Source: Pontiella agarivorans (GTDB taxonomy: Bacteria > Verrucomicrobiota > Kiritimatiellia > Kiritimatiellales > Pontiellaceae). From it: DNA of 64,000 bases. Numbering within the stretch: position 1 is the first letter of the stretch; each line of letters opens with the position of its first letter. The notes under the pieces are model-generated. The model had not been told where the DNA came from. It saw only the letters and a program-made list of their open reading frames with translations, and did no database searches. Shown here one piece after another: positions 1-64,000 of the stretch. The position numbers and the translations under genes were made by a program. The stretch covers positions 124,001-188,000 of the forward strand of contig NZ_JARVCO010000010.1 of NCBI RefSeq assembly GCF_034531395.1, in the 5' to 3' direction.

Positions 1-61
1 CCAGAAATCGAGCATGGTTTTCCCTTCGTGTAAAAACTACTCTGGCAATACACGGAACCGG

Positions 62-99
62 GAAAAAAATAAAGCCCCGTTTGAAATCTCAAACGGGGC
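62..99 (-). terminator. Rho-independent terminator of the small gene at 111-332
   Basis: A perfect 11-bp stem (74-84 with 89-99) encloses a 4-nt loop. It is followed on the minus strand by a run of T (the A-rich stretch 63-73 on the plus strand). It lies 12 bp past the stop codon of the 73-residue gene. Confidence 0.9.
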
Positions 100-110
100 G
101 GAGGCTCTGC

Positions 111-332
111 TTATGCCGCTGGTTCGTGTTCATAGTAATGGGCATCGCGCCAGCACAATGGCAGCATTTCACCCGAAGGGAACACCAGTTCCGTCTTCAG
201 GAAGTTTTCCGGACGCTGGATCATATCCCCTGCATGCGACCGGGCTCGAATACTCGGCGAATTCGGGTTGATAACATCGGGCAGGTCGATCACTTCGACC
301 AGATCTCCGGTGGGTACATGTTTCAGAAACAT
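111..332 (-). CDS. Small conserved protein, 73 aa, function unknown
   Basis: A 73-residue soluble protein without signal peptide or membrane segment. It starts MFLKHVPTGDLVEVIDL and has the central motif LVFPSGEMLP. From memory, short proteins of this kind (a K-TGDLVEV start and a PSGE-LP-CW end) occur in cyanobacteria and other bacteria, where some are labelled acetyltransferase; at 73 residues it is too short for a known acetyltransferase fold, so no activity is assigned. The start is supported by an AGGAGG ribosome-binding site at 336-341. It has its own strong terminator. It follows the glycosyltransferase gene by 120 bp on the same strand with no clear terminator between, so co-transcription is possible. 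Confidence 0.75.
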   Translation of the reverse strand: MFLKHVPTGDLVEVIDLPDVINPNSPSIRARSHAGDMIQRPENFLKTELVFPSGEMLPLCWRDAHYYEHEPAA

Positions 333-452
333 TTCAACCTCCTGGTTTCATTTTCTTTCTGTCTTACACAACGTTCGACCGTTGCGGGGGGAAAGGGTTC
401 ATTCCGGAGGTTTTAAATTTGTGTCGGTAAATGATGAAAAAACGGGAAGGTG

Positions 453-1745
453 TTATGAACTCCGGGCGGTATCGTTTCCGGCCTTTTTCATCATAAACCA
501 TTTCATGGGCAGCCCCAGTGAAGCGGTAATCAGCCCGCGCCCGACGAAGAACATACAGATCACTCCGATGGTAAACGACGCTACAATCAGACGGCCGATA
601 CTGCGGAATCCGAAGCCGTTGATAAACCCGGCGGAAATGGATGAAACAATCATTCCGCAGGTCAGCAGCAGGTTCACGACGGTGTCATAAATGAAATGTC
701 CGACGGTATACGATGAGCTTTGCGCTTCGGCCGGATCAACTCCGAAGAAACCGGATACGAGATTAAGCAGGCCGAAAATCATAGTAAGCAGCAACAGGGT
801 AATCATCACATAGCCGCTGGCAAAAAGGAATGCGGCAAACTTGGTGCGTTTCTGGATGGTGCGGGAAAGAAACAGTTTTTTACCGTGGGCCATAAACGCA
901 CGCATCACGCCGTACGCCCAGCGCATCTGCTGTTTAAACAGATCACCCGGGGTGTATGGCACTTCGCAGCGGACGCGCAAATCACCGACATAGGCAATGC
1001 GTTTTCCGCTGGTGATGACGCGCAGCGAATAATCCACATCTTCCGTCAGCGCACCCATGGTCCATCCGCCCTGTTCAATCAGCAGGCTTTTTTTCACCAG
1101 TTCGCCCGATCCGCAGAAAACACACTGATTCGTGGCGGATTTCAGGAAGGGGAGGATGACGGAGTGAATGATGTTTACAATACCGGTTCCCATCAGTGTG
1201 CTGTGATTGTTGTGCACATTAATAATGCGCCACGCCGCCTGCGCTCCGGCCAGTTCGGGATTTTTGATGACCGGCACCACCAGGCGCTTCAGAAAATCGC
1301 GTTTCGGCAGGAAATCTGAATCAAGAATCAGCAGATAATCGCCTTTCGCTTTCGGTAGCATGACATTCAGATTCCCCGGTTTGAAGCCGATATTTTCGCC
1401 GCGGCGACTCAGCTCGCAATCCGGGTGGGCTGCAATAAATTCATCAATTTTTGCGGAGACTTCCGGGTCGTTGGAATCATCGCCGATCATGACCTGAAGC
1501 TTATCGGCGGGATAGTCAAAACCAAGGCATCGCTCCGCACAGTTCAGCGCAGCCAGTTCATTATAAGTCGGGATCTGGACCGTTACAGAAGGATAGAGCG
1601 ATTCGTCGGCAATAATCTCCGGTTTGTTCCGAAGTCTGGAAAGTGCCAGGGCAAAAGCTGTAACAAGGAAATAGCCCAAAGAGAGTATAAAAGCTCCCAT
1701 CAGTGCTGTTTCAAAAATGGTTTTAATGATGGAATGGAACCCCAT
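453..1745 (-). CDS. Membrane glycosyltransferase, family GT2 (cellulose-synthase-like)
   Basis: A 430-residue processive-type GT2 enzyme that would move sugar from a nucleotide sugar on the cytoplasmic face of the membrane. One N-terminal membrane helix (about 12-34) is followed by the catalytic domain with the expected acidic motifs: GDD near 88, DSD near 142, TED near 234, and QQMRW near 272-276. This D,D,D,QxxRW set is that of cellulose, chitin and hyaluronan synthases. Three or four further helices follow. The frame is open upstream to a GTG at 1772, but the ATG at 1745 is preceded by a GGGGGA ribosome-binding site and is preferred. No PilZ domain or partner polymer-export gene is visible, so the product could be a polysaccharide or a glycolipid. 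Confidence 0.85.
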   Translation of the reverse strand: MGFHSIIKTIFETALMGAFILSLGYFLVTAFALALSRLRNKPEIIADESLYPSVTVQIPTYNELAALNCAERCLGFDYPADKLQVMIGDDSNDPEVSAKIDEFIAAHPDCELSRRGENIGFKPGNLNVMLPKAKGDYLLILDSDFLPKRDFLKRLVVPVIKNPELAGAQAAWRIINVHNNHSTLMGTGIVNIIHSVILPFLKSATNQCVFCGSGELVKKSLLIEQGGWTMGALTEDVDYSLRVITSGKRIAYVGDLRVRCEVPYTPGDLFKQQMRWAYGVMRAFMAHGKKLFLSRTIQKRTKFAAFLFASGYVMITLLLLTMIFGLLNLVSGFFGVDPAEAQSSSYTVGHFIYDTVVNLLLTCGMIVSSISAGFINGFGFRSIGRLIVASFTIGVICMFFVGRGLITASLGLPMKWFMMKKAGNDTARSS

Positions 1746-1863
1746 GTTTTCCCCCGATTTTTTGTAACTCACTTTAATTGTGTGAATTGACGGCGTTGTT
1801 TATAGGGATTTTTAAGCCTTGGCAACCCTGCAAGTGAAATAAATTTCCGAATTGAAGAGTGTA

Positions 1864-1902
1864 AAAAAACAGGTTTCCAATCATTGGAAACCTGTTTTTT
1901 CG
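1864..1902. terminator. Bidirectional terminator built on the TTCCA-N5-TGGAA palindrome
   Basis: Long A/T-flanked arms (AAACAGGTTTCCAA and its complement) enclose the 3-nt loop TCA, with A and T runs on both flanks. It ends hppA on the minus strand and could work in both directions. The core is an exact copy (1877-1891) of the palindrome family described in the findings. Confidence 0.9.
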
Positions 1903-1927
1903 AGGTTGAAACGTTTGAGGAACCCGT

Positions 1928-4231
<2,304 letters not shown>

Positions 4232-4527
4232 AAAACCCCCTAGTTTGCTTATGAAATAAATTTACGCAATTTAACACAAAATACGGACCGGAATGTAATG
4301 AATCAATTTTAAAAACGCTCTTCTGCAGTTTCCAAGGATAATATGGCTGGGATAAACTGGGTATATCCGACATCCGGGGTTAACTGTATTACAGGGAAAA
4401 TTGAAGTTATTCCGATGTGTGAATTGGGTTGTTTGGCGTCATAAATTTGAACGGTTTGTGGCAATTCGGTGAATAAACTGTTCATCCGGACTTGTTCGAC
4501 TGAGCCGGATTATAGGATGGTTTATGG
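4232..4527. promoter_or_regulatory. Divergent intergenic region between hppA and the AEC permease
   Basis: A 296-bp AT-rich spacer between two divergent genes, so both promoters should lie here. One TTTCCAA half-site is near 4330 without its partner arm. No confident -10/-35 pair or open reading frame was found. Confidence 0.5.
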
Positions 4528-5523
4528 ATGGATTTTGCACGTGTTATGGATGTTCTGGTGATCTGCGTTCCGGTTTTTGCTGTGCTGGGGCTCGGAAAGC
4601 TGCTGGGAATCAAGGGTAAGATTAATGAAGGCCACTGTCAGTTTATCAACTGGCTGGTGTATACCTTTTCATTGCCTTCGCTTATTTTCAATGAAGTGGT
4701 TCGGCAGCGTTTTGATATGTTTCTGGATCCGGCCCTGTTGTTGATGCCTCTTGCGGGAATTGCGGTGATGGTGACCGTGACGATGGGGATAGCTAAAATT
4801 GCAGGGTACAAGGGCGGTTTTGCGGCGGCGTTTGTTTTCGGGACCTTCTGGCCGAATGCGACGTATGTGGGGTTGCCGCTCTGCCAGAATGCTTTTGGTC
4901 CCGAAGGTTTGGCCAAGGCCGCGATTTATAACGGTTTTGTGCTGCCGTTTGTAATTGTTGCCGGCTATCTGCTCATTGGTTTTTACGGAGCCGGGGACGG
5001 CAACATAAAGATTGGCGAACGGATAAAAAATGCATTTATCAATCCCATTCTGCTGTCCGCGGTAGTGGGGATTGTGATCGCACTGATTGCTGAGCAGTTC
5101 CGTAGTCCGGAAGGGGAGTTGAATCTTCCTATGCCGGTACTGGCATCGGCCGAACTGTCCGGATCATTTCTGAAACTGATCGGCTCTATGGGGCTCCCGC
5201 TGGCGCTGCTTTCCATTGGGGCCTCGCTGAAATGGGAGCAGACCCGGTCTCATCTGGGTGCTTTAAGCTGGTCGGTTGGCTGCAAACTGCTGGTGCATCC
5301 GCTGCTGACTCTGTTGCTGATTCTGCTTTTCTGTCCGGAGGCCGATGCGGTGACGAAAGGGGTAGCTGTTATTCTAACAGGAACCCCGAGCGCCGTCGCC
5401 ATGTATGTGATCAGTTGCCAACTGGGTGTGGAACGCGGATTTGTTTCATCGATGTTGGTACTCAGCACCGCGCTGAGCGTCATCACCATTCCGATCTGGG
5501 TTTATGTGGTTACCGGGCTGTAG
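4528..5523 (+). CDS. AEC-family (auxin efflux carrier) permease
   Basis: A 331-residue inner-membrane protein with about ten hydrophobic helices arranged as two five-helix halves, as in the AEC/Mem_trans family. It has the typical N-terminal VLGLGKLLG segment and, in the second half, LPLALLSIGASLKW followed by a long helix. Bacterial members export or import small organic acids such as malate or malonate; the substrate cannot be told here. The ATG at 4528 has a GGATGG-type ribosome-binding site about 10 bp upstream. Its 3' end overlaps the convergent PAS gene by 22 bp. Confidence 0.88.
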   Translation: MDFARVMDVLVICVPVFAVLGLGKLLGIKGKINEGHCQFINWLVYTFSLPSLIFNEVVRQRFDMFLDPALLLMPLAGIAVMVTVTMGIAKIAGYKGGFAAAFVFGTFWPNATYVGLPLCQNAFGPEGLAKAAIYNGFVLPFVIVAGYLLIGFYGAGDGNIKIGERIKNAFINPILLSAVVGIVIALIAEQFRSPEGELNLPMPVLASAELSGSFLKLIGSMGLPLALLSIGASLKWEQTRSHLGALSWSVGCKLLVHPLLTLLLILLFCPEADAVTKGVAVILTGTPSAVAMYVISCQLGVERGFVSSMLVLSTALSVITIPIWVYVVTGL

Positions 5524-5975
5524 TTCTCTTCGGGATCTGTGGTGAGCGGAAGATCCAGACAGTAGAATTCAGGAGTTGACGAATTTCCCCAGGAAAACGC
5601 CAGATGACCGGAGTATACGGTCACATACTCGCCGTCGGCATTCAGCAGGTCGCATGCACAGGGGTCAGGCATAGCGCCGGTTTTTGCGCCGCGTTTAATG
5701 GCATCGCGAACAAACTGCCGCATTTCGGGCGGTATGATGAGTTCAACCATATCTTTGTTAATGGCTTCTTCGAAGCGGTGGCCATACAGCGTTACAGAGG
5801 CATCATTCCAATGAAAAATTTTTCCGAAACAGTTATAGCCCTGCACGGCCATCTGCGGATTTAAGGCCAGTATATCCATAAAGGATTCGCGGGTCGGGAA
5901 TCTATTTTGTTCTTTGGAACTGCATAGTGTGTTGATGATGGTTTTTGCTTCATGAATTGAAAATTGTGTCATCAT
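5502..5975 (-). CDS. Single-domain PAS protein
   Basis: A 157-residue soluble protein with one PAS-like fold. The piece around residues 45-135 reads like PAS: a GYNCFGKIFHWNDASVTLYG stretch, then IIPPEMRQFVRDAI, then a beta-sheet end at GEYVTVYSGHLAF. It has no kinase, cyclase or DNA-binding domain, so it would act as a sensor or adaptor through another protein. The start ATGATG is preceded by AAGGA. It lies between an AEC permease (convergent, 22-bp overlap) and the xylose-locus regulator. No partner is evident. Confidence 0.75.
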   Translation of the reverse strand: MMTQFSIHEAKTIINTLCSSKEQNRFPTRESFMDILALNPQMAVQGYNCFGKIFHWNDASVTLYGHRFEEAINKDMVELIIPPEMRQFVRDAIKRGAKTGAMPDPCACDLLNADGEYVTVYSGHLAFSWGNSSTPEFYCLDLPLTTDPEENYSPVTT

Positions 5976-6084
5976 TGAATCCTTTTCGTGCGTAAAAAGA
6001 ATTAATAGAGGATACGGGAGTAGTTTTCAAAAACTTTTACACCCTTAAATTGACTAGTATAATCTGCTAAATAAGGAAATAGGA

Positions 6085-6987
6085 CTATGCCTTTGCGCGG
6101 CGGAAGTCGCGCGGAGACTCGCCAAGGATGCGGCGGAACTGCCGGGTAAAATAATTGCTGTCGTTGAAACCGACTTCCAGCGCGATTTCTGTGATCGTCA
6201 GGTCGGTATTGCGCAGCATTTCCATAGCTTTCTGAATCCGCAGGCGCACCAGATATTCGATCGGGGTCTGGCCGGTGGCTTTCCGGAAAACGCGCATTAG
6301 ATTGCTCCGCGACATATGGGCAATGTTTAGCAGCTCATCAAGTTTCCAATCTCTGGAATAATCGTTTTCCAAGGCACCGATGACATTGCCGACGCGGAGC
6401 AGAGCATGCGCTTCGGTGGTGTCGGAGCTGGTATAGGCCCGCGAAAGATAAACCATCATTTCGAGCAGTTTTGCACGCAGGGCCACTTCTTTTCCGGGTT
6501 CATCCTTTTCGCACTCGCGTTCCATTTCGTCGGCCAGCCGCTCAACCCGGGCCAGGGGAACGCGTTTGAGATGCAGACGGCTGGCAAATCGATGCTGCCG
6601 GCGGTAGTTAGGTTCCAGCATAAACATGGCGCAATAGCCGGGCATGCGGCGAAGCTCGCCTTCCGGGAGTTCAATTTTATCCGGATCATACATAATATTG
6701 ATCAGGTCGAGATTCTGTCGCTCATAGAAATAGTGCTTTTGTCGTCCCTGCAGGAGAAAGACATCACCGGCCGTCACCGGAAAGGGAGATCCTTCGAGCA
6801 TGTGCATGGCATGGCCTTTTGTGACAATTACGAGTTCACAGAAATCGTGACTGTGTTCAATTTCGGTTAGATCGTGCGGGTGTGAAGGTCTGTTTTCTGT
6901 ATCGGTCCGCACACGGCGAACTGCCAAAGGGAAGCCTGCAAGGCCGAAATAGTGTATACCATCTGCAATAGTCGATTTCATAGACAT
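6085..6987 (-). CDS. AraC-family regulator, probably of the xylose genes
   Basis: A 300-residue transcription factor with an N-terminal cupin-type sugar-sensing domain (about 35-120, with HDLTEIEHSHDFCELVIV and GDVFLLQG) and a C-terminal double helix-turn-helix (about 200-298), including the signature ITEIALEVGFNDSNYFTRQFRR. It is divergent from xylB across 92 bp, which argues for control of xylBA. The sugar is inferred from context. An exact copy of the window-wide palindrome (6344-6358) lies inside the gene, where it encodes Ser-Arg-Asp-Trp-Lys. Confidence 0.9.
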   Translation of the reverse strand: MSMKSTIADGIHYFGLAGFPLAVRRVRTDTENRPSHPHDLTEIEHSHDFCELVIVTKGHAMHMLEGSPFPVTAGDVFLLQGRQKHYFYERQNLDLINIMYDPDKIELPEGELRRMPGYCAMFMLEPNYRRQHRFASRLHLKRVPLARVERLADEMERECEKDEPGKEVALRAKLLEMMVYLSRAYTSSDTTEAHALLRVGNVIGALENDYSRDWKLDELLNIAHMSRSNLMRVFRKATGQTPIEYLVRLRIQKAMEMLRNTDLTITEIALEVGFNDSNYFTRQFRRILGESPRDFRRAKA

Positions 6988-7014
6988 GGGAATATAGTGC
7001 TTAAAATTGGGATG

Positions 7015-7049
7015 ATATTCAAGGCTGTCGTTTCCCGGTTTTGAAATAT
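7015..7049. promoter_or_regulatory. Candidate operator between the AraC regulator and xylB
   Basis: An imperfect inverted repeat: ATATTCAA at 7015-7022 and TTGAAATAT at 7041-7049, one base of difference in arm length, centres about 27 bp apart. It sits in the only intergenic space shared by the regulator and xylB. It could be an AraC-type site, but such sites are usually direct repeats. Confidence 0.35.
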
Positions 7050-7079
7050 TAACTCTAGATTTTTAGCGAGGAGACAAGA

Positions 7080-8555
7080 ATGGGTTACTTATTGGGTATA
7101 GATATCGGCAGTTCGTCCGTGAAGGCATCGCTGCTCGACAGTAAAACCGGAAAATGCGCCGGCGATGCGCACTACCCGAAAACGGAACAGATTATCGAAT
7201 CGCCTGAGCCGGGATTCGCTGAACAGGATCCGCAGTGCTGGTATGACACGGCAAAACAGTCTATTGCCGACGCCATGGCTGAAGCCGGGGCTGAACCGGA
7301 AGACATTAAAGCGATCGGTATTGCCTATCAGATGCATGGCCTGGTTTGTGTGGACAAAAATCAGGACGTCCTGCGGCCGGCCATCATCTGGTGCGATTCC
7401 CGCGCGGTTCCTTACGGTGAAGCCGCTTTTAAAACGCTCGGTGCGGAGCCGTGTCTGAGTCATCTGATGAATTCACCGGGCAACTTTACCGCCGCAAAAC
7501 TGGCGTGGGTGAAGGAGCATCAGCCGGACATCTACAAAAAGATTGATAAAATCATGCTTCCCGGGGACTGGATGGCCATGAAGCTGACCGGAAAAACCAG
7601 CACCACTGCTTCCGGTCTTTCCGAAGGGATGTTCTGGGATTTTCAGGAAGAAGCGCCGGCAAAGTTTCTGATGGACTATTGGGGGTTCAACGAAAATCTG
7701 CTGGCTGAAATCGTTCCAACCTTTGGAATTCAGGGCACGGTTTCTGCGGAAGCTGCGGCCGATCTCGGTCTGGCGGAAGGCACGCCGGTTGCGTACCGCG
7801 GCGGCGATCAGCCGAATAATGCGCTTTCGCTCAACGTGCTGAATCCCGGAGAAATTGCCGCCACCGCCGGAACGTCCGGTGTTGTGTACGGGGTGACTGA
7901 GCAGAAAAAGTATGATCCGCAGTCGCGCGTCAACACCTTTGCGCATGTGAACCACAGTGCCGAAAAGCCGCGTCTCGGGGTACTGCTCTGCATCAATGGA
8001 ACGTCCAGTTTTATCGCCTGGCTCAAACGCACGCTCGATAATATCTCCTATAAAGAGATGGATGAAATTATTGAAGATATTCCGATCGGTTCCGAAGGGC
8101 TGATTGCATTGCCGTTCGGCAACGGGGCCGAGCGCGTGCTGGGTAACCGCGAAATCGGTGCGCAGTTTGCGAATATCGATTTTAAACGGCATACCCGGGC
8201 GCATATGTGCCGGGCGCTTCAGGAAGGGGTCGTCTTTTCCTTTATCTACGGCATGGAAGTGATGGAGCAGGCGGGGATCGAGCTGAAAACCATTCGTGCC
8301 GGTTTCGCCAACATGTTTATGAGCGATGTATTCTGTGAAACACTGGCCGGGGTCAGCGGGGCAACGATTGAGCTGTATAAAACCGACGGCGCGCTCGGTG
8401 CGGCTCGCGGTGCAGGCTACGGGGCCGGAATTTTCCTGTCGTTGGAAGAAGCATTCGCCAACCTGGAACTGAAGAAAAGAATCGAACCGGCGGAAGGTCC
8501 GTATAAAGAAGCCTATGCCGCCTGGAAAGCACATTTAGAAACTGTATTAAACTAA
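7080..8555 (+). CDS. xylB: Xylulokinase
   Basis: A 491-residue FGGY-family kinase that phosphorylates D-xylulose to xylulose 5-phosphate. It has the N-terminal phosphate loop [13 protein letters not shown], the xylulose-contact motif YQMHGLV, the catalytic Asp in [10 protein letters not shown] (about 242), and C-terminal ATP-site motifs including [12 protein letters not shown]. The length is normal. GAGGAG lies 6 bp before the start. The stop is 14 bp before xylA, so the two form an operon. An exact palindrome copy (7714-7728) is in the gene, read as Pro-Thr-Phe-Gly. L-ribulokinase is a less likely alternative given xylA next door. Confidence 0.95.
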
Positions 8556-8569
8556 CGGAGGTACGAGAA

Positions 8570-9898
8570 ATGAGTATTGTGACGGGGAACAAAGAATATT
8601 TTCCAGGCATTGGAAAAATTGCCTATGAAGGCAAAGACAGCGATAATCCGCTGGCGTTTAAATGGTACGATGCAAATGCCGTAGTCGGTGGAAAAACGAT
8701 GAAAGAAACACTGCGTTTTGCCATTGCGTATTGGCATTCATTTTGCGGCGGCGGTGCGGATCCGTTTGGTTCGGCCACACGTCCGATGCCGTGGAACGAG
8801 GGTTCCGATGTTGAAACCCGCGCGAAAAATAAAATGGATGCCGCCTTTGAATTCATTACCAAAATCGATGCTGAATATTTCTGCTTCCACGATTTTGATT
8901 TGGTTGAAGAAGGGGCGGATCTGGCGGAATCCACGAAACGTCTGGGCATGATCACCGATTATGCAAAAGAAAAAATGGATGCTTCCAGTGTTAAACTGCT
9001 GTGGGGTACGGCAAATCTTTTTTCCAACCCGCGCTATATGAACGGTGCAGGTACCAACCCTGATTTCAGTACGGTGGCCTATGCCGGTGCCCAGCTGAAG
9101 AATGCCATTGATGCCACGATTAAACTCGGCGGAGAAAACTATGTTTTCTGGGGCGGCCGTGAAGGGTATATGAGTCTGCTTAATACCAATATGAAGCAGG
9201 AACTTGATAACTTCGGGAACTTCCTGCGCATGGCGCGCGATTATGCCCGTGCTCAGGGATTCAAGGGTAATTTCTTCATCGAACCCAAACCGGCGGAACC
9301 GAGCAAACATCAGTATGATGTGGATGCAGCCACTGTGATCGGTTTCCTGAATGCTCAGGGATTGGCGGACGACTTTAAACTGAATATCGAAGTCAACCAT
9401 GCCACACTGGCACAGCACACCTTCCAGCACGAACTGCAGGTTGCGGCCGACAACGGCATGCTCGGCAGCATTGATGCCAACCGCGGGGATTATCAGAACG
9501 GCTGGGATACGGATGAGTTCCCGGTGAATATCCGTGAAACCGTTGAGGCCATGCTCGTGATTCTTGAATCGGGCGGTCTGCAGGGCGGGGGTACAAACTT
9601 CGATGCCAAAATCCGTCGTAATTCCACCGATCTTGAAGATCTCTTCATTGCGCATATCAGCGGCATGGACACATTCGCCCGGGCGCTGGTGATTGCCGAC
9701 AGAATCCTCAAAGAATCACCCTACCGCAAATTGCGCGCTGACCGGTATGCCAGTTTCGGCGAAGGTAAAGGGGCAGAGTTTGCGGCCGGTAAGCTGACTC
9801 TGGAAGAACTTGCGGGAATTGCCGCTGAAAGCGGTGAGCCGGTGCAGATCAGCGGAAAGCAGGAACGCTACGAAGCGCTGATCAACCAGTACATTTAA
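8570..9898 (+). CDS. xylA: Xylose isomerase, class II
   Basis: A 442-residue TIM-barrel enzyme that converts D-xylose to D-xylulose using two divalent metal ions. Visible signatures are the active-site His in [19 protein letters not shown], the metal-binding [12 protein letters not shown], and [17 protein letters not shown]. The length and N-terminus (ITGNKEYF-like) fit class II enzymes. A CGGAGG ribosome-binding site precedes the start. It forms an operon with xylB and ends at a terminator. A palindrome copy occupies 8601-8615 near the start, encoding Pro-Gly-Ile-Gly. Confidence 0.97.
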
Positions 9899-9913
9899 TA
9901 GATGTAAGGTGAG

Positions 9914-9941
9914 GGGGATACCGATGGGGTATCCCCTTTTT
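9914..9941 (+). terminator. Terminator after xylA
   Basis: An 8-bp perfect stem (GGGGATAC with GTATCCCC), a 7-nt loop and five T. It separates xylBA from the downstream symporter, which then needs read-through or its own promoter. Confidence 0.88.
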
Positions 9942-9989
9942 GTATACGTGGGGTGATGTCGGTAAAACAGCATAAGGAGAGCGTGGAAT

Positions 9990-11396
9990 ATGAGCGAGAA
10001 ACAAGAAGACACGACAAACATGGGCTTTGTCATTCTGATCAGTATTGTGGCCACAATAGGAGGATTTCTTTTCGGCTTTGACAGTGGAGTGATTAATGGA
10101 ACCGTTGATGGTCTTTCCGAAACCTTTGGTTCCAATGCGGCCGGCACCGGTTTTGCGGTGGCTTCAATGTTGATCGGCTGTGCCATTGGTGCATTTTTTG
10201 CCGGAACGCTGGCCGATAAAGCCGGCCGGCGCGCCATCCTGATTGTTTCGGCGGTCTTTTTTTCAGTCAGTGCCTGGGGCTCCGGCATTGCGGACGGTAA
10301 GTCTGAGTTTATTGTTTACCGTCTGCTCGGCGGTTTGGCCGTTGGGGCGGCTTCGGTTCTGGCACCGGCTTATATTTCGGAAGTTGCGCCGGCAAAATAC
10401 CGGGGAACTCTTTCGTCGATTCAGCAGATTGCCATTATCTCCGGCCTGTTTATCGCTGCATTGAGTAACTATATGATTGCGAAATCGGCCGGCGGCTCCA
10501 CGTTGGAATTTGCCTGGGGATTCGATGCCTGGCGCTGGATGTTCTGGGTTGAGCTTGTTCCGGCGATTACATTTTTCTTTGCGCTACTGGCGATTCCGGA
10601 GAGCCCGCGTTTTCTCGTGGCATCGGGTAAAAAGGAAAAATCGATCGGTGTTCTTACCCGCCTGATGGGGGCCGAAAGTGCAGCGTCCAAATATGCAGAG
10701 ATCAATAATTCTCTCGCAGGCGATCACCACAAGCCGAGCCTGAAAGATATTGTGGATAAAAAACACGGGGTGCGTCCGATTGTCTGGGTGGGGATCGGCC
10801 TGGCGACATTCCAGCAGTTTGTCGGTATCAATGTTGTGTTCTACTACAGCGCGGTGGTCTGGCAGGCCGCCGGATTTTCGGAAGGGCAGGCCCTGTTAAC
10901 TACGGTGATAACCAATGCATTCAGTATTGCCGCCTGCGTCGGGGCAACGGCACTGGTTGATCGAGTCGGCCGCAAACCGCTGCTGCTGGTCGGTTCCATC
11001 GGCATGTCGATTTCGCTGGCGATTATTGCGGTGGTTTTTGTGACTGCCGGGGTTGTGGATGGAAAGCTTGCGTTGACGTCGACCACGGGGCCGGTTGCGC
11101 TGGTATCACTGATTGTCTACACCGTGTTCTTCAATATTTCGTGGGGGCCCATCATGTGGGTCATGCTCGGCGAAATGTTCCCGAACCAGATTCGCGGTTC
11201 CGGCCTGGCGATTGCCGGACTGGCCCAGTGGGGATCCAACTTTCTGGTTACCTGGACGTTTCCGATGCTGCTGGCGGGAATCGGACTGGGCGGTGCTTAC
11301 GGCATCTATACTGCCGGTGCGGTGATATCAGTATTCTTCGTGATGAAGTTCGTGCAGGAAACCAAAGGAGTTGAACTCGAAGATATGAAAGGCTGA
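9990..11396 (+). CDS. MFS sugar/H+ symporter, probably xylose
   Basis: A 468-residue 12-helix transporter of the sugar-porter (GLUT/XylE) family. Family motifs are all present: GFDSGVINGT in helix 1, GRR after helix 2, PESPRFLV before the central loop, QQFVGINVVFYYS in helix 7, VDRVGRKPLL between helices 8 and 9, and a PNQIRGSGLA piece near helix 10. It lies 91 bp after xylA on the same strand, past a terminator. Xylose is inferred from this position; glucose or arabinose would fit the sequence equally. Translation is supported by AAGGAG upstream of the ATG. Confidence 0.92.
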   Translation: MSEKQEDTTNMGFVILISIVATIGGFLFGFDSGVINGTVDGLSETFGSNAAGTGFAVASMLIGCAIGAFFAGTLADKAGRRAILIVSAVFFSVSAWGSGIADGKSEFIVYRLLGGLAVGAASVLAPAYISEVAPAKYRGTLSSIQQIAIISGLFIAALSNYMIAKSAGGSTLEFAWGFDAWRWMFWVELVPAITFFFALLAIPESPRFLVASGKKEKSIGVLTRLMGAESAASKYAEINNSLAGDHHKPSLKDIVDKKHGVRPIVWVGIGLATFQQFVGINVVFYYSAVVWQAAGFSEGQALLTTVITNAFSIAACVGATALVDRVGRKPLLLVGSIGMSISLAIIAVVFVTAGVVDGKLALTSTTGPVALVSLIVYTVFFNISWGPIMWVMLGEMFPNQIRGSGLAIAGLAQWGSNFLVTWTFPMLLAGIGLGGAYGIYTAGAVISVFFVMKFVQETKGVELEDMKG

Positions 11397-11427
11397 GCTT
11401 CAGAATATTGAAAACCTGAATCTATTG

Positions 11428-11454
11428 AAACGCACCGGAATTCCGGTGCGTTTT
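11428..11454. terminator. Bidirectional terminator between convergent genes
   Basis: A 10-bp perfect inverted repeat, CGCACCGGAA with TTCCGGTGCG, flanked by AAA and TTTT. It serves the symporter gene and the convergent membrane protein gene. Confidence 0.88.
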
Positions 11455-12992
11455 CAGTTTCGGGTTTCAAGGAATGCGTCCCAGAGGGCGCGATTGATAT
11501 GAAGACTGAGCAGGGTATCCTGACGGAGGGAATAGAATTCCGTGAGAAACGTCTCCGGATTGCTTTCAAAATCCGGGCCGGCAATGACGAGTGCGGGTTG
11601 GATTCCCCCCGGGACTTCAGTGGCATCGGTCCAGTATCCCACGTTTGGAAAGCGGCGAAGATAGAACGGAAGCGGCCAGGTGGAATCCGGTGAGGCAATG
11701 ACCTGTACGTATATATTTTCCCCGTCGGCGCTGACCTTCGCAATTTCCCCGATTCGGTTAACCAGGTTTTTAAAGTCCGGTGCGGTATGGGCATAGACAT
11801 AGGGATTACGGTAATCCGCAGCATAGCGGAAGACCGTGCTTTCGGCCAGACGGTAGGTTTTATAAACCGGCCAGGCGAGCAGCAGCAGAATCGTGGTTTT
11901 CACAAAACGAACTGCACTTGGAATGGTGATTTTATCTGCACAGCAGTTGAGTATGGAAGCCACCGCAATACCGGCGAGCAGGATCCACCCGTGAAGGAAA
12001 GAGAGGATGCACCAAGGTGTTTTGTATGAAATAACGGAATAGGCCAGCGTCAGCAGGAGTGTGTAGAACATGATGAACCGTGCGAGGCCGAGATCGATCT
12101 CCTTCGGCAGTTTTTTCCGAAGGATGGAAATGCAGCCGAGCAGGCCGAGGCCGAAGAACAGTCCTTCGCTCCATCGTGGGCCGCCGTCGAATCGGTAATT
12201 CGTCAGCATGCGTAAATAAAAATTCCAGGGATGTACATGTTCGGTGTCTACTCCGGTTCCGCGCGCAAAGTAGCCTTTGAAGGCCAGAACCGCATCAACG
12301 GGGCCCTCCATGTTGGTGAAGAAAGAGGAAAACAGCAGAAAGGCAATGAAGACGGCCGCGATCAGTCCCAGTGCGATATTTTTAAGCGGGAAGTGGGTGA
12401 TATGTGCCAGCAGGGCGCAAAGTACAGCGGCTCCGAAGATCGCGGCATAAGAGATAATCGCGGTTTCTTTGGTGGCAAACATTAAACCGAGTGAAAGTCC
12501 TGCGACAACAGCCCAGAAGCGGGAACCGATCCGGATCGAGCGCCATCCTGCGGCAATGGCCATGAATGTGAAGAAAACGAGCAGAATTTCCTGAATATAA
12601 AAGCGGCTGTAATACGCCATGCCTGGCGATACCGCTGTGAACAAGGCTGCGGCACAGACTGCGGTTGCACCGAGTCCGTTCCGAAGGAGTGGAATGGCGA
12701 GAATCAATAGAATTCCGAAAAATACCGGTACAGCGCGATAGGTGGTTTCTGTGGAATCCGCAAAGGTTTCAACACCGGTTATCCAGCTGACCGGGAGCGT
12801 GAGATAATAAAGTGATGGGCCGTGATGGTCGTCGGCATCGTATTCATAGGTTCCCTCTTCGAGGAGAATACCGAAACGGTAGGCCTGATTGGCCTCATCA
12901 TGATGCAGCGGCCGATCGGACAGGTGGGGAATACGCAGCGTCAATCCTGCAAGAACGAGCAGCAGCATGGCGATGGGAAACACTTTATTCAT
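11454..12992 (-). CDS. Polytopic membrane glycosyltransferase-like protein (TIGR03663/Agl23-like)
   Basis: About 512 residues and 10-12 membrane helices, resembling the GT39/Agl23-like family of lipid-linked-sugar transferases. The first periplasmic loop carries the typical acidic motif DRPLHHDEANQAYR, and the next DDHHGPSLYYLTLP; such an Asp/Glu pair is catalytic in GT-C enzymes. The C-terminal 130 residues are soluble and outside the membrane. The frame is open back to 13061, but that extension crosses the terminator of the neighbouring gene and a palindrome copy, so the ATG at 12992 (MNKVFPIAM, start of the first helix) is chosen. The substrate is unknown. Confidence 0.8.
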   Translation of the reverse strand: MNKVFPIAMLLLVLAGLTLRIPHLSDRPLHHDEANQAYRFGILLEEGTYEYDADDHHGPSLYYLTLPVSWITGVETFADSTETTYRAVPVFFGILLILAIPLLRNGLGATAVCAAALFTAVSPGMAYYSRFYIQEILLVFFTFMAIAAGWRSIRIGSRFWAVVAGLSLGLMFATKETAIISYAAIFGAAVLCALLAHITHFPLKNIALGLIAAVFIAFLLFSSFFTNMEGPVDAVLAFKGYFARGTGVDTEHVHPWNFYLRMLTNYRFDGGPRWSEGLFFGLGLLGCISILRKKLPKEIDLGLARFIMFYTLLLTLAYSVISYKTPWCILSFLHGWILLAGIAVASILNCCADKITIPSAVRFVKTTILLLLAWPVYKTYRLAESTVFRYAADYRNPYVYAHTAPDFKNLVNRIGEIAKVSADGENIYVQVIASPDSTWPLPFYLRRFPNVGYWTDATEVPGGIQPALVIAGPDFESNPETFLTEFYSLRQDTLLSLHINRALWDAFLETRN

Positions 12993-13011
12993 GCGGGTGA
13001 GGATAACCCTT

Positions 13012-13026
13012 TTCCAATGATTGGAA
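13012..13026. repeat. Intergenic copy of the TTCCARNNNYTGGAA palindrome
   Basis: Exact match, extended by one T/A pair on each side (TTTCCA-N5-TGGAAA). It lies between the membrane glycosyltransferase start and the terminator of the discoidin-like gene. Confidence 0.85.
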
Positions 13027-13027
13027 A

Positions 13028-13058
13028 TAAAAAACCCGGAGGCGGCCGCCCCCGGGTT
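13028..13058 (-). terminator. Terminator of the discoidin-like gene
   Basis: A strong GC-rich hairpin with AACCCGG and CCGGGTT arms and a self-complementary GGCGGCCGCC centre. It is followed on the minus strand by TTTTATT. It lies 24 bp after the stop of the gene at 13082. Confidence 0.88.
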
Positions 13059-13081
13059 CACATTCAGAAATACAGTACGGT

Positions 13082-13738
<657 letters not shown>

Positions 13739-13825
13739 TTCTATTTCCTCCGTAAATTCGAGCGGATAATCTATCCCGCACGTGGGTTGGTTGTCTTGTA
13801 TATAAAACGAAGGGTGTTGTACATT

Positions 13826-14626
13826 TCAGACACCGATTTTTATTAACGTTTCATCAGGTTCGACGACATATGCCGTAATTTCCGGGTGTTTTTTGCAGAG
13901 TGCTTTGATCTTTTCATTTTCCATCATCATGAATGCCGTGGAAAGTGCATCCGCTTTTGCGGCTGATGGATGAATGGCCCAGGCCGCCAGATGACGCTGC
14001 GCCGGCTTTCCGGTTTTCGGATTGATGATGTGAGCACCTTTAACTTCGGTTCCGGAGCCGCTCAGGGCCCGGTTTTTAAGCGTGACTTCAGAGAGACCGA
14101 CCTTTTCTCCCCAGGGCCCGCCGACGCCCAGTGTCCATTCCCGGCCGAGTGCAAGTGCTGTACTTCCGCCCCCGTTGAGCACCACCTCATTCATCTCCCA
14201 GTCTTCAAGAATGGTGGTCACATCGTCCAGCGCATAGCCTTTGCCCAGCCCGCCGAGATCGAGAGACGCTTTTCCGCCAGCCTTCCAGCCGACCCTGAAA
14301 TTTTCCCGGTCAATTTCCAGCCATTGGAAACCGGAACCCAGTGTTGGATCAAAAAGTCCGCCGGTCGACCGATACGCCCACATGGCGGTTTCCAGACAAT
14401 CGATTACTTCGGAACTTACGCGAATGGATTCGCCGGCCTTCAGCAGATTAATCTGTCCGATATCACTGCCGGGATTATATTTGCTCAGCAGGTTTTCAAG
14501 CTGATCAATGCGGCGGAATATCGCACCGGCAGTCTGGCGCGCATATTCCCGGTTTTCTGAATCAATGATCACCTCGAACGAGGTGCTCATTGATTCGTGG
14601 GAAAAATGGTGGACGGTTTCGTTCAT
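13826..14626 (-). CDS. apbE: FAD:protein FMN transferase, ApbE family, without visible signal peptide
   Basis: A 266-residue enzyme of the family that links FMN from FAD to Thr or Ser of flavoproteins such as RnfG, NqrB/C and other FMN_bind proteins. Seen: MSTSFEVII start strand, GGLFDPTLG, LGGLGKGYALD, ALSGSGTE, HIINPKTGKPA and ADALSTAFMMM, which carries the Mg2+-binding Asp. The N-terminus goes straight into the fold, so it looks cytoplasmic, whereas many ApbE proteins are exported lipoproteins. It follows the DUF1080 gene by 5 bp and should be co-transcribed. No FMN-acceptor protein is recognised in the window. A palindrome copy (14315-14329) encodes Phe-Gln-Trp-Leu-Glu. Confidence 0.9.
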   Translation of the reverse strand: MNETVHHFSHESMSTSFEVIIDSENREYARQTAGAIFRRIDQLENLLSKYNPGSDIGQINLLKAGESIRVSSEVIDCLETAMWAYRSTGGLFDPTLGSGFQWLEIDRENFRVGWKAGGKASLDLGGLGKGYALDDVTTILEDWEMNEVVLNGGGSTALALGREWTLGVGGPWGEKVGLSEVTLKNRALSGSGTEVKGAHIINPKTGKPAQRHLAAWAIHPSAAKADALSTAFMMMENEKIKALCKKHPEITAYVVEPDETLIKIGV

Positions 14627-14631
14627 CGGTT

Positions 14632-15435
14632 TTAAAGCTCTCGCACCCAGATATTCCGGTAGCGGATCGGGTTGTTGTGGTCCTGCAGCAGGAGCGGTCC
14701 TTTTTCCGGGTGGGGGATGTATTTCGGCAGTTTCTTATAGGTTGAAAGTCCGAGGAATTCAGTGTTGTGCTGAACTACCACACCATTGTGGATTACCGTG
14801 GCTGCTGCAGGGGATATCACCTTGTCACCGTCAAACCGCGGTGCCCGGAATATAATGTCGTAGGTCTGCCATTCACCGGCAGGGCGGCAGGCATTGGCCA
14901 GTGCAGGATGCTGACCGTAGAGTGCTGCGGTCATACCGTCGGCATAGGAGGTGTTTTCATAGCAGTCGAGTACCTGAATTTCGTATTTACCCATAATGAA
15001 AACGCCACTGTTTCCACGGCTTTGGCTTTTTTTACTCAGATCGTTCGGGCTGTTCGGTGCCATCCATTCAAGATGAATCTGGCAGTCGCCGAACTGCTTT
15101 TTACTGATCAGACTGCCGGTGCCGTTGATTTCCATATATCCGTCCTGAACCTTCCAAAGTGCTTCCCCTGTAGGGTTGTAGCGCTTCTTTTTATTGGTGC
15201 TCACGGTGCCGACCCATTCGGTCAGATCAGTGCCGTCAAACAGCACATAGGCATCTGATGGCGCCAAAGCGGCGGTTTTCCCCGGCGTGACCACCGGTGG
15301 AAGAGGGCGGTTGGCATCATGCACACGATAACCGTCCGGAAGGAAAGGGTTGTTTGCATGCGGATTTTTTTTTCCGGCAGCGAATACACTGACTGCGGCT
15401 GCAAGCACCGTGAAGGCAAGGATCGTTTTTTTCAT
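14632..15435 (-). CDS. Secreted DUF1080 (3-keto-disaccharide hydrolase-like) protein
   Basis: A 267-residue exported protein with a signal peptide (about 1-19, ending VFA) and one DUF1080/PF06439 concanavalin-like domain. Typical pieces are YVLFDGTDLTEWVG, WKVQDGYMEINGTGSLISKK, DCQIHLEWMAP, NSGVFIMGKYEIQVLD and PLLLQDHNNPIRYRNIWVREL. Known members cleave 3-keto-glycosides or act as 3-ketoglycoside lyases. CGGAGAT precedes the start. It is the first gene of a pair with ApbE. Its place beside Gfo/Idh/MocA oxidoreductases supports a role in 3-keto-sugar chemistry in the periplasm; the substrate is unknown. Confidence 0.9.
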   Translation of the reverse strand: MKKTILAFTVLAAAVSVFAAGKKNPHANNPFLPDGYRVHDANRPLPPVVTPGKTAALAPSDAYVLFDGTDLTEWVGTVSTNKKKRYNPTGEALWKVQDGYMEINGTGSLISKKQFGDCQIHLEWMAPNSPNDLSKKSQSRGNSGVFIMGKYEIQVLDCYENTSYADGMTAALYGQHPALANACRPAGEWQTYDIIFRAPRFDGDKVISPAAATVIHNGVVVQHNTEFLGLSTYKKLPKYIPHPEKGPLLLQDHNNPIRYRNIWVREL

Positions 15436-15450
15436 TTTTTATCTCCGATA

Positions 15451-15490
15451 AAAAAACGCCCGGGAAATCGGATACCGATTTACCGGGCGG
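15451..15490 (-). terminator. Terminator after the multihaem cytochrome gene
   Basis: A hairpin with CGCCCGG and CCGGGCG outer arms and an ATCGG/CCGAT inner stem with a small mismatch, followed by T on the minus strand. It lies 13 bp past the cytochrome stop. Confidence 0.8.
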
Positions 15491-15502
15491 AATACTTCAG
15501 GG

Positions 15503-18109
15503 TTAATGGCTGCTTTTTTTTGCGCAGATGCAGCCCATGACGGCGGCAATAAGGCTCACCACAGCGGCGGAACGATGCACAACAATGGCGGTGTGCTGTC
15601 CGTGTGTTCCGAGGATCGGGAACATGGCCAGCAGTACGCTGAGGATCAGCACAATACCGCTGATCAACAGCACCCAGAACCAGAGTCCGCCGCTCTTCGC
15701 GCGGACCACAGCATATACCACCAGTGCGACGGCATAGAAGGCGCCGAATCCGGTATGGCTCAGCAGCGGGAAGCCGCCCAGCGGATACGAAACCGGCCAG
15801 CCGAACAGGAAGCCGGTCACTGCCAGTCCCAGCATACAGACCATCAGCACGATTTTCACCGGGCGTGTGTTGATCTCTTTTTCATCTGTGGTGTTGATCA
15901 GCTTATAAATCAGCGGCAGACCTGCAGCCAGTGCAATCAGAACCAGCAGCAGTGAAAGGTTGCTCATGATGCATTTGAACAAAGACCGCACTTTAAAGGA
16001 GCTGCCGAACAGTTTATTGAAACCGGCACTCACTTGCTGGAATTCATGCATCGGAACCGCTTTCGCGCTGTCGGTCAACAGGGGGCCGGTGGCCGTTACC
16101 GTACCGAACAGGAAGGAGGAATCTTCCGCATGACATTCTGTACAGGACTTTGCACCGAGCGACTGCGCCGTACCCCGCACATCGTGACCCAGCGGCCAGG
16201 ACACCGGCTCAGCCGATTCATGATCGGAATCCACAAGCGTATCGCCGGAAAGATCAAATTTCCGACCATTGGAAATATAGGAAGAGCCGTTGCCCAGCTT
16301 CTTGAGCATCTTCACAACCTGCTCTTCATTGAAGGCTTTATCGGTACCGACAATATCGGTCACGGCTTTTTCCACAAACGGATTTACCAGTTTTTTACCG
16401 TCCTTGGTATACCAGCCGTCGACCAGCGCGGTATTGGTTCCCACCAGCCAGCCATCCTGCATTTCGAACTGTTTTCCTTTGGAGGCGAGGATGATTTCAA
16501 GAGGCTCGAAAGCCTTCATAATCCCCAGAACCCGTTCTTCGGCATCATAATCCAGCTGTTCGGCATTGACGTCGAATTCAGGAATGGTGGAGACGATGTT
16601 GCTGGGAGTTTTCCAGGCCCATGTAACCGTCAGGTCGGTCTGTTCCAGAAGGTCCAGCCCGCCGTCGGCATTCTGCGCATAAACCTTACCTTCGGCAATA
16701 TACACAGGTTCACCAATCGGAAACGGTGTGGCATCATCAATACTGCCCCAGATTGCCAAGGTACCGGCAACCTGTTCCGCAGTGTCCAGAATGCCTTCAG
16801 CAGCTTCTGCGATAACATCTTCAGGCAGGGGATTACCTTCGGCATCGGCCCAGAACGCCGGCCACATCATACGGCGGGGTTCAATCTTGCCTTCGTCGTT
16901 CCGGACATACACCGGTTCCACAATAAACGGAGATTCGGTATACCACTGCGCCCGGCCGTAAATGCCGAGTTTGTTGGCGCGAGACGTACGGATCAGCTGA
17001 GGTTCTTCCGCCGGTTTCAGACCGGAGTGGCAGGCGGTGCAGGTCAGCTCTTCGAAGTGAACCGGAGGAAGCCCTTTATGATAGGCCACCGGAGCACCGG
17101 CCTGACCGGCAATCATGCCTTCTTCGGTATGGCAGGCCGCACAGCTCATCGTTTCCGTGGTTCCGCGCAGCATCTGGTGATCTTCACCGTTCCGGTGACA
17201 ATCCACGCAGGACAAACCGGCTGCTGCATGCACATCGCCGGGAACATCCATACGGGATGCGGTGACCGGATGCGTGGAGTGGCACTGCACGCAGTTGCGG
17301 TCCTGCGGCCGTCCGATGTCGAACCACATCCGATGTTTGGAATCGAACAGGGTTTCGTCAAAATCCGCGGAAGGCGGAACGCGGTAGACTTTATCGTCCG
17401 GGCTGCCGCCCATATACATATTCCACCATTCCGGCATGCGCGAGGCCATGCCGCCCACTTCGGCCATGCCCGAAGCCGCTGTTGAAGCCCAGCGGAAGTT
17501 TTCGCGGGCAATCTGTTTCGACCATTCTGTCATGTCCTGACGGTGCGAATTGTTGTGGCACGCCAGACAGTTCATTTCCAGCCCGCCGGAAATCTCCCAG
17601 CGCGCATCCGGATCGGCCAGCTTATCCTCCGGATCGCTGATCGATCCGCCGGGCAGGTGGCTGCCGAACTGTTTCGTGAATTCCCAGGCCGAAAGATTCA
17701 TGCGTTCGGCCGGAACCTGAACACCGATGGTTTCATCGACCACAATCCAGGGTTCCGTGGTGCGGCCCTCGCCAGCCCCTTTAAAATGCGAACCGCCATG
17801 AATTTCTTCATAGTCGTGGCACGCACCGCACGTCATCTTCGATGAAAACGGCAGGTTTTCCGGCAGGGAGGTGTTGATTTTCTGGCCATCTTCCGAAAAG
17901 AGCGGAATGCGATGTACGGGCGTAGTACGTGAGCCGTCGAAATGGGAAGCACTGACCGAAACGGCCATGCTTAATGCCAGTGCGGTTCCGAGCAATTGCC
18001 GATTGCCGATTGCTGATTGCCGATTGGATTGCGGGGTAAAAGCAGCGCTATTCAATCGGAAACCAGAAATCTTAGATCGGAAATCCGAAAAAAGATTTAT
18101 TTTTTTCAT
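15503..18109 (-). CDS. Seven-haem c-type cytochrome fused to a five-helix membrane domain
   Basis: An 868-residue protein with seven CxxCH haem-attachment motifs, cysteines near 94, 181, 273, 301, 323, 357 and 656. The haem part should be periplasmic. A C-terminal module (about 715-862) has five hydrophobic helices, with histidines in LLSHTGFG, GTHGQHTA and VVHRSA placed like the haem ligands of cytochrome b561-type proteins. This suggests an electron path between quinones and a periplasmic partner. A long haem-free stretch (about 400-640) separates the sixth and seventh motifs. The start overlaps the upstream Gfo/Idh/MocA stop by 4 bp (ATGA). The 38 residues before the hydrophobic export signal are low-complexity and come from a heptanucleotide repeat, so the true start could be internal. 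The exact enzyme is not recognised. Confidence 0.85.
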   Translation of the reverse strand: MKKINLFSDFRSKISGFRLNSAAFTPQSNRQSAIGNRQLLGTALALSMAVSVSASHFDGSRTTPVHRIPLFSEDGQKINTSLPENLPFSSKMTCGACHDYEEIHGGSHFKGAGEGRTTEPWIVVDETIGVQVPAERMNLSAWEFTKQFGSHLPGGSISDPEDKLADPDARWEISGGLEMNCLACHNNSHRQDMTEWSKQIARENFRWASTAASGMAEVGGMASRMPEWWNMYMGGSPDDKVYRVPPSADFDETLFDSKHRMWFDIGRPQDRNCVQCHSTHPVTASRMDVPGDVHAAAGLSCVDCHRNGEDHQMLRGTTETMSCAACHTEEGMIAGQAGAPVAYHKGLPPVHFEELTCTACHSGLKPAEEPQLIRTSRANKLGIYGRAQWYTESPFIVEPVYVRNDEGKIEPRRMMWPAFWADAEGNPLPEDVIAEAAEGILDTAEQVAGTLAIWGSIDDATPFPIGEPVYIAEGKVYAQNADGGLDLLEQTDLTVTWAWKTPSNIVSTIPEFDVNAEQLDYDAEERVLGIMKAFEPLEIILASKGKQFEMQDGWLVGTNTALVDGWYTKDGKKLVNPFVEKAVTDIVGTDKAFNEEQVVKMLKKLGNGSSYISNGRKFDLSGDTLVDSDHESAEPVSWPLGHDVRGTAQSLGAKSCTECHAEDSSFLFGTVTATGPLLTDSAKAVPMHEFQQVSAGFNKLFGSSFKVRSLFKCIMSNLSLLLVLIALAAGLPLIYKLINTTDEKEINTRPVKIVLMVCMLGLAVTGFLFGWPVSYPLGGFPLLSHTGFGAFYAVALVVYAVVRAKSGGLWFWVLLISGIVLILSVLLAMFPILGTHGQHTAIVVHRSAAVVSLIAAVMGCICAKKSSH
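17995..18029. repeat. Tandem heptanucleotide repeat at the cytochrome 5' end
   Basis: Four consecutive ATTGCCG units on the plus strand (one with a T for C), followed by a degenerate fifth. It lies within the first 40 codons of the cytochrome gene. Seven is not a multiple of three, so a copy-number change would shift the reading frame. Confidence 0.75.
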
Positions 18110-19446
18110 ACGTGAAAGTCCGATTTTTTGAATTCAATTTTCTGGCTGGTTGCGACGGCCTTGTTTACCGACAAAACGGCAACAGCGGTTTCGTAACCTT
18201 TTTCCGCAGGGCAGTTCAGTTCGGTTCCGTAGCGGATGGCATTGAAGAAGTTTTCCAGATGCGGCTGATGGGCCGGTTTGGAAAGATCGACCGGAAGCGG
18301 CCATCCGGTGGCTGCTTCCGTCACCCGGACGTCAACCGCTTTATTTTTTGTAGCGGTCTTTTTAATGGCGGTCGGTTTGGCTTTGATCAGTCCTTTTGCC
18401 GCGAGGGCCTCCCACTGGGCTTCCGGGGCATGCGCTTCGCGGAATACCGCGTTGCCCTGAGCCGGAACTTCGGCGATTTCAAGGTACCCGTTGGTGCCGC
18501 GGAAGGCCTCGGAGAATCCGCCGCGTCCGGTGGTGGTCTGCGTTTCATAGAAAGCGCGGGCTGTGCCGTTCGGGGTTTCAAATTCATAAATGGCCATGAC
18601 ATTGTCGTACCATTCGCGGTGGGAATAAAAATCATTACCGCCCGAAGCGATGACTGATTTTGCATTGGTTTCCCAAACCCATTCGAAAATATCAATCTGG
18701 TGAGAGCCGAGGTCGACAATCGGACCCCCGCCGTACTTCTTGTACCAGCGCCAGTTACGGAACTCCATCATGGAGTTATAACCAAATTGGTCCAGAACTT
18801 CTGCCGGAACCGGAAATTTGGCGGGATAGCCGATATCATCGGCTTTTGCACGGTTCCACTGTGCCGTTGCCGTGGTCACCTGGCCGAGCAGTTTTTCCTC
18901 GAGAATCAGTTTGTCGATGGCGTGCAGATAACGCGGGTTGGAGCGACGCTGATGGCCGATCTGAAGCAGCTGGCCGGTGGCTCTCTGTGTTTTTACCATC
19001 GTGGCGGCTTTTTCCAGCGAGTTCGACATCTCTTTTTCGCAATACACATGCAGACCGGCCTCCATGCACGCATTGGCATGTTCGGCATGCATCCAGTCCG
19101 GAGAGGCCACAACGACGGCATCGAGCTCATCCTTATGATTGGCCAGCATCTCCTTGTAATCTACATAGCTTTTCGGCATTTCACGCTGCTGACTGTACAC
19201 ATAACGGGTGCCGTAGCGCAGGTTGTATTTTTCCCAGATGTCGCACACCGCTTTGATGCGGATGCCCGGAATTCGCACGCAGGACTGCATCAGGATCTGG
19301 CCCTGAGCCCCGGCGCCGATAAAGGCGATATTCAGCTGATCTGGGTTCTTTCGGGCCGAAAGCTCCGCATTTTCCACCGCGCGCGCCTTCAGCGACGCCA
19401 ATACGGTTCCGGCCGCAGCCGTGTGCATAAATTGAGTTCTATTCAT
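18106..19446 (-). CDS. Gfo/Idh/MocA-family oxidoreductase, probably exported
   Basis: About 446 residues. An N-terminal NRTQFMHTAAAGTVLASL stretch resembles a Tat-type leader, but only one of the twin arginines is kept. The Rossmann fold starts at LNIAFIGAGAQGQ (about 40), and the family Lys is in HVYCEKEMSN. A C-terminal alpha/beta domain includes WRWYKKYGGGPIVDLGSHQID. These enzymes oxidise or epimerise sugars with NAD(P). Three ATG codons follow GGGG; the third (19446) has the best spacing. The stop overlaps the cytochrome start by 4 bp, so the two are translationally coupled, which links a sugar dehydrogenase to a haem protein. Confidence 0.88.
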   Translation of the reverse strand: MNRTQFMHTAAAGTVLASLKARAVENAELSARKNPDQLNIAFIGAGAQGQILMQSCVRIPGIRIKAVCDIWEKYNLRYGTRYVYSQQREMPKSYVDYKEMLANHKDELDAVVVASPDWMHAEHANACMEAGLHVYCEKEMSNSLEKAATMVKTQRATGQLLQIGHQRRSNPRYLHAIDKLILEEKLLGQVTTATAQWNRAKADDIGYPAKFPVPAEVLDQFGYNSMMEFRNWRWYKKYGGGPIVDLGSHQIDIFEWVWETNAKSVIASGGNDFYSHREWYDNVMAIYEFETPNGTARAFYETQTTTGRGGFSEAFRGTNGYLEIAEVPAQGNAVFREAHAPEAQWEALAAKGLIKAKPTAIKKTATKNKAVDVRVTEAATGWPLPVDLSKPAHQPHLENFFNAIRYGTELNCPAEKGYETAVAVLSVNKAVATSQKIEFKKSDFHV

Positions 19447-19668
19447 CATCATCCCCCGACTAATTTGTGTATTAAATTAACAAATTGCTTTTCTACTCGG
19501 TCTAATTCTCTTCATCAACAAAAAAAACTCCGCTCTCCCGTAGAGAGAAAGACAAAAGAGTGTTTCTTGTATTTATGTAGGCCAATCTATACTTACTGCC
19601 AGCGTAAGTCTTGTAGAATCAACGCCGGGACTTGTACAAAACGGACAATCAACAGGATGAATAAAAAC

Positions 19669-19700
19669 AAAAAAAGCGCCCCGATTCAGGAGCGCTTTTG
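19669..19700 (-). terminator. Terminator after the HEAT-repeat gene
   Basis: AAAAGCGC and GCGCTTTT arms around a 12-nt loop, with a further T run on the minus strand. It lies 21 bp past the stop at 19721. The rest of the 19447-19720 gap is AT-rich, must hold the promoter of the Gfo-cytochrome pair, and shows no open frame I would trust. Confidence 0.82.
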
Positions 19701-19720
19701 CGATTTTTTTTAGAGAACAG

Positions 19721-21694
19721 CTAGTTTTTTGCGGTTTCGATTGATTGTTGAGCATACGCCTTCATCCGCTCATTATCCGTCAGCTCCACATAATGTTCGA
19801 GGTGGGGAATCGCCATTTTTTTAAATTTCCAGTGCCAGGTCTGTTCAATCATCGCCTGTCCGGCTTCGTCGACCACTTCGGGATTATCGATGTACGGTGC
19901 AATAAACTGAATTACGTCCTCACTTTTGTACCGTTTCACCGTCGAGAGAATCATACGGATTTCCTCGGGCCGGGAGGCAAGCTCCGCCGCATTTTTACAC
20001 ATCGGAAGCGTTTCCGCCTCAGTATTAGAGGTTCCGGCCAGGCGAATATAACCGCGAAGAGCGAGAAGCTGATATTTATCATCATCCACATTTTTCGCGA
20101 GTTCCAGCAGCTGGTCCGCCACATCGGGATTCGGCCAGTTACACAGTCCGCGGATCGCAGCATCGCGCGCCAGCGGATCTTTACTCGTCATTGCCTGCTC
20201 AAGCAGGCCGCGCGCGTTTTCCCCTCCGATGCTTCCTAATGAGCGGATAACGGCATAGAGCACTTCTCCGTCCGCTTTATCATAGGCGGCGATCAGCGTT
20301 GCCGCGCAGGCGTCGGGGTCCGGCATACGCTGGGCGGCCTGGGCAATCGATTTTTCCAACGCCTGGATTTTTTTCTTATTATCCGTTTTCAACAGCAGAT
20401 CGGCATAAGTACTGAACGTATCGACTTGAATCAGATTGGCCATGCCGCTGATGGCCGCCGCGCAGGTTCGGCTCCAGTCTTTGGAAGCCCATTCCGCAAA
20501 TTCGGGAAGCGCATCTTCGGCCTGGCGGTCGGAAAGACAGTTGATATATTGAACTTTCACCTTTTCGTCTTTGGCACTTTTCAGTGCATCAAGAATCGCG
20601 GCATCAAGCCCCTCGGCATTTGCGGCACACAAAGCATCGAAAGCGGTCTGATCGGATGTCGCCGCCGGAATCAGCTGAAAAGCCGCTGCTCCGCCGATCT
20701 GACCCAGCGCATAGACCGCCGCTTTTCGAACTTCATCGTTTTCCCGCTGCATTTTTTCTGCGGCAAAAGCTTCGCCGGAAGCCTCGCGGCGAACCGCCAG
20801 TTCATTAAGCACAAGAAGTTCAATTTCCGGATCTTCCGATTCAACCGCTGTCAGCGATTCAGTCGGAAGCTGAGGAAGCAGTGAAAACGCCGTTTTCCGA
20901 AGTTCGGAATCTTCACGTTCCAAAATCTGGAAAATGGCGTCGGCGGCGTTGGCCGGATCGGCCTTCACCATAGCACCGAGTGCTGCGGAACGGATGGCCG
21001 GATCTTTATCAGTCAGCATTTCGGCATATACCTTTTTATCGGTATTCGCCGAAAAGAGTCCGAAAAAGGAGGGTTTTACCCCCTCAACGGCGGACAGCTG
21101 CGCTTTTTTCCAAACCTTGGAAAACTGCGGGGCGACCTCGGCCTGAGCCAACGCTTTAACCGCTTTTTTACCGCCGATGTTTCCAAGGGCGGTGATGGCG
21201 GTAAACTGGAGGTCGGCATTTTCGGATTCCAGGAACGGAGCAATTTCAGCAATCGCTTCCGGGGTTCCGCGGGCACTGAGGGTGCTGATGATGCCGGCCT
21301 GAAGTTCCGGAGAGGCTTCGGGCAGGGCGTTCAGTAGGGCCTTATCGGCAGCATCGTCTTCCAAGCCCTGGAAGACCATGCGGACAAATGCGGAGAGATC
21401 CGCATTCAGCAGTTCGTTTTTCAGCACCGGAACGCAGGCTTCAGAGGCGCAATGGCGAAGCAGGCGGCAGGTGTACTGTTTGCCTTCAAGCGTGGTTTCC
21501 GGGGATTGAAAAATTGCAAGCAGCTCATTTTCCAGGGTTTGGAAATTTTCCGGTTCGGTTCCGAAAACGAGGGTTTCGATGGGGCGGCGTATTTTCTGGT
21601 CCTGATCCGTTGTCAGGGTTTTCAGCGCCTCAAGCTGAGCGCCGGCAACGGATGCGGCAAAAACGAAGCAGAGGGTGGATAATCGTAAATTCAT
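19721..21694 (-). CDS. Secreted HEAT-repeat protein
   Basis: A 657-residue protein with a signal peptide (about 1-19, ending AGA) and an all-helical body of degenerate HEAT repeats of about 30-40 residues. Clear units include NADLQFTAITALGNIGGKKAVKALAQ, DPAIRSAALGAM, NDEVRKAAVYALGQIGG and DPLARDAAIRGL. Such proteins are protein-binding scaffolds and are common in PVC bacteria beside ThuA and oxidoreductase genes. It starts 11 bp after ThuA, with AAGGAT upstream, and is the last gene of a three-gene unit. The gene holds four exact palindromes (20918, 21108, 21359, 21530) and two near-copies, the densest cluster in the window. Confidence 0.88.
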   Translation of the reverse strand: MNLRLSTLCFVFAASVAGAQLEALKTLTTDQDQKIRRPIETLVFGTEPENFQTLENELLAIFQSPETTLEGKQYTCRLLRHCASEACVPVLKNELLNADLSAFVRMVFQGLEDDAADKALLNALPEASPELQAGIISTLSARGTPEAIAEIAPFLESENADLQFTAITALGNIGGKKAVKALAQAEVAPQFSKVWKKAQLSAVEGVKPSFFGLFSANTDKKVYAEMLTDKDPAIRSAALGAMVKADPANAADAIFQILEREDSELRKTAFSLLPQLPTESLTAVESEDPEIELLVLNELAVRREASGEAFAAEKMQRENDEVRKAAVYALGQIGGAAAFQLIPAATSDQTAFDALCAANAEGLDAAILDALKSAKDEKVKVQYINCLSDRQAEDALPEFAEWASKDWSRTCAAAISGMANLIQVDTFSTYADLLLKTDNKKKIQALEKSIAQAAQRMPDPDACAATLIAAYDKADGEVLYAVIRSLGSIGGENARGLLEQAMTSKDPLARDAAIRGLCNWPNPDVADQLLELAKNVDDDKYQLLALRGYIRLAGTSNTEAETLPMCKNAAELASRPEEIRMILSTVKRYKSEDVIQFIAPYIDNPEVVDEAGQAMIEQTWHWKFKKMAIPHLEHYVELTDNERMKAYAQQSIETAKN

Positions 21695-21705
21695 GTGGCG
21701 TATCC

Positions 21706-22587
21706 TTATTTGATTTCGTCCGGAACATCGTAGTCGCCAAGGGCATACTGAATGCCGGCGAGGTAGTGCTGGAGAATTCGGTTGTCCCAGAAGATGTGGT
21801 GGTTGTGGCCCATCGAGCAGTAAAAGACGCGCCCTTTTCCTTCCTGACGCACCCAGGTGACCCCGAAATCGCCATCGGTTCGGGTCACTTTATCCGGTTT
21901 TCCGCCTTTTACCGCTTTTGTGTCCGGGTCCTCCATATCCAGGCTGACAATGACGCGCTGATTATCGCGGGAATAGGGTTCTTTAAACTGATAGATTTCA
22001 TCTTTCACCTTAAAGGATTCACCGTGGAAGCATGCGTTGACGGGATGGTCCGGTTCATTGAGTTTCATCTGAACGGTGCAGCTGGCAGTCCATGGATGGC
22101 CGCAGAAGAGGCCGCCCATCATTTTTGCACCTTCCGACCAGCCGTAGAAATTATCCGTGGCGGCGTGAATGCCGATCATGCCTTTTCCGTCGCGCACAAA
22201 TTTCAGCAGCGCCTGCTGCTGTTCGGGGGTCGGCTTGAGCCGGGTGGTGCTCAGGAACAGAACGGCATCGAACTTTTCCAGATCCGTGTCGTTGAACAGG
22301 TCCAGTTCCCGCGTTTCCTCAATAGTATAGGCCCCGGTCTGTTCGCCCATCAGTCGGATGGCCTCCACGCCAATGGCAATAGAGCCGTGTACAAATCCTT
22401 CGCAACGCGTAACAACCAGAATCTTCCGGGCTTTTTTCGGTTTGGCCGGCGCTTTTTCCGGAAGAGCTTTTTTTACATTGGCGATGTGTTCCGGTTTGGC
22501 GGGGCCTTGCAGATTTTTATTTTTCTGAGCCGCTGCTCCGCCGGTAAGTGCTGCAGCAAGAATGAAGGTGATCCATATTTTCATCAT
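21706..22587 (-). CDS. Secreted ThuA-like (trehalose utilisation) protein
   Basis: A 293-residue exported protein. The signal peptide is about residues 1-20, followed by a Lys/Pro-rich linker to about 55, then the ThuA fold (a class I glutamine-amidotransferase-like domain). Seen: KILVVTRCEGFVHGSI, FDAVLFLSTT, GKGMIGIHAATDNFY, and GRVFYCSMGHNHHIFWDN. ThuA proteins act in disaccharide catabolism with Gfo/Idh/MocA partners; the chemistry is not settled. AGGAA precedes the start. It lies in a unit Gfo-ThuA-HEAT with gaps of 12 and 11 bp. Confidence 0.9.
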   Translation of the reverse strand: MMKIWITFILAAALTGGAAAQKNKNLQGPAKPEHIANVKKALPEKAPAKPKKARKILVVTRCEGFVHGSIAIGVEAIRLMGEQTGAYTIEETRELDLFNDTDLEKFDAVLFLSTTRLKPTPEQQQALLKFVRDGKGMIGIHAATDNFYGWSEGAKMMGGLFCGHPWTASCTVQMKLNEPDHPVNACFHGESFKVKDEIYQFKEPYSRDNQRVIVSLDMEDPDTKAVKGGKPDKVTRTDGDFGVTWVRQEGKGRVFYCSMGHNHHIFWDNRILQHYLAGIQYALGDYDVPDEIK

Positions 22588-22599
22588 GAAATTCCTTTT

Positions 22600-23886
22600 T
22601 TAAAGAACCCAGGGTTCGCGGAATGCCCGGGTGAGCATGCCGTTGGCGACGGGATCGTTGGTGATGATTTCGTGTTCCGGATCCCATTTGAGGGTGCGGC
22701 CGGTGTAGATCGCGAGTTCGCCAAGCAGACCGGCACTGATGGAACGATGTCCGGTTTCGGCCGGACAGATGCACGGCCGGCGGCTTTTCACGCAGTCGAT
22801 AAAGTTTCGGTGATGATCCCGGCTTTCATAGAGGCGAATGCCATTACTCGGAATGGGATCTTTCAGCATGCTTGGATCGCTGGCTTCGATTTTTTCACGG
22901 GTAACCAGTATTTCGCCCTCTTCGCCGACAAAGCGGACGCCGGGGCCGTATTTGCTGGTGACTTTGATCAGGGAGCCGTCGGCATATTTCAGATCGAAAT
23001 CGAAGGAAGTAATCACATTAAACAGATCACTGTCGGCAAAGCCGCCTGTGCCGCTGATTTCCACCGGTCCGGTTTCATCAAGCCCGAGTGCCCAGTGGGA
23101 AATGTCGATATTATGTCCGGCCCAGTCGGTAATCTGCCCGCCCGAAAAATCGCGCAGCCAGCGCCAATTCCAATGCATGGAACCGCCCCGGCCGAGATCA
23201 CGGTGCGGCTGCATGGGTGCCGGGCCGAGCCACATTTCATAGTCCAGTTCTTTCGGAACCGGAACTGTTTTTGCAGAACCGCCGCCGTAGCCGCCGGGCA
23301 GGCGGGCCTCGGCAAATTTGATTTTCCCGAGCCGTCCGTTGCGCACCAGTTCACACGCCATGCGGAACCGTCCATCGGACCGCTGTTGTGAACCGGTCTG
23401 CCAGATTACGCCGTTGCGTTCCACGGCTTCGACAATGGCACGCCCTTCCGGAATCGTGCGGGCGAGCGGTTTCTGGCCGTAGATATCTTTTCCGGCATTG
23501 GCTGCCGCCACGCAGATGATGCCGTGCCAATGATCGGGCAGCGCATGGAAGACCGCATCGATATCATCGCGGGCGAGCAGTTCGCGATAGTCGCTATATT
23601 CGGCGCAGTCGGAATTACCGTATTTTGCATCAATGGTCCGTTTTCCGTTTGCGCGGTGACGGGAATCAACATCGCACACGGCGAGCAGCCGGGTGTCGGG
23701 CTGATTGAGCAATCCTTTGAGGTTGCCCATGCCCATGGAGCCGGTGCCGATACCGGCAATGGTGATCGTGTTGCTGGGGGCTGATGCACCAAGCACCGAG
23801 GAGGGGACAATGGCCGGAAATCCGGCGGCCACCCCCGCAAGCGCCGAGGTTTTCAGCAGATTGCGTCTGGAAAGGTTCGGGTTCAT
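22600..23886 (-). CDS. Tat-exported Gfo/Idh/MocA-family oxidoreductase
   Basis: A 428-residue oxidoreductase with a clear Tat leader (SRRNLLK, then a hydrophobic stretch ending SVLGA). The Rossmann domain begins ITIAGIGTGSMGMGN; the active-site region is DIYGQKPLARTI, where the usual Glu-Lys-Pro is Gln-Lys-Pro. The second domain holds WRWLRDFSGGQITDWAGHNIDISHW, typical of the exported subfamily. Export with cofactor bound explains the Tat route. It is the first gene of the Gfo-ThuA-HEAT unit. An exact TTCCA-N5-TGGAA copy is at 23168-23182, the only one breaking the RNNNY spacer rule. Confidence 0.92.
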   Translation of the reverse strand: MNPNLSRRNLLKTSALAGVAAGFPAIVPSSVLGASAPSNTITIAGIGTGSMGMGNLKGLLNQPDTRLLAVCDVDSRHRANGKRTIDAKYGNSDCAEYSDYRELLARDDIDAVFHALPDHWHGIICVAAANAGKDIYGQKPLARTIPEGRAIVEAVERNGVIWQTGSQQRSDGRFRMACELVRNGRLGKIKFAEARLPGGYGGGSAKTVPVPKELDYEMWLGPAPMQPHRDLGRGGSMHWNWRWLRDFSGGQITDWAGHNIDISHWALGLDETGPVEISGTGGFADSDLFNVITSFDFDLKYADGSLIKVTSKYGPGVRFVGEEGEILVTREKIEASDPSMLKDPIPSNGIRLYESRDHHRNFIDCVKSRRPCICPAETGHRSISAGLLGELAIYTGRTLKWDPEHEIITNDPVANGMLTRAFREPWVL

Positions 23887-23910
23887 AACGTTCTCATTAT
23901 TTGATAAATC

Positions 23911-23945
23911 AAAACCCGCCGCGACGAACCGCGGCGGGCAGGTTT
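23911..23945 (-). terminator. Terminator after the TIM-barrel isomerase
   Basis: An 8-bp perfect stem, CCCGCCGC with GCGGCGGG, and an 8-nt loop, with T on the minus strand. It ends the MFS-Gfo-isomerase unit. Only about 24 bp lie between it and the start of the next gene (23886), so the next unit needs a promoter overlapping the hairpin or relies on read-through. Confidence 0.82.
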
Positions 23946-23950
23946 AAGGT

Positions 23951-24943
23951 TTAGCTGTCAAAGGCTTCGTCAAACACGCGGTCGGACTTTTCAAAATCCA
24001 CCTTTTTCGTGAACGCGCAGGATTCGGTTCCTCCGGCCACGCGGTCCATTGCGGCGTCTTCCCATTCAATGGAAAGCGGGCCCTTATAATCCTGGGCATT
24101 CAGTGTGCGGATGATGTCTTCAAAGTTCACATCGCCGCGGCCCACACTGCGGAAGTCCCAGCCCCGGCCGGGCGTACCGAAGTTGAGGTGGGAGCCGAGA
24201 ATACCGCTTTCGCCGTCGAGGGTCACTGCCGCGTCCTTCATGTGCACATGGTAGATGCGGTCGGGGAAGGCCTTCAGGAAGCGGACCGGGTCCACGCCCT
24301 GCCAGATCAGATGAGACGGATCGAAGTTAAAGCCGAAGGCTTCGCGGTGACCGATGGCTTCGAGTGCGCGCCGGGCAGTGATGATGTCGAAGGCAATTTC
24401 GGTGGGGTGCACTTCGAGGGCAAACCGAACGCCCTGTTTATCGAACACATCCAGAATCGGATTCCACATTTTGGCAAAATATTTAAAGCCGTCTTCGATC
24501 ATTTTTTCCGAGGCCGGCGGGAACGAATAAAGCATGTGCCAGATCGAGGAACCGGTGAAACCGTTCACGACTTCCACACCCATGTTGGCCGCCGCTTTTG
24601 CGGTATTCTTCATGGTTTTTACCGCCCATTTGCGCTGTCCTTCCGGATCGCCGGCCAGTTCCGCCGGTGCAAACATATCGGAACGGCCGTCGTTATTGAG
24701 GTCGCAGACCAGCTGTCCGGCGAGGTGGTGACTGATGGCATAGCATTCGAGACCGTGGTCTTTCAGCAGTTCGCGTTTTTCCCGGCAGTATTTTTTGGAA
24801 CGCGCGGCTTTATCGACTTCCATATGGTCGCCCCAGCAGGCGAGTTCCAGGCCGTCGAAGCCCATTTTCTTGGCCAGCGGGGCCAGTTCTGCAAGCGGTA
24901 TGTCCGCCCACTGTCCGGTGAATAGGGTTACAGGTCTTCCCAT
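23951..24943 (-). CDS. Sugar phosphate isomerase/epimerase-like TIM barrel
   Basis: A 330-residue cytoplasmic protein of the AP-endonuclease-2-like (xylose-isomerase-like TIM barrel) family. Metal and substrate motifs: [31 protein letters not shown] (Glu and His), [25 protein letters not shown] (His-x-His-x-Lys-Asp), and the late Glu in GPLSIEWED. This fits inosose dehydratase, sugar epimerase or 3-keto-sugar isomerase activities. AAGGAG is 8 bp before the start, and the gap to the upstream Gfo gene is 12 bp. The substrate is unknown. Confidence 0.9.
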
Positions 24944-24955
24944 GGGTTTTCTCCT

Positions 24956-26116
24956 TTAAAGTTTGGTCCACTCGGCGTTGTTGTTGGAACTTTCGACAAC
25001 CGCCTTGATAAATTTCATACCGATCACGCCTTCCTTGACCCCCGGGAAATCCTTCTCCAGGTCGGTGGGTTTACGTTTGGCTTCTTTTGCCAGAATGGTA
25101 TCCGCAAAATTGCAGTAGTTATTGGCAAAGGCTTCGAGGAAGGCTTCCGGATGCCCGAAGGGCAGGCGTGTTGCACGGCCGGCCGCTTCGGAGCGTTCGC
25201 CGACATAGTCGTTGCCGCGTTTCCAGATCTGGGTCGGTTCACCCAGTTTGTCGACATAGAGCCAGTTCGGATGTTCCTGATGCCATTCCAGCGATCCGTC
25301 TTCGCCGTGAATCCAGATGGCGAGGTTGTTTTCCTGGCCGATCGAAACCTGGGATGCGTGCAACAGACCTTTGGCCCCTTTGGAGAAGCGCAGCAGGCAG
25401 TTGCCGTCGTCATCGAGCCGGCGGCCTTTAACAAAGGTGGTCAGATCGGCAGCCACTTCGCGGATGGTCAGCCCGGTAATGTATTCCGCGAGATTTGCGG
25501 CATGTGTTCCGATGTCGCCGATGCAGCCGGCAATGCCCGATTTTTTCGGGTCGGTGCGCCAGGAGGCCTGCTGATTGCCTTCTTTTTCGGTGGCGCGCGC
25601 CAGCCAGCCCTGCGGATACTGTACGATGACTTTGCGGACTTTTCCGATATCGCCGTCTTTCACCATGTCTTTGGCCAGTTTGACCATCGGGTAGGCGGTG
25701 TAGTTATGCATCAGGCCGAAGACCTTTTTCGATTTCTGAACAATGGTTTTCAGTTCTTCCGCTTCTTCCACGGTCAGGGTCATCGGTTTTTCGCACATAA
25801 CGTTGAAACCGGCTTCCAGAAACGCTTTGGCAATCGGGAAATGAGTGTGGTTCGGGGTGCAGACGGAAACAAAATCGATGCGCTCATCGGCCGGCAGGGC
25901 CAGCTCGCCGTCGATCATTGACTGTACATCGTTGTAGGTACGGTTTTTGTCGATACAGAGTTCTTGGCCCATTGCCCGCGATTTTTTCGGATCGATGTCA
26001 AAGGCACCGGCCACGATGTCGATTTTACCGTCGAGGCGCGCGGCTTTTCGGTGTACGTCGCCGATGAAAGCGCCGGGGCCTCCGCCGACCATTCCCATTT
26101 TGAGTTTTCTATCCAT
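24956..26116 (-). CDS. Cytoplasmic Gfo/Idh/MocA-family oxidoreductase
   Basis: A 386-residue oxidoreductase with no export signal. NAD(P)-binding motif GMVGGGPGAFIGDVHR at the N-terminus; VCTPNHTHFPIAKAFLEAG then NVMCEKPMTL with the catalytic Lys; GCIGDIGTHAANLAEYITG in the second domain supplies the active-site Asp and His. It resembles the inositol/glucose-6-dehydrogenase-like branch. AGGAGG precedes the start. It sits between a sugar-type MFS permease and a sugar isomerase in one operon, implying uptake, oxidation and isomerisation of one sugar. Confidence 0.92.
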   Translation of the reverse strand: MDRKLKMGMVGGGPGAFIGDVHRKAARLDGKIDIVAGAFDIDPKKSRAMGQELCIDKNRTYNDVQSMIDGELALPADERIDFVSVCTPNHTHFPIAKAFLEAGFNVMCEKPMTLTVEEAEELKTIVQKSKKVFGLMHNYTAYPMVKLAKDMVKDGDIGKVRKVIVQYPQGWLARATEKEGNQQASWRTDPKKSGIAGCIGDIGTHAANLAEYITGLTIREVAADLTTFVKGRRLDDDGNCLLRFSKGAKGLLHASQVSIGQENNLAIWIHGEDGSLEWHQEHPNWLYVDKLGEPTQIWKRGNDYVGERSEAAGRATRLPFGHPEAFLEAFANNYCNFADTILAKEAKRKPTDLEKDFPGVKEGVIGMKFIKAVVESSNNNAEWTKL

Positions 26117-26142
26117 GATTGACCTCCTGTGTTAGTTAAAGA

Positions 26143-27306
26143 TTATTTAAGGAATCCGAGCGCAACGGCAAGGATGATAAGAAGCAGGCAGGCCGGAAGC
26201 AGAAGCTTGAGGCTTTTCTGAATGGTTGAATTGCCGGCCATATTACCGATGGTTTTCGGAATGATTACGCCGCCGAGCAGGCCGACCGCGAAAATGATGC
26301 CGAAGATGCTGCCGTAAAGTTCCGGTGAAAACTTGGAAAAGGTGACCCCGACGGTGGTGGGGAAACAGGGTGCAAATGAGAATCCGGCTGCTGCGGCGAG
26401 AAGATTTGCCGTTTTTGCGCCTTTGCATCGGGTCATCGCCAGAATAATCAGTCCGGCCGCAAGAGCGGCTCCGGCGATGTAGTAACCGCCGAAAACGGTG
26501 ACTTTCGGAAGGGCACTGAAAACAAGACGGCCAACCATCATGGCGATGGCGAACATGGAAAGCAGATTCTGAGCAGATGCATCAGCTTTGGTTTCATCCG
26601 TGTCCGGCGTTTCGTTCATAATCACTTCCTTGCCGAAAGCCGGAAGCCAGTTGCAGAACGAAGATTCGAGCGCGATATAGCAGAACAGAACAAATGCGGC
26701 CAGAAGGACGGCCGGCTTGGCCAGTAGGGCGACCGCATCGCCAATGGCGAAAGCGTTGGCGGATTCGGGATACGTTGCCGTTGCCGCGAACACTACGGGA
26801 ATCAGAATAATGACGCCGAGGGCGGAAACCGCTTTTTCATAACTCGTTTTACGGAAAAGAAAACTGACGATCATCGGGGTCAGGAACAGACCAAGGCCGA
26901 AAAATACATTGCCCATATTGCTGGCTTCCGCCGGTTTTTCACCGCCGAAAAGTACCTGGGGAATCAGTGTGTTGCCGGCCGTATTGAGTGCCATGGCCCC
27001 GAAGCCGAGCAGCAGGCAGGCGATGAGCGTGGTGGTGTAGCTTTTGGCATAGGCCAGTAGGAAAATGACCACGGCCGTAACCACAAAACCGAACATGGCT
27101 ACCGGTTTATACCCCACCTGATCGGTGACGACTCCCATAATCAGTGATGCGACCAGTGAGGTGAACATGAAGGCTGAAATCAATGAACCGAATTTTCCCT
27201 GATCAATTTTTAACCGGGGCATGAGTTTAACACTGACCGATCCTAACAAGGCAAAGCACATGCCCAATCCAAATACACCCAGTAATGCAACGATTTTTAC
27301 CATCAT
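26143..27306 (-). CDS. MFS permease, sugar-type
   Basis: A 387-residue, 12-helix major-facilitator protein, similar in style to the fucose/glucose-galactose branch: GSLISAFMFTSLVASLIMGVV in helix 2, the DQVGYKP loop between helices 2 and 3, and GFGAMALNTAGNTLIP in helix 4. A hydrophilic loop (about 230-250) separates the halves. The frame is open upstream to 27363, but GGAG lies 9 bp before the ATG at 27306, and the extension is polar, so 27306 is preferred (27303 also possible). It heads the operon with Gfo and the isomerase, and is divergent from a PAS-AraC regulator. Confidence 0.88.
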   Translation of the reverse strand: MMVKIVALLGVFGLGMCFALLGSVSVKLMPRLKIDQGKFGSLISAFMFTSLVASLIMGVVTDQVGYKPVAMFGFVVTAVVIFLLAYAKSYTTTLIACLLLGFGAMALNTAGNTLIPQVLFGGEKPAEASNMGNVFFGLGLFLTPMIVSFLFRKTSYEKAVSALGVIILIPVVFAATATYPESANAFAIGDAVALLAKPAVLLAAFVLFCYIALESSFCNWLPAFGKEVIMNETPDTDETKADASAQNLLSMFAIAMMVGRLVFSALPKVTVFGGYYIAGAALAAGLIILAMTRCKGAKTANLLAAAAGFSFAPCFPTTVGVTFSKFSPELYGSIFGIIFAVGLLGGVIIPKTIGNMAGNSTIQKSLKLLLPACLLLIILAVALGFLK

Positions 27307-27367
27307 GTTTTTTCTCTCCTTATCCCTTAGCTTCCCCTGAACAGGCACAGTGCCTTTTCGCAATGGT

Positions 27368-27415
27368 TACCCAGAATGCAGGTTACGCAAAGAAGCGTCT
27401 TGTAAATGCTGGGTA
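27368..27415. promoter_or_regulatory. Inverted repeat in the MFS / PAS-AraC intergenic region
   Basis: TACCCAG at 27368-27374 and CTGGGTA at 27409-27415, an exact 7-bp inverted repeat with 34 bp between the arms. It lies between two divergent genes, one encoding a DNA-binding regulator, so it is a candidate operator. Confidence 0.4.
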
Positions 27416-27429
27416 CAGAATTGTATATT
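27400..27429 (+). promoter_or_regulatory. Candidate sigma-70 promoter of the PAS-AraC gene
   Basis: TTGTAA (27400-27405) and TATATT (27424-27429) with an 18-bp spacer, 26 bp before the preferred start codon. The right arm of the inverted repeat lies between the two boxes, consistent with autoregulation. Confidence 0.5.
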
Positions 27430-27454
27430 CTACGCATCCAGTTGGAGTATAATG

Positions 27455-28198
27455 ATGGATAAAGAAAAATTTAAATCGGAGTTTCTTGCGCAGATGCACA
27501 GTCCAGAGCAGGTTAAACTTCTGTTTAATCATCTTCCGGACGTCTGGTATTTTCTGAAAGACTATCAAGGCCGTTTTGTTCTCGGAAATGACCAGTTTGT
27601 TCGCCAGTGCGGGGCCTCAACCGAAGACGAGATTATTGGAAAAACCGATTTTGATTTTTTTCCGCTTGGCCGTGCTGAAAGCTATGTAAATGATGATCGG
27701 TATGTGCTGAAAACCGGACAGAGTATTATTGATCGGGTTGAACTTGCTCCTGATCCGGGGAATTCGATCAATTGGTTTATCACCACCAAAGTACCGGTTT
27801 ATTCTGCCTCCGGCGAAATTATCGGTCTCGCCGGAACCGCCCGCGACATCACCCGGGCGGGGCTCGCGCTTCAGCCCTACACCGAAATGCGCGTTGTGCT
27901 CGAATATGTACGCGATAATTATGCCCAGCCGATCGAAATCAAAGATCTGGCCGCCCTTGTGCATCTTTCAGTCAGTCAGTTTGAGCGCCGTTTTCGAAAG
28001 ATTTTCCAAATTTCACCGCTCAAGCACATCATGCGCGTACGCATCCGTGCTGCCAGTCTGCGGTTGACCACCACCAATGATACCATCGCCGCCATTGCAC
28101 TCGACTGCGGATTTTACGATCACTCCCATTTTACACGAAATTTCCGGAAAAATATGGGCACTTCACCCAAGGAATACCGCAAGCAGTATATGGCCTGA
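27455..28198 (+). CDS. PAS-AraC transcriptional regulator
   Basis: About 247 residues. An N-terminal PAS fold (about 20-130, PDVWYFLKDYQGRFVLGNDQ, IIGKTDFDFFP, GLAGTARDIT) is joined to a C-terminal AraC double helix-turn-helix (about 145-245; IKDLAALVHLSVSQFERRFRK and IAAIALDCGFYDHSHFTRNFRK). The long frame starts at 27350, but GGAG at 27444-27447 sets the start at 27455 (27452 also possible). It is divergent from MFS-Gfo-isomerase and likely controls it. The PAS sensor, in place of the usual cupin, implies that a small ligand or redox signal rather than a free sugar may be sensed. Confidence 0.9.
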   Translation: MDKEKFKSEFLAQMHSPEQVKLLFNHLPDVWYFLKDYQGRFVLGNDQFVRQCGASTEDEIIGKTDFDFFPLGRAESYVNDDRYVLKTGQSIIDRVELAPDPGNSINWFITTKVPVYSASGEIIGLAGTARDITRAGLALQPYTEMRVVLEYVRDNYAQPIEIKDLAALVHLSVSQFERRFRKIFQISPLKHIMRVRIRAASLRLTTTNDTIAAIALDCGFYDHSHFTRNFRKNMGTSPKEYRKQYMA

Positions 28199-28202
28199 TA
28201 CA

Positions 28203-28913
28203 TTAGAGTCCGAGAAACTGAATGGCCATTCCGGAGAGGCAGATGGCGGCACCGGCGAGGGCGTGAGTGTAGCGTTCGAATGTTCCGATCGGAACAAGCC
28301 GGATGCCCCAGCTGGCGGCGAGAACCACACCCATCATAGTGCTGATGGTTGCAACCGCAAAAATTGAGGCGACCAGCAGCATACCCCACCAGCTGTGTTC
28401 AGCCGCCGGGTACATGATCAATGGAATGAGCGGTTCGCAGGGGCCGAGCACAAAAATCGTAAAGAGAATCCATGGGGTAATCGGCCGCACTTTCTGTTCA
28501 TGGGGGTGCGCGTGCTCCATGGAGTGGGTGTGTTTATGCGTGTGCAGGGTTCCGTTCTCATGCACATGAGCATGGGAGTGGGGCCTGTTTTTAATGGCCC
28601 GATGGATGCCCCAGACGCAGTAGGTGAAGCCGAAAATCATCAATAGCTGTGCCGCCAGATTTCCGCGCCACGCTTCGAACCATTCCAGTTTGCTGAGGGC
28701 AATGCCCAGCGCGGCGCCGATGAGACCCAGTAAAATGGAGCCCAGTACATGACCGAGCCCGCAGAGAAAAGTGATCCACATGGTTTTCGGCATTGACCAT
28801 TTACGCGCTTTTCCCATCACGATGAACGGGAGATAGTGGTCCGGGCCGGCCAGTGTATGGCCGAGTCCGATTAGAGCGGCGGTACCTGCTAAAATTGGAA
28901 TGGCTTCTGTCAT
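28203..28913 (-). CDS. UreH/NicO-like metal permease with His-rich loop
   Basis: A 236-residue, six-helix membrane protein. Helix 1 contains GLGHTLAGPDHYLPF, the His-x4-Asp-His type motif of nickel/cobalt transporters and UreH-like proteins. A cytoplasmic or periplasmic loop is packed with histidines (HSHAHVHENGTLHTHKHTHS), followed by LGPCEPLIPLIMYPA. Nickel or cobalt transport is likely, direction unknown. The frame extends to 28958; no good ribosome-binding site favours either start, and 28913 places the first helix at the N-terminus. It is adjacent to a DmeF-like efflux pump on the other strand. Confidence 0.8.
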   Translation of the reverse strand: MTEAIPILAGTAALIGLGHTLAGPDHYLPFIVMGKARKWSMPKTMWITFLCGLGHVLGSILLGLIGAALGIALSKLEWFEAWRGNLAAQLLMIFGFTYCVWGIHRAIKNRPHSHAHVHENGTLHTHKHTHSMEHAHPHEQKVRPITPWILFTIFVLGPCEPLIPLIMYPAAEHSWWGMLLVASIFAVATISTMMGVVLAASWGIRLVPIGTFERYTHALAGAAICLSGMAIQFLGL

Positions 28914-29001
28914 ATGGCCGCGTAGATTGCGCGAAGCTGTTTTGAAAGTCCACCGCATAATTCACTTTGCGACGTAGACAAAATCTATTTAATGTCCCGT
29001 T

Positions 29002-29742
29002 ATGACAATAGGTACACCAGTTCGGGTTGGGCTGATCACGGATATCCATTATGATGGATCTGCGGTGGCACTGAACCGTCTTTACAACCACGTTAATCAG
29101 TTGAATGCCGGCGGTGCTGAAGCGTTGGTGCTGATGGGGGATCTGGTAAACGGGGCCTGCGAAACCAATGCGAAGCGCCTGCTGCGCGAGGTCTCTGCCT
29201 TGTGCGATTCATTCAACGGTAAAACCTATTTTATGCCCGGAAACCACGATCTGGATCATCTTTCAAAAGCCGAGTTTTATAATGCCCTGGGGCGGGTGGG
29301 TGATCCTGCACGGTTTCATTTTGAGACCGGTGGTTATACCTTTATTTGTGTGGACTGCAACTTCACACCCGAAGGCGGGGACTATAACCTTGGCAACTTC
29401 AAGTGGGAAGAAGCCTGTATGCCGCCCGAGGAGATTGAGTGGCTTCGTGCCCGCATATCGGCTTCGCTGAATCCGGTTATTCTGATCAGTCACCAGCGGA
29501 TCGACAAAGAGACCCGCTTTGCCGTGCGCAACTATGATCAGGTGCGAAAAACCATTACGCTGTCTGAAAAGGTTAAGGCCGTATTCCAAGGACACAACCA
29601 CGAAGATGATCTGCTGAACTTCGATGGAACCTCGTACTATACACTGAGTGCGCATGTGGACGACGCCGGCCCGGCCATGCTCGACCTTCGCCCTCAAAGT
29701 GTGCGCCTCATCCGGGATTTCCAACCTCTGGAAACAGTATAG
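29002..29742 (+). CDS. Calcineurin-like metallophosphoesterase
   Basis: A 246-residue soluble enzyme with the complete dimetal motif set in order: DIHYDG (Asp, His), MGDLVN (Asp), MPGNHDLDHL (Asn, His), ISHQ (His) and FQGHNHEDD (His-x-His). The family hydrolyses phosphomono- or phosphodiesters; the substrate is unknown. The stop codon abuts the start of the next gene, giving an operon with the DmeF-like pump. A palindrome copy (29719-29733) lies just before the stop, read as Phe-Gln-Pro-Leu-Glu. Confidence 0.9.
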   Translation: MTIGTPVRVGLITDIHYDGSAVALNRLYNHVNQLNAGGAEALVLMGDLVNGACETNAKRLLREVSALCDSFNGKTYFMPGNHDLDHLSKAEFYNALGRVGDPARFHFETGGYTFICVDCNFTPEGGDYNLGNFKWEEACMPPEEIEWLRARISASLNPVILISHQRIDKETRFAVRNYDQVRKTITLSEKVKAVFQGHNHEDDLLNFDGTSYYTLSAHVDDAGPAMLDLRPQSVRLIRDFQPLETV

Positions 29743-30645
29743 ATGACACACTGCGATCTACACGACCACGATTTCCTGCACAACAGTGAACACGGTGAGC
29801 GTCAGGTGTTGATGGTGCTCGGCCTGACGCTGGTGACGATGGTGCTGGAAATCGGGGCGGGTCTGATTTTCAACTCCATGGCCCTGACAGCCGACGGCTG
29901 GCATATGGGCACCCACGCTGCGGCCTTCGGGATCACCATTTTTGCTTATCGCTATGCCCGGAAACATGCGAAAAATCCGCGTTTCAGTTTCGGTACCGGA
30001 AAAGTCAGTGTGCTCGGAGGTTTTGCCAGTGCGGTGGCGCTGGGCGTGGTGGCGATTCTGATGGCGGTGGAATCCATTCACCGCATCATTGAACCGCAGG
30101 ATATCCGGTTTAATGAAGCGATCGCGGTGGCGGTGATCGGCCTGGTAGTGAATCTGGCTTCCGCGTTCCTGCTGAAGGGGGAGCATCACCATCATCACGG
30201 CCACGATCATGCACACAGCGACGACGAAGACCATAACCTGAAGGCGGCCTATTTTCATGTGCTCGCCGATGCTGTCACCTCGATTGCCGCTATTGCGGCC
30301 CTGATTTTCGGGCGGATCTTCGGCTGGGCGGTTCTCGATCCCGTCATGGGGATCGTCGGTTCGCTGGTCATTACCAAATGGGCGGTCGGACTCATGAAGG
30401 AAACGAGCGGAATTCTGCTCGACGGCAGTGTGGATCCCGCCGTTTGCGAAAAAATTCAGCAGACGGTCGAGGATGAAAAAAGTCTGAAAGTCATTGATTT
30501 GCACGTTTGGGCTGTGGCGCCGGGACACCACGCCGTCATTCTCTCCGTTGACTCTTCCAATGGCTGGACGCCTCCGCAGGTTAAAGCGCTTCTGTCCGGA
30601 ATCGGACATCTGGTTCATGTGAATGTGGAGGTACATCGCGTATGA
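29743..30645 (+). CDS. dmeF: Cation diffusion facilitator, DmeF-like Co/Ni efflux
   Basis: A 300-residue, six-helix CDF antiporter. The N-terminus has several His and Asp (MTHCDLHDHDF), as in DmeF. Metal-site pairs appear in helix 2 (ALTADGWHMGTHA) and helix 5 (HVLADAVTSIAA). The His-rich loop between helices 4 and 5 holds HHHHHGHDHAH. A cytoplasmic ferredoxin-like domain ends the protein (IDLHVWAVAPGHHAVIL). Co2+/Ni2+ is inferred from the DmeF-like helix-2 motif; Zn2+ is possible. It is translated directly after the phosphoesterase stop and overlaps the next gene by 4 bp. Confidence 0.88.
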   Translation: MTHCDLHDHDFLHNSEHGERQVLMVLGLTLVTMVLEIGAGLIFNSMALTADGWHMGTHAAAFGITIFAYRYARKHAKNPRFSFGTGKVSVLGGFASAVALGVVAILMAVESIHRIIEPQDIRFNEAIAVAVIGLVVNLASAFLLKGEHHHHHGHDHAHSDDEDHNLKAAYFHVLADAVTSIAAIAALIFGRIFGWAVLDPVMGIVGSLVITKWAVGLMKETSGILLDGSVDPAVCEKIQQTVEDEKSLKVIDLHVWAVAPGHHAVILSVDSSNGWTPPQVKALLSGIGHLVHVNVEVHRV

Positions 30646-31304
30646 TGAAACTTGTTCGGTCGATTGTTGCTGTTTTGACTCTGGGAGGACTGGCCTTTGT
30701 AGGCGGAACATTCTATTTCGGCACGCAAACAGTCCATAGTCTGCTGGCCGAAAGCGAAGAACTGAAAACAGCCATCTCAACGCTTACGCACGAAGATCAG
30801 ATCGGATTTGCCAAAGTGGTGAAGCAGGAAGAACGCGACGGTACACTTTATACCACCCTCAAATTTGTGGAAACCGCGCGCGACGACATGCTCAACCGTG
30901 TGCTTGAAAAAGAATTCGAAATCGAGGGCGACGTGGTGCACTTCGATGCGCTGATTGTCACCTTTTCGGATCAGGCAGTGCTGGACGGCAAAAAGCGCTC
31001 GCTTTATCTCTGGCGCCGGGTTTACGGCGAAACCATGAATCCATCCGAGGGCTTCGATATTGCCACGCCGGGGACGCATCCGGAACGCTATGCCGACCTG
31101 CTGCGGAACCTGAAGCAATCCGAGCAGGATATCTTTTGGGAAGCCATCTGGAATCTGTCGAACGATCCCAACGCCCTGCAGGCATACGGGGTGAAAGCCA
31201 TCTACGGCAACGCCGTCTACAAACGCCTGCGCCCCGGCCTGATCTACGTCTTCAAAATCGGAACCGACGGCCAGATCTATCCCGAAACCGTGCTGGATAT
31301 GTGA
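30642..31304 (+). CDS. Membrane-anchored conserved protein of unknown function
   Basis: A 220-residue protein with one N-terminal helix (about 8-28) that acts as anchor or uncleaved signal, and a soluble periplasmic part. I do not recognise a family. The middle has KFVETARDDMLNRVLEKEFEIEGDVV-type amphipathic helices and the end is beta-rich (GLIYVFKIGTDGQIYPETVLDM). The start overlaps the DmeF-like stop by 4 bp (ATGA), so it belongs to the phosphoesterase-CDF operon and may help in metal efflux or envelope repair; that is guilt by association only. Confidence 0.75.
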   Translation: MMKLVRSIVAVLTLGGLAFVGGTFYFGTQTVHSLLAESEELKTAISTLTHEDQIGFAKVVKQEERDGTLYTTLKFVETARDDMLNRVLEKEFEIEGDVVHFDALIVTFSDQAVLDGKKRSLYLWRRVYGETMNPSEGFDIATPGTHPERYADLLRNLKQSEQDIFWEAIWNLSNDPNALQAYGVKAIYGNAVYKRLRPGLIYVFKIGTDGQIYPETVLDM

Positions 31305-31316
31305 GGGGGCTGCGCT

Positions 31317-31343
31317 GTAGAACGGCGCGGAGCACCGTTCTAC
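31317..31343. terminator. Hairpin between convergent genes
   Basis: A perfect 9-bp stem, GTAGAACGG with CCGTTCTAC, and a 9-nt loop, 12 bp after the stop at 31304. There is no clear T run, so termination is uncertain. Confidence 0.5.
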
Positions 31344-31363
31344 TTGATAAATTCATTCGCCGG

Positions 31364-33349
31364 TCAGCGGTAGGTGACGGGCACTTTATTGGAATCGAGG
31401 GTTAAATCGACTTCCTTCACCTGTTGGTCCTGTGCGGCGGAAATTTTGATGACCGTGGCCAGATTCTGGAGTTTGGATTCGGGATCCGTGCGCGGCATAC
31501 GCACGCGGATATCGCCCGCCAGTCGCATATCAATAAAGTCAGAATACTGCAGATCGAGACTTTCGATATGGATGTATTCGCGCATATAGCTCGACTTGTC
31601 GCACAGTTCAATAATTTCTAGGGCGGTTTCAACATCCGAAGATTCAATCTGCCCCGACGACAGGTCTATATCCAATCCCTGAATCAGCGGTAGCGAAGCC
31701 TGATCGCTGCTATAAGGAAACATAAAGCCGTCGCAGTCTATCAGGAGTGGGATATTGGAGTTCCGGCCGACAATTCGGGCGACCGGAACGCACTCCTCTT
31801 CAACGGGTTGTTTAATGTATTGTGGGGGATTATGCACAGAGCAGGTGCAGGCGGTGCCGACCGGATTGATGGAATAGGTGCCGCCGGCGGGGCAGACCAG
31901 GGCGGAGAATCCGCCGAGGATATATTCAGAAATGTCGGCTTCGGTGACCGGGGTTCCTTCCGGTTTTCCGTTGATGATGGCCCATTGTTCTTTGGCGGAT
32001 TCGATGATGCGGCGATTGTTCTCACACGTTTTTTCCTGTGCGTTGTGCTGCGCTTTCTGAAAGCTGGGAATCGCGATCGCTGCGAGCACGCCGATGTAGG
32101 AGGAGGCCGCGAGTTCCAGGGGTTTGGCGCCGCCATAGTTGACGTAGGATTCGGAATAAAATCCGGTCGGGGTTTTCAGCGTGTAGCCGCCGGCGTACAT
32201 ATTGGCCCAGGTGCCGGCCATCATGTTGAGCATGGACTCGAATTCCGGATCGTTTGTGCCGCCCATGGCGGTGCCGAGCACATCGAAATAGGTTTTCATG
32301 AAACGCGGGGAGACAAATTCGATGGCTGTGGTTTTTTCCGGCGCATTTTTCAGCAGCTGTTTATAGAGCGGGGTTGAGATCAGGCCGGATTCATTTTCCG
32401 CGCAATCGAGGGCTTCTTTCACGACGTCGAGCGTGGAGCCGATCAGGAGATAGTCGTCGGTCATCACGAGGGTGGGGGAAAGGGGCACGGGGGAGGGCAT
32501 GGGGAGGTTGACGGTGTAGAGTTCGTTTTCGCCGTGCATGGATTTGACGGGTGCAAGGCCCGCCAGCGTGAGCTTCTGCAGGATCAGGTTTCCAGGCATT
32601 GGATCGCTGAGGCCCAGGCCGATGAGCAGGCTGGGTTCGGGGAAGGTGAGGTTGGCTCCGGTGCGCTGCGACAGGGTGACGGTTTTGACGTCTGAAAGCT
32701 GGAGCGAAAGCAGGAGGTCGTTGTTGATCGATTCGGTGATGGCGCTGATGTTGGTGCCGATCAGCATCTGGGCCATCATGATCTGCTGATTGAAGGTCTG
32801 GGCGGCTTCGGGTCCGCCGAATGCGCGGACGGCTTCGTTCACGATGTTCCAGGTTTCGTTCAGGCTGGTGCTGGAATTGGCGGTGTAGGCCGCATGGGCG
32901 GGCACAAATTCAATGCCTTTCATTTCCGCCGGTTCGGAACCGAGCAGGCGCCAGATCGGCTTTCCGGCATCCGCTTCAGCATGCTGGCCAACAGATACGA
33001 CGCGACTGAGTTCATCCTCAGCCGGGGCCATGCTCATGGCATAGGCTTCGAGCGAAAAAAGACCGCTCCATTCAATCGCTTTTTTGATGATTTCAACGCC
33101 GTCTCCCACAACCCGCACCTCTTCCGGAGTGGAGCCGGTCATCGATTTCATCACCATTTGGCCTATGTTCTCGATATGATCCAGAACACGCTGCTCAAAG
33201 GTTTCGGTATTCAGAAAAAGGACCATGTCACCGTCGAGGTCGAGCTTTTCGATCGCCGGATGCATTGGTTTTTCTGCTTTTACCGAAAGCGTGAAAATTC
33301 CGGCCAGCAATATTAAAAGTAGAAAGATGGACGTGTTTTTTAGGCTCAT
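31364..33349 (-). CDS. Chimeric secreted protein: unknown N-terminal domain, pilin-like core, FtsQ-like end
   Basis: A 661-residue exported protein with a signal peptide (about 1-25). Residues 30-410 form a domain I cannot name, loosely like DUF3352 proteins. Residues about 415-505 match the PulG/pseudopilin pattern: VLAAIAIPSFQKAQHNAQ, then CxNNRRIIESAKEQWA, then EADISEYI and CPAGGTYSINPVGT. A pilin normally begins with this hydrophobic piece; here it sits in mid-protein and has no prepilin cleavage site. Residues about 520-661 resemble the FtsQ beta domain (PVARIVG, IDCDGFMFPY, LPLIQGL, KLQNLATVIK, VKEVDLTLDSNKVPVTYR). AGGAA precedes the start. Monocistronic. The domain calls are by eye. 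Confidence 0.7.
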   Translation of the reverse strand: MSLKNTSIFLLLILLAGIFTLSVKAEKPMHPAIEKLDLDGDMVLFLNTETFEQRVLDHIENIGQMVMKSMTGSTPEEVRVVGDGVEIIKKAIEWSGLFSLEAYAMSMAPAEDELSRVVSVGQHAEADAGKPIWRLLGSEPAEMKGIEFVPAHAAYTANSSTSLNETWNIVNEAVRAFGGPEAAQTFNQQIMMAQMLIGTNISAITESINNDLLLSLQLSDVKTVTLSQRTGANLTFPEPSLLIGLGLSDPMPGNLILQKLTLAGLAPVKSMHGENELYTVNLPMPSPVPLSPTLVMTDDYLLIGSTLDVVKEALDCAENESGLISTPLYKQLLKNAPEKTTAIEFVSPRFMKTYFDVLGTAMGGTNDPEFESMLNMMAGTWANMYAGGYTLKTPTGFYSESYVNYGGAKPLELAASSYIGVLAAIAIPSFQKAQHNAQEKTCENNRRIIESAKEQWAIINGKPEGTPVTEADISEYILGGFSALVCPAGGTYSINPVGTACTCSVHNPPQYIKQPVEEECVPVARIVGRNSNIPLLIDCDGFMFPYSSDQASLPLIQGLDIDLSSGQIESSDVETALEIIELCDKSSYMREYIHIESLDLQYSDFIDMRLAGDIRVRMPRTDPESKLQNLATVIKISAAQDQQVKEVDLTLDSNKVPVTYR

Positions 33350-33480
33350 GATGTTCCTTTTGTGATTAAATTCTTTCTTAAAAGAAGATTAAATAAACCG
33401 CAATCCGGCGATGAAATCGATCTCTATTTTTCCGATTATTGGAATCGTTTGAACAACCCGGCTCCGGTATAGCTTTCCGA

Positions 33481-34092
33481 ATGTTGGAAATCATTTATCA
33501 GGATGAAGCATTGCTGGCGGTGAATAAGCCGACGGGGCTGCTTTCGGTTCCGGGGCGGGGGCCGGATAAGCAGGACTGCTGTTTGAGTCGGGTGACGGAG
33601 ATGTTTCCGGATGCGCTGATGGTGCATCGGCTGGATATGGATACGTCCGGGCTGATTCTGTTTGCCCGGTCGCCGGAGGTGCAGCGGAGTCTTTCGCTGC
33701 AGTTTGAAAAACGGAAAATTTCCAAAACCTATACGGCGCTTGTGGAAGGCGTGATGGAGCTGGATGAGGGCATGGTGGATTTTCCGATGCGCAAGGATAT
33801 GGAACAGCGTCTGCCGCCGAAACACATCGTGGATTGTGTGCGCGGAAAAAAGGCGGTAACCGAGTGGGAGGTGTTGGAACGCACCGATTCAACGACCCGC
33901 GTCGCTCTTTTTCCAATGACCGGAAGATCGCACCAGCTGCGGGTGCATATGAGCGCGATTGGTTTTCCAATCGTTGGAGATGTTATATACGGCACGGCCG
34001 GGGCGCGTCTGATGCTGCATGCCCGGACGCTGAACCTGGCCCATCCGGTTACCGGAGAGCCGGTTCATTTGGCATGTCCGGTTCCGTTTTAG
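33481..34092 (+). CDS. RluA-family pseudouridine synthase
   Basis: About 203 residues. It converts uridine to pseudouridine in rRNA or tRNA. The catalytic motif HRLDMDTSGLILFA (Asp in RLD) is intact, with LLAVNKPTGLLSVPG, the TGRSHQLRVHMS motif and IVGDVIYG downstream. There is no S4 domain; the length fits RluA of the 23S-746/tRNA-32 type. An upstream ATG at 33439 is in frame but leads through a palindrome copy; 33481 fits the family start. A one-mismatch palindrome (33475-33489) covers this start codon. The 3' end overlaps the convergent DUF2059 gene by 4 bp. Confidence 0.9.
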   Translation: MLEIIYQDEALLAVNKPTGLLSVPGRGPDKQDCCLSRVTEMFPDALMVHRLDMDTSGLILFARSPEVQRSLSLQFEKRKISKTYTALVEGVMELDEGMVDFPMRKDMEQRLPPKHIVDCVRGKKAVTEWEVLERTDSTTRVALFPMTGRSHQLRVHMSAIGFPIVGDVIYGTAGARLMLHARTLNLAHPVTGEPVHLACPVPF

Positions 34093-34568
34093 GGAGTGGT
34101 CATACCTTCGGTCATGATGGCCTGGATTTTTGCCTGGAATGCGGCCTGATGTTTCATCGCCACCTGTTGGCCGACCATGGCGCCTTCCTGCATGAGCCGG
34201 GGCAGCTCTTCGAGGGTTTTCTTACCGATCGGAGTTTTGTAAAATGCAATCAGTTCTTTCAGTTCGGTTTCGCTGAATGCGCCCTGATAGATCGTGATCA
34301 TCCGGGCGGTCAGTTCGGGGTCGTTGGCGACTGCTGAACCGAACTCTTTGGAGGCGGCAATAATCTGATCAATCTGTTCCTGTCCGATGCCCATCTGTCT
34401 GAACTGGTCAACCTGTGTTGCGAAAACCGAATTGAAGCTTTCCATGAACATTTCTTTAGGGGCCACCATGGAAATGAGTTCTTCAGCGGCCGCCTTGTGG
34501 CTTTCGGCATCGGCGAATCCGGTGGTAATACAGGTGGTCAGTGCGAGCAGCACGAGCAGTTTTTTCAT
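34089..34568 (-). CDS. Secreted DUF2059-family protein
   Basis: A 159-residue exported helical protein. The signal peptide is about 1-19 (ending GFA). The rest matches the DUF2059 pattern: a helix containing AAEELISMVAPKEMF, then MITIYQGAFSETELKELIAFYKTPIGKK, then a polar end. Function unknown; members are small periplasmic proteins of many Proteobacteria and PVC bacteria. AGAAGGATT precedes the start. Confidence 0.85.
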   Translation of the reverse strand: MKKLLVLLALTTCITTGFADAESHKAAAEELISMVAPKEMFMESFNSVFATQVDQFRQMGIGQEQIDQIIAASKEFGSAVANDPELTARMITIYQGAFSETELKELIAFYKTPIGKKTLEELPRLMQEGAMVGQQVAMKHQAAFQAKIQAIMTEGMTTP

Positions 34569-34696
34569 GGTTAATCCTTCTTTAGGTTATGTCTGTGCGA
34601 TGTGCACATAGACTTTCAAACAGTTTGGGAGCTGAGCGACTCCGGGACAAGGCGATTCCGCTTGAAAGTGCCGCTCGTTTCTGAACAATCCTGCGC

Positions 34697-35593
34697 ATGA
34701 ACGATTTACTTTATAAAGGTCATTTCAAGGGGCTGGACATTGCATTCACCTATGTGGTTTCCACCCGGGCAGTGAATGAAACGGTGATTCGGCACGACTG
34801 CGATCCGGCGGGGGCCCATGTGCTGGGCCGTGCGACGGCGGCCGGACTGCTGGCGGCGGCGCTGCTGCCGGAACAACGGCGGCTGAATATCTGCTGGAAA
34901 TATGAAGGCGGATTGAAAACGGTGGTGGTTGATGCCGGAAACGACGGGACGGTGCGGTCGCTGATTTCGCCGAATCATCTGCAGGAATTTGAAAATGCGC
35001 ACGAAGCGCTTTACGGGAATGAAGGGCAGCTTCAGGTGATTTCCACAGAAAACGGTGCGATTATCAATTCCGGAACAACGCCTATTGCGTTGCACGATGT
35101 GGTGAACGATCTTGCGTATCATTATTCGGTTTCCGATCAGGTGGAAACCGGGATGAGCGTCATGATCGGGTTTCAGGCCGATCCGGAAAATCCGGTGGCC
35201 CTGTGTCAGGGCTGGATGATTCAGGCGTTGCCGAATACTGATCTGGAGCGGTTTGACCGCATCCGCACCCGCATGGATGAGCATGGTTTCCGGGAGCTGC
35301 TGGGTCACGAAAGTGCGGCGGAGGGATATTTTGAGCAGATTGCCAACGTGCTGGTCGGAAATGAGCCGGAATATGAAGGGGTCCATATGGAAGTCTGTCC
35401 GGCTCCGGAATACCGATGTACCTGCAGCCGGGAAAAAATGGCCGCCGTTTTGCGCTCCATCCCGATTCCCGACCGCATGACCATCGTAAAGAAAAATGAA
35501 CCGCTGGGGATCAGCTGCCAGTTTTGTAATAAACGCTATGAACTTTCCATTCCCGAATGCATCGCGGCCTGGAACGAGAAAGTTCCGGATTAA
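34697..35593 (+). CDS. hslO: Hsp33 redox-regulated chaperone
   Basis: A 298-residue cytoplasmic holdase activated by oxidation. The N-terminal domain contains TRAVNETVIRHDC, GRATAAGLLAAALL and ENGAIINSGTT. The C-terminal zinc switch is present as CTC (about 253) and CQFC (about 279), the CxC...CxxC set that forms disulfides on oxidative stress. The length is normal. The upstream gap (34569-34696) shows no clear ribosome-binding site, so translation may rely on weak signals. It lies alone between a convergent pair and SfsA. Confidence 0.93.
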   Translation: MNDLLYKGHFKGLDIAFTYVVSTRAVNETVIRHDCDPAGAHVLGRATAAGLLAAALLPEQRRLNICWKYEGGLKTVVVDAGNDGTVRSLISPNHLQEFENAHEALYGNEGQLQVISTENGAIINSGTTPIALHDVVNDLAYHYSVSDQVETGMSVMIGFQADPENPVALCQGWMIQALPNTDLERFDRIRTRMDEHGFRELLGHESAAEGYFEQIANVLVGNEPEYEGVHMEVCPAPEYRCTCSREKMAAVLRSIPIPDRMTIVKKNEPLGISCQFCNKRYELSIPECIAAWNEKVPD

Positions 35594-35645
35594 AGGAGGG
35601 CGGGAAGTGAACTCTTCCTTTACTCTTTTTTAATTCCCTAATCAT

Positions 35646-36338
35646 ATGCATATGCCGAAGTCCATTCAGGGCACTTTAATTAAACGATACAAACGTTTTC
35701 TGGCGGATGTGAAACTGGATGACGGTTCGGTGATTACCGCCCATTGTCCAAACACCGGAAGAATGACGACCTGTGCGGAACCGGGCTGGCGTGTGGTTCT
35801 TTCCGATTCGGAAAATCCGAAACGGAAATACCGCTATACCTGGGAGCTGGTGCATAACGGGACCTGCTGGATCTGCGTGAATACCGGCCGCGCCAACGCA
35901 ATGGCATTTGAGGCGGTGTCAAAAGGCTGGATTTCTGAATTATCCGGTTATGCCGAAGTGCTCCGCGAGCAGAAATTCGGCAGAAGCCGTTTTGACCTGT
36001 TGCTGAAAACCGGTGATGATCTCTGTTACGTTGAAGTTAAAAACGTGACGTTGCTGGCCGATGACGGCTGCTATGCATTCCCCGATGCGGTCACCGAGCG
36101 CGGCCGCAAGCATCTCCATGAATTGATCGAAGTGGTGAAGACGGGACACCGGGCGGCAATGCTGTTTGTGATTCCAAGATCCGACGGCACCGGCTTTCGT
36201 GCGGCGCATGAAATTGATCCCGCCTATGCCGACGCACTGTATACCGCTGCTGAAAAAGGCGTGGAAATTTACGCCTGGCAGGCCGAAGTTTCGCCGGAAT
36301 CGATCCGGCTGGTAAAGCCGGTGCTTAATAGCCTTTAA
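35646..36338 (+). CDS. sfsA: SfsA-family protein (sugar fermentation stimulation, putative nuclease)
   Basis: A 230-residue protein with an N-terminal OB-like fold (GTLIKRYKRFLADVKLDDG, AHCPNTGRMTTCAEPGWRV) and a C-terminal PD-(D/E)xK-like region: FGRSRFDLLLKTGDDLCYVEVKNVTLL gives the Asp...Glu-x-Lys set, followed by FPDAVTERGRKHLHEL. E. coli SfsA was first tied to maltose metabolism and DNA binding; newer work treats it as a nuclease. Two near starts exist (35646, 35652), neither with a clear ribosome-binding site. Confidence 0.93.
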   Translation: MHMPKSIQGTLIKRYKRFLADVKLDDGSVITAHCPNTGRMTTCAEPGWRVVLSDSENPKRKYRYTWELVHNGTCWICVNTGRANAMAFEAVSKGWISELSGYAEVLREQKFGRSRFDLLLKTGDDLCYVEVKNVTLLADDGCYAFPDAVTERGRKHLHELIEVVKTGHRAAMLFVIPRSDGTGFRAAHEIDPAYADALYTAAEKGVEIYAWQAEVSPESIRLVKPVLNSL

Positions 36339-36385
36339 AAAGCTTAGGTACTATCGGCATAAATCTTTAAATATCCGATCCGGGG

Positions 36386-36399
36386 CATGTCAGGACATG
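36386..36399. promoter_or_regulatory. Short inverted repeat before the metalloprotease gene
   Basis: CATGTC-AG-GACATG, a perfect 6-bp inverted repeat with a 2-bp centre, ending about 20 bp before the start codon and just upstream of AAAAGGAG. It could be an operator. Confidence 0.3.
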
Positions 36400-36418
36400 T
36401 TCTGAAAAGGAGAAAAAG

Positions 36419-39400
36419 ATGAGATCATGTAAAAAGAGCATTCTGGTCATCGGTACTGTGCTGGCTGTTTTTTCAACAGGATATCTGTTCCGGTTACGCG
36501 AGCCGGAGGCGCCGCCGCGGAATGCTCTGCCGCGTTCCGCTGCGGTTTCCCTGAAAGCCCCCGGTTTATGGATCGAACAGGTTTCGGCAGCAGAGCCGGC
36601 CGAAGCGGTGGAGCTTGCTAAATTACGCGGACGGCACATGAAGGAACTGATTCGGAGTGATCCGGAAAAAGCTCTGTTGCTGGCTTTGTCGTGGGCTGAA
36701 TGGAAGGCCCTTGCTCCTGAACTCCAGGCCCATGTGGAGCAGCCTTTCAGTGCGCAGGCGAATGTCGAGGTGCTGGTGGCCTGCGGTGAACGGAGCCGTA
36801 CGTTCATCGAAACGGATCTTCCAGGTCTTGGAAAGATGGAGACGTATGTGTATGGCCGTCGCAGTGAAGTGAATACCAAGAACGGCCTTCCGGTTCAGGG
36901 GATTCGAGTGGGGATGGTGGGTGTATTGGAGGAAACGGTTTTCCAGCTTTTGGAACGCGACGATGAGGTTGCGGTGCTCGATCTGTTTCCGGTGGTTGTG
37001 CCCAAGCAGACGTCCGATGCTGTCGCGGCTCTGGCCGGCGGCCATATTTTCTATTTCGAAAACCGTTCCGCACTGGAAGCGGCCAACCGGAAACTGGCCG
37101 AGCTGGAAGCGCTTCCCGGTCCGGATGCCGGTTCGCAACAGTTGTTTGATACGCTGGAGGCTTATCTGCTTGAAGCGGGTGGAATTGATTTCCAGGCATT
37201 GGAAACCGCTGTGCGTTCCGCTTCGGCCGAATGGACCGGAACACCGCGCGAGGTTTATGTGATTATGGCCGATTTTCCTGATATTTCCGGTCCGCCGGTG
37301 GATCCGGTTGAATTTTCGAACCGGCTGAATACTGCAGTGTCGGAACAGATTCAGGAAATGTCCTTTGGAAAAACGCATATTGTTGCCGAAGTGAATCCCG
37401 GGACCTACCGCCTTTCGCAAACGAGTGCCAATTACACCAATAACACGAGCGCTCTGCATGCTGAAGCGGAAGCACTTGCTGAAGCCGAAGTGGGTTCTCT
37501 GGACAGCTATGACACCATCTGCGTCGTATTTCCCTACGTTTCAGATATGGGATTTGCCGGGCTCGCCAGCGTCGGCGGACAGAATCTGTGGATGAACGGA
37601 ACCATGGATAACGATGTGATGATTCATGAACTGGGGCACAACTACGGTTCGCGCCATGCTTCATTCTGGCAGGTGACCGGCAGCGACCCCGTCGATCCGA
37701 GCGGCGAAAAAATAGAGTACGGCGATTTTATGGATATTATGGGCGGAGGCGATTCGCCCGCCGGTCATTTCAATCCCTGGCACAAAAAACATATCGGCTG
37801 GCTTGAAAGCACCAACTGGACGGCGGCAACGACCTCCGGAACGTATCGTATTCATCGTTTTGATCATCCGGATACCGCCGCTGCCATCCGGGGACTTCAA
37901 ATCTCAAAAACCGGAAATGATGATTACTGGCTCGGTCTGCGGCAGGAATATACGGCATACGATTCCTTCGGTCGCGGGGCATATCTGCTTTGGAAAAAAT
38001 CGGGCGATAACCGGTCCTATCTGGTCGACACCACGCCGGACTCCGCCGATGGAAAATATGATGGGGGGCTTGCGCTGGGCCGGACCTATTCCGATGCGGG
38101 CGCCGGTGTGCACATTACGCCGGTTGCGCGCGGCGGACCGTCGCCGGAGGAATGGATGGATATTCAGGTGAACTTCGGTGGTTTCCCCGGAAATTCCGCA
38201 CCGACGGCATCGATCAGCGGACCGACCGCCGGTTCCGTTCAGGAGAGTATGATTTTCAGTGTTTCCGCTTCCGATTCGGACGGTGATGAGTTGGCCTATT
38301 ATTGGAACACGGGCGATGGTCTGGTGAAACCGAACAGCCCGACAATTGCCACTGCCTGGCTTTCCGGCAGTACCGTGACTGTCAGTTGCGTGGTCTCGGA
38401 CATGAAGGGCGGTACTGTTGAAGTTTCTCAGGAGATCGTTCTCTCCAGCCCGCTGGATAACTGGACGCAGCGGACGTCGGGGACTGCCAAAAACCTGAAT
38501 GATATTGCCGTGGGGGCGGGGCGACTCGTAGCGGTTGGGGGAAACAATGGAACTACTGCATATTCAGATGATGGTACAAACTGGACCGTCCATACCAGCG
38601 GCAGTCATTGGTTGGGAAATGTGTATTTATTCGGAGTGATATATGACGGATCTCAGTTTGTTGCGGTCGGTATGGATCATGACGGAAGTGGATGGGAGCA
38701 GGTGGTCTACACTTCTGCTGATGGTACGTATTGGACAAAAAGGTACGAATCAAATTCTGCTAGCGTAGACAACATTCGGTTGCATGATGTTGCCTATGAA
38801 AATGGAATTTATGTAGCGGCAGGTGATAACGGCATCATTGTGCGGTCAACGGATGGTTATAGCTGGAGTCCTGTTGTCTCGGGCACAACGACCTCTCTGG
38901 CCGGGATCAGCTATGGAGACGGTGTGTTTGTTGCTGTTGGTCCAAAATATTCCGGTGCTTCAGCCATTGCTTTGACTTCTTCGGATGGACTTTCATGGAC
39001 GAATAATTCAGCCGGAATAGACCTTGATAGCTGGAAGCTTCTGAGTGATATAGAATATTTTAACGGACAGTTTGTGGCCGGAGGTTTTTTCTCTCGGATT
39101 CTTAACTCTATGGATCAGGGGCAGACATTTACTACAACGATGGCGGATGATCGCTATACCATTTATGGTTTGGCCTATGGTGGAGACATCTTTTTTGCCA
39201 CCGGTATCAATGAAGATGCTGGAGGTGTCGATATCAACCTGATTTCGGCGGATGGAATAAACTGGTCTGAGCTTTCCACGGCTCAGAAGGATAATCAGAA
39301 TGCGGCTGTTTATTTCAACGGAACGTTTATCACGGTTGGTGATAACGGATCGGTCTGGCAGTCTGACCCCGTAGGCGGTTCTGCAAAGGGATATGCGGGC

Positions 39401-39766
39401 TGGCAGCTGGAAAACGGGGAGGGCCTCGGTTTTAACCGCGATCCGATGGATGATGCGGATTTCGATGGGGAGCTGAATCTGGTGGAATATGCGCTGGGAT
39501 CGGCGCCGGGCGATGCGGAGTCCCGGCCGTCGGTCCGTTCCGACGTAAATACCGGATATTTTCAGGTAAACTATCTGCGGACCGGTAAACGGGATGATAT
39601 TGCGTACACGGTCGAGCATGCTTCCAATCTGATTTCCAATGATTGGAACGCGGCGGCGACTGTGGTGCTGGAGGATTCGGAGACCAATCTGACTGCGCGG
39701 TCTGTTTATGCGGTCAGTGCACAAACGAATGAATATCTGCGTCTGAAGGTGGAGCTGTCCGATTAA
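36419..39766 (+). CDS. Secreted metzincin-type metalloprotease with PKD-like and beta-propeller regions
   Basis: An 1115-residue exported protein. The N-terminal helix (about 7-24) is a signal or anchor. Residues 275-570 are the catalytic domain: HELGHNYGSRH at 403-413 is the HExxHxxGxxH zinc motif, and DIMG (439-442) the Met-turn; the arrangement is like peptidase M11/gametolysin. A PKD-like beta domain follows (about 590-680), then roughly 300 residues of repeats such as YSDDGTNWTVHTSG and RSTDGYSWSPVVSG, resembling BNR/propeller blades. The last 120 residues (DDADFDGELNLVEYALG...YTVEHASNL) look like the C-terminal module of many Verrucomicrobia secreted proteins. AAAAGGAG precedes the start. 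Three palindromes lie in the 5' part; the propeller part is visibly more AT-rich. Confidence 0.85.
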   Translation: MRSCKKSILVIGTVLAVFSTGYLFRLREPEAPPRNALPRSAAVSLKAPGLWIEQVSAAEPAEAVELAKLRGRHMKELIRSDPEKALLLALSWAEWKALAPELQAHVEQPFSAQANVEVLVACGERSRTFIETDLPGLGKMETYVYGRRSEVNTKNGLPVQGIRVGMVGVLEETVFQLLERDDEVAVLDLFPVVVPKQTSDAVAALAGGHIFYFENRSALEAANRKLAELEALPGPDAGSQQLFDTLEAYLLEAGGIDFQALETAVRSASAEWTGTPREVYVIMADFPDISGPPVDPVEFSNRLNTAVSEQIQEMSFGKTHIVAEVNPGTYRLSQTSANYTNNTSALHAEAEALAEAEVGSLDSYDTICVVFPYVSDMGFAGLASVGGQNLWMNGTMDNDVMIHELGHNYGSRHASFWQVTGSDPVDPSGEKIEYGDFMDIMGGGDSPAGHFNPWHKKHIGWLESTNWTAATTSGTYRIHRFDHPDTAAAIRGLQISKTGNDDYWLGLRQEYTAYDSFGRGAYLLWKKSGDNRSYLVDTTPDSADGKYDGGLALGRTYSDAGAGVHITPVARGGPSPEEWMDIQVNFGGFPGNSAPTASISGPTAGSVQESMIFSVSASDSDGDELAYYWNTGDGLVKPNSPTIATAWLSGSTVTVSCVVSDMKGGTVEVSQEIVLSSPLDNWTQRTSGTAKNLNDIAVGAGRLVAVGGNNGTTAYSDDGTNWTVHTSGSHWLGNVYLFGVIYDGSQFVAVGMDHDGSGWEQVVYTSADGTYWTKRYESNSASVDNIRLHDVAYENGIYVAAGDNGIIVRSTDGYSWSPVVSGTTTSLAGISYGDGVFVAVGPKYSGASAIALTSSDGLSWTNNSAGIDLDSWKLLSDIEYFNGQFVAGGFFSRILNSMDQGQTFTTTMADDRYTIYGLAYGGDIFFATGINEDAGGVDINLISADGINWSELSTAQKDNQNAAVYFNGTFITVGDNGSVWQSDPVGGSAKGYAGWQLENGEGLGFNRDPMDDADFDGELNLVEYALGSAPGDAESRPSVRSDVNTGYFQVNYLRTGKRDDIAYTVEHASNLISNDWNAAATVVLEDSETNLTARSVYAVSAQTNEYLRLKVELSD

Positions 39767-40078
39767 GCATAAAAAATGAGCAACGTATGGAAAGAGGGAG
39801 GAGAACCATACGCTGCTCAAATGAAACCCAAACCAAGGCTTCAATACTCATTAAATGCTTTTGGCCGGGGTTTGTGTATAAAAATTTATAAAATAAGCGC
39901 TCAGTTTATTATTTTGTTAAACCGCCTGAAATAAACATGTTGTGTAAATTATTAAAATAAACCCATGTAAATATACACGGGAATTCAATCGGAAGTGATA
40001 AGAGGGGCCTGGATGTGCTTCAATGGACTTTCTGAAAACAGACTGTAGAAGAGGTCGGGTTCGGGGTAATCTGGAGCG
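39767..40078. other. 312-bp intergenic region with a long hairpin
   Basis: A 12-bp stem with one mismatch (39778-39790 with 39806-39818) encloses a purine loop containing GGGAGGAG. No T run follows. A 37-codon basic frame begins at 39821 just after the stem and ends at 39934. The remainder is AT-rich to about 40000 and then GC-normal, and must hold the promoter of the next gene. Confidence 0.6.
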
Positions 40079-40459
40079 ATGAAAAAAAGTGTCGGAAATC
40101 TTTCGGTGGTGGTGCTGGGTGCAAGTCCGAAACCGGAGCGGTATGCAAACCGTGCAGTTCATCTTCTGCTGGAAAAAGGATATTCGGTGCTGCCGGTGCA
40201 TCCGTCGGCGGAGCATATTGCAGGGCTGAGTGTTTACGCAAAACTTCCAGACATTGGAACGGCTGTTCATACCGTCACGGTCTATCTTTCCGCGGCACGT
40301 TCATCGGCGTTGGCGGATGATTTGATGGCACTGGGTCCCCGCCGGGTGATCTTTAATCCGGGGGCGGAAAATCCGAAACTGCAGTTGGCACTGCTGGCGA
40401 ACGGGATTGATGTGCTGGAGGCCTGTACGCTGGTATTGCTGAATACGGGGCAGTTTTAA
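40079..40459 (+). CDS. CoA-binding domain protein
   Basis: A 126-residue Rossmann-like protein of the YccU/CoA_binding family: NLSVVVLGASPKPERYANRAVHLLLEKGY, VLPVHP, TVTVYLSA, and RRVIFNPGAENPKLQ. The segment GASPKPERYANRA matches the nucleotide-binding loop. The function is not established; such proteins are free-standing relatives of succinyl-CoA synthetase alpha domains. The stop overlaps the next start (TAATG), so it is co-translated with the DUF985 gene. A palindrome copy (40245-40259) is read as Pro-Asp-Ile-Gly. Confidence 0.88.
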   Translation: MKKSVGNLSVVVLGASPKPERYANRAVHLLLEKGYSVLPVHPSAEHIAGLSVYAKLPDIGTAVHTVTVYLSAARSSALADDLMALGPRRVIFNPGAENPKLQLALLANGIDVLEACTLVLLNTGQF

Positions 40460-40908
40460 TGAAGGATTCCAGTCATTGGAAAAAAGAGCTCGGCCTGGAA
40501 CCTCATCCGGAAGGAGGATGGTATCGGCGCGTTTTTGAATCGGACATCCGGCTGGAAAACGGCCGACCGGCGATGACTTCGATCTATTATCTGCTGGAGG
40601 CTCCGGATTTTTCCGCGCTGCATCGCCTGAAATCGGATGAGCAGTGGCATTTTTATTACGGGCGGCCGATTACTCTTCATGAGCTGGATGCCGGCGGTAT
40701 TGTGGAGACGACGCTGGGCGCGGGATCTTTTCAGCATACGGTGAAGGCTGGAACGCTTTTCGGAGCAACGGTTGAACGCGATTATGCACTGGTGGGATGC
40801 ACAGTGACGCCGGGCTTTGAATTTTCAGAATTCGAAATGCCTGTACGCGATGAACTTCTGAAAAAGTTTCCAAATCAATATGAATTTATCGTACGCCTAT
40901 CTCGTTGA
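40459..40908 (+). CDS. Cupin, DUF985 family
   Basis: A 149-residue beta-barrel protein. DUF985 landmarks are LEPHPEGGWYRRVFES, TSIYYLLEAPDFSALHRLKSDEQWHFYYG, and TLFGATVERDYALVGCTVTPGFEFSEFEMP. His residues in the LHRLKSDEQWHFY piece could hold a metal. Some relatives act as epimerases or sugar-binding proteins; no activity is assigned. It overlaps the CoA-binding gene by one base. A palindrome copy (40467-40481) lies at codons 3-7, read Ser-Ser-His-Trp-Lys. Confidence 0.9.
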   Translation: MKDSSHWKKELGLEPHPEGGWYRRVFESDIRLENGRPAMTSIYYLLEAPDFSALHRLKSDEQWHFYYGRPITLHELDAGGIVETTLGAGSFQHTVKAGTLFGATVERDYALVGCTVTPGFEFSEFEMPVRDELLKKFPNQYEFIVRLSR

Positions 40909-40985
40909 TCATTAATGGCTTGTTTAAAAATTGACATTGGCTGTTATGGGCATAAAATTCTTTTCAACAGCGAAAGGAGCATTGC

Positions 40986-41471
40986 ATGCCATTCAATCAG
41001 ACTAAAGACGTATTCGAGCAGGCACGAAAATTCCATCATAAGCTGAGTGAGTTTTATGAAAACCTCAAAGATTCAGCTGAGCGGGAGCGAACCCGTGCGC
41101 TGCTGGATTATTTGAGCAGACACGAGCAGTATCTGGAAAGCTGTCTTGAAGAGTTCATGCAGGATGTTTCCAGAAATGTTGCAGACTCTTTTCTGCAATA
41201 TGGACCCGATGCTTCGACGCTTAAGGCGATCAGCAGTTTTCAGATCAAATCCTCCATGGAGGTGGAGGATGTGGTGGCTGCCGCTATGCATTTCGATGCA
41301 TGTCTGATCAAGTTTTACCGCGAAATGGCGGAAAAAACGCAGAACAGTAAAGTGCGGGAGGTTTTTGAGAATCTCCTGATTATGGAAGAGCACGAGCAGA
41401 TGGAACTCAGCAAAACCACGATGGAGCTTGGTCTGCTGGATGAAAAACTGGTGCTTGAAGAGACGATATGA
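40986..41471 (+). CDS. Ferritin-like/rubrerythrin-like helical protein
   Basis: A 161-residue all-helical soluble protein. Two similar halves each place Glu/His pairs in a helix (LLDYLSRHEQYLESCLEEF and LLIMEEHEQMELSKTTMEL), the pattern of di-iron ferritin-like four-helix bundles. Identity of the metal site is unclear because the full ExxH pairs are not conserved in both halves. GAAAGGAGC precedes the ATG. It lies 77 bp after the cupin gene. Confidence 0.7.
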   Translation: MPFNQTKDVFEQARKFHHKLSEFYENLKDSAERERTRALLDYLSRHEQYLESCLEEFMQDVSRNVADSFLQYGPDASTLKAISSFQIKSSMEVEDVVAAAMHFDACLIKFYREMAEKTQNSKVREVFENLLIMEEHEQMELSKTTMELGLLDEKLVLEETI

Positions 41472-41507
41472 TTTCCAGAAACCCGAATGTTCAGTATCTT
41501 TCCGGGC

Positions 41508-42029
41508 ATGATCTATCAGTTTAAAGAGATAAAGCCGTCCCTTCCGGATGAATATTATATTGCGGAAAACGCCACGGTAATTGGCGATGTGGTGCTGAAA
41601 AACCAGTCAAGCGTGTGGTTTGGTGCGGTGCTTCGGGGGGATATTGAACCGATCATTCTCGGTGAGCGTTCCAATATTCAGGATAATTCGGTGGCTCACA
41701 CCGGAAAAGGGGCCCCGACCATTATCGGCGACGATGTAACGGTTGGGCATGCGGTGACGCTCCATGGCTGCACCGTGGGCGATAACTGTTTGATCGGTAT
41801 GGGCTCCATTCTGCTTGATCGATGTGAAATCGGTGATAACTGCATCATTGGCGCGGGATCGATTATTGCACAGGGTAAAACAATTCCGTCCGGCTCATTG
41901 GCGGTTGGTTCGCCGGCGCGGGTGATTCGGAAACTGACGGAGGACGATTTCATCAATATCCGGAGTTATGCCGAGCGGTATGTTGAAAACATGCGGCGCT
42001 ACCGAGGCGGGATTATTAAACCCTGCTGA
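41508..42029 (+). CDS. Gamma-class carbonic anhydrase-like protein
   Basis: About 173 residues of left-handed parallel beta-helix: repeats such as ENATVIGDVVLKNQSSVWFGAVLRGD, RSNIQDNSVAHT, DDVTVGHAVTLHGCTVGDNCLIGMGSILLD and NCIIGAGSIIAQG. Zinc-binding His are in VAHT and VGHAVTLHG. The family includes gamma-carbonic anhydrases and related transferase-like proteins without proven activity. The frame allows an earlier ATG at 41487; MIYQFKEIKPSLP at 41508 matches the usual family start. No clear ribosome-binding site. Confidence 0.9.
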   Translation: MIYQFKEIKPSLPDEYYIAENATVIGDVVLKNQSSVWFGAVLRGDIEPIILGERSNIQDNSVAHTGKGAPTIIGDDVTVGHAVTLHGCTVGDNCLIGMGSILLDRCEIGDNCIIGAGSIIAQGKTIPSGSLAVGSPARVIRKLTEDDFINIRSYAERYVENMRRYRGGIIKPC

Positions 42030-42069
42030 ATCCGGCGGATGTGCAGGGCTATGCTCAGCGAGAAAGCGG

Positions 42070-45000
42070 TCAGGAAGATTGCAGTGTGTTCCGAAGGGCC
42101 TGGCTCAATGTCGGAGAGAAATAGGGTTTGTGCAGGAGGTCGCAGCGGCCGGTAGCGAGCAAGGGTTCAAGATCGGATTCCACAGAAAACCCGGTGGCCA
42201 TTAGGATGGGCAGTTGCGGATTGATTGCGCGGAGCTTTCGAAAGCAGTCCGGACCGTTCATGACGGGCATCATCATATCGAGAATCACCAGGCTGATTTC
42301 GTGTTGCCGGAGTTTAAATTGTTCCAGTGCAGTTTCACCGTTTTCGGCGCAAAGGACCTTATAGCCGAGTTTGCTGAGAAGTTTACGGGTGGTTTTCAGC
42401 ACATGGACGTCGTCGTCCACCAGCAGGATCGTTTCATGACCGCGGAATACAGTGGACGAGGCGGCCTGTTCTTTTTCGCCGTCCGAACGAATCGGAAGAT
42501 AGAGGTGAAAGCAGGTTCCTGCATTTTCCGCGCTGCGGAAATCAATTGCACCGTGGTGCTGCTGAATGGTGCCCAAAACGCTTGCGAGCCCCAGCCCGGT
42601 GCCTTTACCCACATCTTTGGTTGTGAAAAAAGGTTCAAAAATCCGGCTTTGTAAATCATCGGACATGCCGCAGCCGGTATCGGAAATGGAGATTTTCAGA
42701 AATGTTCCCGGCGTGATGTCGAAGGTGCCACAGGGGAAAACGGCTTCCTCGAGCTGGACCAGTTCGGTTTTAATATCGATGATTCCGCCGTCCGGCATGG
42801 CGTGGTCGCAGTTGATGCCGATATTGAGCAGGGTATTCTGCAGCTGGGAGGCATCGCCGCAGACATTGCTCTGTTCGGCGTTGAGGTGGAGTTCAACGCG
42901 GCTTCGTTTATCGATAGAACTGCGCAGCAGGATAACGGCATCGCGGATCAGTGAATGAAGGTTGATGATCTGCGAACTGAGTTGCTGCTTTCTGGAAAAG
43001 GAGAGCAGGTTCTGGGTCAGCTTTGCGGCCCGCCGGGTGGTTTTGAGCACAATGGCGTGATATTCGAGGGCTTCGGGATCATCTTTGAGGCGCATGCCCA
43101 GCAGTTCGGTTGCACCGGAAATTCCGCCGAGCATGTTGTTGAAATCATGCGCCACACCGCCGGCCAGCTGGCCGATAGCTTTCATTTTTTCGGATTGATG
43201 CAGCGATTCCTCGAGTTGTATGCGCTGGGTAATGTCCTGCAAAATTCCCACCCGATGAGCCGGCTGTTTGCCGGAGAAGTGAATGTGCCGGCATTGCAGG
43301 TGCACATGGCGGATGGATTCGTCGGGCCGAACAATGCGGAAATCGCCGGAAACCAGGTCCTTTTTGTCGCGAGCTTTTTCAAATAGAAGTTTAACGCGCT
43401 GAGTGTCATCCGGATGAGCGAGGGTTTCAAACAGCCGGCTATCGGCCGTGGTTCGTGCCGGGTCCAGATCGAGAATGCGGTAGATTTCGTCGGAAAATGT
43501 GGTGATACCGGTTTTTAAATCGATTTGCCAGTGTCCGAGCAAGGCGATTGCTTCGGCTTCCTTGAGCAGCAGTTGCTCGGCTTCCAGCGAAAAAGTGCGG
43601 CGTTTCACTTCGCGCTTGAGCAGGATATTCCAGGCAATCACCCCTAACATCAGCAGGGCACCGGGAAGCGATACCTTCCAGAGGATGGAATAGTTGAAAG
43701 GGGCGGGGTTTCGTGGCACCCAGCGGGCATAGATCTGCTCTTTCTGGTGGGGGTGGATAAGGCCGAGCGCTTTGGTAATGATAGAGGACAGCACCGGCCA
43801 GTCTTCGCGTGAGGCCATCGAAAGCGAGGAAATATAGGGGGTAACTCCGCCGATTTTTATGGAGTGCAGATTGAGTTCGCTGATCTGCTGCCCGACCTGC
43901 AGTGCATCCCCGGCCAGCGCATCTATACGCCCGGCATCAAGCGCCATAACTGCTTCGGCGGGAGTTTTAAATTCGGTCAGCTTCAGCTGCGGAAATTCGC
44001 GCCGGATTTCTTCAATGTAATGCGGACTGTTGAGCAATCCTACCGTTTTTCCGTTCAGATCGGATAAGCTGCGGATATAGACGTCGCCTTCGCGAATGTA
44101 GATTTTAATATCCTGCGAAAAGTAGGGCGGGGTCAGGTTGAAGGGGGTTGTTTTTTCCGGATCAAAACAAATGCCGGGAATCAGGTCGACCTTGCGCTTC
44201 CGCAACAGTTCAAGGCTTTCATCGGGACCGGATGAAGCGATAAATTCAAGATTCATGCCGAGATTTTTCTCAAGCAGACGGAGGTAGTCGATGTTCAAAC
44301 CGCTTCGTCCGCCTTCGGCATTTTTCCAGGAAAATGGCTTGTGGTTCGTTTCCACGGCAACACGGAGCGAAAGATGTTCTGCCAACCAGCTGCGCTCTCC
44401 CGGAGTCAGTTCCATAGCGAGCAGTTTATAGTGGGGATCACCGGGAGAAATATTCCATTTTTTAAGCAGCCCGGCCCGTTCTTCCGGGGTGAATGTGCGC
44501 AGTACTTTGTTGAGCAGGTCGTGAAACGGCTGATAATCGTTCCGGGTGAGTACGGTAATCGGCATGCCGTATGGCGATACCCGAATCAGCCGCATGTCAT
44601 TTAACTGGTGATTGAGGATAACAAAAGAATGCAGGGCCGCGACTTCGAAGACGGCATCGGCCCGTCCGTCCATCACCATCCGGGCGCAATCCAGATCCGT
44701 TTCGCCGTAAATCAGTTCGCATTTCCCCAAAGCAAGCAGTGCGGGGTGGCCGGGGTCCCATCCTTCAACGACCGCCACGTTTTTTCCGGCGATGTTCCGT
44801 GGGGAAAATTCATCCGGATTGCGATGGCTCAGGGCAAAAAGTGCAAAAGGCAGAAAGGTGATGTCGTCGGATTTAAGATAGGCATTGGTATAGGCGGGAT
44901 AGTCCGGCGGGTCAAATCCGGTGATAACCGGGCGGTCAGCCTTTTCTATGTGGGTAACAATATCGTCGTAAATGGCCGCTTCATAAACAATTGCTGATCC

Positions 45001-45267
45001 GGTCAATGCTGTGAATCGATTCAGCACGTCGCATAGGAGACCGGCAAATTCACCGCGATCATTTCTGTGGGAATAAGGCACGCCGTCCGGGTCGGCTATA
45101 ACGGGAATTTCCGGATGATTTTGCAACCAGGCCTGTTCCGCGGCACTCAGGTGCAATTGCGGAGGTTCGGATGCGGCAGCCCGGTTGGCGGGGAGCAGAG
45201 AAAATACGCACAGAAATAAGCTCAGAGTCAGTTTGATGAGGGGGATACCCAGGGTGCGGTTGTTCAT
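42070..45267 (-). CDS. Hybrid sensor histidine kinase with tandem solute-binding domains
   Basis: A 1065-residue membrane sensor. Signal peptide about 1-32; two SBP_bac_3-type periplasmic domains (about 38-275 and 290-520), a membrane helix (about 526-550), a PAS domain (about 575-685), a HisKA dimerisation helix with His707 in GGVAHDFNNMLGG, an HATPase domain (SDTGCGMSDD, GKGTGLGLA), and a C-terminal receiver (about 945-1060) with the phospho-acceptor Asp in LVILDMMMP. This layout is that of BvgS/EvgS-like venus-flytrap kinases, but without an Hpt domain. The ligand is probably an amino acid or small organic acid. No cognate response regulator is nearby; it is divergent from gyrB. Confidence 0.92.
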   Translation of the reverse strand: MNNRTLGIPLIKLTLSLFLCVFSLLPANRAAASEPPQLHLSAAEQAWLQNHPEIPVIADPDGVPYSHRNDRGEFAGLLCDVLNRFTALTGSAIVYEAAIYDDIVTHIEKADRPVITGFDPPDYPAYTNAYLKSDDITFLPFALFALSHRNPDEFSPRNIAGKNVAVVEGWDPGHPALLALGKCELIYGETDLDCARMVMDGRADAVFEVAALHSFVILNHQLNDMRLIRVSPYGMPITVLTRNDYQPFHDLLNKVLRTFTPEERAGLLKKWNISPGDPHYKLLAMELTPGERSWLAEHLSLRVAVETNHKPFSWKNAEGGRSGLNIDYLRLLEKNLGMNLEFIASSGPDESLELLRKRKVDLIPGICFDPEKTTPFNLTPPYFSQDIKIYIREGDVYIRSLSDLNGKTVGLLNSPHYIEEIRREFPQLKLTEFKTPAEAVMALDAGRIDALAGDALQVGQQISELNLHSIKIGGVTPYISSLSMASREDWPVLSSIITKALGLIHPHQKEQIYARWVPRNPAPFNYSILWKVSLPGALLMLGVIAWNILLKREVKRRTFSLEAEQLLLKEAEAIALLGHWQIDLKTGITTFSDEIYRILDLDPARTTADSRLFETLAHPDDTQRVKLLFEKARDKKDLVSGDFRIVRPDESIRHVHLQCRHIHFSGKQPAHRVGILQDITQRIQLEESLHQSEKMKAIGQLAGGVAHDFNNMLGGISGATELLGMRLKDDPEALEYHAIVLKTTRRAAKLTQNLLSFSRKQQLSSQIINLHSLIRDAVILLRSSIDKRSRVELHLNAEQSNVCGDASQLQNTLLNIGINCDHAMPDGGIIDIKTELVQLEEAVFPCGTFDITPGTFLKISISDTGCGMSDDLQSRIFEPFFTTKDVGKGTGLGLASVLGTIQQHHGAIDFRSAENAGTCFHLYLPIRSDGEKEQAASSTVFRGHETILLVDDDVHVLKTTRKLLSKLGYKVLCAENGETALEQFKLRQHEISLVILDMMMPVMNGPDCFRKLRAINPQLPILMATGFSVESDLEPLLATGRCDLLHKPYFSPTLSQALRNTLQSS

Positions 45268-48081
<2,814 letters not shown>

Positions 48082-48093
48082 CGAAAGCGCATT

Positions 48094-50658
48094 ATGGACA
48101 ACATTCTTAACGAACGCATTGACCTGATTAATATTGAAGATGAGATGCAGCGTGCCTACATCGACTACTCGATGTCGGTGATTGTCGGACGCGCACTGCC
48201 GGATGCCCGCGACGGCCTCAAGCCGGGCAACCGCCGTATTCTCTACGCGATGAAAGAGCGCGGATGGACGCACAGTAAAGCATTTGTGAAATGCGCTAAA
48301 GTGGTCGGTGAAGTGATCGGTAACTATCATCCGCACGGCGATACCGCAGTGTATGACACGCTCGTCCGTATGGCTCAGGAGTGGGCGATGCGCGGCATGC
48401 TTATTGATGGCCAGGGTAACTTCGGTTCAATCGACGGCGACCGCGCGGCGGCCTATCGATATACCGAGTGCCGGTTGCGTCCGCTGGCGGAAGAGATGCT
48501 GGCTGATATCGACAAAAATACCGTCGATATGCGCCCGAACTTTGACGAATCGCTGATGGAACCGTCGGTACTGCCGGCGCGTGTTCCGAACCTGCTGGTG
48601 AACGGTTCGACCGGTATTGCGGTCGGTATGGCCACCAATATTCCGCCGCACAATCTCGGCGAAGTGATCGATGGCACCATCCTGCTGATCGACAATCCGG
48701 AAGCCACGATTGATGAACTGCACGAATTGATCAAAGGTCCGGACTTCCCGACCGGCGGTACCGTGTACGGTCTCAATGCTGTGCGTGATTTCTACACCAC
48801 CGGCCGCGGAAAAATCAAAGTCCGAGGTAAAGCCGAGATCGAAGAAGAAGATAACGGCAAGGCTCGGATCATCATTACGGAAATTCCGTATGCGTTGAAT
48901 AAAACGCTGCTGATTCAGAAAATGGTTCACCTGGTTCGCGACAAGAAACTGGAAGGTATTTCCGATATTCGCGATGAATCCGGTAAGGAAGGCATCCGTC
49001 TTGTCATTGAGCTGAAGCGCAATGCGGTGCCGAATGTGTTGCTCAACAACATTTTTAAACACACGCAGATGGAACAGACCTTCGGCGGCATTATGCTGGC
49101 GATCGATAAAGGTAAACCGCGTGTGATGAATCTGAAGGAAGCATTGCAATGCTTTATTGATCACCGTTTTGAAGTGATTACCCGCCGCACACAGTTCGAT
49201 CTTGAAAAAGCACAGGCCCGCGCTCATATCCTCGAAGGATATCTGCTCGCGATGGACAATATGGACGATGTGGTCCGCATTATCCGCGACTCCAAAAACC
49301 GCGAAGAAGCGCAGGAGCGTCTGATGTCTAAATTCGGATTCTCCGAAATTCAGGCCAAAGCGATTCTTGATATGCGGCTCTATCAGTTGACCGGTCTGGA
49401 ACGTGAAAAAGTTGAAGCGGAATATGCCGAGCTCAAAAAACTGATCGAATACCTCGAAGACCTGCTGGCGAACCCGGACAAAATTTACGGGGTGATCAAA
49501 GAAGATCTGGAGCAGATCCGCGCTAAATACGGTGAACACCGCAAAACCGATCTTTCGATTGATGAAGGCGAAATCGACATTGAGGATCTCATTGCTGATG
49601 AGCCGTGCGTGATTACCCTTTCCAACACCGGCTATATCAAGCGCGTTCCGAGCGATACCTATCGCCAGCAGCGGCGTGGCGGTAAAGGCGTGGTGGGTAT
49701 GAGCACGAAGGATGAGGATTTTGTGGAACACATTTTCTCGGCTTCGACGCACGACTATCTGCTCTGCTTCACCGAAGAAGGCCGCATGTACTGGTTGAAA
49801 GCCTACTATGTGCCGGAAGGCACCCGCCAGAGTCGCGGCCGTTCGCTGGCCAATGTGCTGCAGATGGGGCAGGACGAAAAACTCGCCGCCATTCTGTGCG
49901 TGCGCGAGCTCAATGACGATTCACATAACCTGATCATGGCCACTAAAAAGGGCACGGTGAAAAAGACCGTGCTCTCGGCCTATAAGAATGTCCGTGCCGC
50001 CGGCATCAACGCCATCAATATTGATGAAGGCGATGAACTGATCGGCGTCAAGCTCACCAGCGGCGATGACGAAATCATCCTGAGCATGCGCAACGGTAAA
50101 GCGATTCGCTTTAATGAAAAAGACGCCCGCCCGATGGGTCGCGTTGCCCGCGGGGTCCGCGGGGTTCGTCTGGAAGGCGATGACGAGGTTGTGACCGTTG
50201 AAATTGTGGATACGGAATCGACGATGATGGCGATCACCGAAAACGGCTACGGCAAACGGACCAGCTTCGATGAATACCGTACGCAGACGCGCGGCGGTAA
50301 AGGCATCATCAGCATTCAGACGACGGATCGTAACGGTAAAGTGGTTTCCGCTCATGCCGTGACCGATGAGCATAAACTGATGCTCATTTCCGAAGGAGGG
50401 CAGATGATCTGCATCGGTGCCAGCGATCTTCGTGTCATCGGCCGTAACACGCAGGGGGTTCGCCTCTTCAATTTGAAAGAGGGCGATAAACTGGTTTCTG
50501 CCGCGGTGCTCGAACCGGAAGATGAGAGTCCGGAAGAACCTGCAGCAGAAGAGGTGGAAAATGCGGAAGGCGAAGCTTCGGTAGAAAATGCGGACAATGC
50601 GGCTGCAGAACCGAATTCTGAAACTGACAAACCGACTGATGAGCAGGCCGGGGAATAA
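48094..50658 (+). CDS. gyrA: DNA gyrase subunit A
   Basis: An 854-residue breakage-reunion subunit. The catalytic Tyr is at about 123 in [11 protein letters not shown]. The GyrA box QQRRGGKG is present at about 526, supporting gyrase rather than topoisomerase IV. The quinolone region reads [12 protein letters not shown], with Thr at the place of E. coli Ser83. Six-blade C-terminal wrapping domain is complete and is followed by an acidic Glu/Ala/Asn-rich tail of about 45 residues. It forms an operon with gyrB. No exact palindrome copy occurs in gyrBA. Confidence 0.98.
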
Positions 50659-50692
50659 GTAAAGGACTGCGCTGCGGCGTTCTGCCGGCATA

Positions 50693-51163
50693 ATGAAAAC
50701 CACGCTCAAACAGATTGCATTGATTCTGTTGGTGAGTGGTTTTCTTGCACTTACAGCGAACCTGATTCACCCGCGCCGCATTCCCTGGGTGCAGTCGTGG
50801 TCGGATCAGGTTGAAGCAAAGGCGAAGAACGCAGGTATTCGGGTCATTCCGTTTTCTGTGGCTTTGGAAAAGTTCCAATCCCCGGAAGTGCTCTTTATTG
50901 ACGCGCGACGGCTGGAGGCGTTTGAGGACGGTCATATTCCGGCCGCGGTTTCCCTTCCTTTCGAATCTCTGGAAGATCAGTTTCCAAGGATTGGAAATCT
51001 GCTGGATTCCGGGAACGAACTGATTGTCTACTGCGCCAACCGCGATTGCGACGATGCATTCCTGCTGGCTGCTGAACTGCAGGCGATGGGGGCAGAAAAT
51101 CTGCTTCTTTTTATTGATGGGTTCGAGGCGTGGGCAGCATACGGCGGGGCGGTGGAGCCATGA
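50693..51163 (+). CDS. Membrane-anchored or exported rhodanese-like protein
   Basis: A 156-residue protein with an N-terminal hydrophobic helix (about 5-24) and one rhodanese domain: LFIDARRLEAFEDGHIPAAVSLP, then the active loop LIVYCANRDCDDA with a catalytic Cys. Rhodaneses move sulfane sulfur. The next gene (MauE-like) overlaps by 4 bp. Palindrome copies lie in the gene at 50982-50996 (exact, Pro-Arg-Ile-Gly) and 50873-50887 (one mismatch). Confidence 0.88.
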   Translation: MKTTLKQIALILLVSGFLALTANLIHPRRIPWVQSWSDQVEAKAKNAGIRVIPFSVALEKFQSPEVLFIDARRLEAFEDGHIPAAVSLPFESLEDQFPRIGNLLDSGNELIVYCANRDCDDAFLLAAELQAMGAENLLLFIDGFEAWAAYGGAVEP

Positions 51164-51597
51164 CACAGGAGCGGAAAATCTACCATCTGGCTTATTGGTG
51201 TTGTTGCGCTGTGCTGGCGGTTACGTTTTTATCCGGCTATCACAAAATTCTTTATCCGGAGCATTTTGCGCTTTCTGTCTACCGGTTTCATCTGCTTCCG
51301 GATGTGCTGGTGAATATCATTTCACTCTATTTCCAATGGCTGGAAATGGTGTGCGCAGTCTGCCTGCTTGCTGTGCCGCGGTTCCGTGTGGCGGCGCTTT
51401 GGGTCACGTTGTTCCTGCTGGCCGTCTTCACGACGGCCATCGGAATCAACGTGATGCAGGGAACGGCATTCAGTTGCGGCTGCTTCAGTAATGCGCCGGA
51501 TGCCGAACCGATGAACGGAATGAGTGTGGTTCGCAACCTCATCCTGATGGCACTGGTCGGCATGGCGTTTTACGGAAGAAAAAAAGCGGCGGTTTAG
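51160..51597 (+). CDS. MauE/DoxX-like membrane protein
   Basis: About 145 residues and four helices, in the MauE/DoxX family. FLSGYHKILYPEHFALSVYRF in the first loop is typical, and SCGCFSN near the end is a Cys pair found in MauE-like proteins that support disulfide or thiol chemistry. An upstream frame opens at 51130, but the ATG at 51160 overlaps the rhodanese stop (ATGA) and fits the family. Together with the rhodanese it suggests a sulfur or thiol redox pair at the membrane. The 3' end overlaps the convergent ppa gene by 4 bp. A palindrome copy is at 51331-51345. Confidence 0.85.
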   Translation: MTQERKIYHLAYWCCCAVLAVTFLSGYHKILYPEHFALSVYRFHLLPDVLVNIISLYFQWLEMVCAVCLLAVPRFRVAALWVTLFLLAVFTTAIGINVMQGTAFSCGCFSNAPDAEPMNGMSVVRNLILMALVGMAFYGRKKAAV

Positions 51598-52202
51598 CCG
51601 TATTCCTCGATGTAGTCTTCCATGGAGGCCGCGATGACTTTGAGGGCATGTTCGCGTCCGTAGATTTCCGGAATGTTGACATCGGACGGCTGGCCCGGAA
51701 CCAGTTTATAGGTTTCAAAATAGTGGCGCAGGCGTTCCAGCAGGGCATGGGAAACATCGTTTATATCCTTCGCATCTTCCCAGAACTGGTCGTTATCGAG
51801 CACGGCGATGATTTTGTCGTCGGCTTCGCCGCTGTCAACCATCTGCATGCCGCCGATGACCCGTGCGCGGAGAATTACTTCGCCGCGATTAATGGGACGT
51901 TCGGTGATGACGCAGATGTCGAGCGGATCGCCGTCGCCTTTAACCGATGTAGGGGAGAGGTCCTGCACCCGGGAAGCACAATAGGTCTGAGGAATAAATC
52001 CATAGAGGGTGGGGGTCATGGAAGAGGTGAGCTGCGGTCGGTCCACCCGGAGATATCCGGTGGTTTTATCCACTTCATATTTCACCGCATCAAATTCGGT
52101 CATTTCAATGTAGGCATTAACCACACCTTCAATACCTTCATGGGCTTCAAGACCATGCCAGGGGTGCGGCCGCCAGCGGTAGAATGTTTTCGGGAATGCC
52201 AT
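51594..52202 (-). CDS. ppa: Soluble inorganic pyrophosphatase, family I
   Basis: A 202-residue cytoplasmic enzyme that splits pyrophosphate. Family I signature KGDGDPLDICVITE with the metal-binding aspartates is present, along with YGFIPQTYCAS and VIGGMQMVDSGEADDKIIAVLDND. GAAGAGAGA precedes the start. It is separated from murA by 19 bp on the same strand, so the two could be co-transcribed. It duplicates the hydrolytic role of the membrane pyrophosphatase at 1.9-4.2 kb. Confidence 0.93.
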   Translation of the reverse strand: MAFPKTFYRWRPHPWHGLEAHEGIEGVVNAYIEMTEFDAVKYEVDKTTGYLRVDRPQLTSSMTPTLYGFIPQTYCASRVQDLSPTSVKGDGDPLDICVITERPINRGEVILRARVIGGMQMVDSGEADDKIIAVLDNDQFWEDAKDINDVSHALLERLRHYFETYKLVPGQPSDVNIPEIYGREHALKVIAASMEDYIEEYG

Positions 52203-52221
52203 ATTTCTCTCTTCTTTCTTG

Positions 52222-53499
52222 TTAGTCTGTTCGGATGATATCTGCGCCGAGCGCGGTTAGTCGATCTTCAATTGTTTCATATCCGCGGTCAATGACCTGT
52301 GCATTGTGAATAATACTTTCACCTTCGGCGCAGCAGGCTGCAATGAGCATGGCCATTCCGGCGCGGATGTCGGGACTGGTGAGGTTGCCGCCGCGCAGTT
52401 TTGTGGGGCCGATGACGACGACGCGGTGGGGATCGCATTGGATGATGTTGGCGCCCATACCCATGAGGTGATCGACAAAATACATGCGGCTTTCGAACAT
52501 TTTTTCAAAGAAAAGGGCCGTTCCCGCGGTCTGTGTGGCGAGTACAATGCAGACGGACATCAGATCGGACGGGAAGGCGGGCCAGATGCCGTCTTCGATT
52601 TTCGGGGTGGCATGGCCTTCGTCGGGGAGAATGGTTCGGCTCGGCTGGGCTGGAACGATGAGGTCCCGGCCGTCGCGCGTCCATTCGACGCCGAGCTTGG
52701 AGAATGCACGCTGCATGACCTGCAGAGTCCGGGGTTCGCCGGCATTGGGAATGGTGAGCGAGCCGCCGGTGACGACGGAGGCGGCGATGTAGCTGCCGAC
52801 TTCAATATAATCGGGCTGTACGGTGTATTCCGCGCCGTGCAGTTTTTCCACGCCGTTGATGATGATGTTATTGGTGCCTATGCCTGAAATTTTTGCACCC
52901 ATGGCATTGAGCAGATGGGCGAGGTCCTGCACGTGCGGTTCGCAGGCGGCGTTGTAGATGGCGGACTCGCCGGCGGCGAGCGTTGCGGCCATCATGACAT
53001 TTTCCGTGGCGGTTACGCTGGCTTCATCAAAAACCATGGGCCAGGCGGTCAGCGGACCGGCTTTAAAGCGGTAGGCGGAATCGGTGGTGATTTCCGCGCC
53101 CAGTGAACGGAGGCCGTAAAAATGAGTGTCGAGTCGCCGCCGGCCGATGACATCGCCGCCCGGCGGATGAATGACGGCACTGCCATGTCGGGCGACCAGG
53201 GGGCCGGCGAGCAGAATAGAGGTGCGGACTTTGGAGCAGAGTTCTTGGCTTAAATCGGTGGTTTTCAGGCTCTTTGCACAGAGGGTTACGGTGTGGTTAT
53301 CGAGCGAAACCGAAACGCCGATGCTGTCGAGCAGCTGGAGCATGACGTTAACGTCGTTGATGCGCGGGACGTTATGAAGAATCAGGGGTTCATCGGTCAA
53401 CAGGCAACTGGCCAACATGGGCAGGACTGCATTTTTGTTGCCGCGTGGATGGAAGGTTCCACCGATTGAGTTTCCGCCCTGAATGATGAATTTCGACAC
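52222..53499 (-). CDS. murA: UDP-N-acetylglucosamine 1-carboxyvinyltransferase
   Basis: A 425-residue enzyme of the first committed step of peptidoglycan synthesis, transferring enolpyruvate from PEP to UDP-GlcNAc. The EPSP-synthase-like double fold is evident: IIQGGNSIGGTFHPRGNKNAVLPMLASCLLTDEP at the start, RPxGxD-type loop seen as HPPGGDVIGRRRLDTHFYGLRSLG, and DLMSVCIVLATQTAGTALFFE later. At the position of the catalytic Cys (the fosfomycin target, normally in a G-C-A-I loop) I do not see a matching Cys by eye; it may be Asp-type. The start codon is GTG (53499), with AGGGGA 8 bp upstream. Confidence 0.92.
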   Translation of the reverse strand: MSKFIIQGGNSIGGTFHPRGNKNAVLPMLASCLLTDEPLILHNVPRINDVNVMLQLLDSIGVSVSLDNHTVTLCAKSLKTTDLSQELCSKVRTSILLAGPLVARHGSAVIHPPGGDVIGRRRLDTHFYGLRSLGAEITTDSAYRFKAGPLTAWPMVFDEASVTATENVMMAATLAAGESAIYNAACEPHVQDLAHLLNAMGAKISGIGTNNIIINGVEKLHGAEYTVQPDYIEVGSYIAASVVTGGSLTIPNAGEPRTLQVMQRAFSKLGVEWTRDGRDLIVPAQPSRTILPDEGHATPKIEDGIWPAFPSDLMSVCIVLATQTAGTALFFEKMFESRMYFVDHLMGMGANIIQCDPHRVVVIGPTKLRGGNLTSPDIRAGMAMLIAACCAEGESIIHNAQVIDRGYETIEDRLTALGADIIRTD

Positions 53500-53532
53500 T
53501 GCTGTTTTCCCCTGTACGTAAAATCACGAATG

Positions 53533-53577
53533 TTCCAGACCTTGGAAGGAATAGAAAGCATTTTCCAATGGTTGGAA
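53533..53577. repeat. Pair of exact TTCCARNNNYTGGAA palindromes between murA and atpZ
   Basis: Copies at 53533-53547 and 53563-53577, start to start exactly 30 bp apart, in the 176-bp divergent region between murA and the ATP synthase operon. The second copy is extended to TTTTCCA...TGGAAAA. The placement would suit an operator. Confidence 0.85.
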
Positions 53578-53675
53578 AACAGGAGTGCTGAATAGGTGTT
53601 CGAATATAGTGGTATTTTGGTTCCATTTAATTATGGTCTGCGCATAGGCGAAAATAACCTGTTGATGAAATGTGA

Positions 53676-53960
53676 ATGATTAAATCGTTTAAAGAGGATG
53701 GAACGACGTTTGAGGAACGCAGGCGGACCGGTGCGGCCGTCGGCTTCGGGACCTCGTTTGCTGCCGGGATGGTGATTTTCGGGCTTGGCGGTCATTGGCT
53801 GGATACCCGGTACAACAAAGAACCGCTTTTTACCCTGATTGGGATCGCGTTGGGCCTTTTTTATGGCGCCTATGAAATCTGGAAACTGATTTTAATGATG
53901 AATCGGCAGAACGCTGAGATGGAAATGAGTGCAAATGATGAGAAGGAATGCCGTAAATGA
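53676..53960 (+). CDS. atpZ: AtpZ/AtpI-family protein
   Basis: A 94-residue membrane protein with two helices (about 22-40 and 50-72): GFGTSFAAGMVIFGLGGHWLD and FTLIGIALGLFYGAYEIWKL. The WLDTRYN turn is typical of AtpZ. It precedes AtpI with a 4-bp overlap at the head of the atp operon; such pairs help assemble Fo or supply divalent cations. No clear ribosome-binding site. Confidence 0.85.
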   Translation: MIKSFKEDGTTFEERRRTGAAVGFGTSFAAGMVIFGLGGHWLDTRYNKEPLFTLIGIALGLFYGAYEIWKLILMMNRQNAEMEMSANDEKECRK

Positions 53961-54373
53961 TTCATCCGATTGATCCCATGACGCTGGTCTGGACGCGCGC
54001 CTTTGCTGTTTCCATGGGGCTCTTTTTAGGGGTTACGGCGCTAATTACTGGAATAGATGATCAGAATACCCATAGAAAAGAATTATTTTATAGTTGGCTA
54101 CTCGTTTTGGTTAATGCATATATCGGTATCTTTATAGCGAATAAGGCCATAAAGCAGCAATTCGGCGGTTTTTTTGTGTGGGGCTTCCTGCTCAACGGCA
54201 TCCGGGCGGCTGTTTTTCTTTTCGTATTGCTGGCCATTGTGGAATGGCAGTGTGTGGAAGTGACGCGTTTTGTCCTGATGTCAAAATTCGGATATATGGC
54301 CTTTATTGCAGCGGAAATTTACGGTGTGCATGTTTTCACCTTGAGAAGTGCACAGCTTGAAGCCGGTGAATGA
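53957..54373 (+). CDS. atpI: ATP synthase protein I-like membrane protein
   Basis: A 138-residue, four-helix membrane protein. Its sequence is poorly conserved, as is usual for AtpI (helices near 12-32, 45-65, 75-95, 100-120), with FGGFFVWGFLLNGIRAAVF near the third. The assignment rests on topology and the position between atpZ and atpB. The first part is more AT-rich than its neighbours. Confidence 0.7.
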   Translation: MIHPIDPMTLVWTRAFAVSMGLFLGVTALITGIDDQNTHRKELFYSWLLVLVNAYIGIFIANKAIKQQFGGFFVWGFLLNGIRAAVFLFVLLAIVEWQCVEVTRFVLMSKFGYMAFIAAEIYGVHVFTLRSAQLEAGE

Positions 54374-54376
54374 TCG

Positions 54377-55195
54377 ATGACAAATGATATACACCTAGTT
54401 GAAGACCTGCAGCACGCGGCGCACGAAACCGCGGACCGGGCGCATTATGTGAACCAGTGGGTGATGCATCATGTGACCGATTCCGGGGAATGGCATACGC
54501 CGCTGTGGAGTCTGCATCTGCCGCCGTGGATGAGTAATAACGCGGTTATGCTGATTGTGGCCAGCCTGCTGCTGATTATCAGCTTCGGTGCTTTTTACCG
54601 TTATCAGGACCGAAAAGCCCCGCGTGGCTGGACCAATGCACTCGAAGCACTGGTTCTTTTTGTGCGTAACGAAATCAGCATTGCCTATCTCGGGCCGAAA
54701 GACGGGCGTAAAATGGCCCCGCTCTTTCTTACTTTTTTCTTCTTTATTCTTACGTGTAATCTGATGGGGCTGTGTCCGTTGTTTTCCACAGCGACGGGGA
54801 ATATCAATGTCACGTTCGGGCTGGCCTCGGTGACCTTCTTTTTCATGGTATTCGGGGCCATGTATGTGAACGGGCCGATCCGGTTTTTTAAAGCATTTGC
54901 TCCGGAGGGTGTGCCGTGGCCGATTCTGATTATTCTGATGCCGATCGAAATGATCGGACTGGTGATCAAGTGCGTGGCGTTGACCATCCGGCTTTTTGCC
55001 AACATGCTGGCGGGACATATTGTGGTTTTTTCGCTGGTGGGCCTGCTGGTGACCTTCGGTTACTGGGCACTGCCGGCGCTGGGAATGGCGCTGGCGATTA
55101 ATCTGCTGGAAGTCTTTATTGCTTTTCTGCAGGCCTATGTTTTCACGGTGCTGTCGGCCATGTTTATCGGCGAGATGTACCATCCGGCGCATTGA
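54377..55195 (+). CDS. atpB: ATP synthase Fo subunit a
   Basis: A 272-residue membrane subunit that forms the ion half-channels. The essential Arg is in ALTIRLFANMLAGHIV. LNLLEVFIAFLQAYVFTVLSAMFIGE ends the protein, as usual. N-terminal 50 residues are polar and His-rich, longer than in E. coli. It lies 3 bp after atpI. Confidence 0.95.
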   Translation: MTNDIHLVEDLQHAAHETADRAHYVNQWVMHHVTDSGEWHTPLWSLHLPPWMSNNAVMLIVASLLLIISFGAFYRYQDRKAPRGWTNALEALVLFVRNEISIAYLGPKDGRKMAPLFLTFFFFILTCNLMGLCPLFSTATGNINVTFGLASVTFFFMVFGAMYVNGPIRFFKAFAPEGVPWPILIILMPIEMIGLVIKCVALTIRLFANMLAGHIVVFSLVGLLVTFGYWALPALGMALAINLLEVFIAFLQAYVFTVLSAMFIGEMYHPAH

Positions 55196-55248
55196 TAAAT
55201 TGATTTTGAATAAAGTAACGTAAACAAAAACAGACTCAGGAGATAATT

Positions 55249-55449
55249 ATGAACACAGCAGTACTCGGTGCAGGACTCGTTGTTTTTGCCGCGGCCTTCG
55301 GTATCGGCTGGATTGGATCGGCGGCGATGAAGGCCATGGCCCGTCAGCCGGAAGCGGCTCCGAAAATCCAGACGGCCATGCTGATTGCCTGCGCCTTGAT
55401 TGAAGGTGTTGCCCTGTTCGGCGCGGTGATTTGCTTCCTGGCGAATTAA
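55249..55449 (+). CDS. atpE: ATP synthase Fo subunit c
   Basis: A 66-residue, two-helix proteolipid. The polar loop ARQPEA is standard and the ion-carrying Glu is in ALIEGVALF. The residues matching the Na+-ligands of Ilyobacter c (Gln in helix 1, Ser after the Glu) are Ile and Gly here, which points to protons. It is short for a c subunit (usually 70-85). AGGAGA lies 8 bp upstream, as expected for a highly translated subunit. Confidence 0.95.
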   Translation: MNTAVLGAGLVVFAAAFGIGWIGSAAMKAMARQPEAAPKIQTAMLIACALIEGVALFGAVICFLAN

Positions 55450-55481
55450 TAACGTAAAAGCGGCATTACCAAGGAGTTCGT

Positions 55482-56057
55482 ATGGCCGATTCGGCACAAA
55501 ATACCGAACAACCTCAGGGGTTGGCAGGGATCATTGAAGCTCATGCCGTGCATGAGGGAGATCACCACGAGGGCGTAAACCCGATGGAAATCTCCGGCGG
55601 GATGGTCATCTGGACCTGGGTCCTGTTCGCGATCACACTGCTGGCGCTGTATAAGATCGCCTGGAAACCGATTCTCGGTGCGCTGGATAAGCGTGAAGAG
55701 GAAATCCAGGAATCGATCGATAATGCCGAAAAGCTGCGCGAGGAAATCGATGGGCTTGAGGCGTTCAAAGCGGAACAGATCGGGCTGGCGGAGAGCGAAG
55801 CCAAAGTGATCGTCGAATCCGGACGGAAAGCGGCGCATGAGCAGGCCCGGGTCATTGAGGAGAAGGCGCATGATGCCGCACAGATCCTGACCGAAAATGC
55901 GACTCGCGATATTGAATCTTCCCGTGCAACCGCAGAAGAGGCGCTTCGTATTGAAAGTGCCAAATGGGCACGTGAACTGGCCGGTAAACTGATTGATGCC
56001 AATCTGGATGATGAGAAAAACCGGGCGTTGACCGATAAACTGATACAGGAGCTTTAA
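55482..56057 (+). CDS. atpF: ATP synthase Fo subunit b
   Basis: A 191-residue stalk subunit with an unusual polar N-terminal extension of about 45 residues, one membrane helix (about 46-66, MVIWTWVLFAITLLALYKIAW) and a long charged coiled coil. AtpF of E. coli has 156 residues without such an extension. AAGGAG precedes the start. Confidence 0.93.
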   Translation: MADSAQNTEQPQGLAGIIEAHAVHEGDHHEGVNPMEISGGMVIWTWVLFAITLLALYKIAWKPILGALDKREEEIQESIDNAEKLREEIDGLEAFKAEQIGLAESEAKVIVESGRKAAHEQARVIEEKAHDAAQILTENATRDIESSRATAEEALRIESAKWARELAGKLIDANLDDEKNRALTDKLIQEL

Positions 56058-56062
56058 ACGCG

Positions 56063-56602
56063 ATGCAGGTCACGTCCGTTTCCAGGCGATATGCAAGTGC
56101 TCTTTTCGATTTTGCAGAAGAGCAGCATGCAAAAAGTGAAGTCCGTGCTGACTGTGCGGCCATGGCCGCACTGTTTGATGAATCGCCGGATTTTTCAGAC
56201 TTTGTGTTGAATCCAACGATTCCTCCGGCCGACGCGGAACAGATGCTCGTGAACCTGTTCGACGCGAAGGCGCATCCGGTTACACTGCAGTTTCTGCGGT
56301 TTCTGGTTTCGCGTAACCGGCTGGCTGAATTACGGGCGGTCTGCGAGATTTTTGAAGAGATGACCTGTGACGAGCAGGAGATCATCAAAGTGAATATTAC
56401 AGCTGCTCATGAACTGACCGAACAGCAGCTTAATGCACTGCTGGTGAAGCTGCGCGAACAGTATCAAAAAGAAATCGAAGCCGAAGTGGACGTCGACCGG
56501 TCACTCATCGGCGGTTTTAAAATCAAGGTTGGGGATCATATCCGGGACTTCAGCCTGTTGAGTAAACTGGATCAATTTGAACAATCTGTGATCCGCGCCT
56601 AG
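56063..56602 (+). CDS. atpH: ATP synthase F1 subunit delta
   Basis: A 179-residue stator subunit: SVSRRYASALFDFAEEQ at the N-terminus, FLRFLVSRNRLAELRAVCEIFEE in the middle, and VDRSLIGGFKIKVGDHIRDFSLLSKLDQF at the end all match the OSCP/delta family. Confidence 0.93.
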   Translation: MQVTSVSRRYASALFDFAEEQHAKSEVRADCAAMAALFDESPDFSDFVLNPTIPPADAEQMLVNLFDAKAHPVTLQFLRFLVSRNRLAELRAVCEIFEEMTCDEQEIIKVNITAAHELTEQQLNALLVKLREQYQKEIEAEVDVDRSLIGGFKIKVGDHIRDFSLLSKLDQFEQSVIRA

Positions 56603-56632
56603 TGCGATGAGTCATAAGTAGAGGGTAAAACC

Positions 56633-58147
56633 ATGGCGATAGATATCAAGCCAGACGAAGTGTCAGCGATTCTGAAGCAGCAGCTTCGGGACTTCAGTGG
56701 ACAGGCTATTGATTATGAAGTGGGCACAGTGCTCAGCGTGGGGGACGGAATTGCCCGCGTGCACGGTCTTTCCAGTGTGATGTCCGGCGAGCTGGTTGAA
56801 TTTTCCAACGGCATGAAAGGTATGGCACTCAACCTCGAAGAGGATAACGTTGGGGTGGCCATTTTCGGGAGTGATTCCGGAATTAAAGAAGGCGACCACG
56901 TGAAACGTACCGAACAGATTGCTTCGGTTCCGGCGGGCGATGCTCTGACCGGCCGCGTGGTGGATGCGCTGGGGGTTCCGATCGACGGCGGCCCTGCGCT
57001 GCATGACATTGAATACCGCCAGATTGAGGTGAAAGCTCCGGGCATTATCGATCGTCAGGATGTGAATGAACCGATGCAGACCGGGATCAAAGTCATTGAT
57101 GCATTGACGCCCGTCGGACGTGGTCAGCGTGAGTTGATTATCGGTGACCGGAAAACCGGTAAAACGGCTTTGGCGATCGATACGATAATCAATCAGCGCG
57201 GCGAAGATGTGCACTGTTTCTATGTTGCCATCGGCCAGAAGCGTTCCACCGTCGTTCAAGTGGCGGAAACATTGCGCAGCCACGGGGCGATGGAATACAC
57301 GACCATTATTTCCGCCACGGCTTCTGATCCGGCGCCGATGCAGTTCCTGGCCCCGTTTTCCGGCACGGCGATGGCCGAGGTTTATCGCGACAGTGGCAAA
57401 CACGCTCTGATTATTTATGACGACCTCACAAAACAGGCGCAGGCCTATCGTCAGCTTTCATTGCTGCTTCGCCGCCCGCCGGGACGTGAGGCCTATCCGG
57501 GCGATGTCTTTTATTTACATTCCCGTCTGCTGGAACGCTCCGCGAAAATGAGCGCGGAAAAGGGCGGCGGAAGTCTGACTTCGCTGCCGATCATTGAAAC
57601 GCAGGACGGCGACGTTTCGGCGTATATTCCGACCAATGTGATTTCGATTACAGACGGGCAGATTTTCCTGGAGTCGGATCTGTTTAATTCCGGTCAGCGT
57701 CCGGCCATTAACCCGGGGCTGTCGGTTTCCCGCGTCGGCGGCGATGCGCAGATCAAGGCCATGAAACAGACGGCCGGCACGTTGCGCTTGGACCTGGCCC
57801 AGTATCGCGAGCTGGCGGCCTTTTCCCAGTTTGCTTCGGACCTCGATGAATCAACCCGCAAACTGCTGGAACGGGGGGAGCGCCTGATGGAAATCATTAA
57901 GCAGGGCGTACATGTCCCGCTTGAAGTGGCGAAACAGATTGTGATTATTTATGCCGGAACGAACGGATTCCTGGATGATATTCCGGTGGCCGAAGTGGGG
58001 GCGTTTGAGGCCGCATTGTATGAAGCGATGGATTCAAATTATGCCGATGTCCTGCGCCGGATCCGGGAAGAAAAGGCTATGAATGATGATTTGAAAGAAG
58101 ATCTTCGGGCCGCGCTGGAAGCATTTAAAAAAACCTACACCGCATAG
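56633..58147 (+). CDS. atpA: ATP synthase F1 subunit alpha
   Basis: A 504-residue regulatory, nucleotide-binding subunit. P-loop [26 protein letters not shown], the Arg finger in [16 protein letters not shown], and [29 protein letters not shown] are all in place. Normal length. Confidence 0.97.
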
Positions 58148-58166
58148 AAAGAGCCGGTAAAGACGC

Positions 58167-59042
58167 ATGGCGAGCATTAAGGAATATAACCGCAAACTCA
58201 GCAGCCTGAAGAATACGGTTAAGATCACCAAAACCATGAAAATGGTTTCGGCGAGTAAACTGCGCCGTGCCCAGGAAGCGGAAAACCGGGCTAAGGATTA
58301 CGCACATGAAGTGAATAATCTGATCTACCGTGTGGCGGGTTCAGTGGAAGAGGAGATGCATCCGCTGCTGATGCCGCATGCTGAAGCAAAGAAAGTTCTG
58401 TTGCTGGTTTTTTCTTCCGATAAGGGATTGTGCGGCGGGTTTAATAACACACTGATCAAACATGTTGAAAGGCAGTGCACCGCGCTTGAAGCCGAAGGCA
58501 AAGAGGTCAGCATGGCATTCTGCGGCCGTCGCGGTTTTCTGCACTTCGGGAAGCGGGCCCCGGTTTTTAAAAACTATGCCGGCGTAACAGCCGCCCCGAA
58601 TTCGCGCGATGCTGCTGAAATAGCCGAGGAACTTGAAGCCGCATTTGTGAACGGCGATATCGATGAAGTGCACATGATTTACAACCATTTTGTCAGCCCG
58701 CTTTCGCAGGTTCCGCAGATGGACCGGCTGATGCCGCTTCCGATGTCTACATTGGAAGACCATGATCAGGTGGATGAAATCCGGGAAGATGATTTTATTT
58801 CGGAACCGCCGCTTTCAGAGCTGCTGGAACGGCTGATCCCGAGGCTGGTGGTTTTCAAGGTCTTTTATGCCCTGTTGGAAAACGCAGCCGGCGAACATGG
58901 TGCGCGAATGACCGCAATGGATAACGCGACAACCAATGCGAATAAGATGATTGATGAATATACGCTGTTGCGCAACCGTGCGCGCCAGGCGGCGATTACC
59001 ACAGAATTGATTGAAATTATTTCCGGTGCGGAAGCACTGTAA
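58167..59042 (+). CDS. atpG: ATP synthase F1 subunit gamma
   Basis: A 291-residue rotor subunit. Conserved ends: MASIKEYNRKLSSLKNTVKITKTMKMVSASKLRRAQ-type helix and the C-terminal helix NATTNANKMIDEYTLLRNRARQAAIT. SSDKGLCGGFNN in the core is diagnostic. Confidence 0.96.
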   Translation: MASIKEYNRKLSSLKNTVKITKTMKMVSASKLRRAQEAENRAKDYAHEVNNLIYRVAGSVEEEMHPLLMPHAEAKKVLLLVFSSDKGLCGGFNNTLIKHVERQCTALEAEGKEVSMAFCGRRGFLHFGKRAPVFKNYAGVTAAPNSRDAAEIAEELEAAFVNGDIDEVHMIYNHFVSPLSQVPQMDRLMPLPMSTLEDHDQVDEIREDDFISEPPLSELLERLIPRLVVFKVFYALLENAAGEHGARMTAMDNATTNANKMIDEYTLLRNRARQAAITTELIEIISGAEAL

Positions 59043-60473
<1,431 letters not shown>

Positions 60474-60475
60474 TC

Positions 60476-60790
60476 ATGGCCCTGTTTCCTGTACAGATTA
60501 TCAGCCCTGAAGGCACCATTTGGTCCGGCACAGTGAAAGCGGTCCTTGCGGTCGGAATCGATGGTTCGTTCGGCGTTATGGCAAACCATCGGCCGATGAT
60601 TGCCGCATTGGTTCCGGGAGCATTTAAAATGCAGGAAGAAAGCGGCGGGGCACTGCACTATGCCGTCGGTGAAGGGATTCTTGAGGTTCGCGATGACAAA
60701 CGGGTTGTCCTGCTGGTCGACTATGCCGAACCGTGCGAATCCGCCGAAGAGGCCAAGGTGAAAGCCAAAGAACTGCAGCACATGCTGTAA
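60476..60790 (+). CDS. atpC: ATP synthase F1 subunit epsilon, short form
   Basis: A 104-residue subunit. The N-terminal beta sandwich (about 1-84: PVQIISPEGTIWSGTV, GSFGVMANHRPMIAAL, YAVGEGILEVRDDK) is complete. The C-terminal part is a single helix of about 20 residues; the E. coli subunit has 139 residues with two helices that block rotation. It starts 2 bp after the atpD stop and is followed by a terminator. Confidence 0.93.
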   Translation: MALFPVQIISPEGTIWSGTVKAVLAVGIDGSFGVMANHRPMIAALVPGAFKMQEESGGALHYAVGEGILEVRDDKRVVLLVDYAEPCESAEEAKVKAKELQHML

Positions 60791-60793
60791 AAT

Positions 60794-60824
60794 AAAAAAA
60801 GCCCGTCGGAAAACGGGCCTTTTA
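60794..60824. terminator. Terminator after the atp operon
   Basis: GCCCGT and ACGGGC arms around a 6-nt loop, flanked by a run of A on one side and CTTTT on the other, so it can serve both atpC and the convergent lipoprotein gene. Confidence 0.88.
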
Positions 60825-60831
60825 TTAACGC

Positions 60832-61014
60832 TTAATATCCGCCACCACCGCCGAGGCCGGGAACAGATCGTGATCCTTCCCATTGTTGCGGTGTATTCCA
60901 CGGCATATTGGAATATTCCTGCTCGTCCTGATATTCATCATTGGTTGCGCAGCCGGTGAGCGTCAGAACACCTGTTGCTGTGATGAGGGCGAGAATGATT
61001 TTTGTGCTTTTCAT
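60832..61014 (-). CDS. Small lipoprotein
   Basis: A 60-residue protein. Signal MKSTKIILALITATGVLTLTGC has the lipobox LTGC (Cys at 22). The mature part is short, acidic then Trp/Pro-rich, and ends GLGGGGGY. Function unknown. The frame is open upstream to 61101, but those residues would be read through the HU terminator, so the ATG at 61014 is chosen. That ATG directly follows the T run of the HU terminator and has no ribosome-binding site. Transcription would need read-through. Confidence 0.7.
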   Translation of the reverse strand: MKSTKIILALITATGVLTLTGCATNDEYQDEQEYSNMPWNTPQQWEGSRSVPGLGGGGGY

Positions 61015-61019
61015 AGGTA

Positions 61020-61050
61020 AAAAAAGACCGTTCTGCAGTACAGAACGGTG
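61020..61050 (-). terminator. Terminator of the HU gene
   Basis: A perfect 9-bp stem, ACCGTTCTG with CAGAACGGT, a 5-nt loop, and a run of T on the minus strand. Confidence 0.88.
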
Positions 61051-61069
61051 CACTTCATACAAAGCGGGA

Positions 61070-61348
61070 TTAGAGTACTGCGTCTTTGGCAGCCTTCGCA
61101 ATGCGGAATTTCAGCACGGTTTTAGCCGGAATCTGAATGGTTTCGCCGGTGGCCGGGTTGCGGCCCTGACGTGCTGCGCGGTCAACTTTAACCAGTTTAC
61201 CGATGCCCGGGATGGTGAAGCCGTCAGCGGCACCTTCATAAGCGAGTTCGGCGAGGCCTTCGAGGGCGTCTTTGGCCTGGGCTTTAGAAATGTCTGCTTT
61301 TTCAGCAACGGCTGCGATGATTTGCGATTTGGTCATAGGTTTTCCCAT
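61070..61348 (-). CDS. HU-family nucleoid protein
   Basis: A 92-residue DNA-bending protein. KSQIIAAVAEKADISKAQAKDALEGL at the N-terminus, FTIPGIGKLVKVDRAARQGRNPATGE over the DNA-binding arm, and a C-terminal KFRIAKAAKDAVL match HU/IHF. The arm has RNPATGE, with the conserved intercalating Pro. AGGAG lies 8 bp upstream of ATG. Single gene with terminator. It may relate to chromosome-wide palindromes only in that HU coats DNA non-specifically. Confidence 0.95.
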   Translation of the reverse strand: MGKPMTKSQIIAAVAEKADISKAQAKDALEGLAELAYEGAADGFTIPGIGKLVKVDRAARQGRNPATGETIQIPAKTVLKFRIAKAAKDAVL

Positions 61349-61747
61349 TTGATGAACTCCTCATACTTTCCTGGTTAAATTTCCAACAACATAGAGACTG
61401 ACTCCGTATCAGCCAAGTGACCGCAATTTCTAAGGGATTCAGACACGGTTCGCAATAGCAAAGTAGATAAAAAGCCAATATTTACAGGGGTGATGCGCCG
61501 TTCCTGTCCGGATAATCCCCGCCGGGAAATGCTGTCGTAATATCGGAGTTGGACGTCCGTTTCGGAAAATTAATTCCTTCGAGGCGGTTGAGGTTTGGAT
61601 GCCGCTGCATGCGATATCTGCCGTTGCAGGGGATGTCCGGCATGGAAGAGGTTCGGGGTTTCGTTAGAGCAAGGTAAAAAACTGTTGACCTTGGATCGAA
61701 TCTCGACAAAATGAATCGTTAACTTTGCCGACTGGGGGCTGGCGGGA
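61349..61747. promoter_or_regulatory. 399-bp divergent region between HU and the PTS IIA-like gene
   Basis: AT-rich near HU, GC-normal toward the IIA gene. TTGACC at about 61683 with an A-rich stretch 17 bp later is a weak promoter candidate for the IIA gene. One TTTCCAA half-site is at about 61381. No open frame or RNA gene is convincing. Confidence 0.4.
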
Positions 61748-62197
61748 ATGAATCTGAAAAAAGTGCTATCACCGGAAACCGTATGGGTCGATCTTAAGGG
61801 CGATTCAAAAGCGGGTGTTATTGAAGAAATGGTGGACCGCCTGGTGGCTGCGGGAAAAGTGGATGAACGGGATGCGGTGCTGAATGCCGTCATTGAACGT
61901 GAAGCCAAAATGTCGACCGGTATGCAGAACGGTGTGGCCATTCCCCATGGTAAAACCGATTCAGTGAATGAGCTGGTTGCGGCGGTTGGAGTGCATAAAC
62001 AAGGGGTCGATTTTGACTCCATGGACGGTATGCCCTCGCATATTTTCATCATGACGCTGTCTCCGGAGAAGCGCACGGGACCGCATATTCAGTTTCTGGC
62101 CGAAGTCAGCCGTGCCATCAGTCAGCCTGAAGAGCGGGAGAAACTGCTTCAGGCGAAAACGCACGGTGAGATGTACGAGCTGCTAACCGGAAAATAA
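61748..62197 (+). CDS. PTS EIIA-2 (fructose/nitrogen-type) domain protein
   Basis: A 149-residue single-domain phosphocarrier. The phospho-acceptor His is in GVAIPHGKTDSV; AVIEREAKMSTGMQNG and KRTGPHIQFLAEVSRAI are typical. There are no EIIB/EIIC genes near, so it is more like EIIA-Ntr, a regulatory protein. It lies 3 bp before a CPA2 antiporter. The pair suggests that phosphorylation state controls ion transport, as EIIA-Ntr does for K+ systems in E. coli. Confidence 0.9.
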   Translation: MNLKKVLSPETVWVDLKGDSKAGVIEEMVDRLVAAGKVDERDAVLNAVIEREAKMSTGMQNGVAIPHGKTDSVNELVAAVGVHKQGVDFDSMDGMPSHIFIMTLSPEKRTGPHIQFLAEVSRAISQPEEREKLLQAKTHGEMYELLTGK

Positions 62198-62200
62198 ATT

Positions 62201-64000
62201 ATGCTCAAGCGTCTTTCAGCGGCATTGCTCATCAGCTTTTCATTAATCGGTGCGGTCAGTGCGGCGGACGAGACGCAGCAGCCCCGGCAAACTCAAATGG
62301 TGGAATTACAGGAGAATCCTGAATTGCACCGTTCGGTTTATCCTGCTTCGGCCGGGGAAGCTGAGCTGCACGAAATCGAAACGGAACTGGAAGAGCATTT
62401 TGCGGCGGAGGCCGAACACGGCATCACCCACATGATGATGCATCTGATCATCCAGCTGGCGGTGATCATCATTTTTGCCAAAATCGGCGGTTTTCTGGCG
62501 CAGAATTATCTCAACATGCCGTCCGTGCTGGGGGAACTTGCATCCGGTATGATTATCGGGCCGTATGCGATCGGCGGAATGCTTGATTTGCCGGTTTTAG
62601 GACTTCTTTTTGTTGAAAATCATGGTTTTGCGGCCTCGGCGGAGCTTTATGGCATCGCCACACTGGCCTCCGTCATTCTGCTGTTTCTGGCCGGACTTGA
62701 AACCGATATCGGGGCTTTCCTGCGCTATTCTGTGGTCGGTTCCATTGTGGGCCTTGGCGGGCTGATTGCAGCATTTGTTGTTGGAGATCTCGTGGCCGTT
62801 GTGTGGCCGAATAACGGAATTGACAGTTTTATGCAGCCGGCTGCGCTGTTTCTGGGGGTCATTTCGGTGGCCACTTCAGTGGGAATCACGGCGCGAATTC
62901 TGGCGGAAAAACAAAAGATGGCGTCCCCGGAAGGCGTGACGATTCTGGCCGGGGCGGTCTTTGATGATGTCTTCGGTATTATTACGCTTGCGATTGTTAT
63001 GGGCATGGCGAAAGCGGGTTCGGACGGCGGGCATGTGGCGTGGGGAAGTATCGGACTGATTGCGCTGAAAGCCGCCGGTTTTTTTGTGGTGTTCACCGGT
63101 TTGGGGCTGGCCTTCAGTCGCAAAATCACGGCGCTGATTAAGCGCTTCAGATCCAAAGAGATGATTGTAGCCATCTGTTTCGGGTTGGCCCTGCTGCTGG
63201 CGGGGCTGGCGGAAATGGCGGGGCTGGCGATGATCATCGGTGCATACATCATGGGGCTGGCTCTCTCCCGTACGGACCTGGCGAATGAAATCGAGCACCA
63301 TCTTCAAGGCGTATACAATATTCTCGTGCCGATCTTTTTCTGTGTAATGGGGATGATGGTCGATTTTTTCGCCATGAAGCCGGTGCTGTTTTTCGGTTCG
63401 GTTTATTCGCTTTTCGCGGTGTTTTCAAAAGTTTTCGGTTGCGGGATTCCGGCCTTGCTGACCCGCTTTAATTTACGGGGTTCGCTGCGCATCGGCCTGG
63501 GTATGCTGCCGCGCGGGGAAGTTGCACTTATTGTGGCGGGCATCGGCCTGGCCGGCGGGGTGATTGATCAGGGAATTTTCGGTGTGGCCATTATGATGAC
63601 GGTGGTTACGACCATGCTTGCACCGCCGTTGCTGGTGAAATCGTTCGAGGGAGGTTCCGGACTTCGGAAAGAGATGGAGGAGGGGCACGAAGATGTTGAA
63701 GTCATCGAACTCGAATTTCCGTCCCACGATATTGCCGAATTTCTAGTGAACCGCTTTGTCCGTGCGCTGCAGCACGAAGAGTTTTTTGTTCATCATCTGC
63801 ATACCGATGAACCGACCTACCGTGTGCTGAAAGACGATATCGCCTTCACGCTGGTGCAAGGAGTGAATCGAATCACCATCAACGTACCGCGTTCCAATCA
63901 GCATGTGGCCCGCATGATTCTGCTTGAAGAACTGCTTTCGCTGACCGATCTGCTCGAATCCACCAAGCAGATGAAATCGGTTGATGAAATGGGCACGGAC
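62201..64000 (+). CDS. CPA2-family cation:proton antiporter, cut by the window edge
   Basis: Six hundred codons are in the window with no stop; the 3' end is missing. A signal peptide-like start (MLKRLSAALLIS...VSA), a polar linker of about 60 residues, then a 12-13-helix Na+/H+ exchanger domain (about 85-475): GELASGMIIGPYAIGG, LFLAGLETDIGAF, the ion site GAVFDDVFGIITLA with two Asp, and IGLGMLPRGEVALIVAGIGL. It is followed by a cytoplasmic tail with TDEPTYRVLKDD. Kef-type or Na+/H+ function. It follows EIIA by 3 bp, with an operon-like arrangement. Confidence 0.92.
   Translation, partial: MLKRLSAALLISFSLIGAVSAADETQQPRQTQMVELQENPELHRSVYPASAGEAELHEIETELEEHFAAEAEHGITHMMMHLIIQLAVIIIFAKIGGFLAQNYLNMPSVLGELASGMIIGPYAIGGMLDLPVLGLLFVENHGFAASAELYGIATLASVILLFLAGLETDIGAFLRYSVVGSIVGLGGLIAAFVVGDLVAVVWPNNGIDSFMQPAALFLGVISVATSVGITARILAEKQKMASPEGVTILAGAVFDDVFGIITLAIVMGMAKAGSDGGHVAWGSIGLIALKAAGFFVVFTGLGLAFSRKITALIKRFRSKEMIVAICFGLALLLAGLAEMAGLAMIIGAYIMGLALSRTDLANEIEHHLQGVYNILVPIFFCVMGMMVDFFAMKPVLFFGSVYSLFAVFSKVFGCGIPALLTRFNLRGSLRIGLGMLPRGEVALIVAGIGLAGGVIDQGIFGVAIMMTVVTTMLAPPLLVKSFEGGSGLRKEMEEGHEDVEVIELEFPSHDIAEFLVNRFVRALQHEEFFVHHLHTDEPTYRVLKDDIAFTLVQGVNRITINVPRSNQHVARMILLEELLSLTDLLESTKQMKSVDEMGTD

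Follow-up and report, generated by a model that had tools for sequence, protein, structure and literature searches.

A membrane-anchored heptahaem cytochrome c encoded beside a Gfo/Idh/MocA oxidoreductase: a candidate electron outlet for glycoside oxidation in Pontiella agarivorans

In a 64,000-nucleotide stretch of the Pontiella agarivorans genome (the window; contig NZ_JARVCO010000010.1, 124001-188000), the gene for a seven-haem c-type cytochrome with a membrane tail (CYT) directly follows the gene for a Gfo/Idh/MocA oxidoreductase (GfoA). That GfoA and CYT form a unit is supported by comparative sequence evidence: gene order is conserved in several phyla, the GfoA proteins concerned belong to a single clade, and CYT and a DoxX-like membrane protein exclude each other. 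The link between a sugar oxidoreductase and the cytochrome drawn in a preliminary description of this DNA is thereby upheld. What might the pair do? With modest confidence, we favor a model in which CYT takes electrons from GfoA to menaquinone in the C3-oxidative breakdown of glycosides. The host is a bacterium that degrades marine polysaccharides. No description of a pairing between a Gfo/Idh/MocA enzyme and a heptahaem cytochrome, or of its exchange for a DoxX-type pairing, was found in the open-access literature.

Both genes belong to one minus-strand cluster that runs, within the 64-kb window, from an MFS transporter gene (starting at 27363) to an Agl23-like gene (ending at 11454). In order, the cluster encodes the MFS transporter (26143-27363; PF07690, 79 bits against a cut-off of 33.4); GfoC, a Gfo/Idh/MocA enzyme without a signal peptide (24956-26116); a xylose-isomerase-like TIM-barrel protein, also without a signal peptide (23951-24943; PF01261, 148 bits), which is a hydratase homologue; GfoB, a further Gfo/Idh/MocA enzyme (22600-23886; TAT_signal_seq, 20.8 bits, cut-off 16.7); a ThuA-like protein (21706-22587; PF06283, 149 bits) and a HEAT-repeat protein (19721-21694; PF13646, 129 bits), each with a signal peptide; GfoA (18106-19452; PF01408, 58 bits, cut-off 24); CYT (15503-18109); a DUF1080 protein of the 3-keto-disaccharide hydrolase family, with a signal peptide (14632-15435; PF06439, 148 bits, cut-off 26.8); a cytosolic ApbE-like FMN transferase (13826-14626; PF02424, 148 bits, cut-off 25.6); F58, an exported discoidin-like protein (13082-13738; PF22633, 34.6 bits, cut-off 27.8); and an Agl23-like GT-C glycosyltransferase (11454-13061; TIGR03663, 183 bits, cut-off 126). 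The oxidoreductase, cytochrome, DUF1080, and FMN transferase genes of the preliminary description are confirmed at the positions given there, and the 4-bp overlap reported there for GfoA and CYT is present as ATGA. A divergent gene for an AraC-type regulator with a PAS domain (27350-28198, plus strand; PF12833, 79.5 bits; PF08448, 67.9 bits) possibly encodes the regulator of the cluster. An adjoining xylose-type operon (6085-11396) consists of an AraC regulator gene on the minus strand and genes for an FGGY kinase, a xylose-isomerase-like protein, and a sugar porter on the plus strand.

How constant is the association of GfoA with CYT? In 35 of the 40 loci that have upstream sequence, CYT is immediately preceded by GfoA, and GfoA-CYT loci occur in Kiritimatiellota, Lentisphaeria, other Verrucomicrobiota, Planctomycetota (Sedimentisphaerales), Aminicenantes, and Acidobacteriota. 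Of the five loci that differ, four are from genomes that encode a same-clade GfoA at another site. In the GfoA tree, the CYT-linked copies form one clade (100/98), together with four unlinked copies from genomes in which CYT is also present elsewhere. All aligned GfoA sequences retain the catalytic Lys, Asp, and His, and the Rossmann NAD-binding domain is present (PF01408). The nearest solved relative is DgpA (7xr9, E 7e-17), and the score against the BT_2158 glycoside 3-dehydrogenase model (NF058561) is 82 bits, with a cut-off of 750. Most GfoA proteins outside Pontiella carry a Tat motif. The Pontiella proteins have lost the twin arginine, RRxF having become NRxQF (NRTQF in the window as well as in every Pontiella relative examined), and the neighboring GfoB retains SRRNLLK. 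Because the motif is degenerate, export of GfoA by the Tat system is unsure in Pontiella. In one genome, G324 (L082:7638-10590), CYT is preceded by a highly divergent Gfo/Idh/MocA gene (PF01408, 32.7 bits), and the CYT-clade GfoA is found on a different contig.

Genomes that have GfoA and lack CYT show what can take its place. A search of 387 Verrucomicrobiota genomes (GfoA relatives defined by E below 1e-110; only the top candidates per genome were scored, so paralogues may be missed) found a GfoA relative in 50 genomes and CYT in 19, counts that are not independent events, as CYT and GfoA came together once or twice. Eighteen of the 50 have CYT and no DoxX-like gene, and 32 are without CYT. 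In 30 of these 32, GfoA is preceded, at a distance of 24-197 bp, by a gene for a DoxX/MauE-like membrane protein (~180 aa). Such a gene was found in none of the 19 CYT genomes. DoxX and MauE scores are just over the curated cut-off in three tested proteins and under it in the others. F58 directly follows GfoA in 29 of the 32 genomes; in 13 CYT genomes, it lies on the same strand 3.4-8 kb downstream of GfoA, with CYT in between. The two types of GfoA separate in the tree and differ in a motif, which is EKE in every CYT-type protein and EKM or EKL in every DoxX-type protein. The exchange extends to the genus itself: the Pontiella genome G004 (L102:3765-8840) has no CYT and instead has the order DoxX-GfoA-F58-Agl23-ApbE, a version that, judging from the GfoA tree, was probably acquired from another family. 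The DoxX/MauE proteins hold the place of CYT beside GfoA, yet they are small, have no haem c motifs, and are unrelated to CYT. The two appear to be interchangeable redox modules serving a single dehydrogenase. A haem-copper oxidase is encoded in 31 of 38 DoxX-type genomes and in 0 of 12 CYT-type genomes outside Pontiella and G099; this pattern fits CYT being the anaerobic version, although kinship confounds the comparison.

The constant partners of the cluster are ApbE, F58, and the Agl23-like gene, not DUF1080. The three follow CYT in the majority of sufficiently long loci, out to Aminicenantes and Acidobacteriota, and the Agl23-like gene is retained both in Aminicenantes (200 bits) and in DoxX-type clusters (163 bits). 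Pontiella sulfatireligans F21(T) also has the core of the cluster (L026). DUF1080 occupies the position after CYT only in the window, in the relative nearest to it (L002), and in a single additional Pontiella lineage (L009/L022); some other Pontiella lineages have a gene for an AP_endonuc_2 protein at this position. DUF1080 was therefore rejected as a fixed partner of CYT. Of the gene order in the preliminary description, the GfoA-CYT part holds widely, but the DUF1080 part is a local feature. The intervening genes vary in other ways. For example, a PD-(D/E)XK_3 nuclease-like gene lies between CYT and ApbE in two Pontiella lineages (L019:12610-13413 and L005:4142-4855), and at L073:11842-15378 ApbE and F58 are separated by genes for a UbiA prenyltransferase, a polyprenyl synthase, and a transporter. 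The genome encodes ApbE a second time elsewhere (310 bits), and the copy in the cluster is the divergent one. No FMN_bind protein is encoded within the cluster; elsewhere in the genome there are three FMN_bind and three NQR2/RnfD matches. F58 can be tied to extracytosolic electron transfer through genome G156 (L104:3792-6583), where one gene joins an F58-like domain to an FMN-binding protein of the Rnf type that carries a TGAS motif. The fusion gene adjoins an NqrB/RnfD-like gene and a second F58, making this a third redox setting for F58, and five more genomes of the same family as G156 have two or more F58 matches. That the SxGx[ST] loop of F58 might be a flavin site is only an idea.

A further gene of the cluster strengthens the 3-keto-glycoside setting proposed in the preliminary description. 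The TIM-barrel protein (23951-24943) matches PDB 8ro4, "2-hydroxy-3-keto-glucal hydratase," over nearly its full length (E 1.8e-53) and, as its homologue, is a candidate for this activity; Aminicenantes clusters encode a TIM-barrel protein 57-60% identical to that of the window. GfoC, whose solved relatives are 3v5n (E 7e-109) and 6a3f (E 4e-29), is probably a 3-keto-sugar reductase or dehydrogenase. It scores 128 bits against the levoglucosan dehydrogenase model, under the cut-off of 650, and a homologue with 40-42% identity adjoins GfoA in Aminicenantes. GfoB is predicted to be a Tat-exported enzyme related to glycoside 3-dehydrogenase (PDB 8tdf, "Dehydrogenase," E 2e-28), with 151 bits against the BT_2158 family, under the cut-off of 750. 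The non-hydrolytic glycoside pathway has four steps: oxidation, elimination, hydration, and reduction (PMC13273386). The hydratase homologue, the kinship of GfoA with DgpA, DUF1080, and the MFS transporter together provide candidates for all four, the hydratase being a clear homologue. An electron outlet of the CYT type was not found in the open literature on that pathway.

Might the redox module serve glycan modification rather than catabolism? GfoA, F58, the Agl23-like transferase, and ApbE could modify an envelope glycan or glycoprotein, with the redox module serving that modification, and it is consistent with this that F58 and the Agl23-like GT-C gene accompany GfoA whether CYT is present or not, DUF1080 and lyase genes being variable. 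We nevertheless consider it unlikely, given that the hydratase and GfoC genes stay beside GfoA from Pontiella to Aminicenantes and that the window also encodes an MFS transporter and an AraC-type regulator.

Gfo/Idh/MocA dehydrogenases are known as NAD(P) enzymes. In the model of glycoside breakdown that we favor, GfoA, probably with tightly bound NAD, would oxidise a glycoside to its 3-keto form outside the cytoplasm. Its electrons would pass, probably via a flavin or F58, to the seven-haem domain of CYT and from there to the b-type membrane tail, where menaquinone would be reduced. The 3-keto-glycoside would be cleaved by a lyase or hydrolase, which may be DUF1080 here and perhaps the AP_endonuc_2 protein in some relatives; the product would be imported by the MFS transporter, hydrated inside the cell by the 2-hydroxy-3-keto-glucal hydratase homologue, and then reduced by GfoC. 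In relatives without CYT, the DoxX-like membrane protein would replace it. We infer the direction of electron flow, the substrate, the bound NAD, the quinone acceptor, and the roles of F58, ApbE, and the Agl23-like protein. Besides the genomic evidence for the GfoA-CYT link and the haem and histidine pattern of CYT, further observations support the model. First, Pontiella species make menaquinones (PMC7356697), and the G382 cluster includes UbiA and polyprenyl synthase genes. Second, the tail of CYT is kin to cytochrome b561, and a PF01292 gene follows a planctomycete CYT that has no tail. Third, a hydratase homologue is encoded in the cluster, and DgpA is the nearest solved relative of GfoA. 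Fourth, F58 is tied to FMN-binding proteins by the G156 fusion, and GfoA outside Pontiella mostly carries a Tat motif. The model is weakened by the degenerate Tat motif of Pontiella GfoA, by the need for a mediator in hydride transfer from NADH to haem, and by the absence of an [ST]GA[ST] motif from CYT.

Electrons might also run the other way, from menaquinol through CYT to GfoA, such that periplasmic keto-sugars are reduced and serve as an electron sink for a fermenting cell. Gfo/Idh/MocA enzymes are reversible, and both COX1 and cytochrome bd are missing from many CYT genomes. The description of Pontiella growth as fermentative (PMC7356697) likewise favors this reversal and weakens the model of flow toward menaquinone. 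However, the hydratase, DUF1080, and MFS genes fit a degradation that starts with oxidation, a candidate cytosolic reductase is already present in GfoC, and the DoxX version occurs mostly in oxidase-bearing genomes. Reverse flow therefore seems to us distinctly improbable.

The membrane tail of CYT (15512-15958, minus strand, from hydropathy) has the five hydrophobic C-terminal helices noted in the preliminary description (aa 720-738, 751-769, 786-804, 811-829, and 842-860). By sequence it is related to cytochrome b561. PF01292 ranks first among the weak family matches of 10 of 13 CYT tails, and two tail histidines, His785 and His845, are conserved (24/25 and 24/24) and are probably the ligands of a haem b. 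The likeness to cytochrome b561 lies in this conserved histidine pair; the tail differs in having one such pair only, in being fused to a haem c domain, and in its score, the tail in the window reaching 12.9 bits against PF01292, under the cut-off of 30.1. The tail is encoded by a separate gene in Aminicenantes and Acidobacteriota, and a gene in L083 matches the CYT tail profile with 98% probability. In L039, the tail-less planctomycete CYT is followed by a full PF01292 gene (56 bits); homology between that b561 gene and the CYT tail was not found. A low-confidence model of the tail gave Z scores of 9-12 to b-type cytochromes and matched unrelated helical bundles too; the b-type matches fall inside the helical-bundle background.

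CYT contains seven CXXCH motifs and no more, in agreement with the seven haems of the preliminary description: aa 94-98 (17816-17830), 181-185 (17555-17569), 273-277 (17279-17293), 301-305 (17195-17209), 323-327 (17129-17143), 357-361 (17027-17041), and 656-660 (16130-16144), all on the minus strand. Among 38 CYT relatives, all seven are retained in every complete sequence, and there are exactly seven additional invariant histidines in the soluble part (66, 108, 294, 311, 344, 351, and 642). The simplest reading is that CYT carries seven bis-His haems c and one haem b, in which case a free ligand site would be absent and CYT would be an electron carrier. Many non-haem residues of the six-haem part are invariant too, which counts against the carrier reading because such conservation could indicate an enzyme. 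The preliminary description could name no family for the cytochrome, and profile searches bear this out: CYT falls far under the curated cut-off of every named multihaem family, including those of the nitrogen and sulfur cycles. For example, it scores 22 bits against octahaem tetrathionate reductase (TIGR04315, cut-off 375; CYT has seven haem motifs and the family needs eight), 23 bits against NrfB (cut-off 166.6), 33 bits against ExtN (cut-off 200), and 20 bits against decahaem SO1788 (cut-off 209), and it is also under the curated cut-off for OmcA/MtrC. Matches to PF14537 (41.4 bits, cut-off 25) and PF14522 (37.8 bits, cut-off 24.8) cover aa 291-365 only; this cytochrome c3/c7-like match is a general haem-spacing domain. 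A convincing solved relative was not found, the CYT profile retrieving only NrfA from the PDB, around two haem motifs. AlphaFold models were of low confidence (mean pLDDT 53 for whole CYT and 34.5 for the haem domain alone), and a Foldseek search gave no match below E 0.001. The ApbE target motif, [ST]GA[ST] followed by x-[ST], is absent from CYT and all CYT relatives examined. A short repeat, caatcggcaatcagcaatcggcaatcggcaat, at 17990-18040, lies between the CYT start codon and the signal peptide and encodes NRQSAIGNRQ; in many relatives, CYT starts ~35-45 residues later than in the window. That CYT is an independent nitrogen, sulfur, or metal reductase that merely shares an operon with sugar genes, as the enzyme-like conservation and the weak local matches to ExtN, NrfB, octahaem, and NrfA models might suggest, is very unlikely, since every named reductase model scores far under its cut-off, the histidine count leaves no apparent free ligand site, and CYT is inherited together with GfoA, its place being taken elsewhere by a DoxX-like protein that lacks haem.

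The GfoA-CYT pair has partial parallels in known systems. BT_2158/BT_2159 and DgpA-type 3-dehydrogenases belong to the same superfamily as GfoA, but GfoA has EKE where the canonical motif is EKP. DgpA is a glycoside 3-oxidoreductase with bound NAD(H) that needs an external oxidant, which is 3-oxo-glucose (PMC11239390) rather than a cytochrome. The LacABC lactose 3-dehydrogenase of Caulobacter crescentus acts with a DUF1080 hydrolase (PMC9007349). The likeness is the periplasmic oxidation of a glycoside to a 3-keto-glycoside, coupled to the envelope, near a DUF1080 hydrolase. Whereas LacA is a GMC-type flavoenzyme, the dehydrogenase here is an NAD-type Gfo/Idh/MocA protein, paired with a heptahaem cytochrome c that ends in a membrane tail. 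No cluster protein belongs to the GMC family, so the cluster may work like LacABC but is no member of it. Flavinylation-associated membrane cytochromes and Rnf/Nqr-like systems (PMC11334425) share with the cluster an ApbE and a membrane redox protein, and the G156 fusion of an F58-like domain to an FMN-binding Rnf-type subunit is a further likeness. They differ in that the cluster has no FMN_bind and CYT has no [ST]GA[ST] and joins its membrane part to a heptahaem c domain. A broader and tentative idea, which we regard as doubtful, is that a Gfo/Idh/MocA enzyme, F58, and ApbE together make up an autonomous sugar dehydrogenase outside the cytoplasm, connected to the respiratory chain via exchangeable membrane modules (heptahaem c/b cytochrome, DoxX-like, or NqrB/RnfD-like), F58 being a novel subunit for docking or for carrying flavin.

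What would electron transfer from GfoA to menaquinone through CYT mean for these organisms? The best-studied periplasmic NAD-type glycoside 3-dehydrogenases are reoxidised by keto-sugars. If the model is true, a dedicated cytochrome, replaced by a DoxX-like protein in relatives, would be a concrete answer to how such enzymes dispose of their electrons. It would also assign a role to DoxX-like proteins, the F58 family, and orphan ApbE copies, and it would define where glycan breakdown feeds into respiration in anaerobes that degrade marine polysaccharides.
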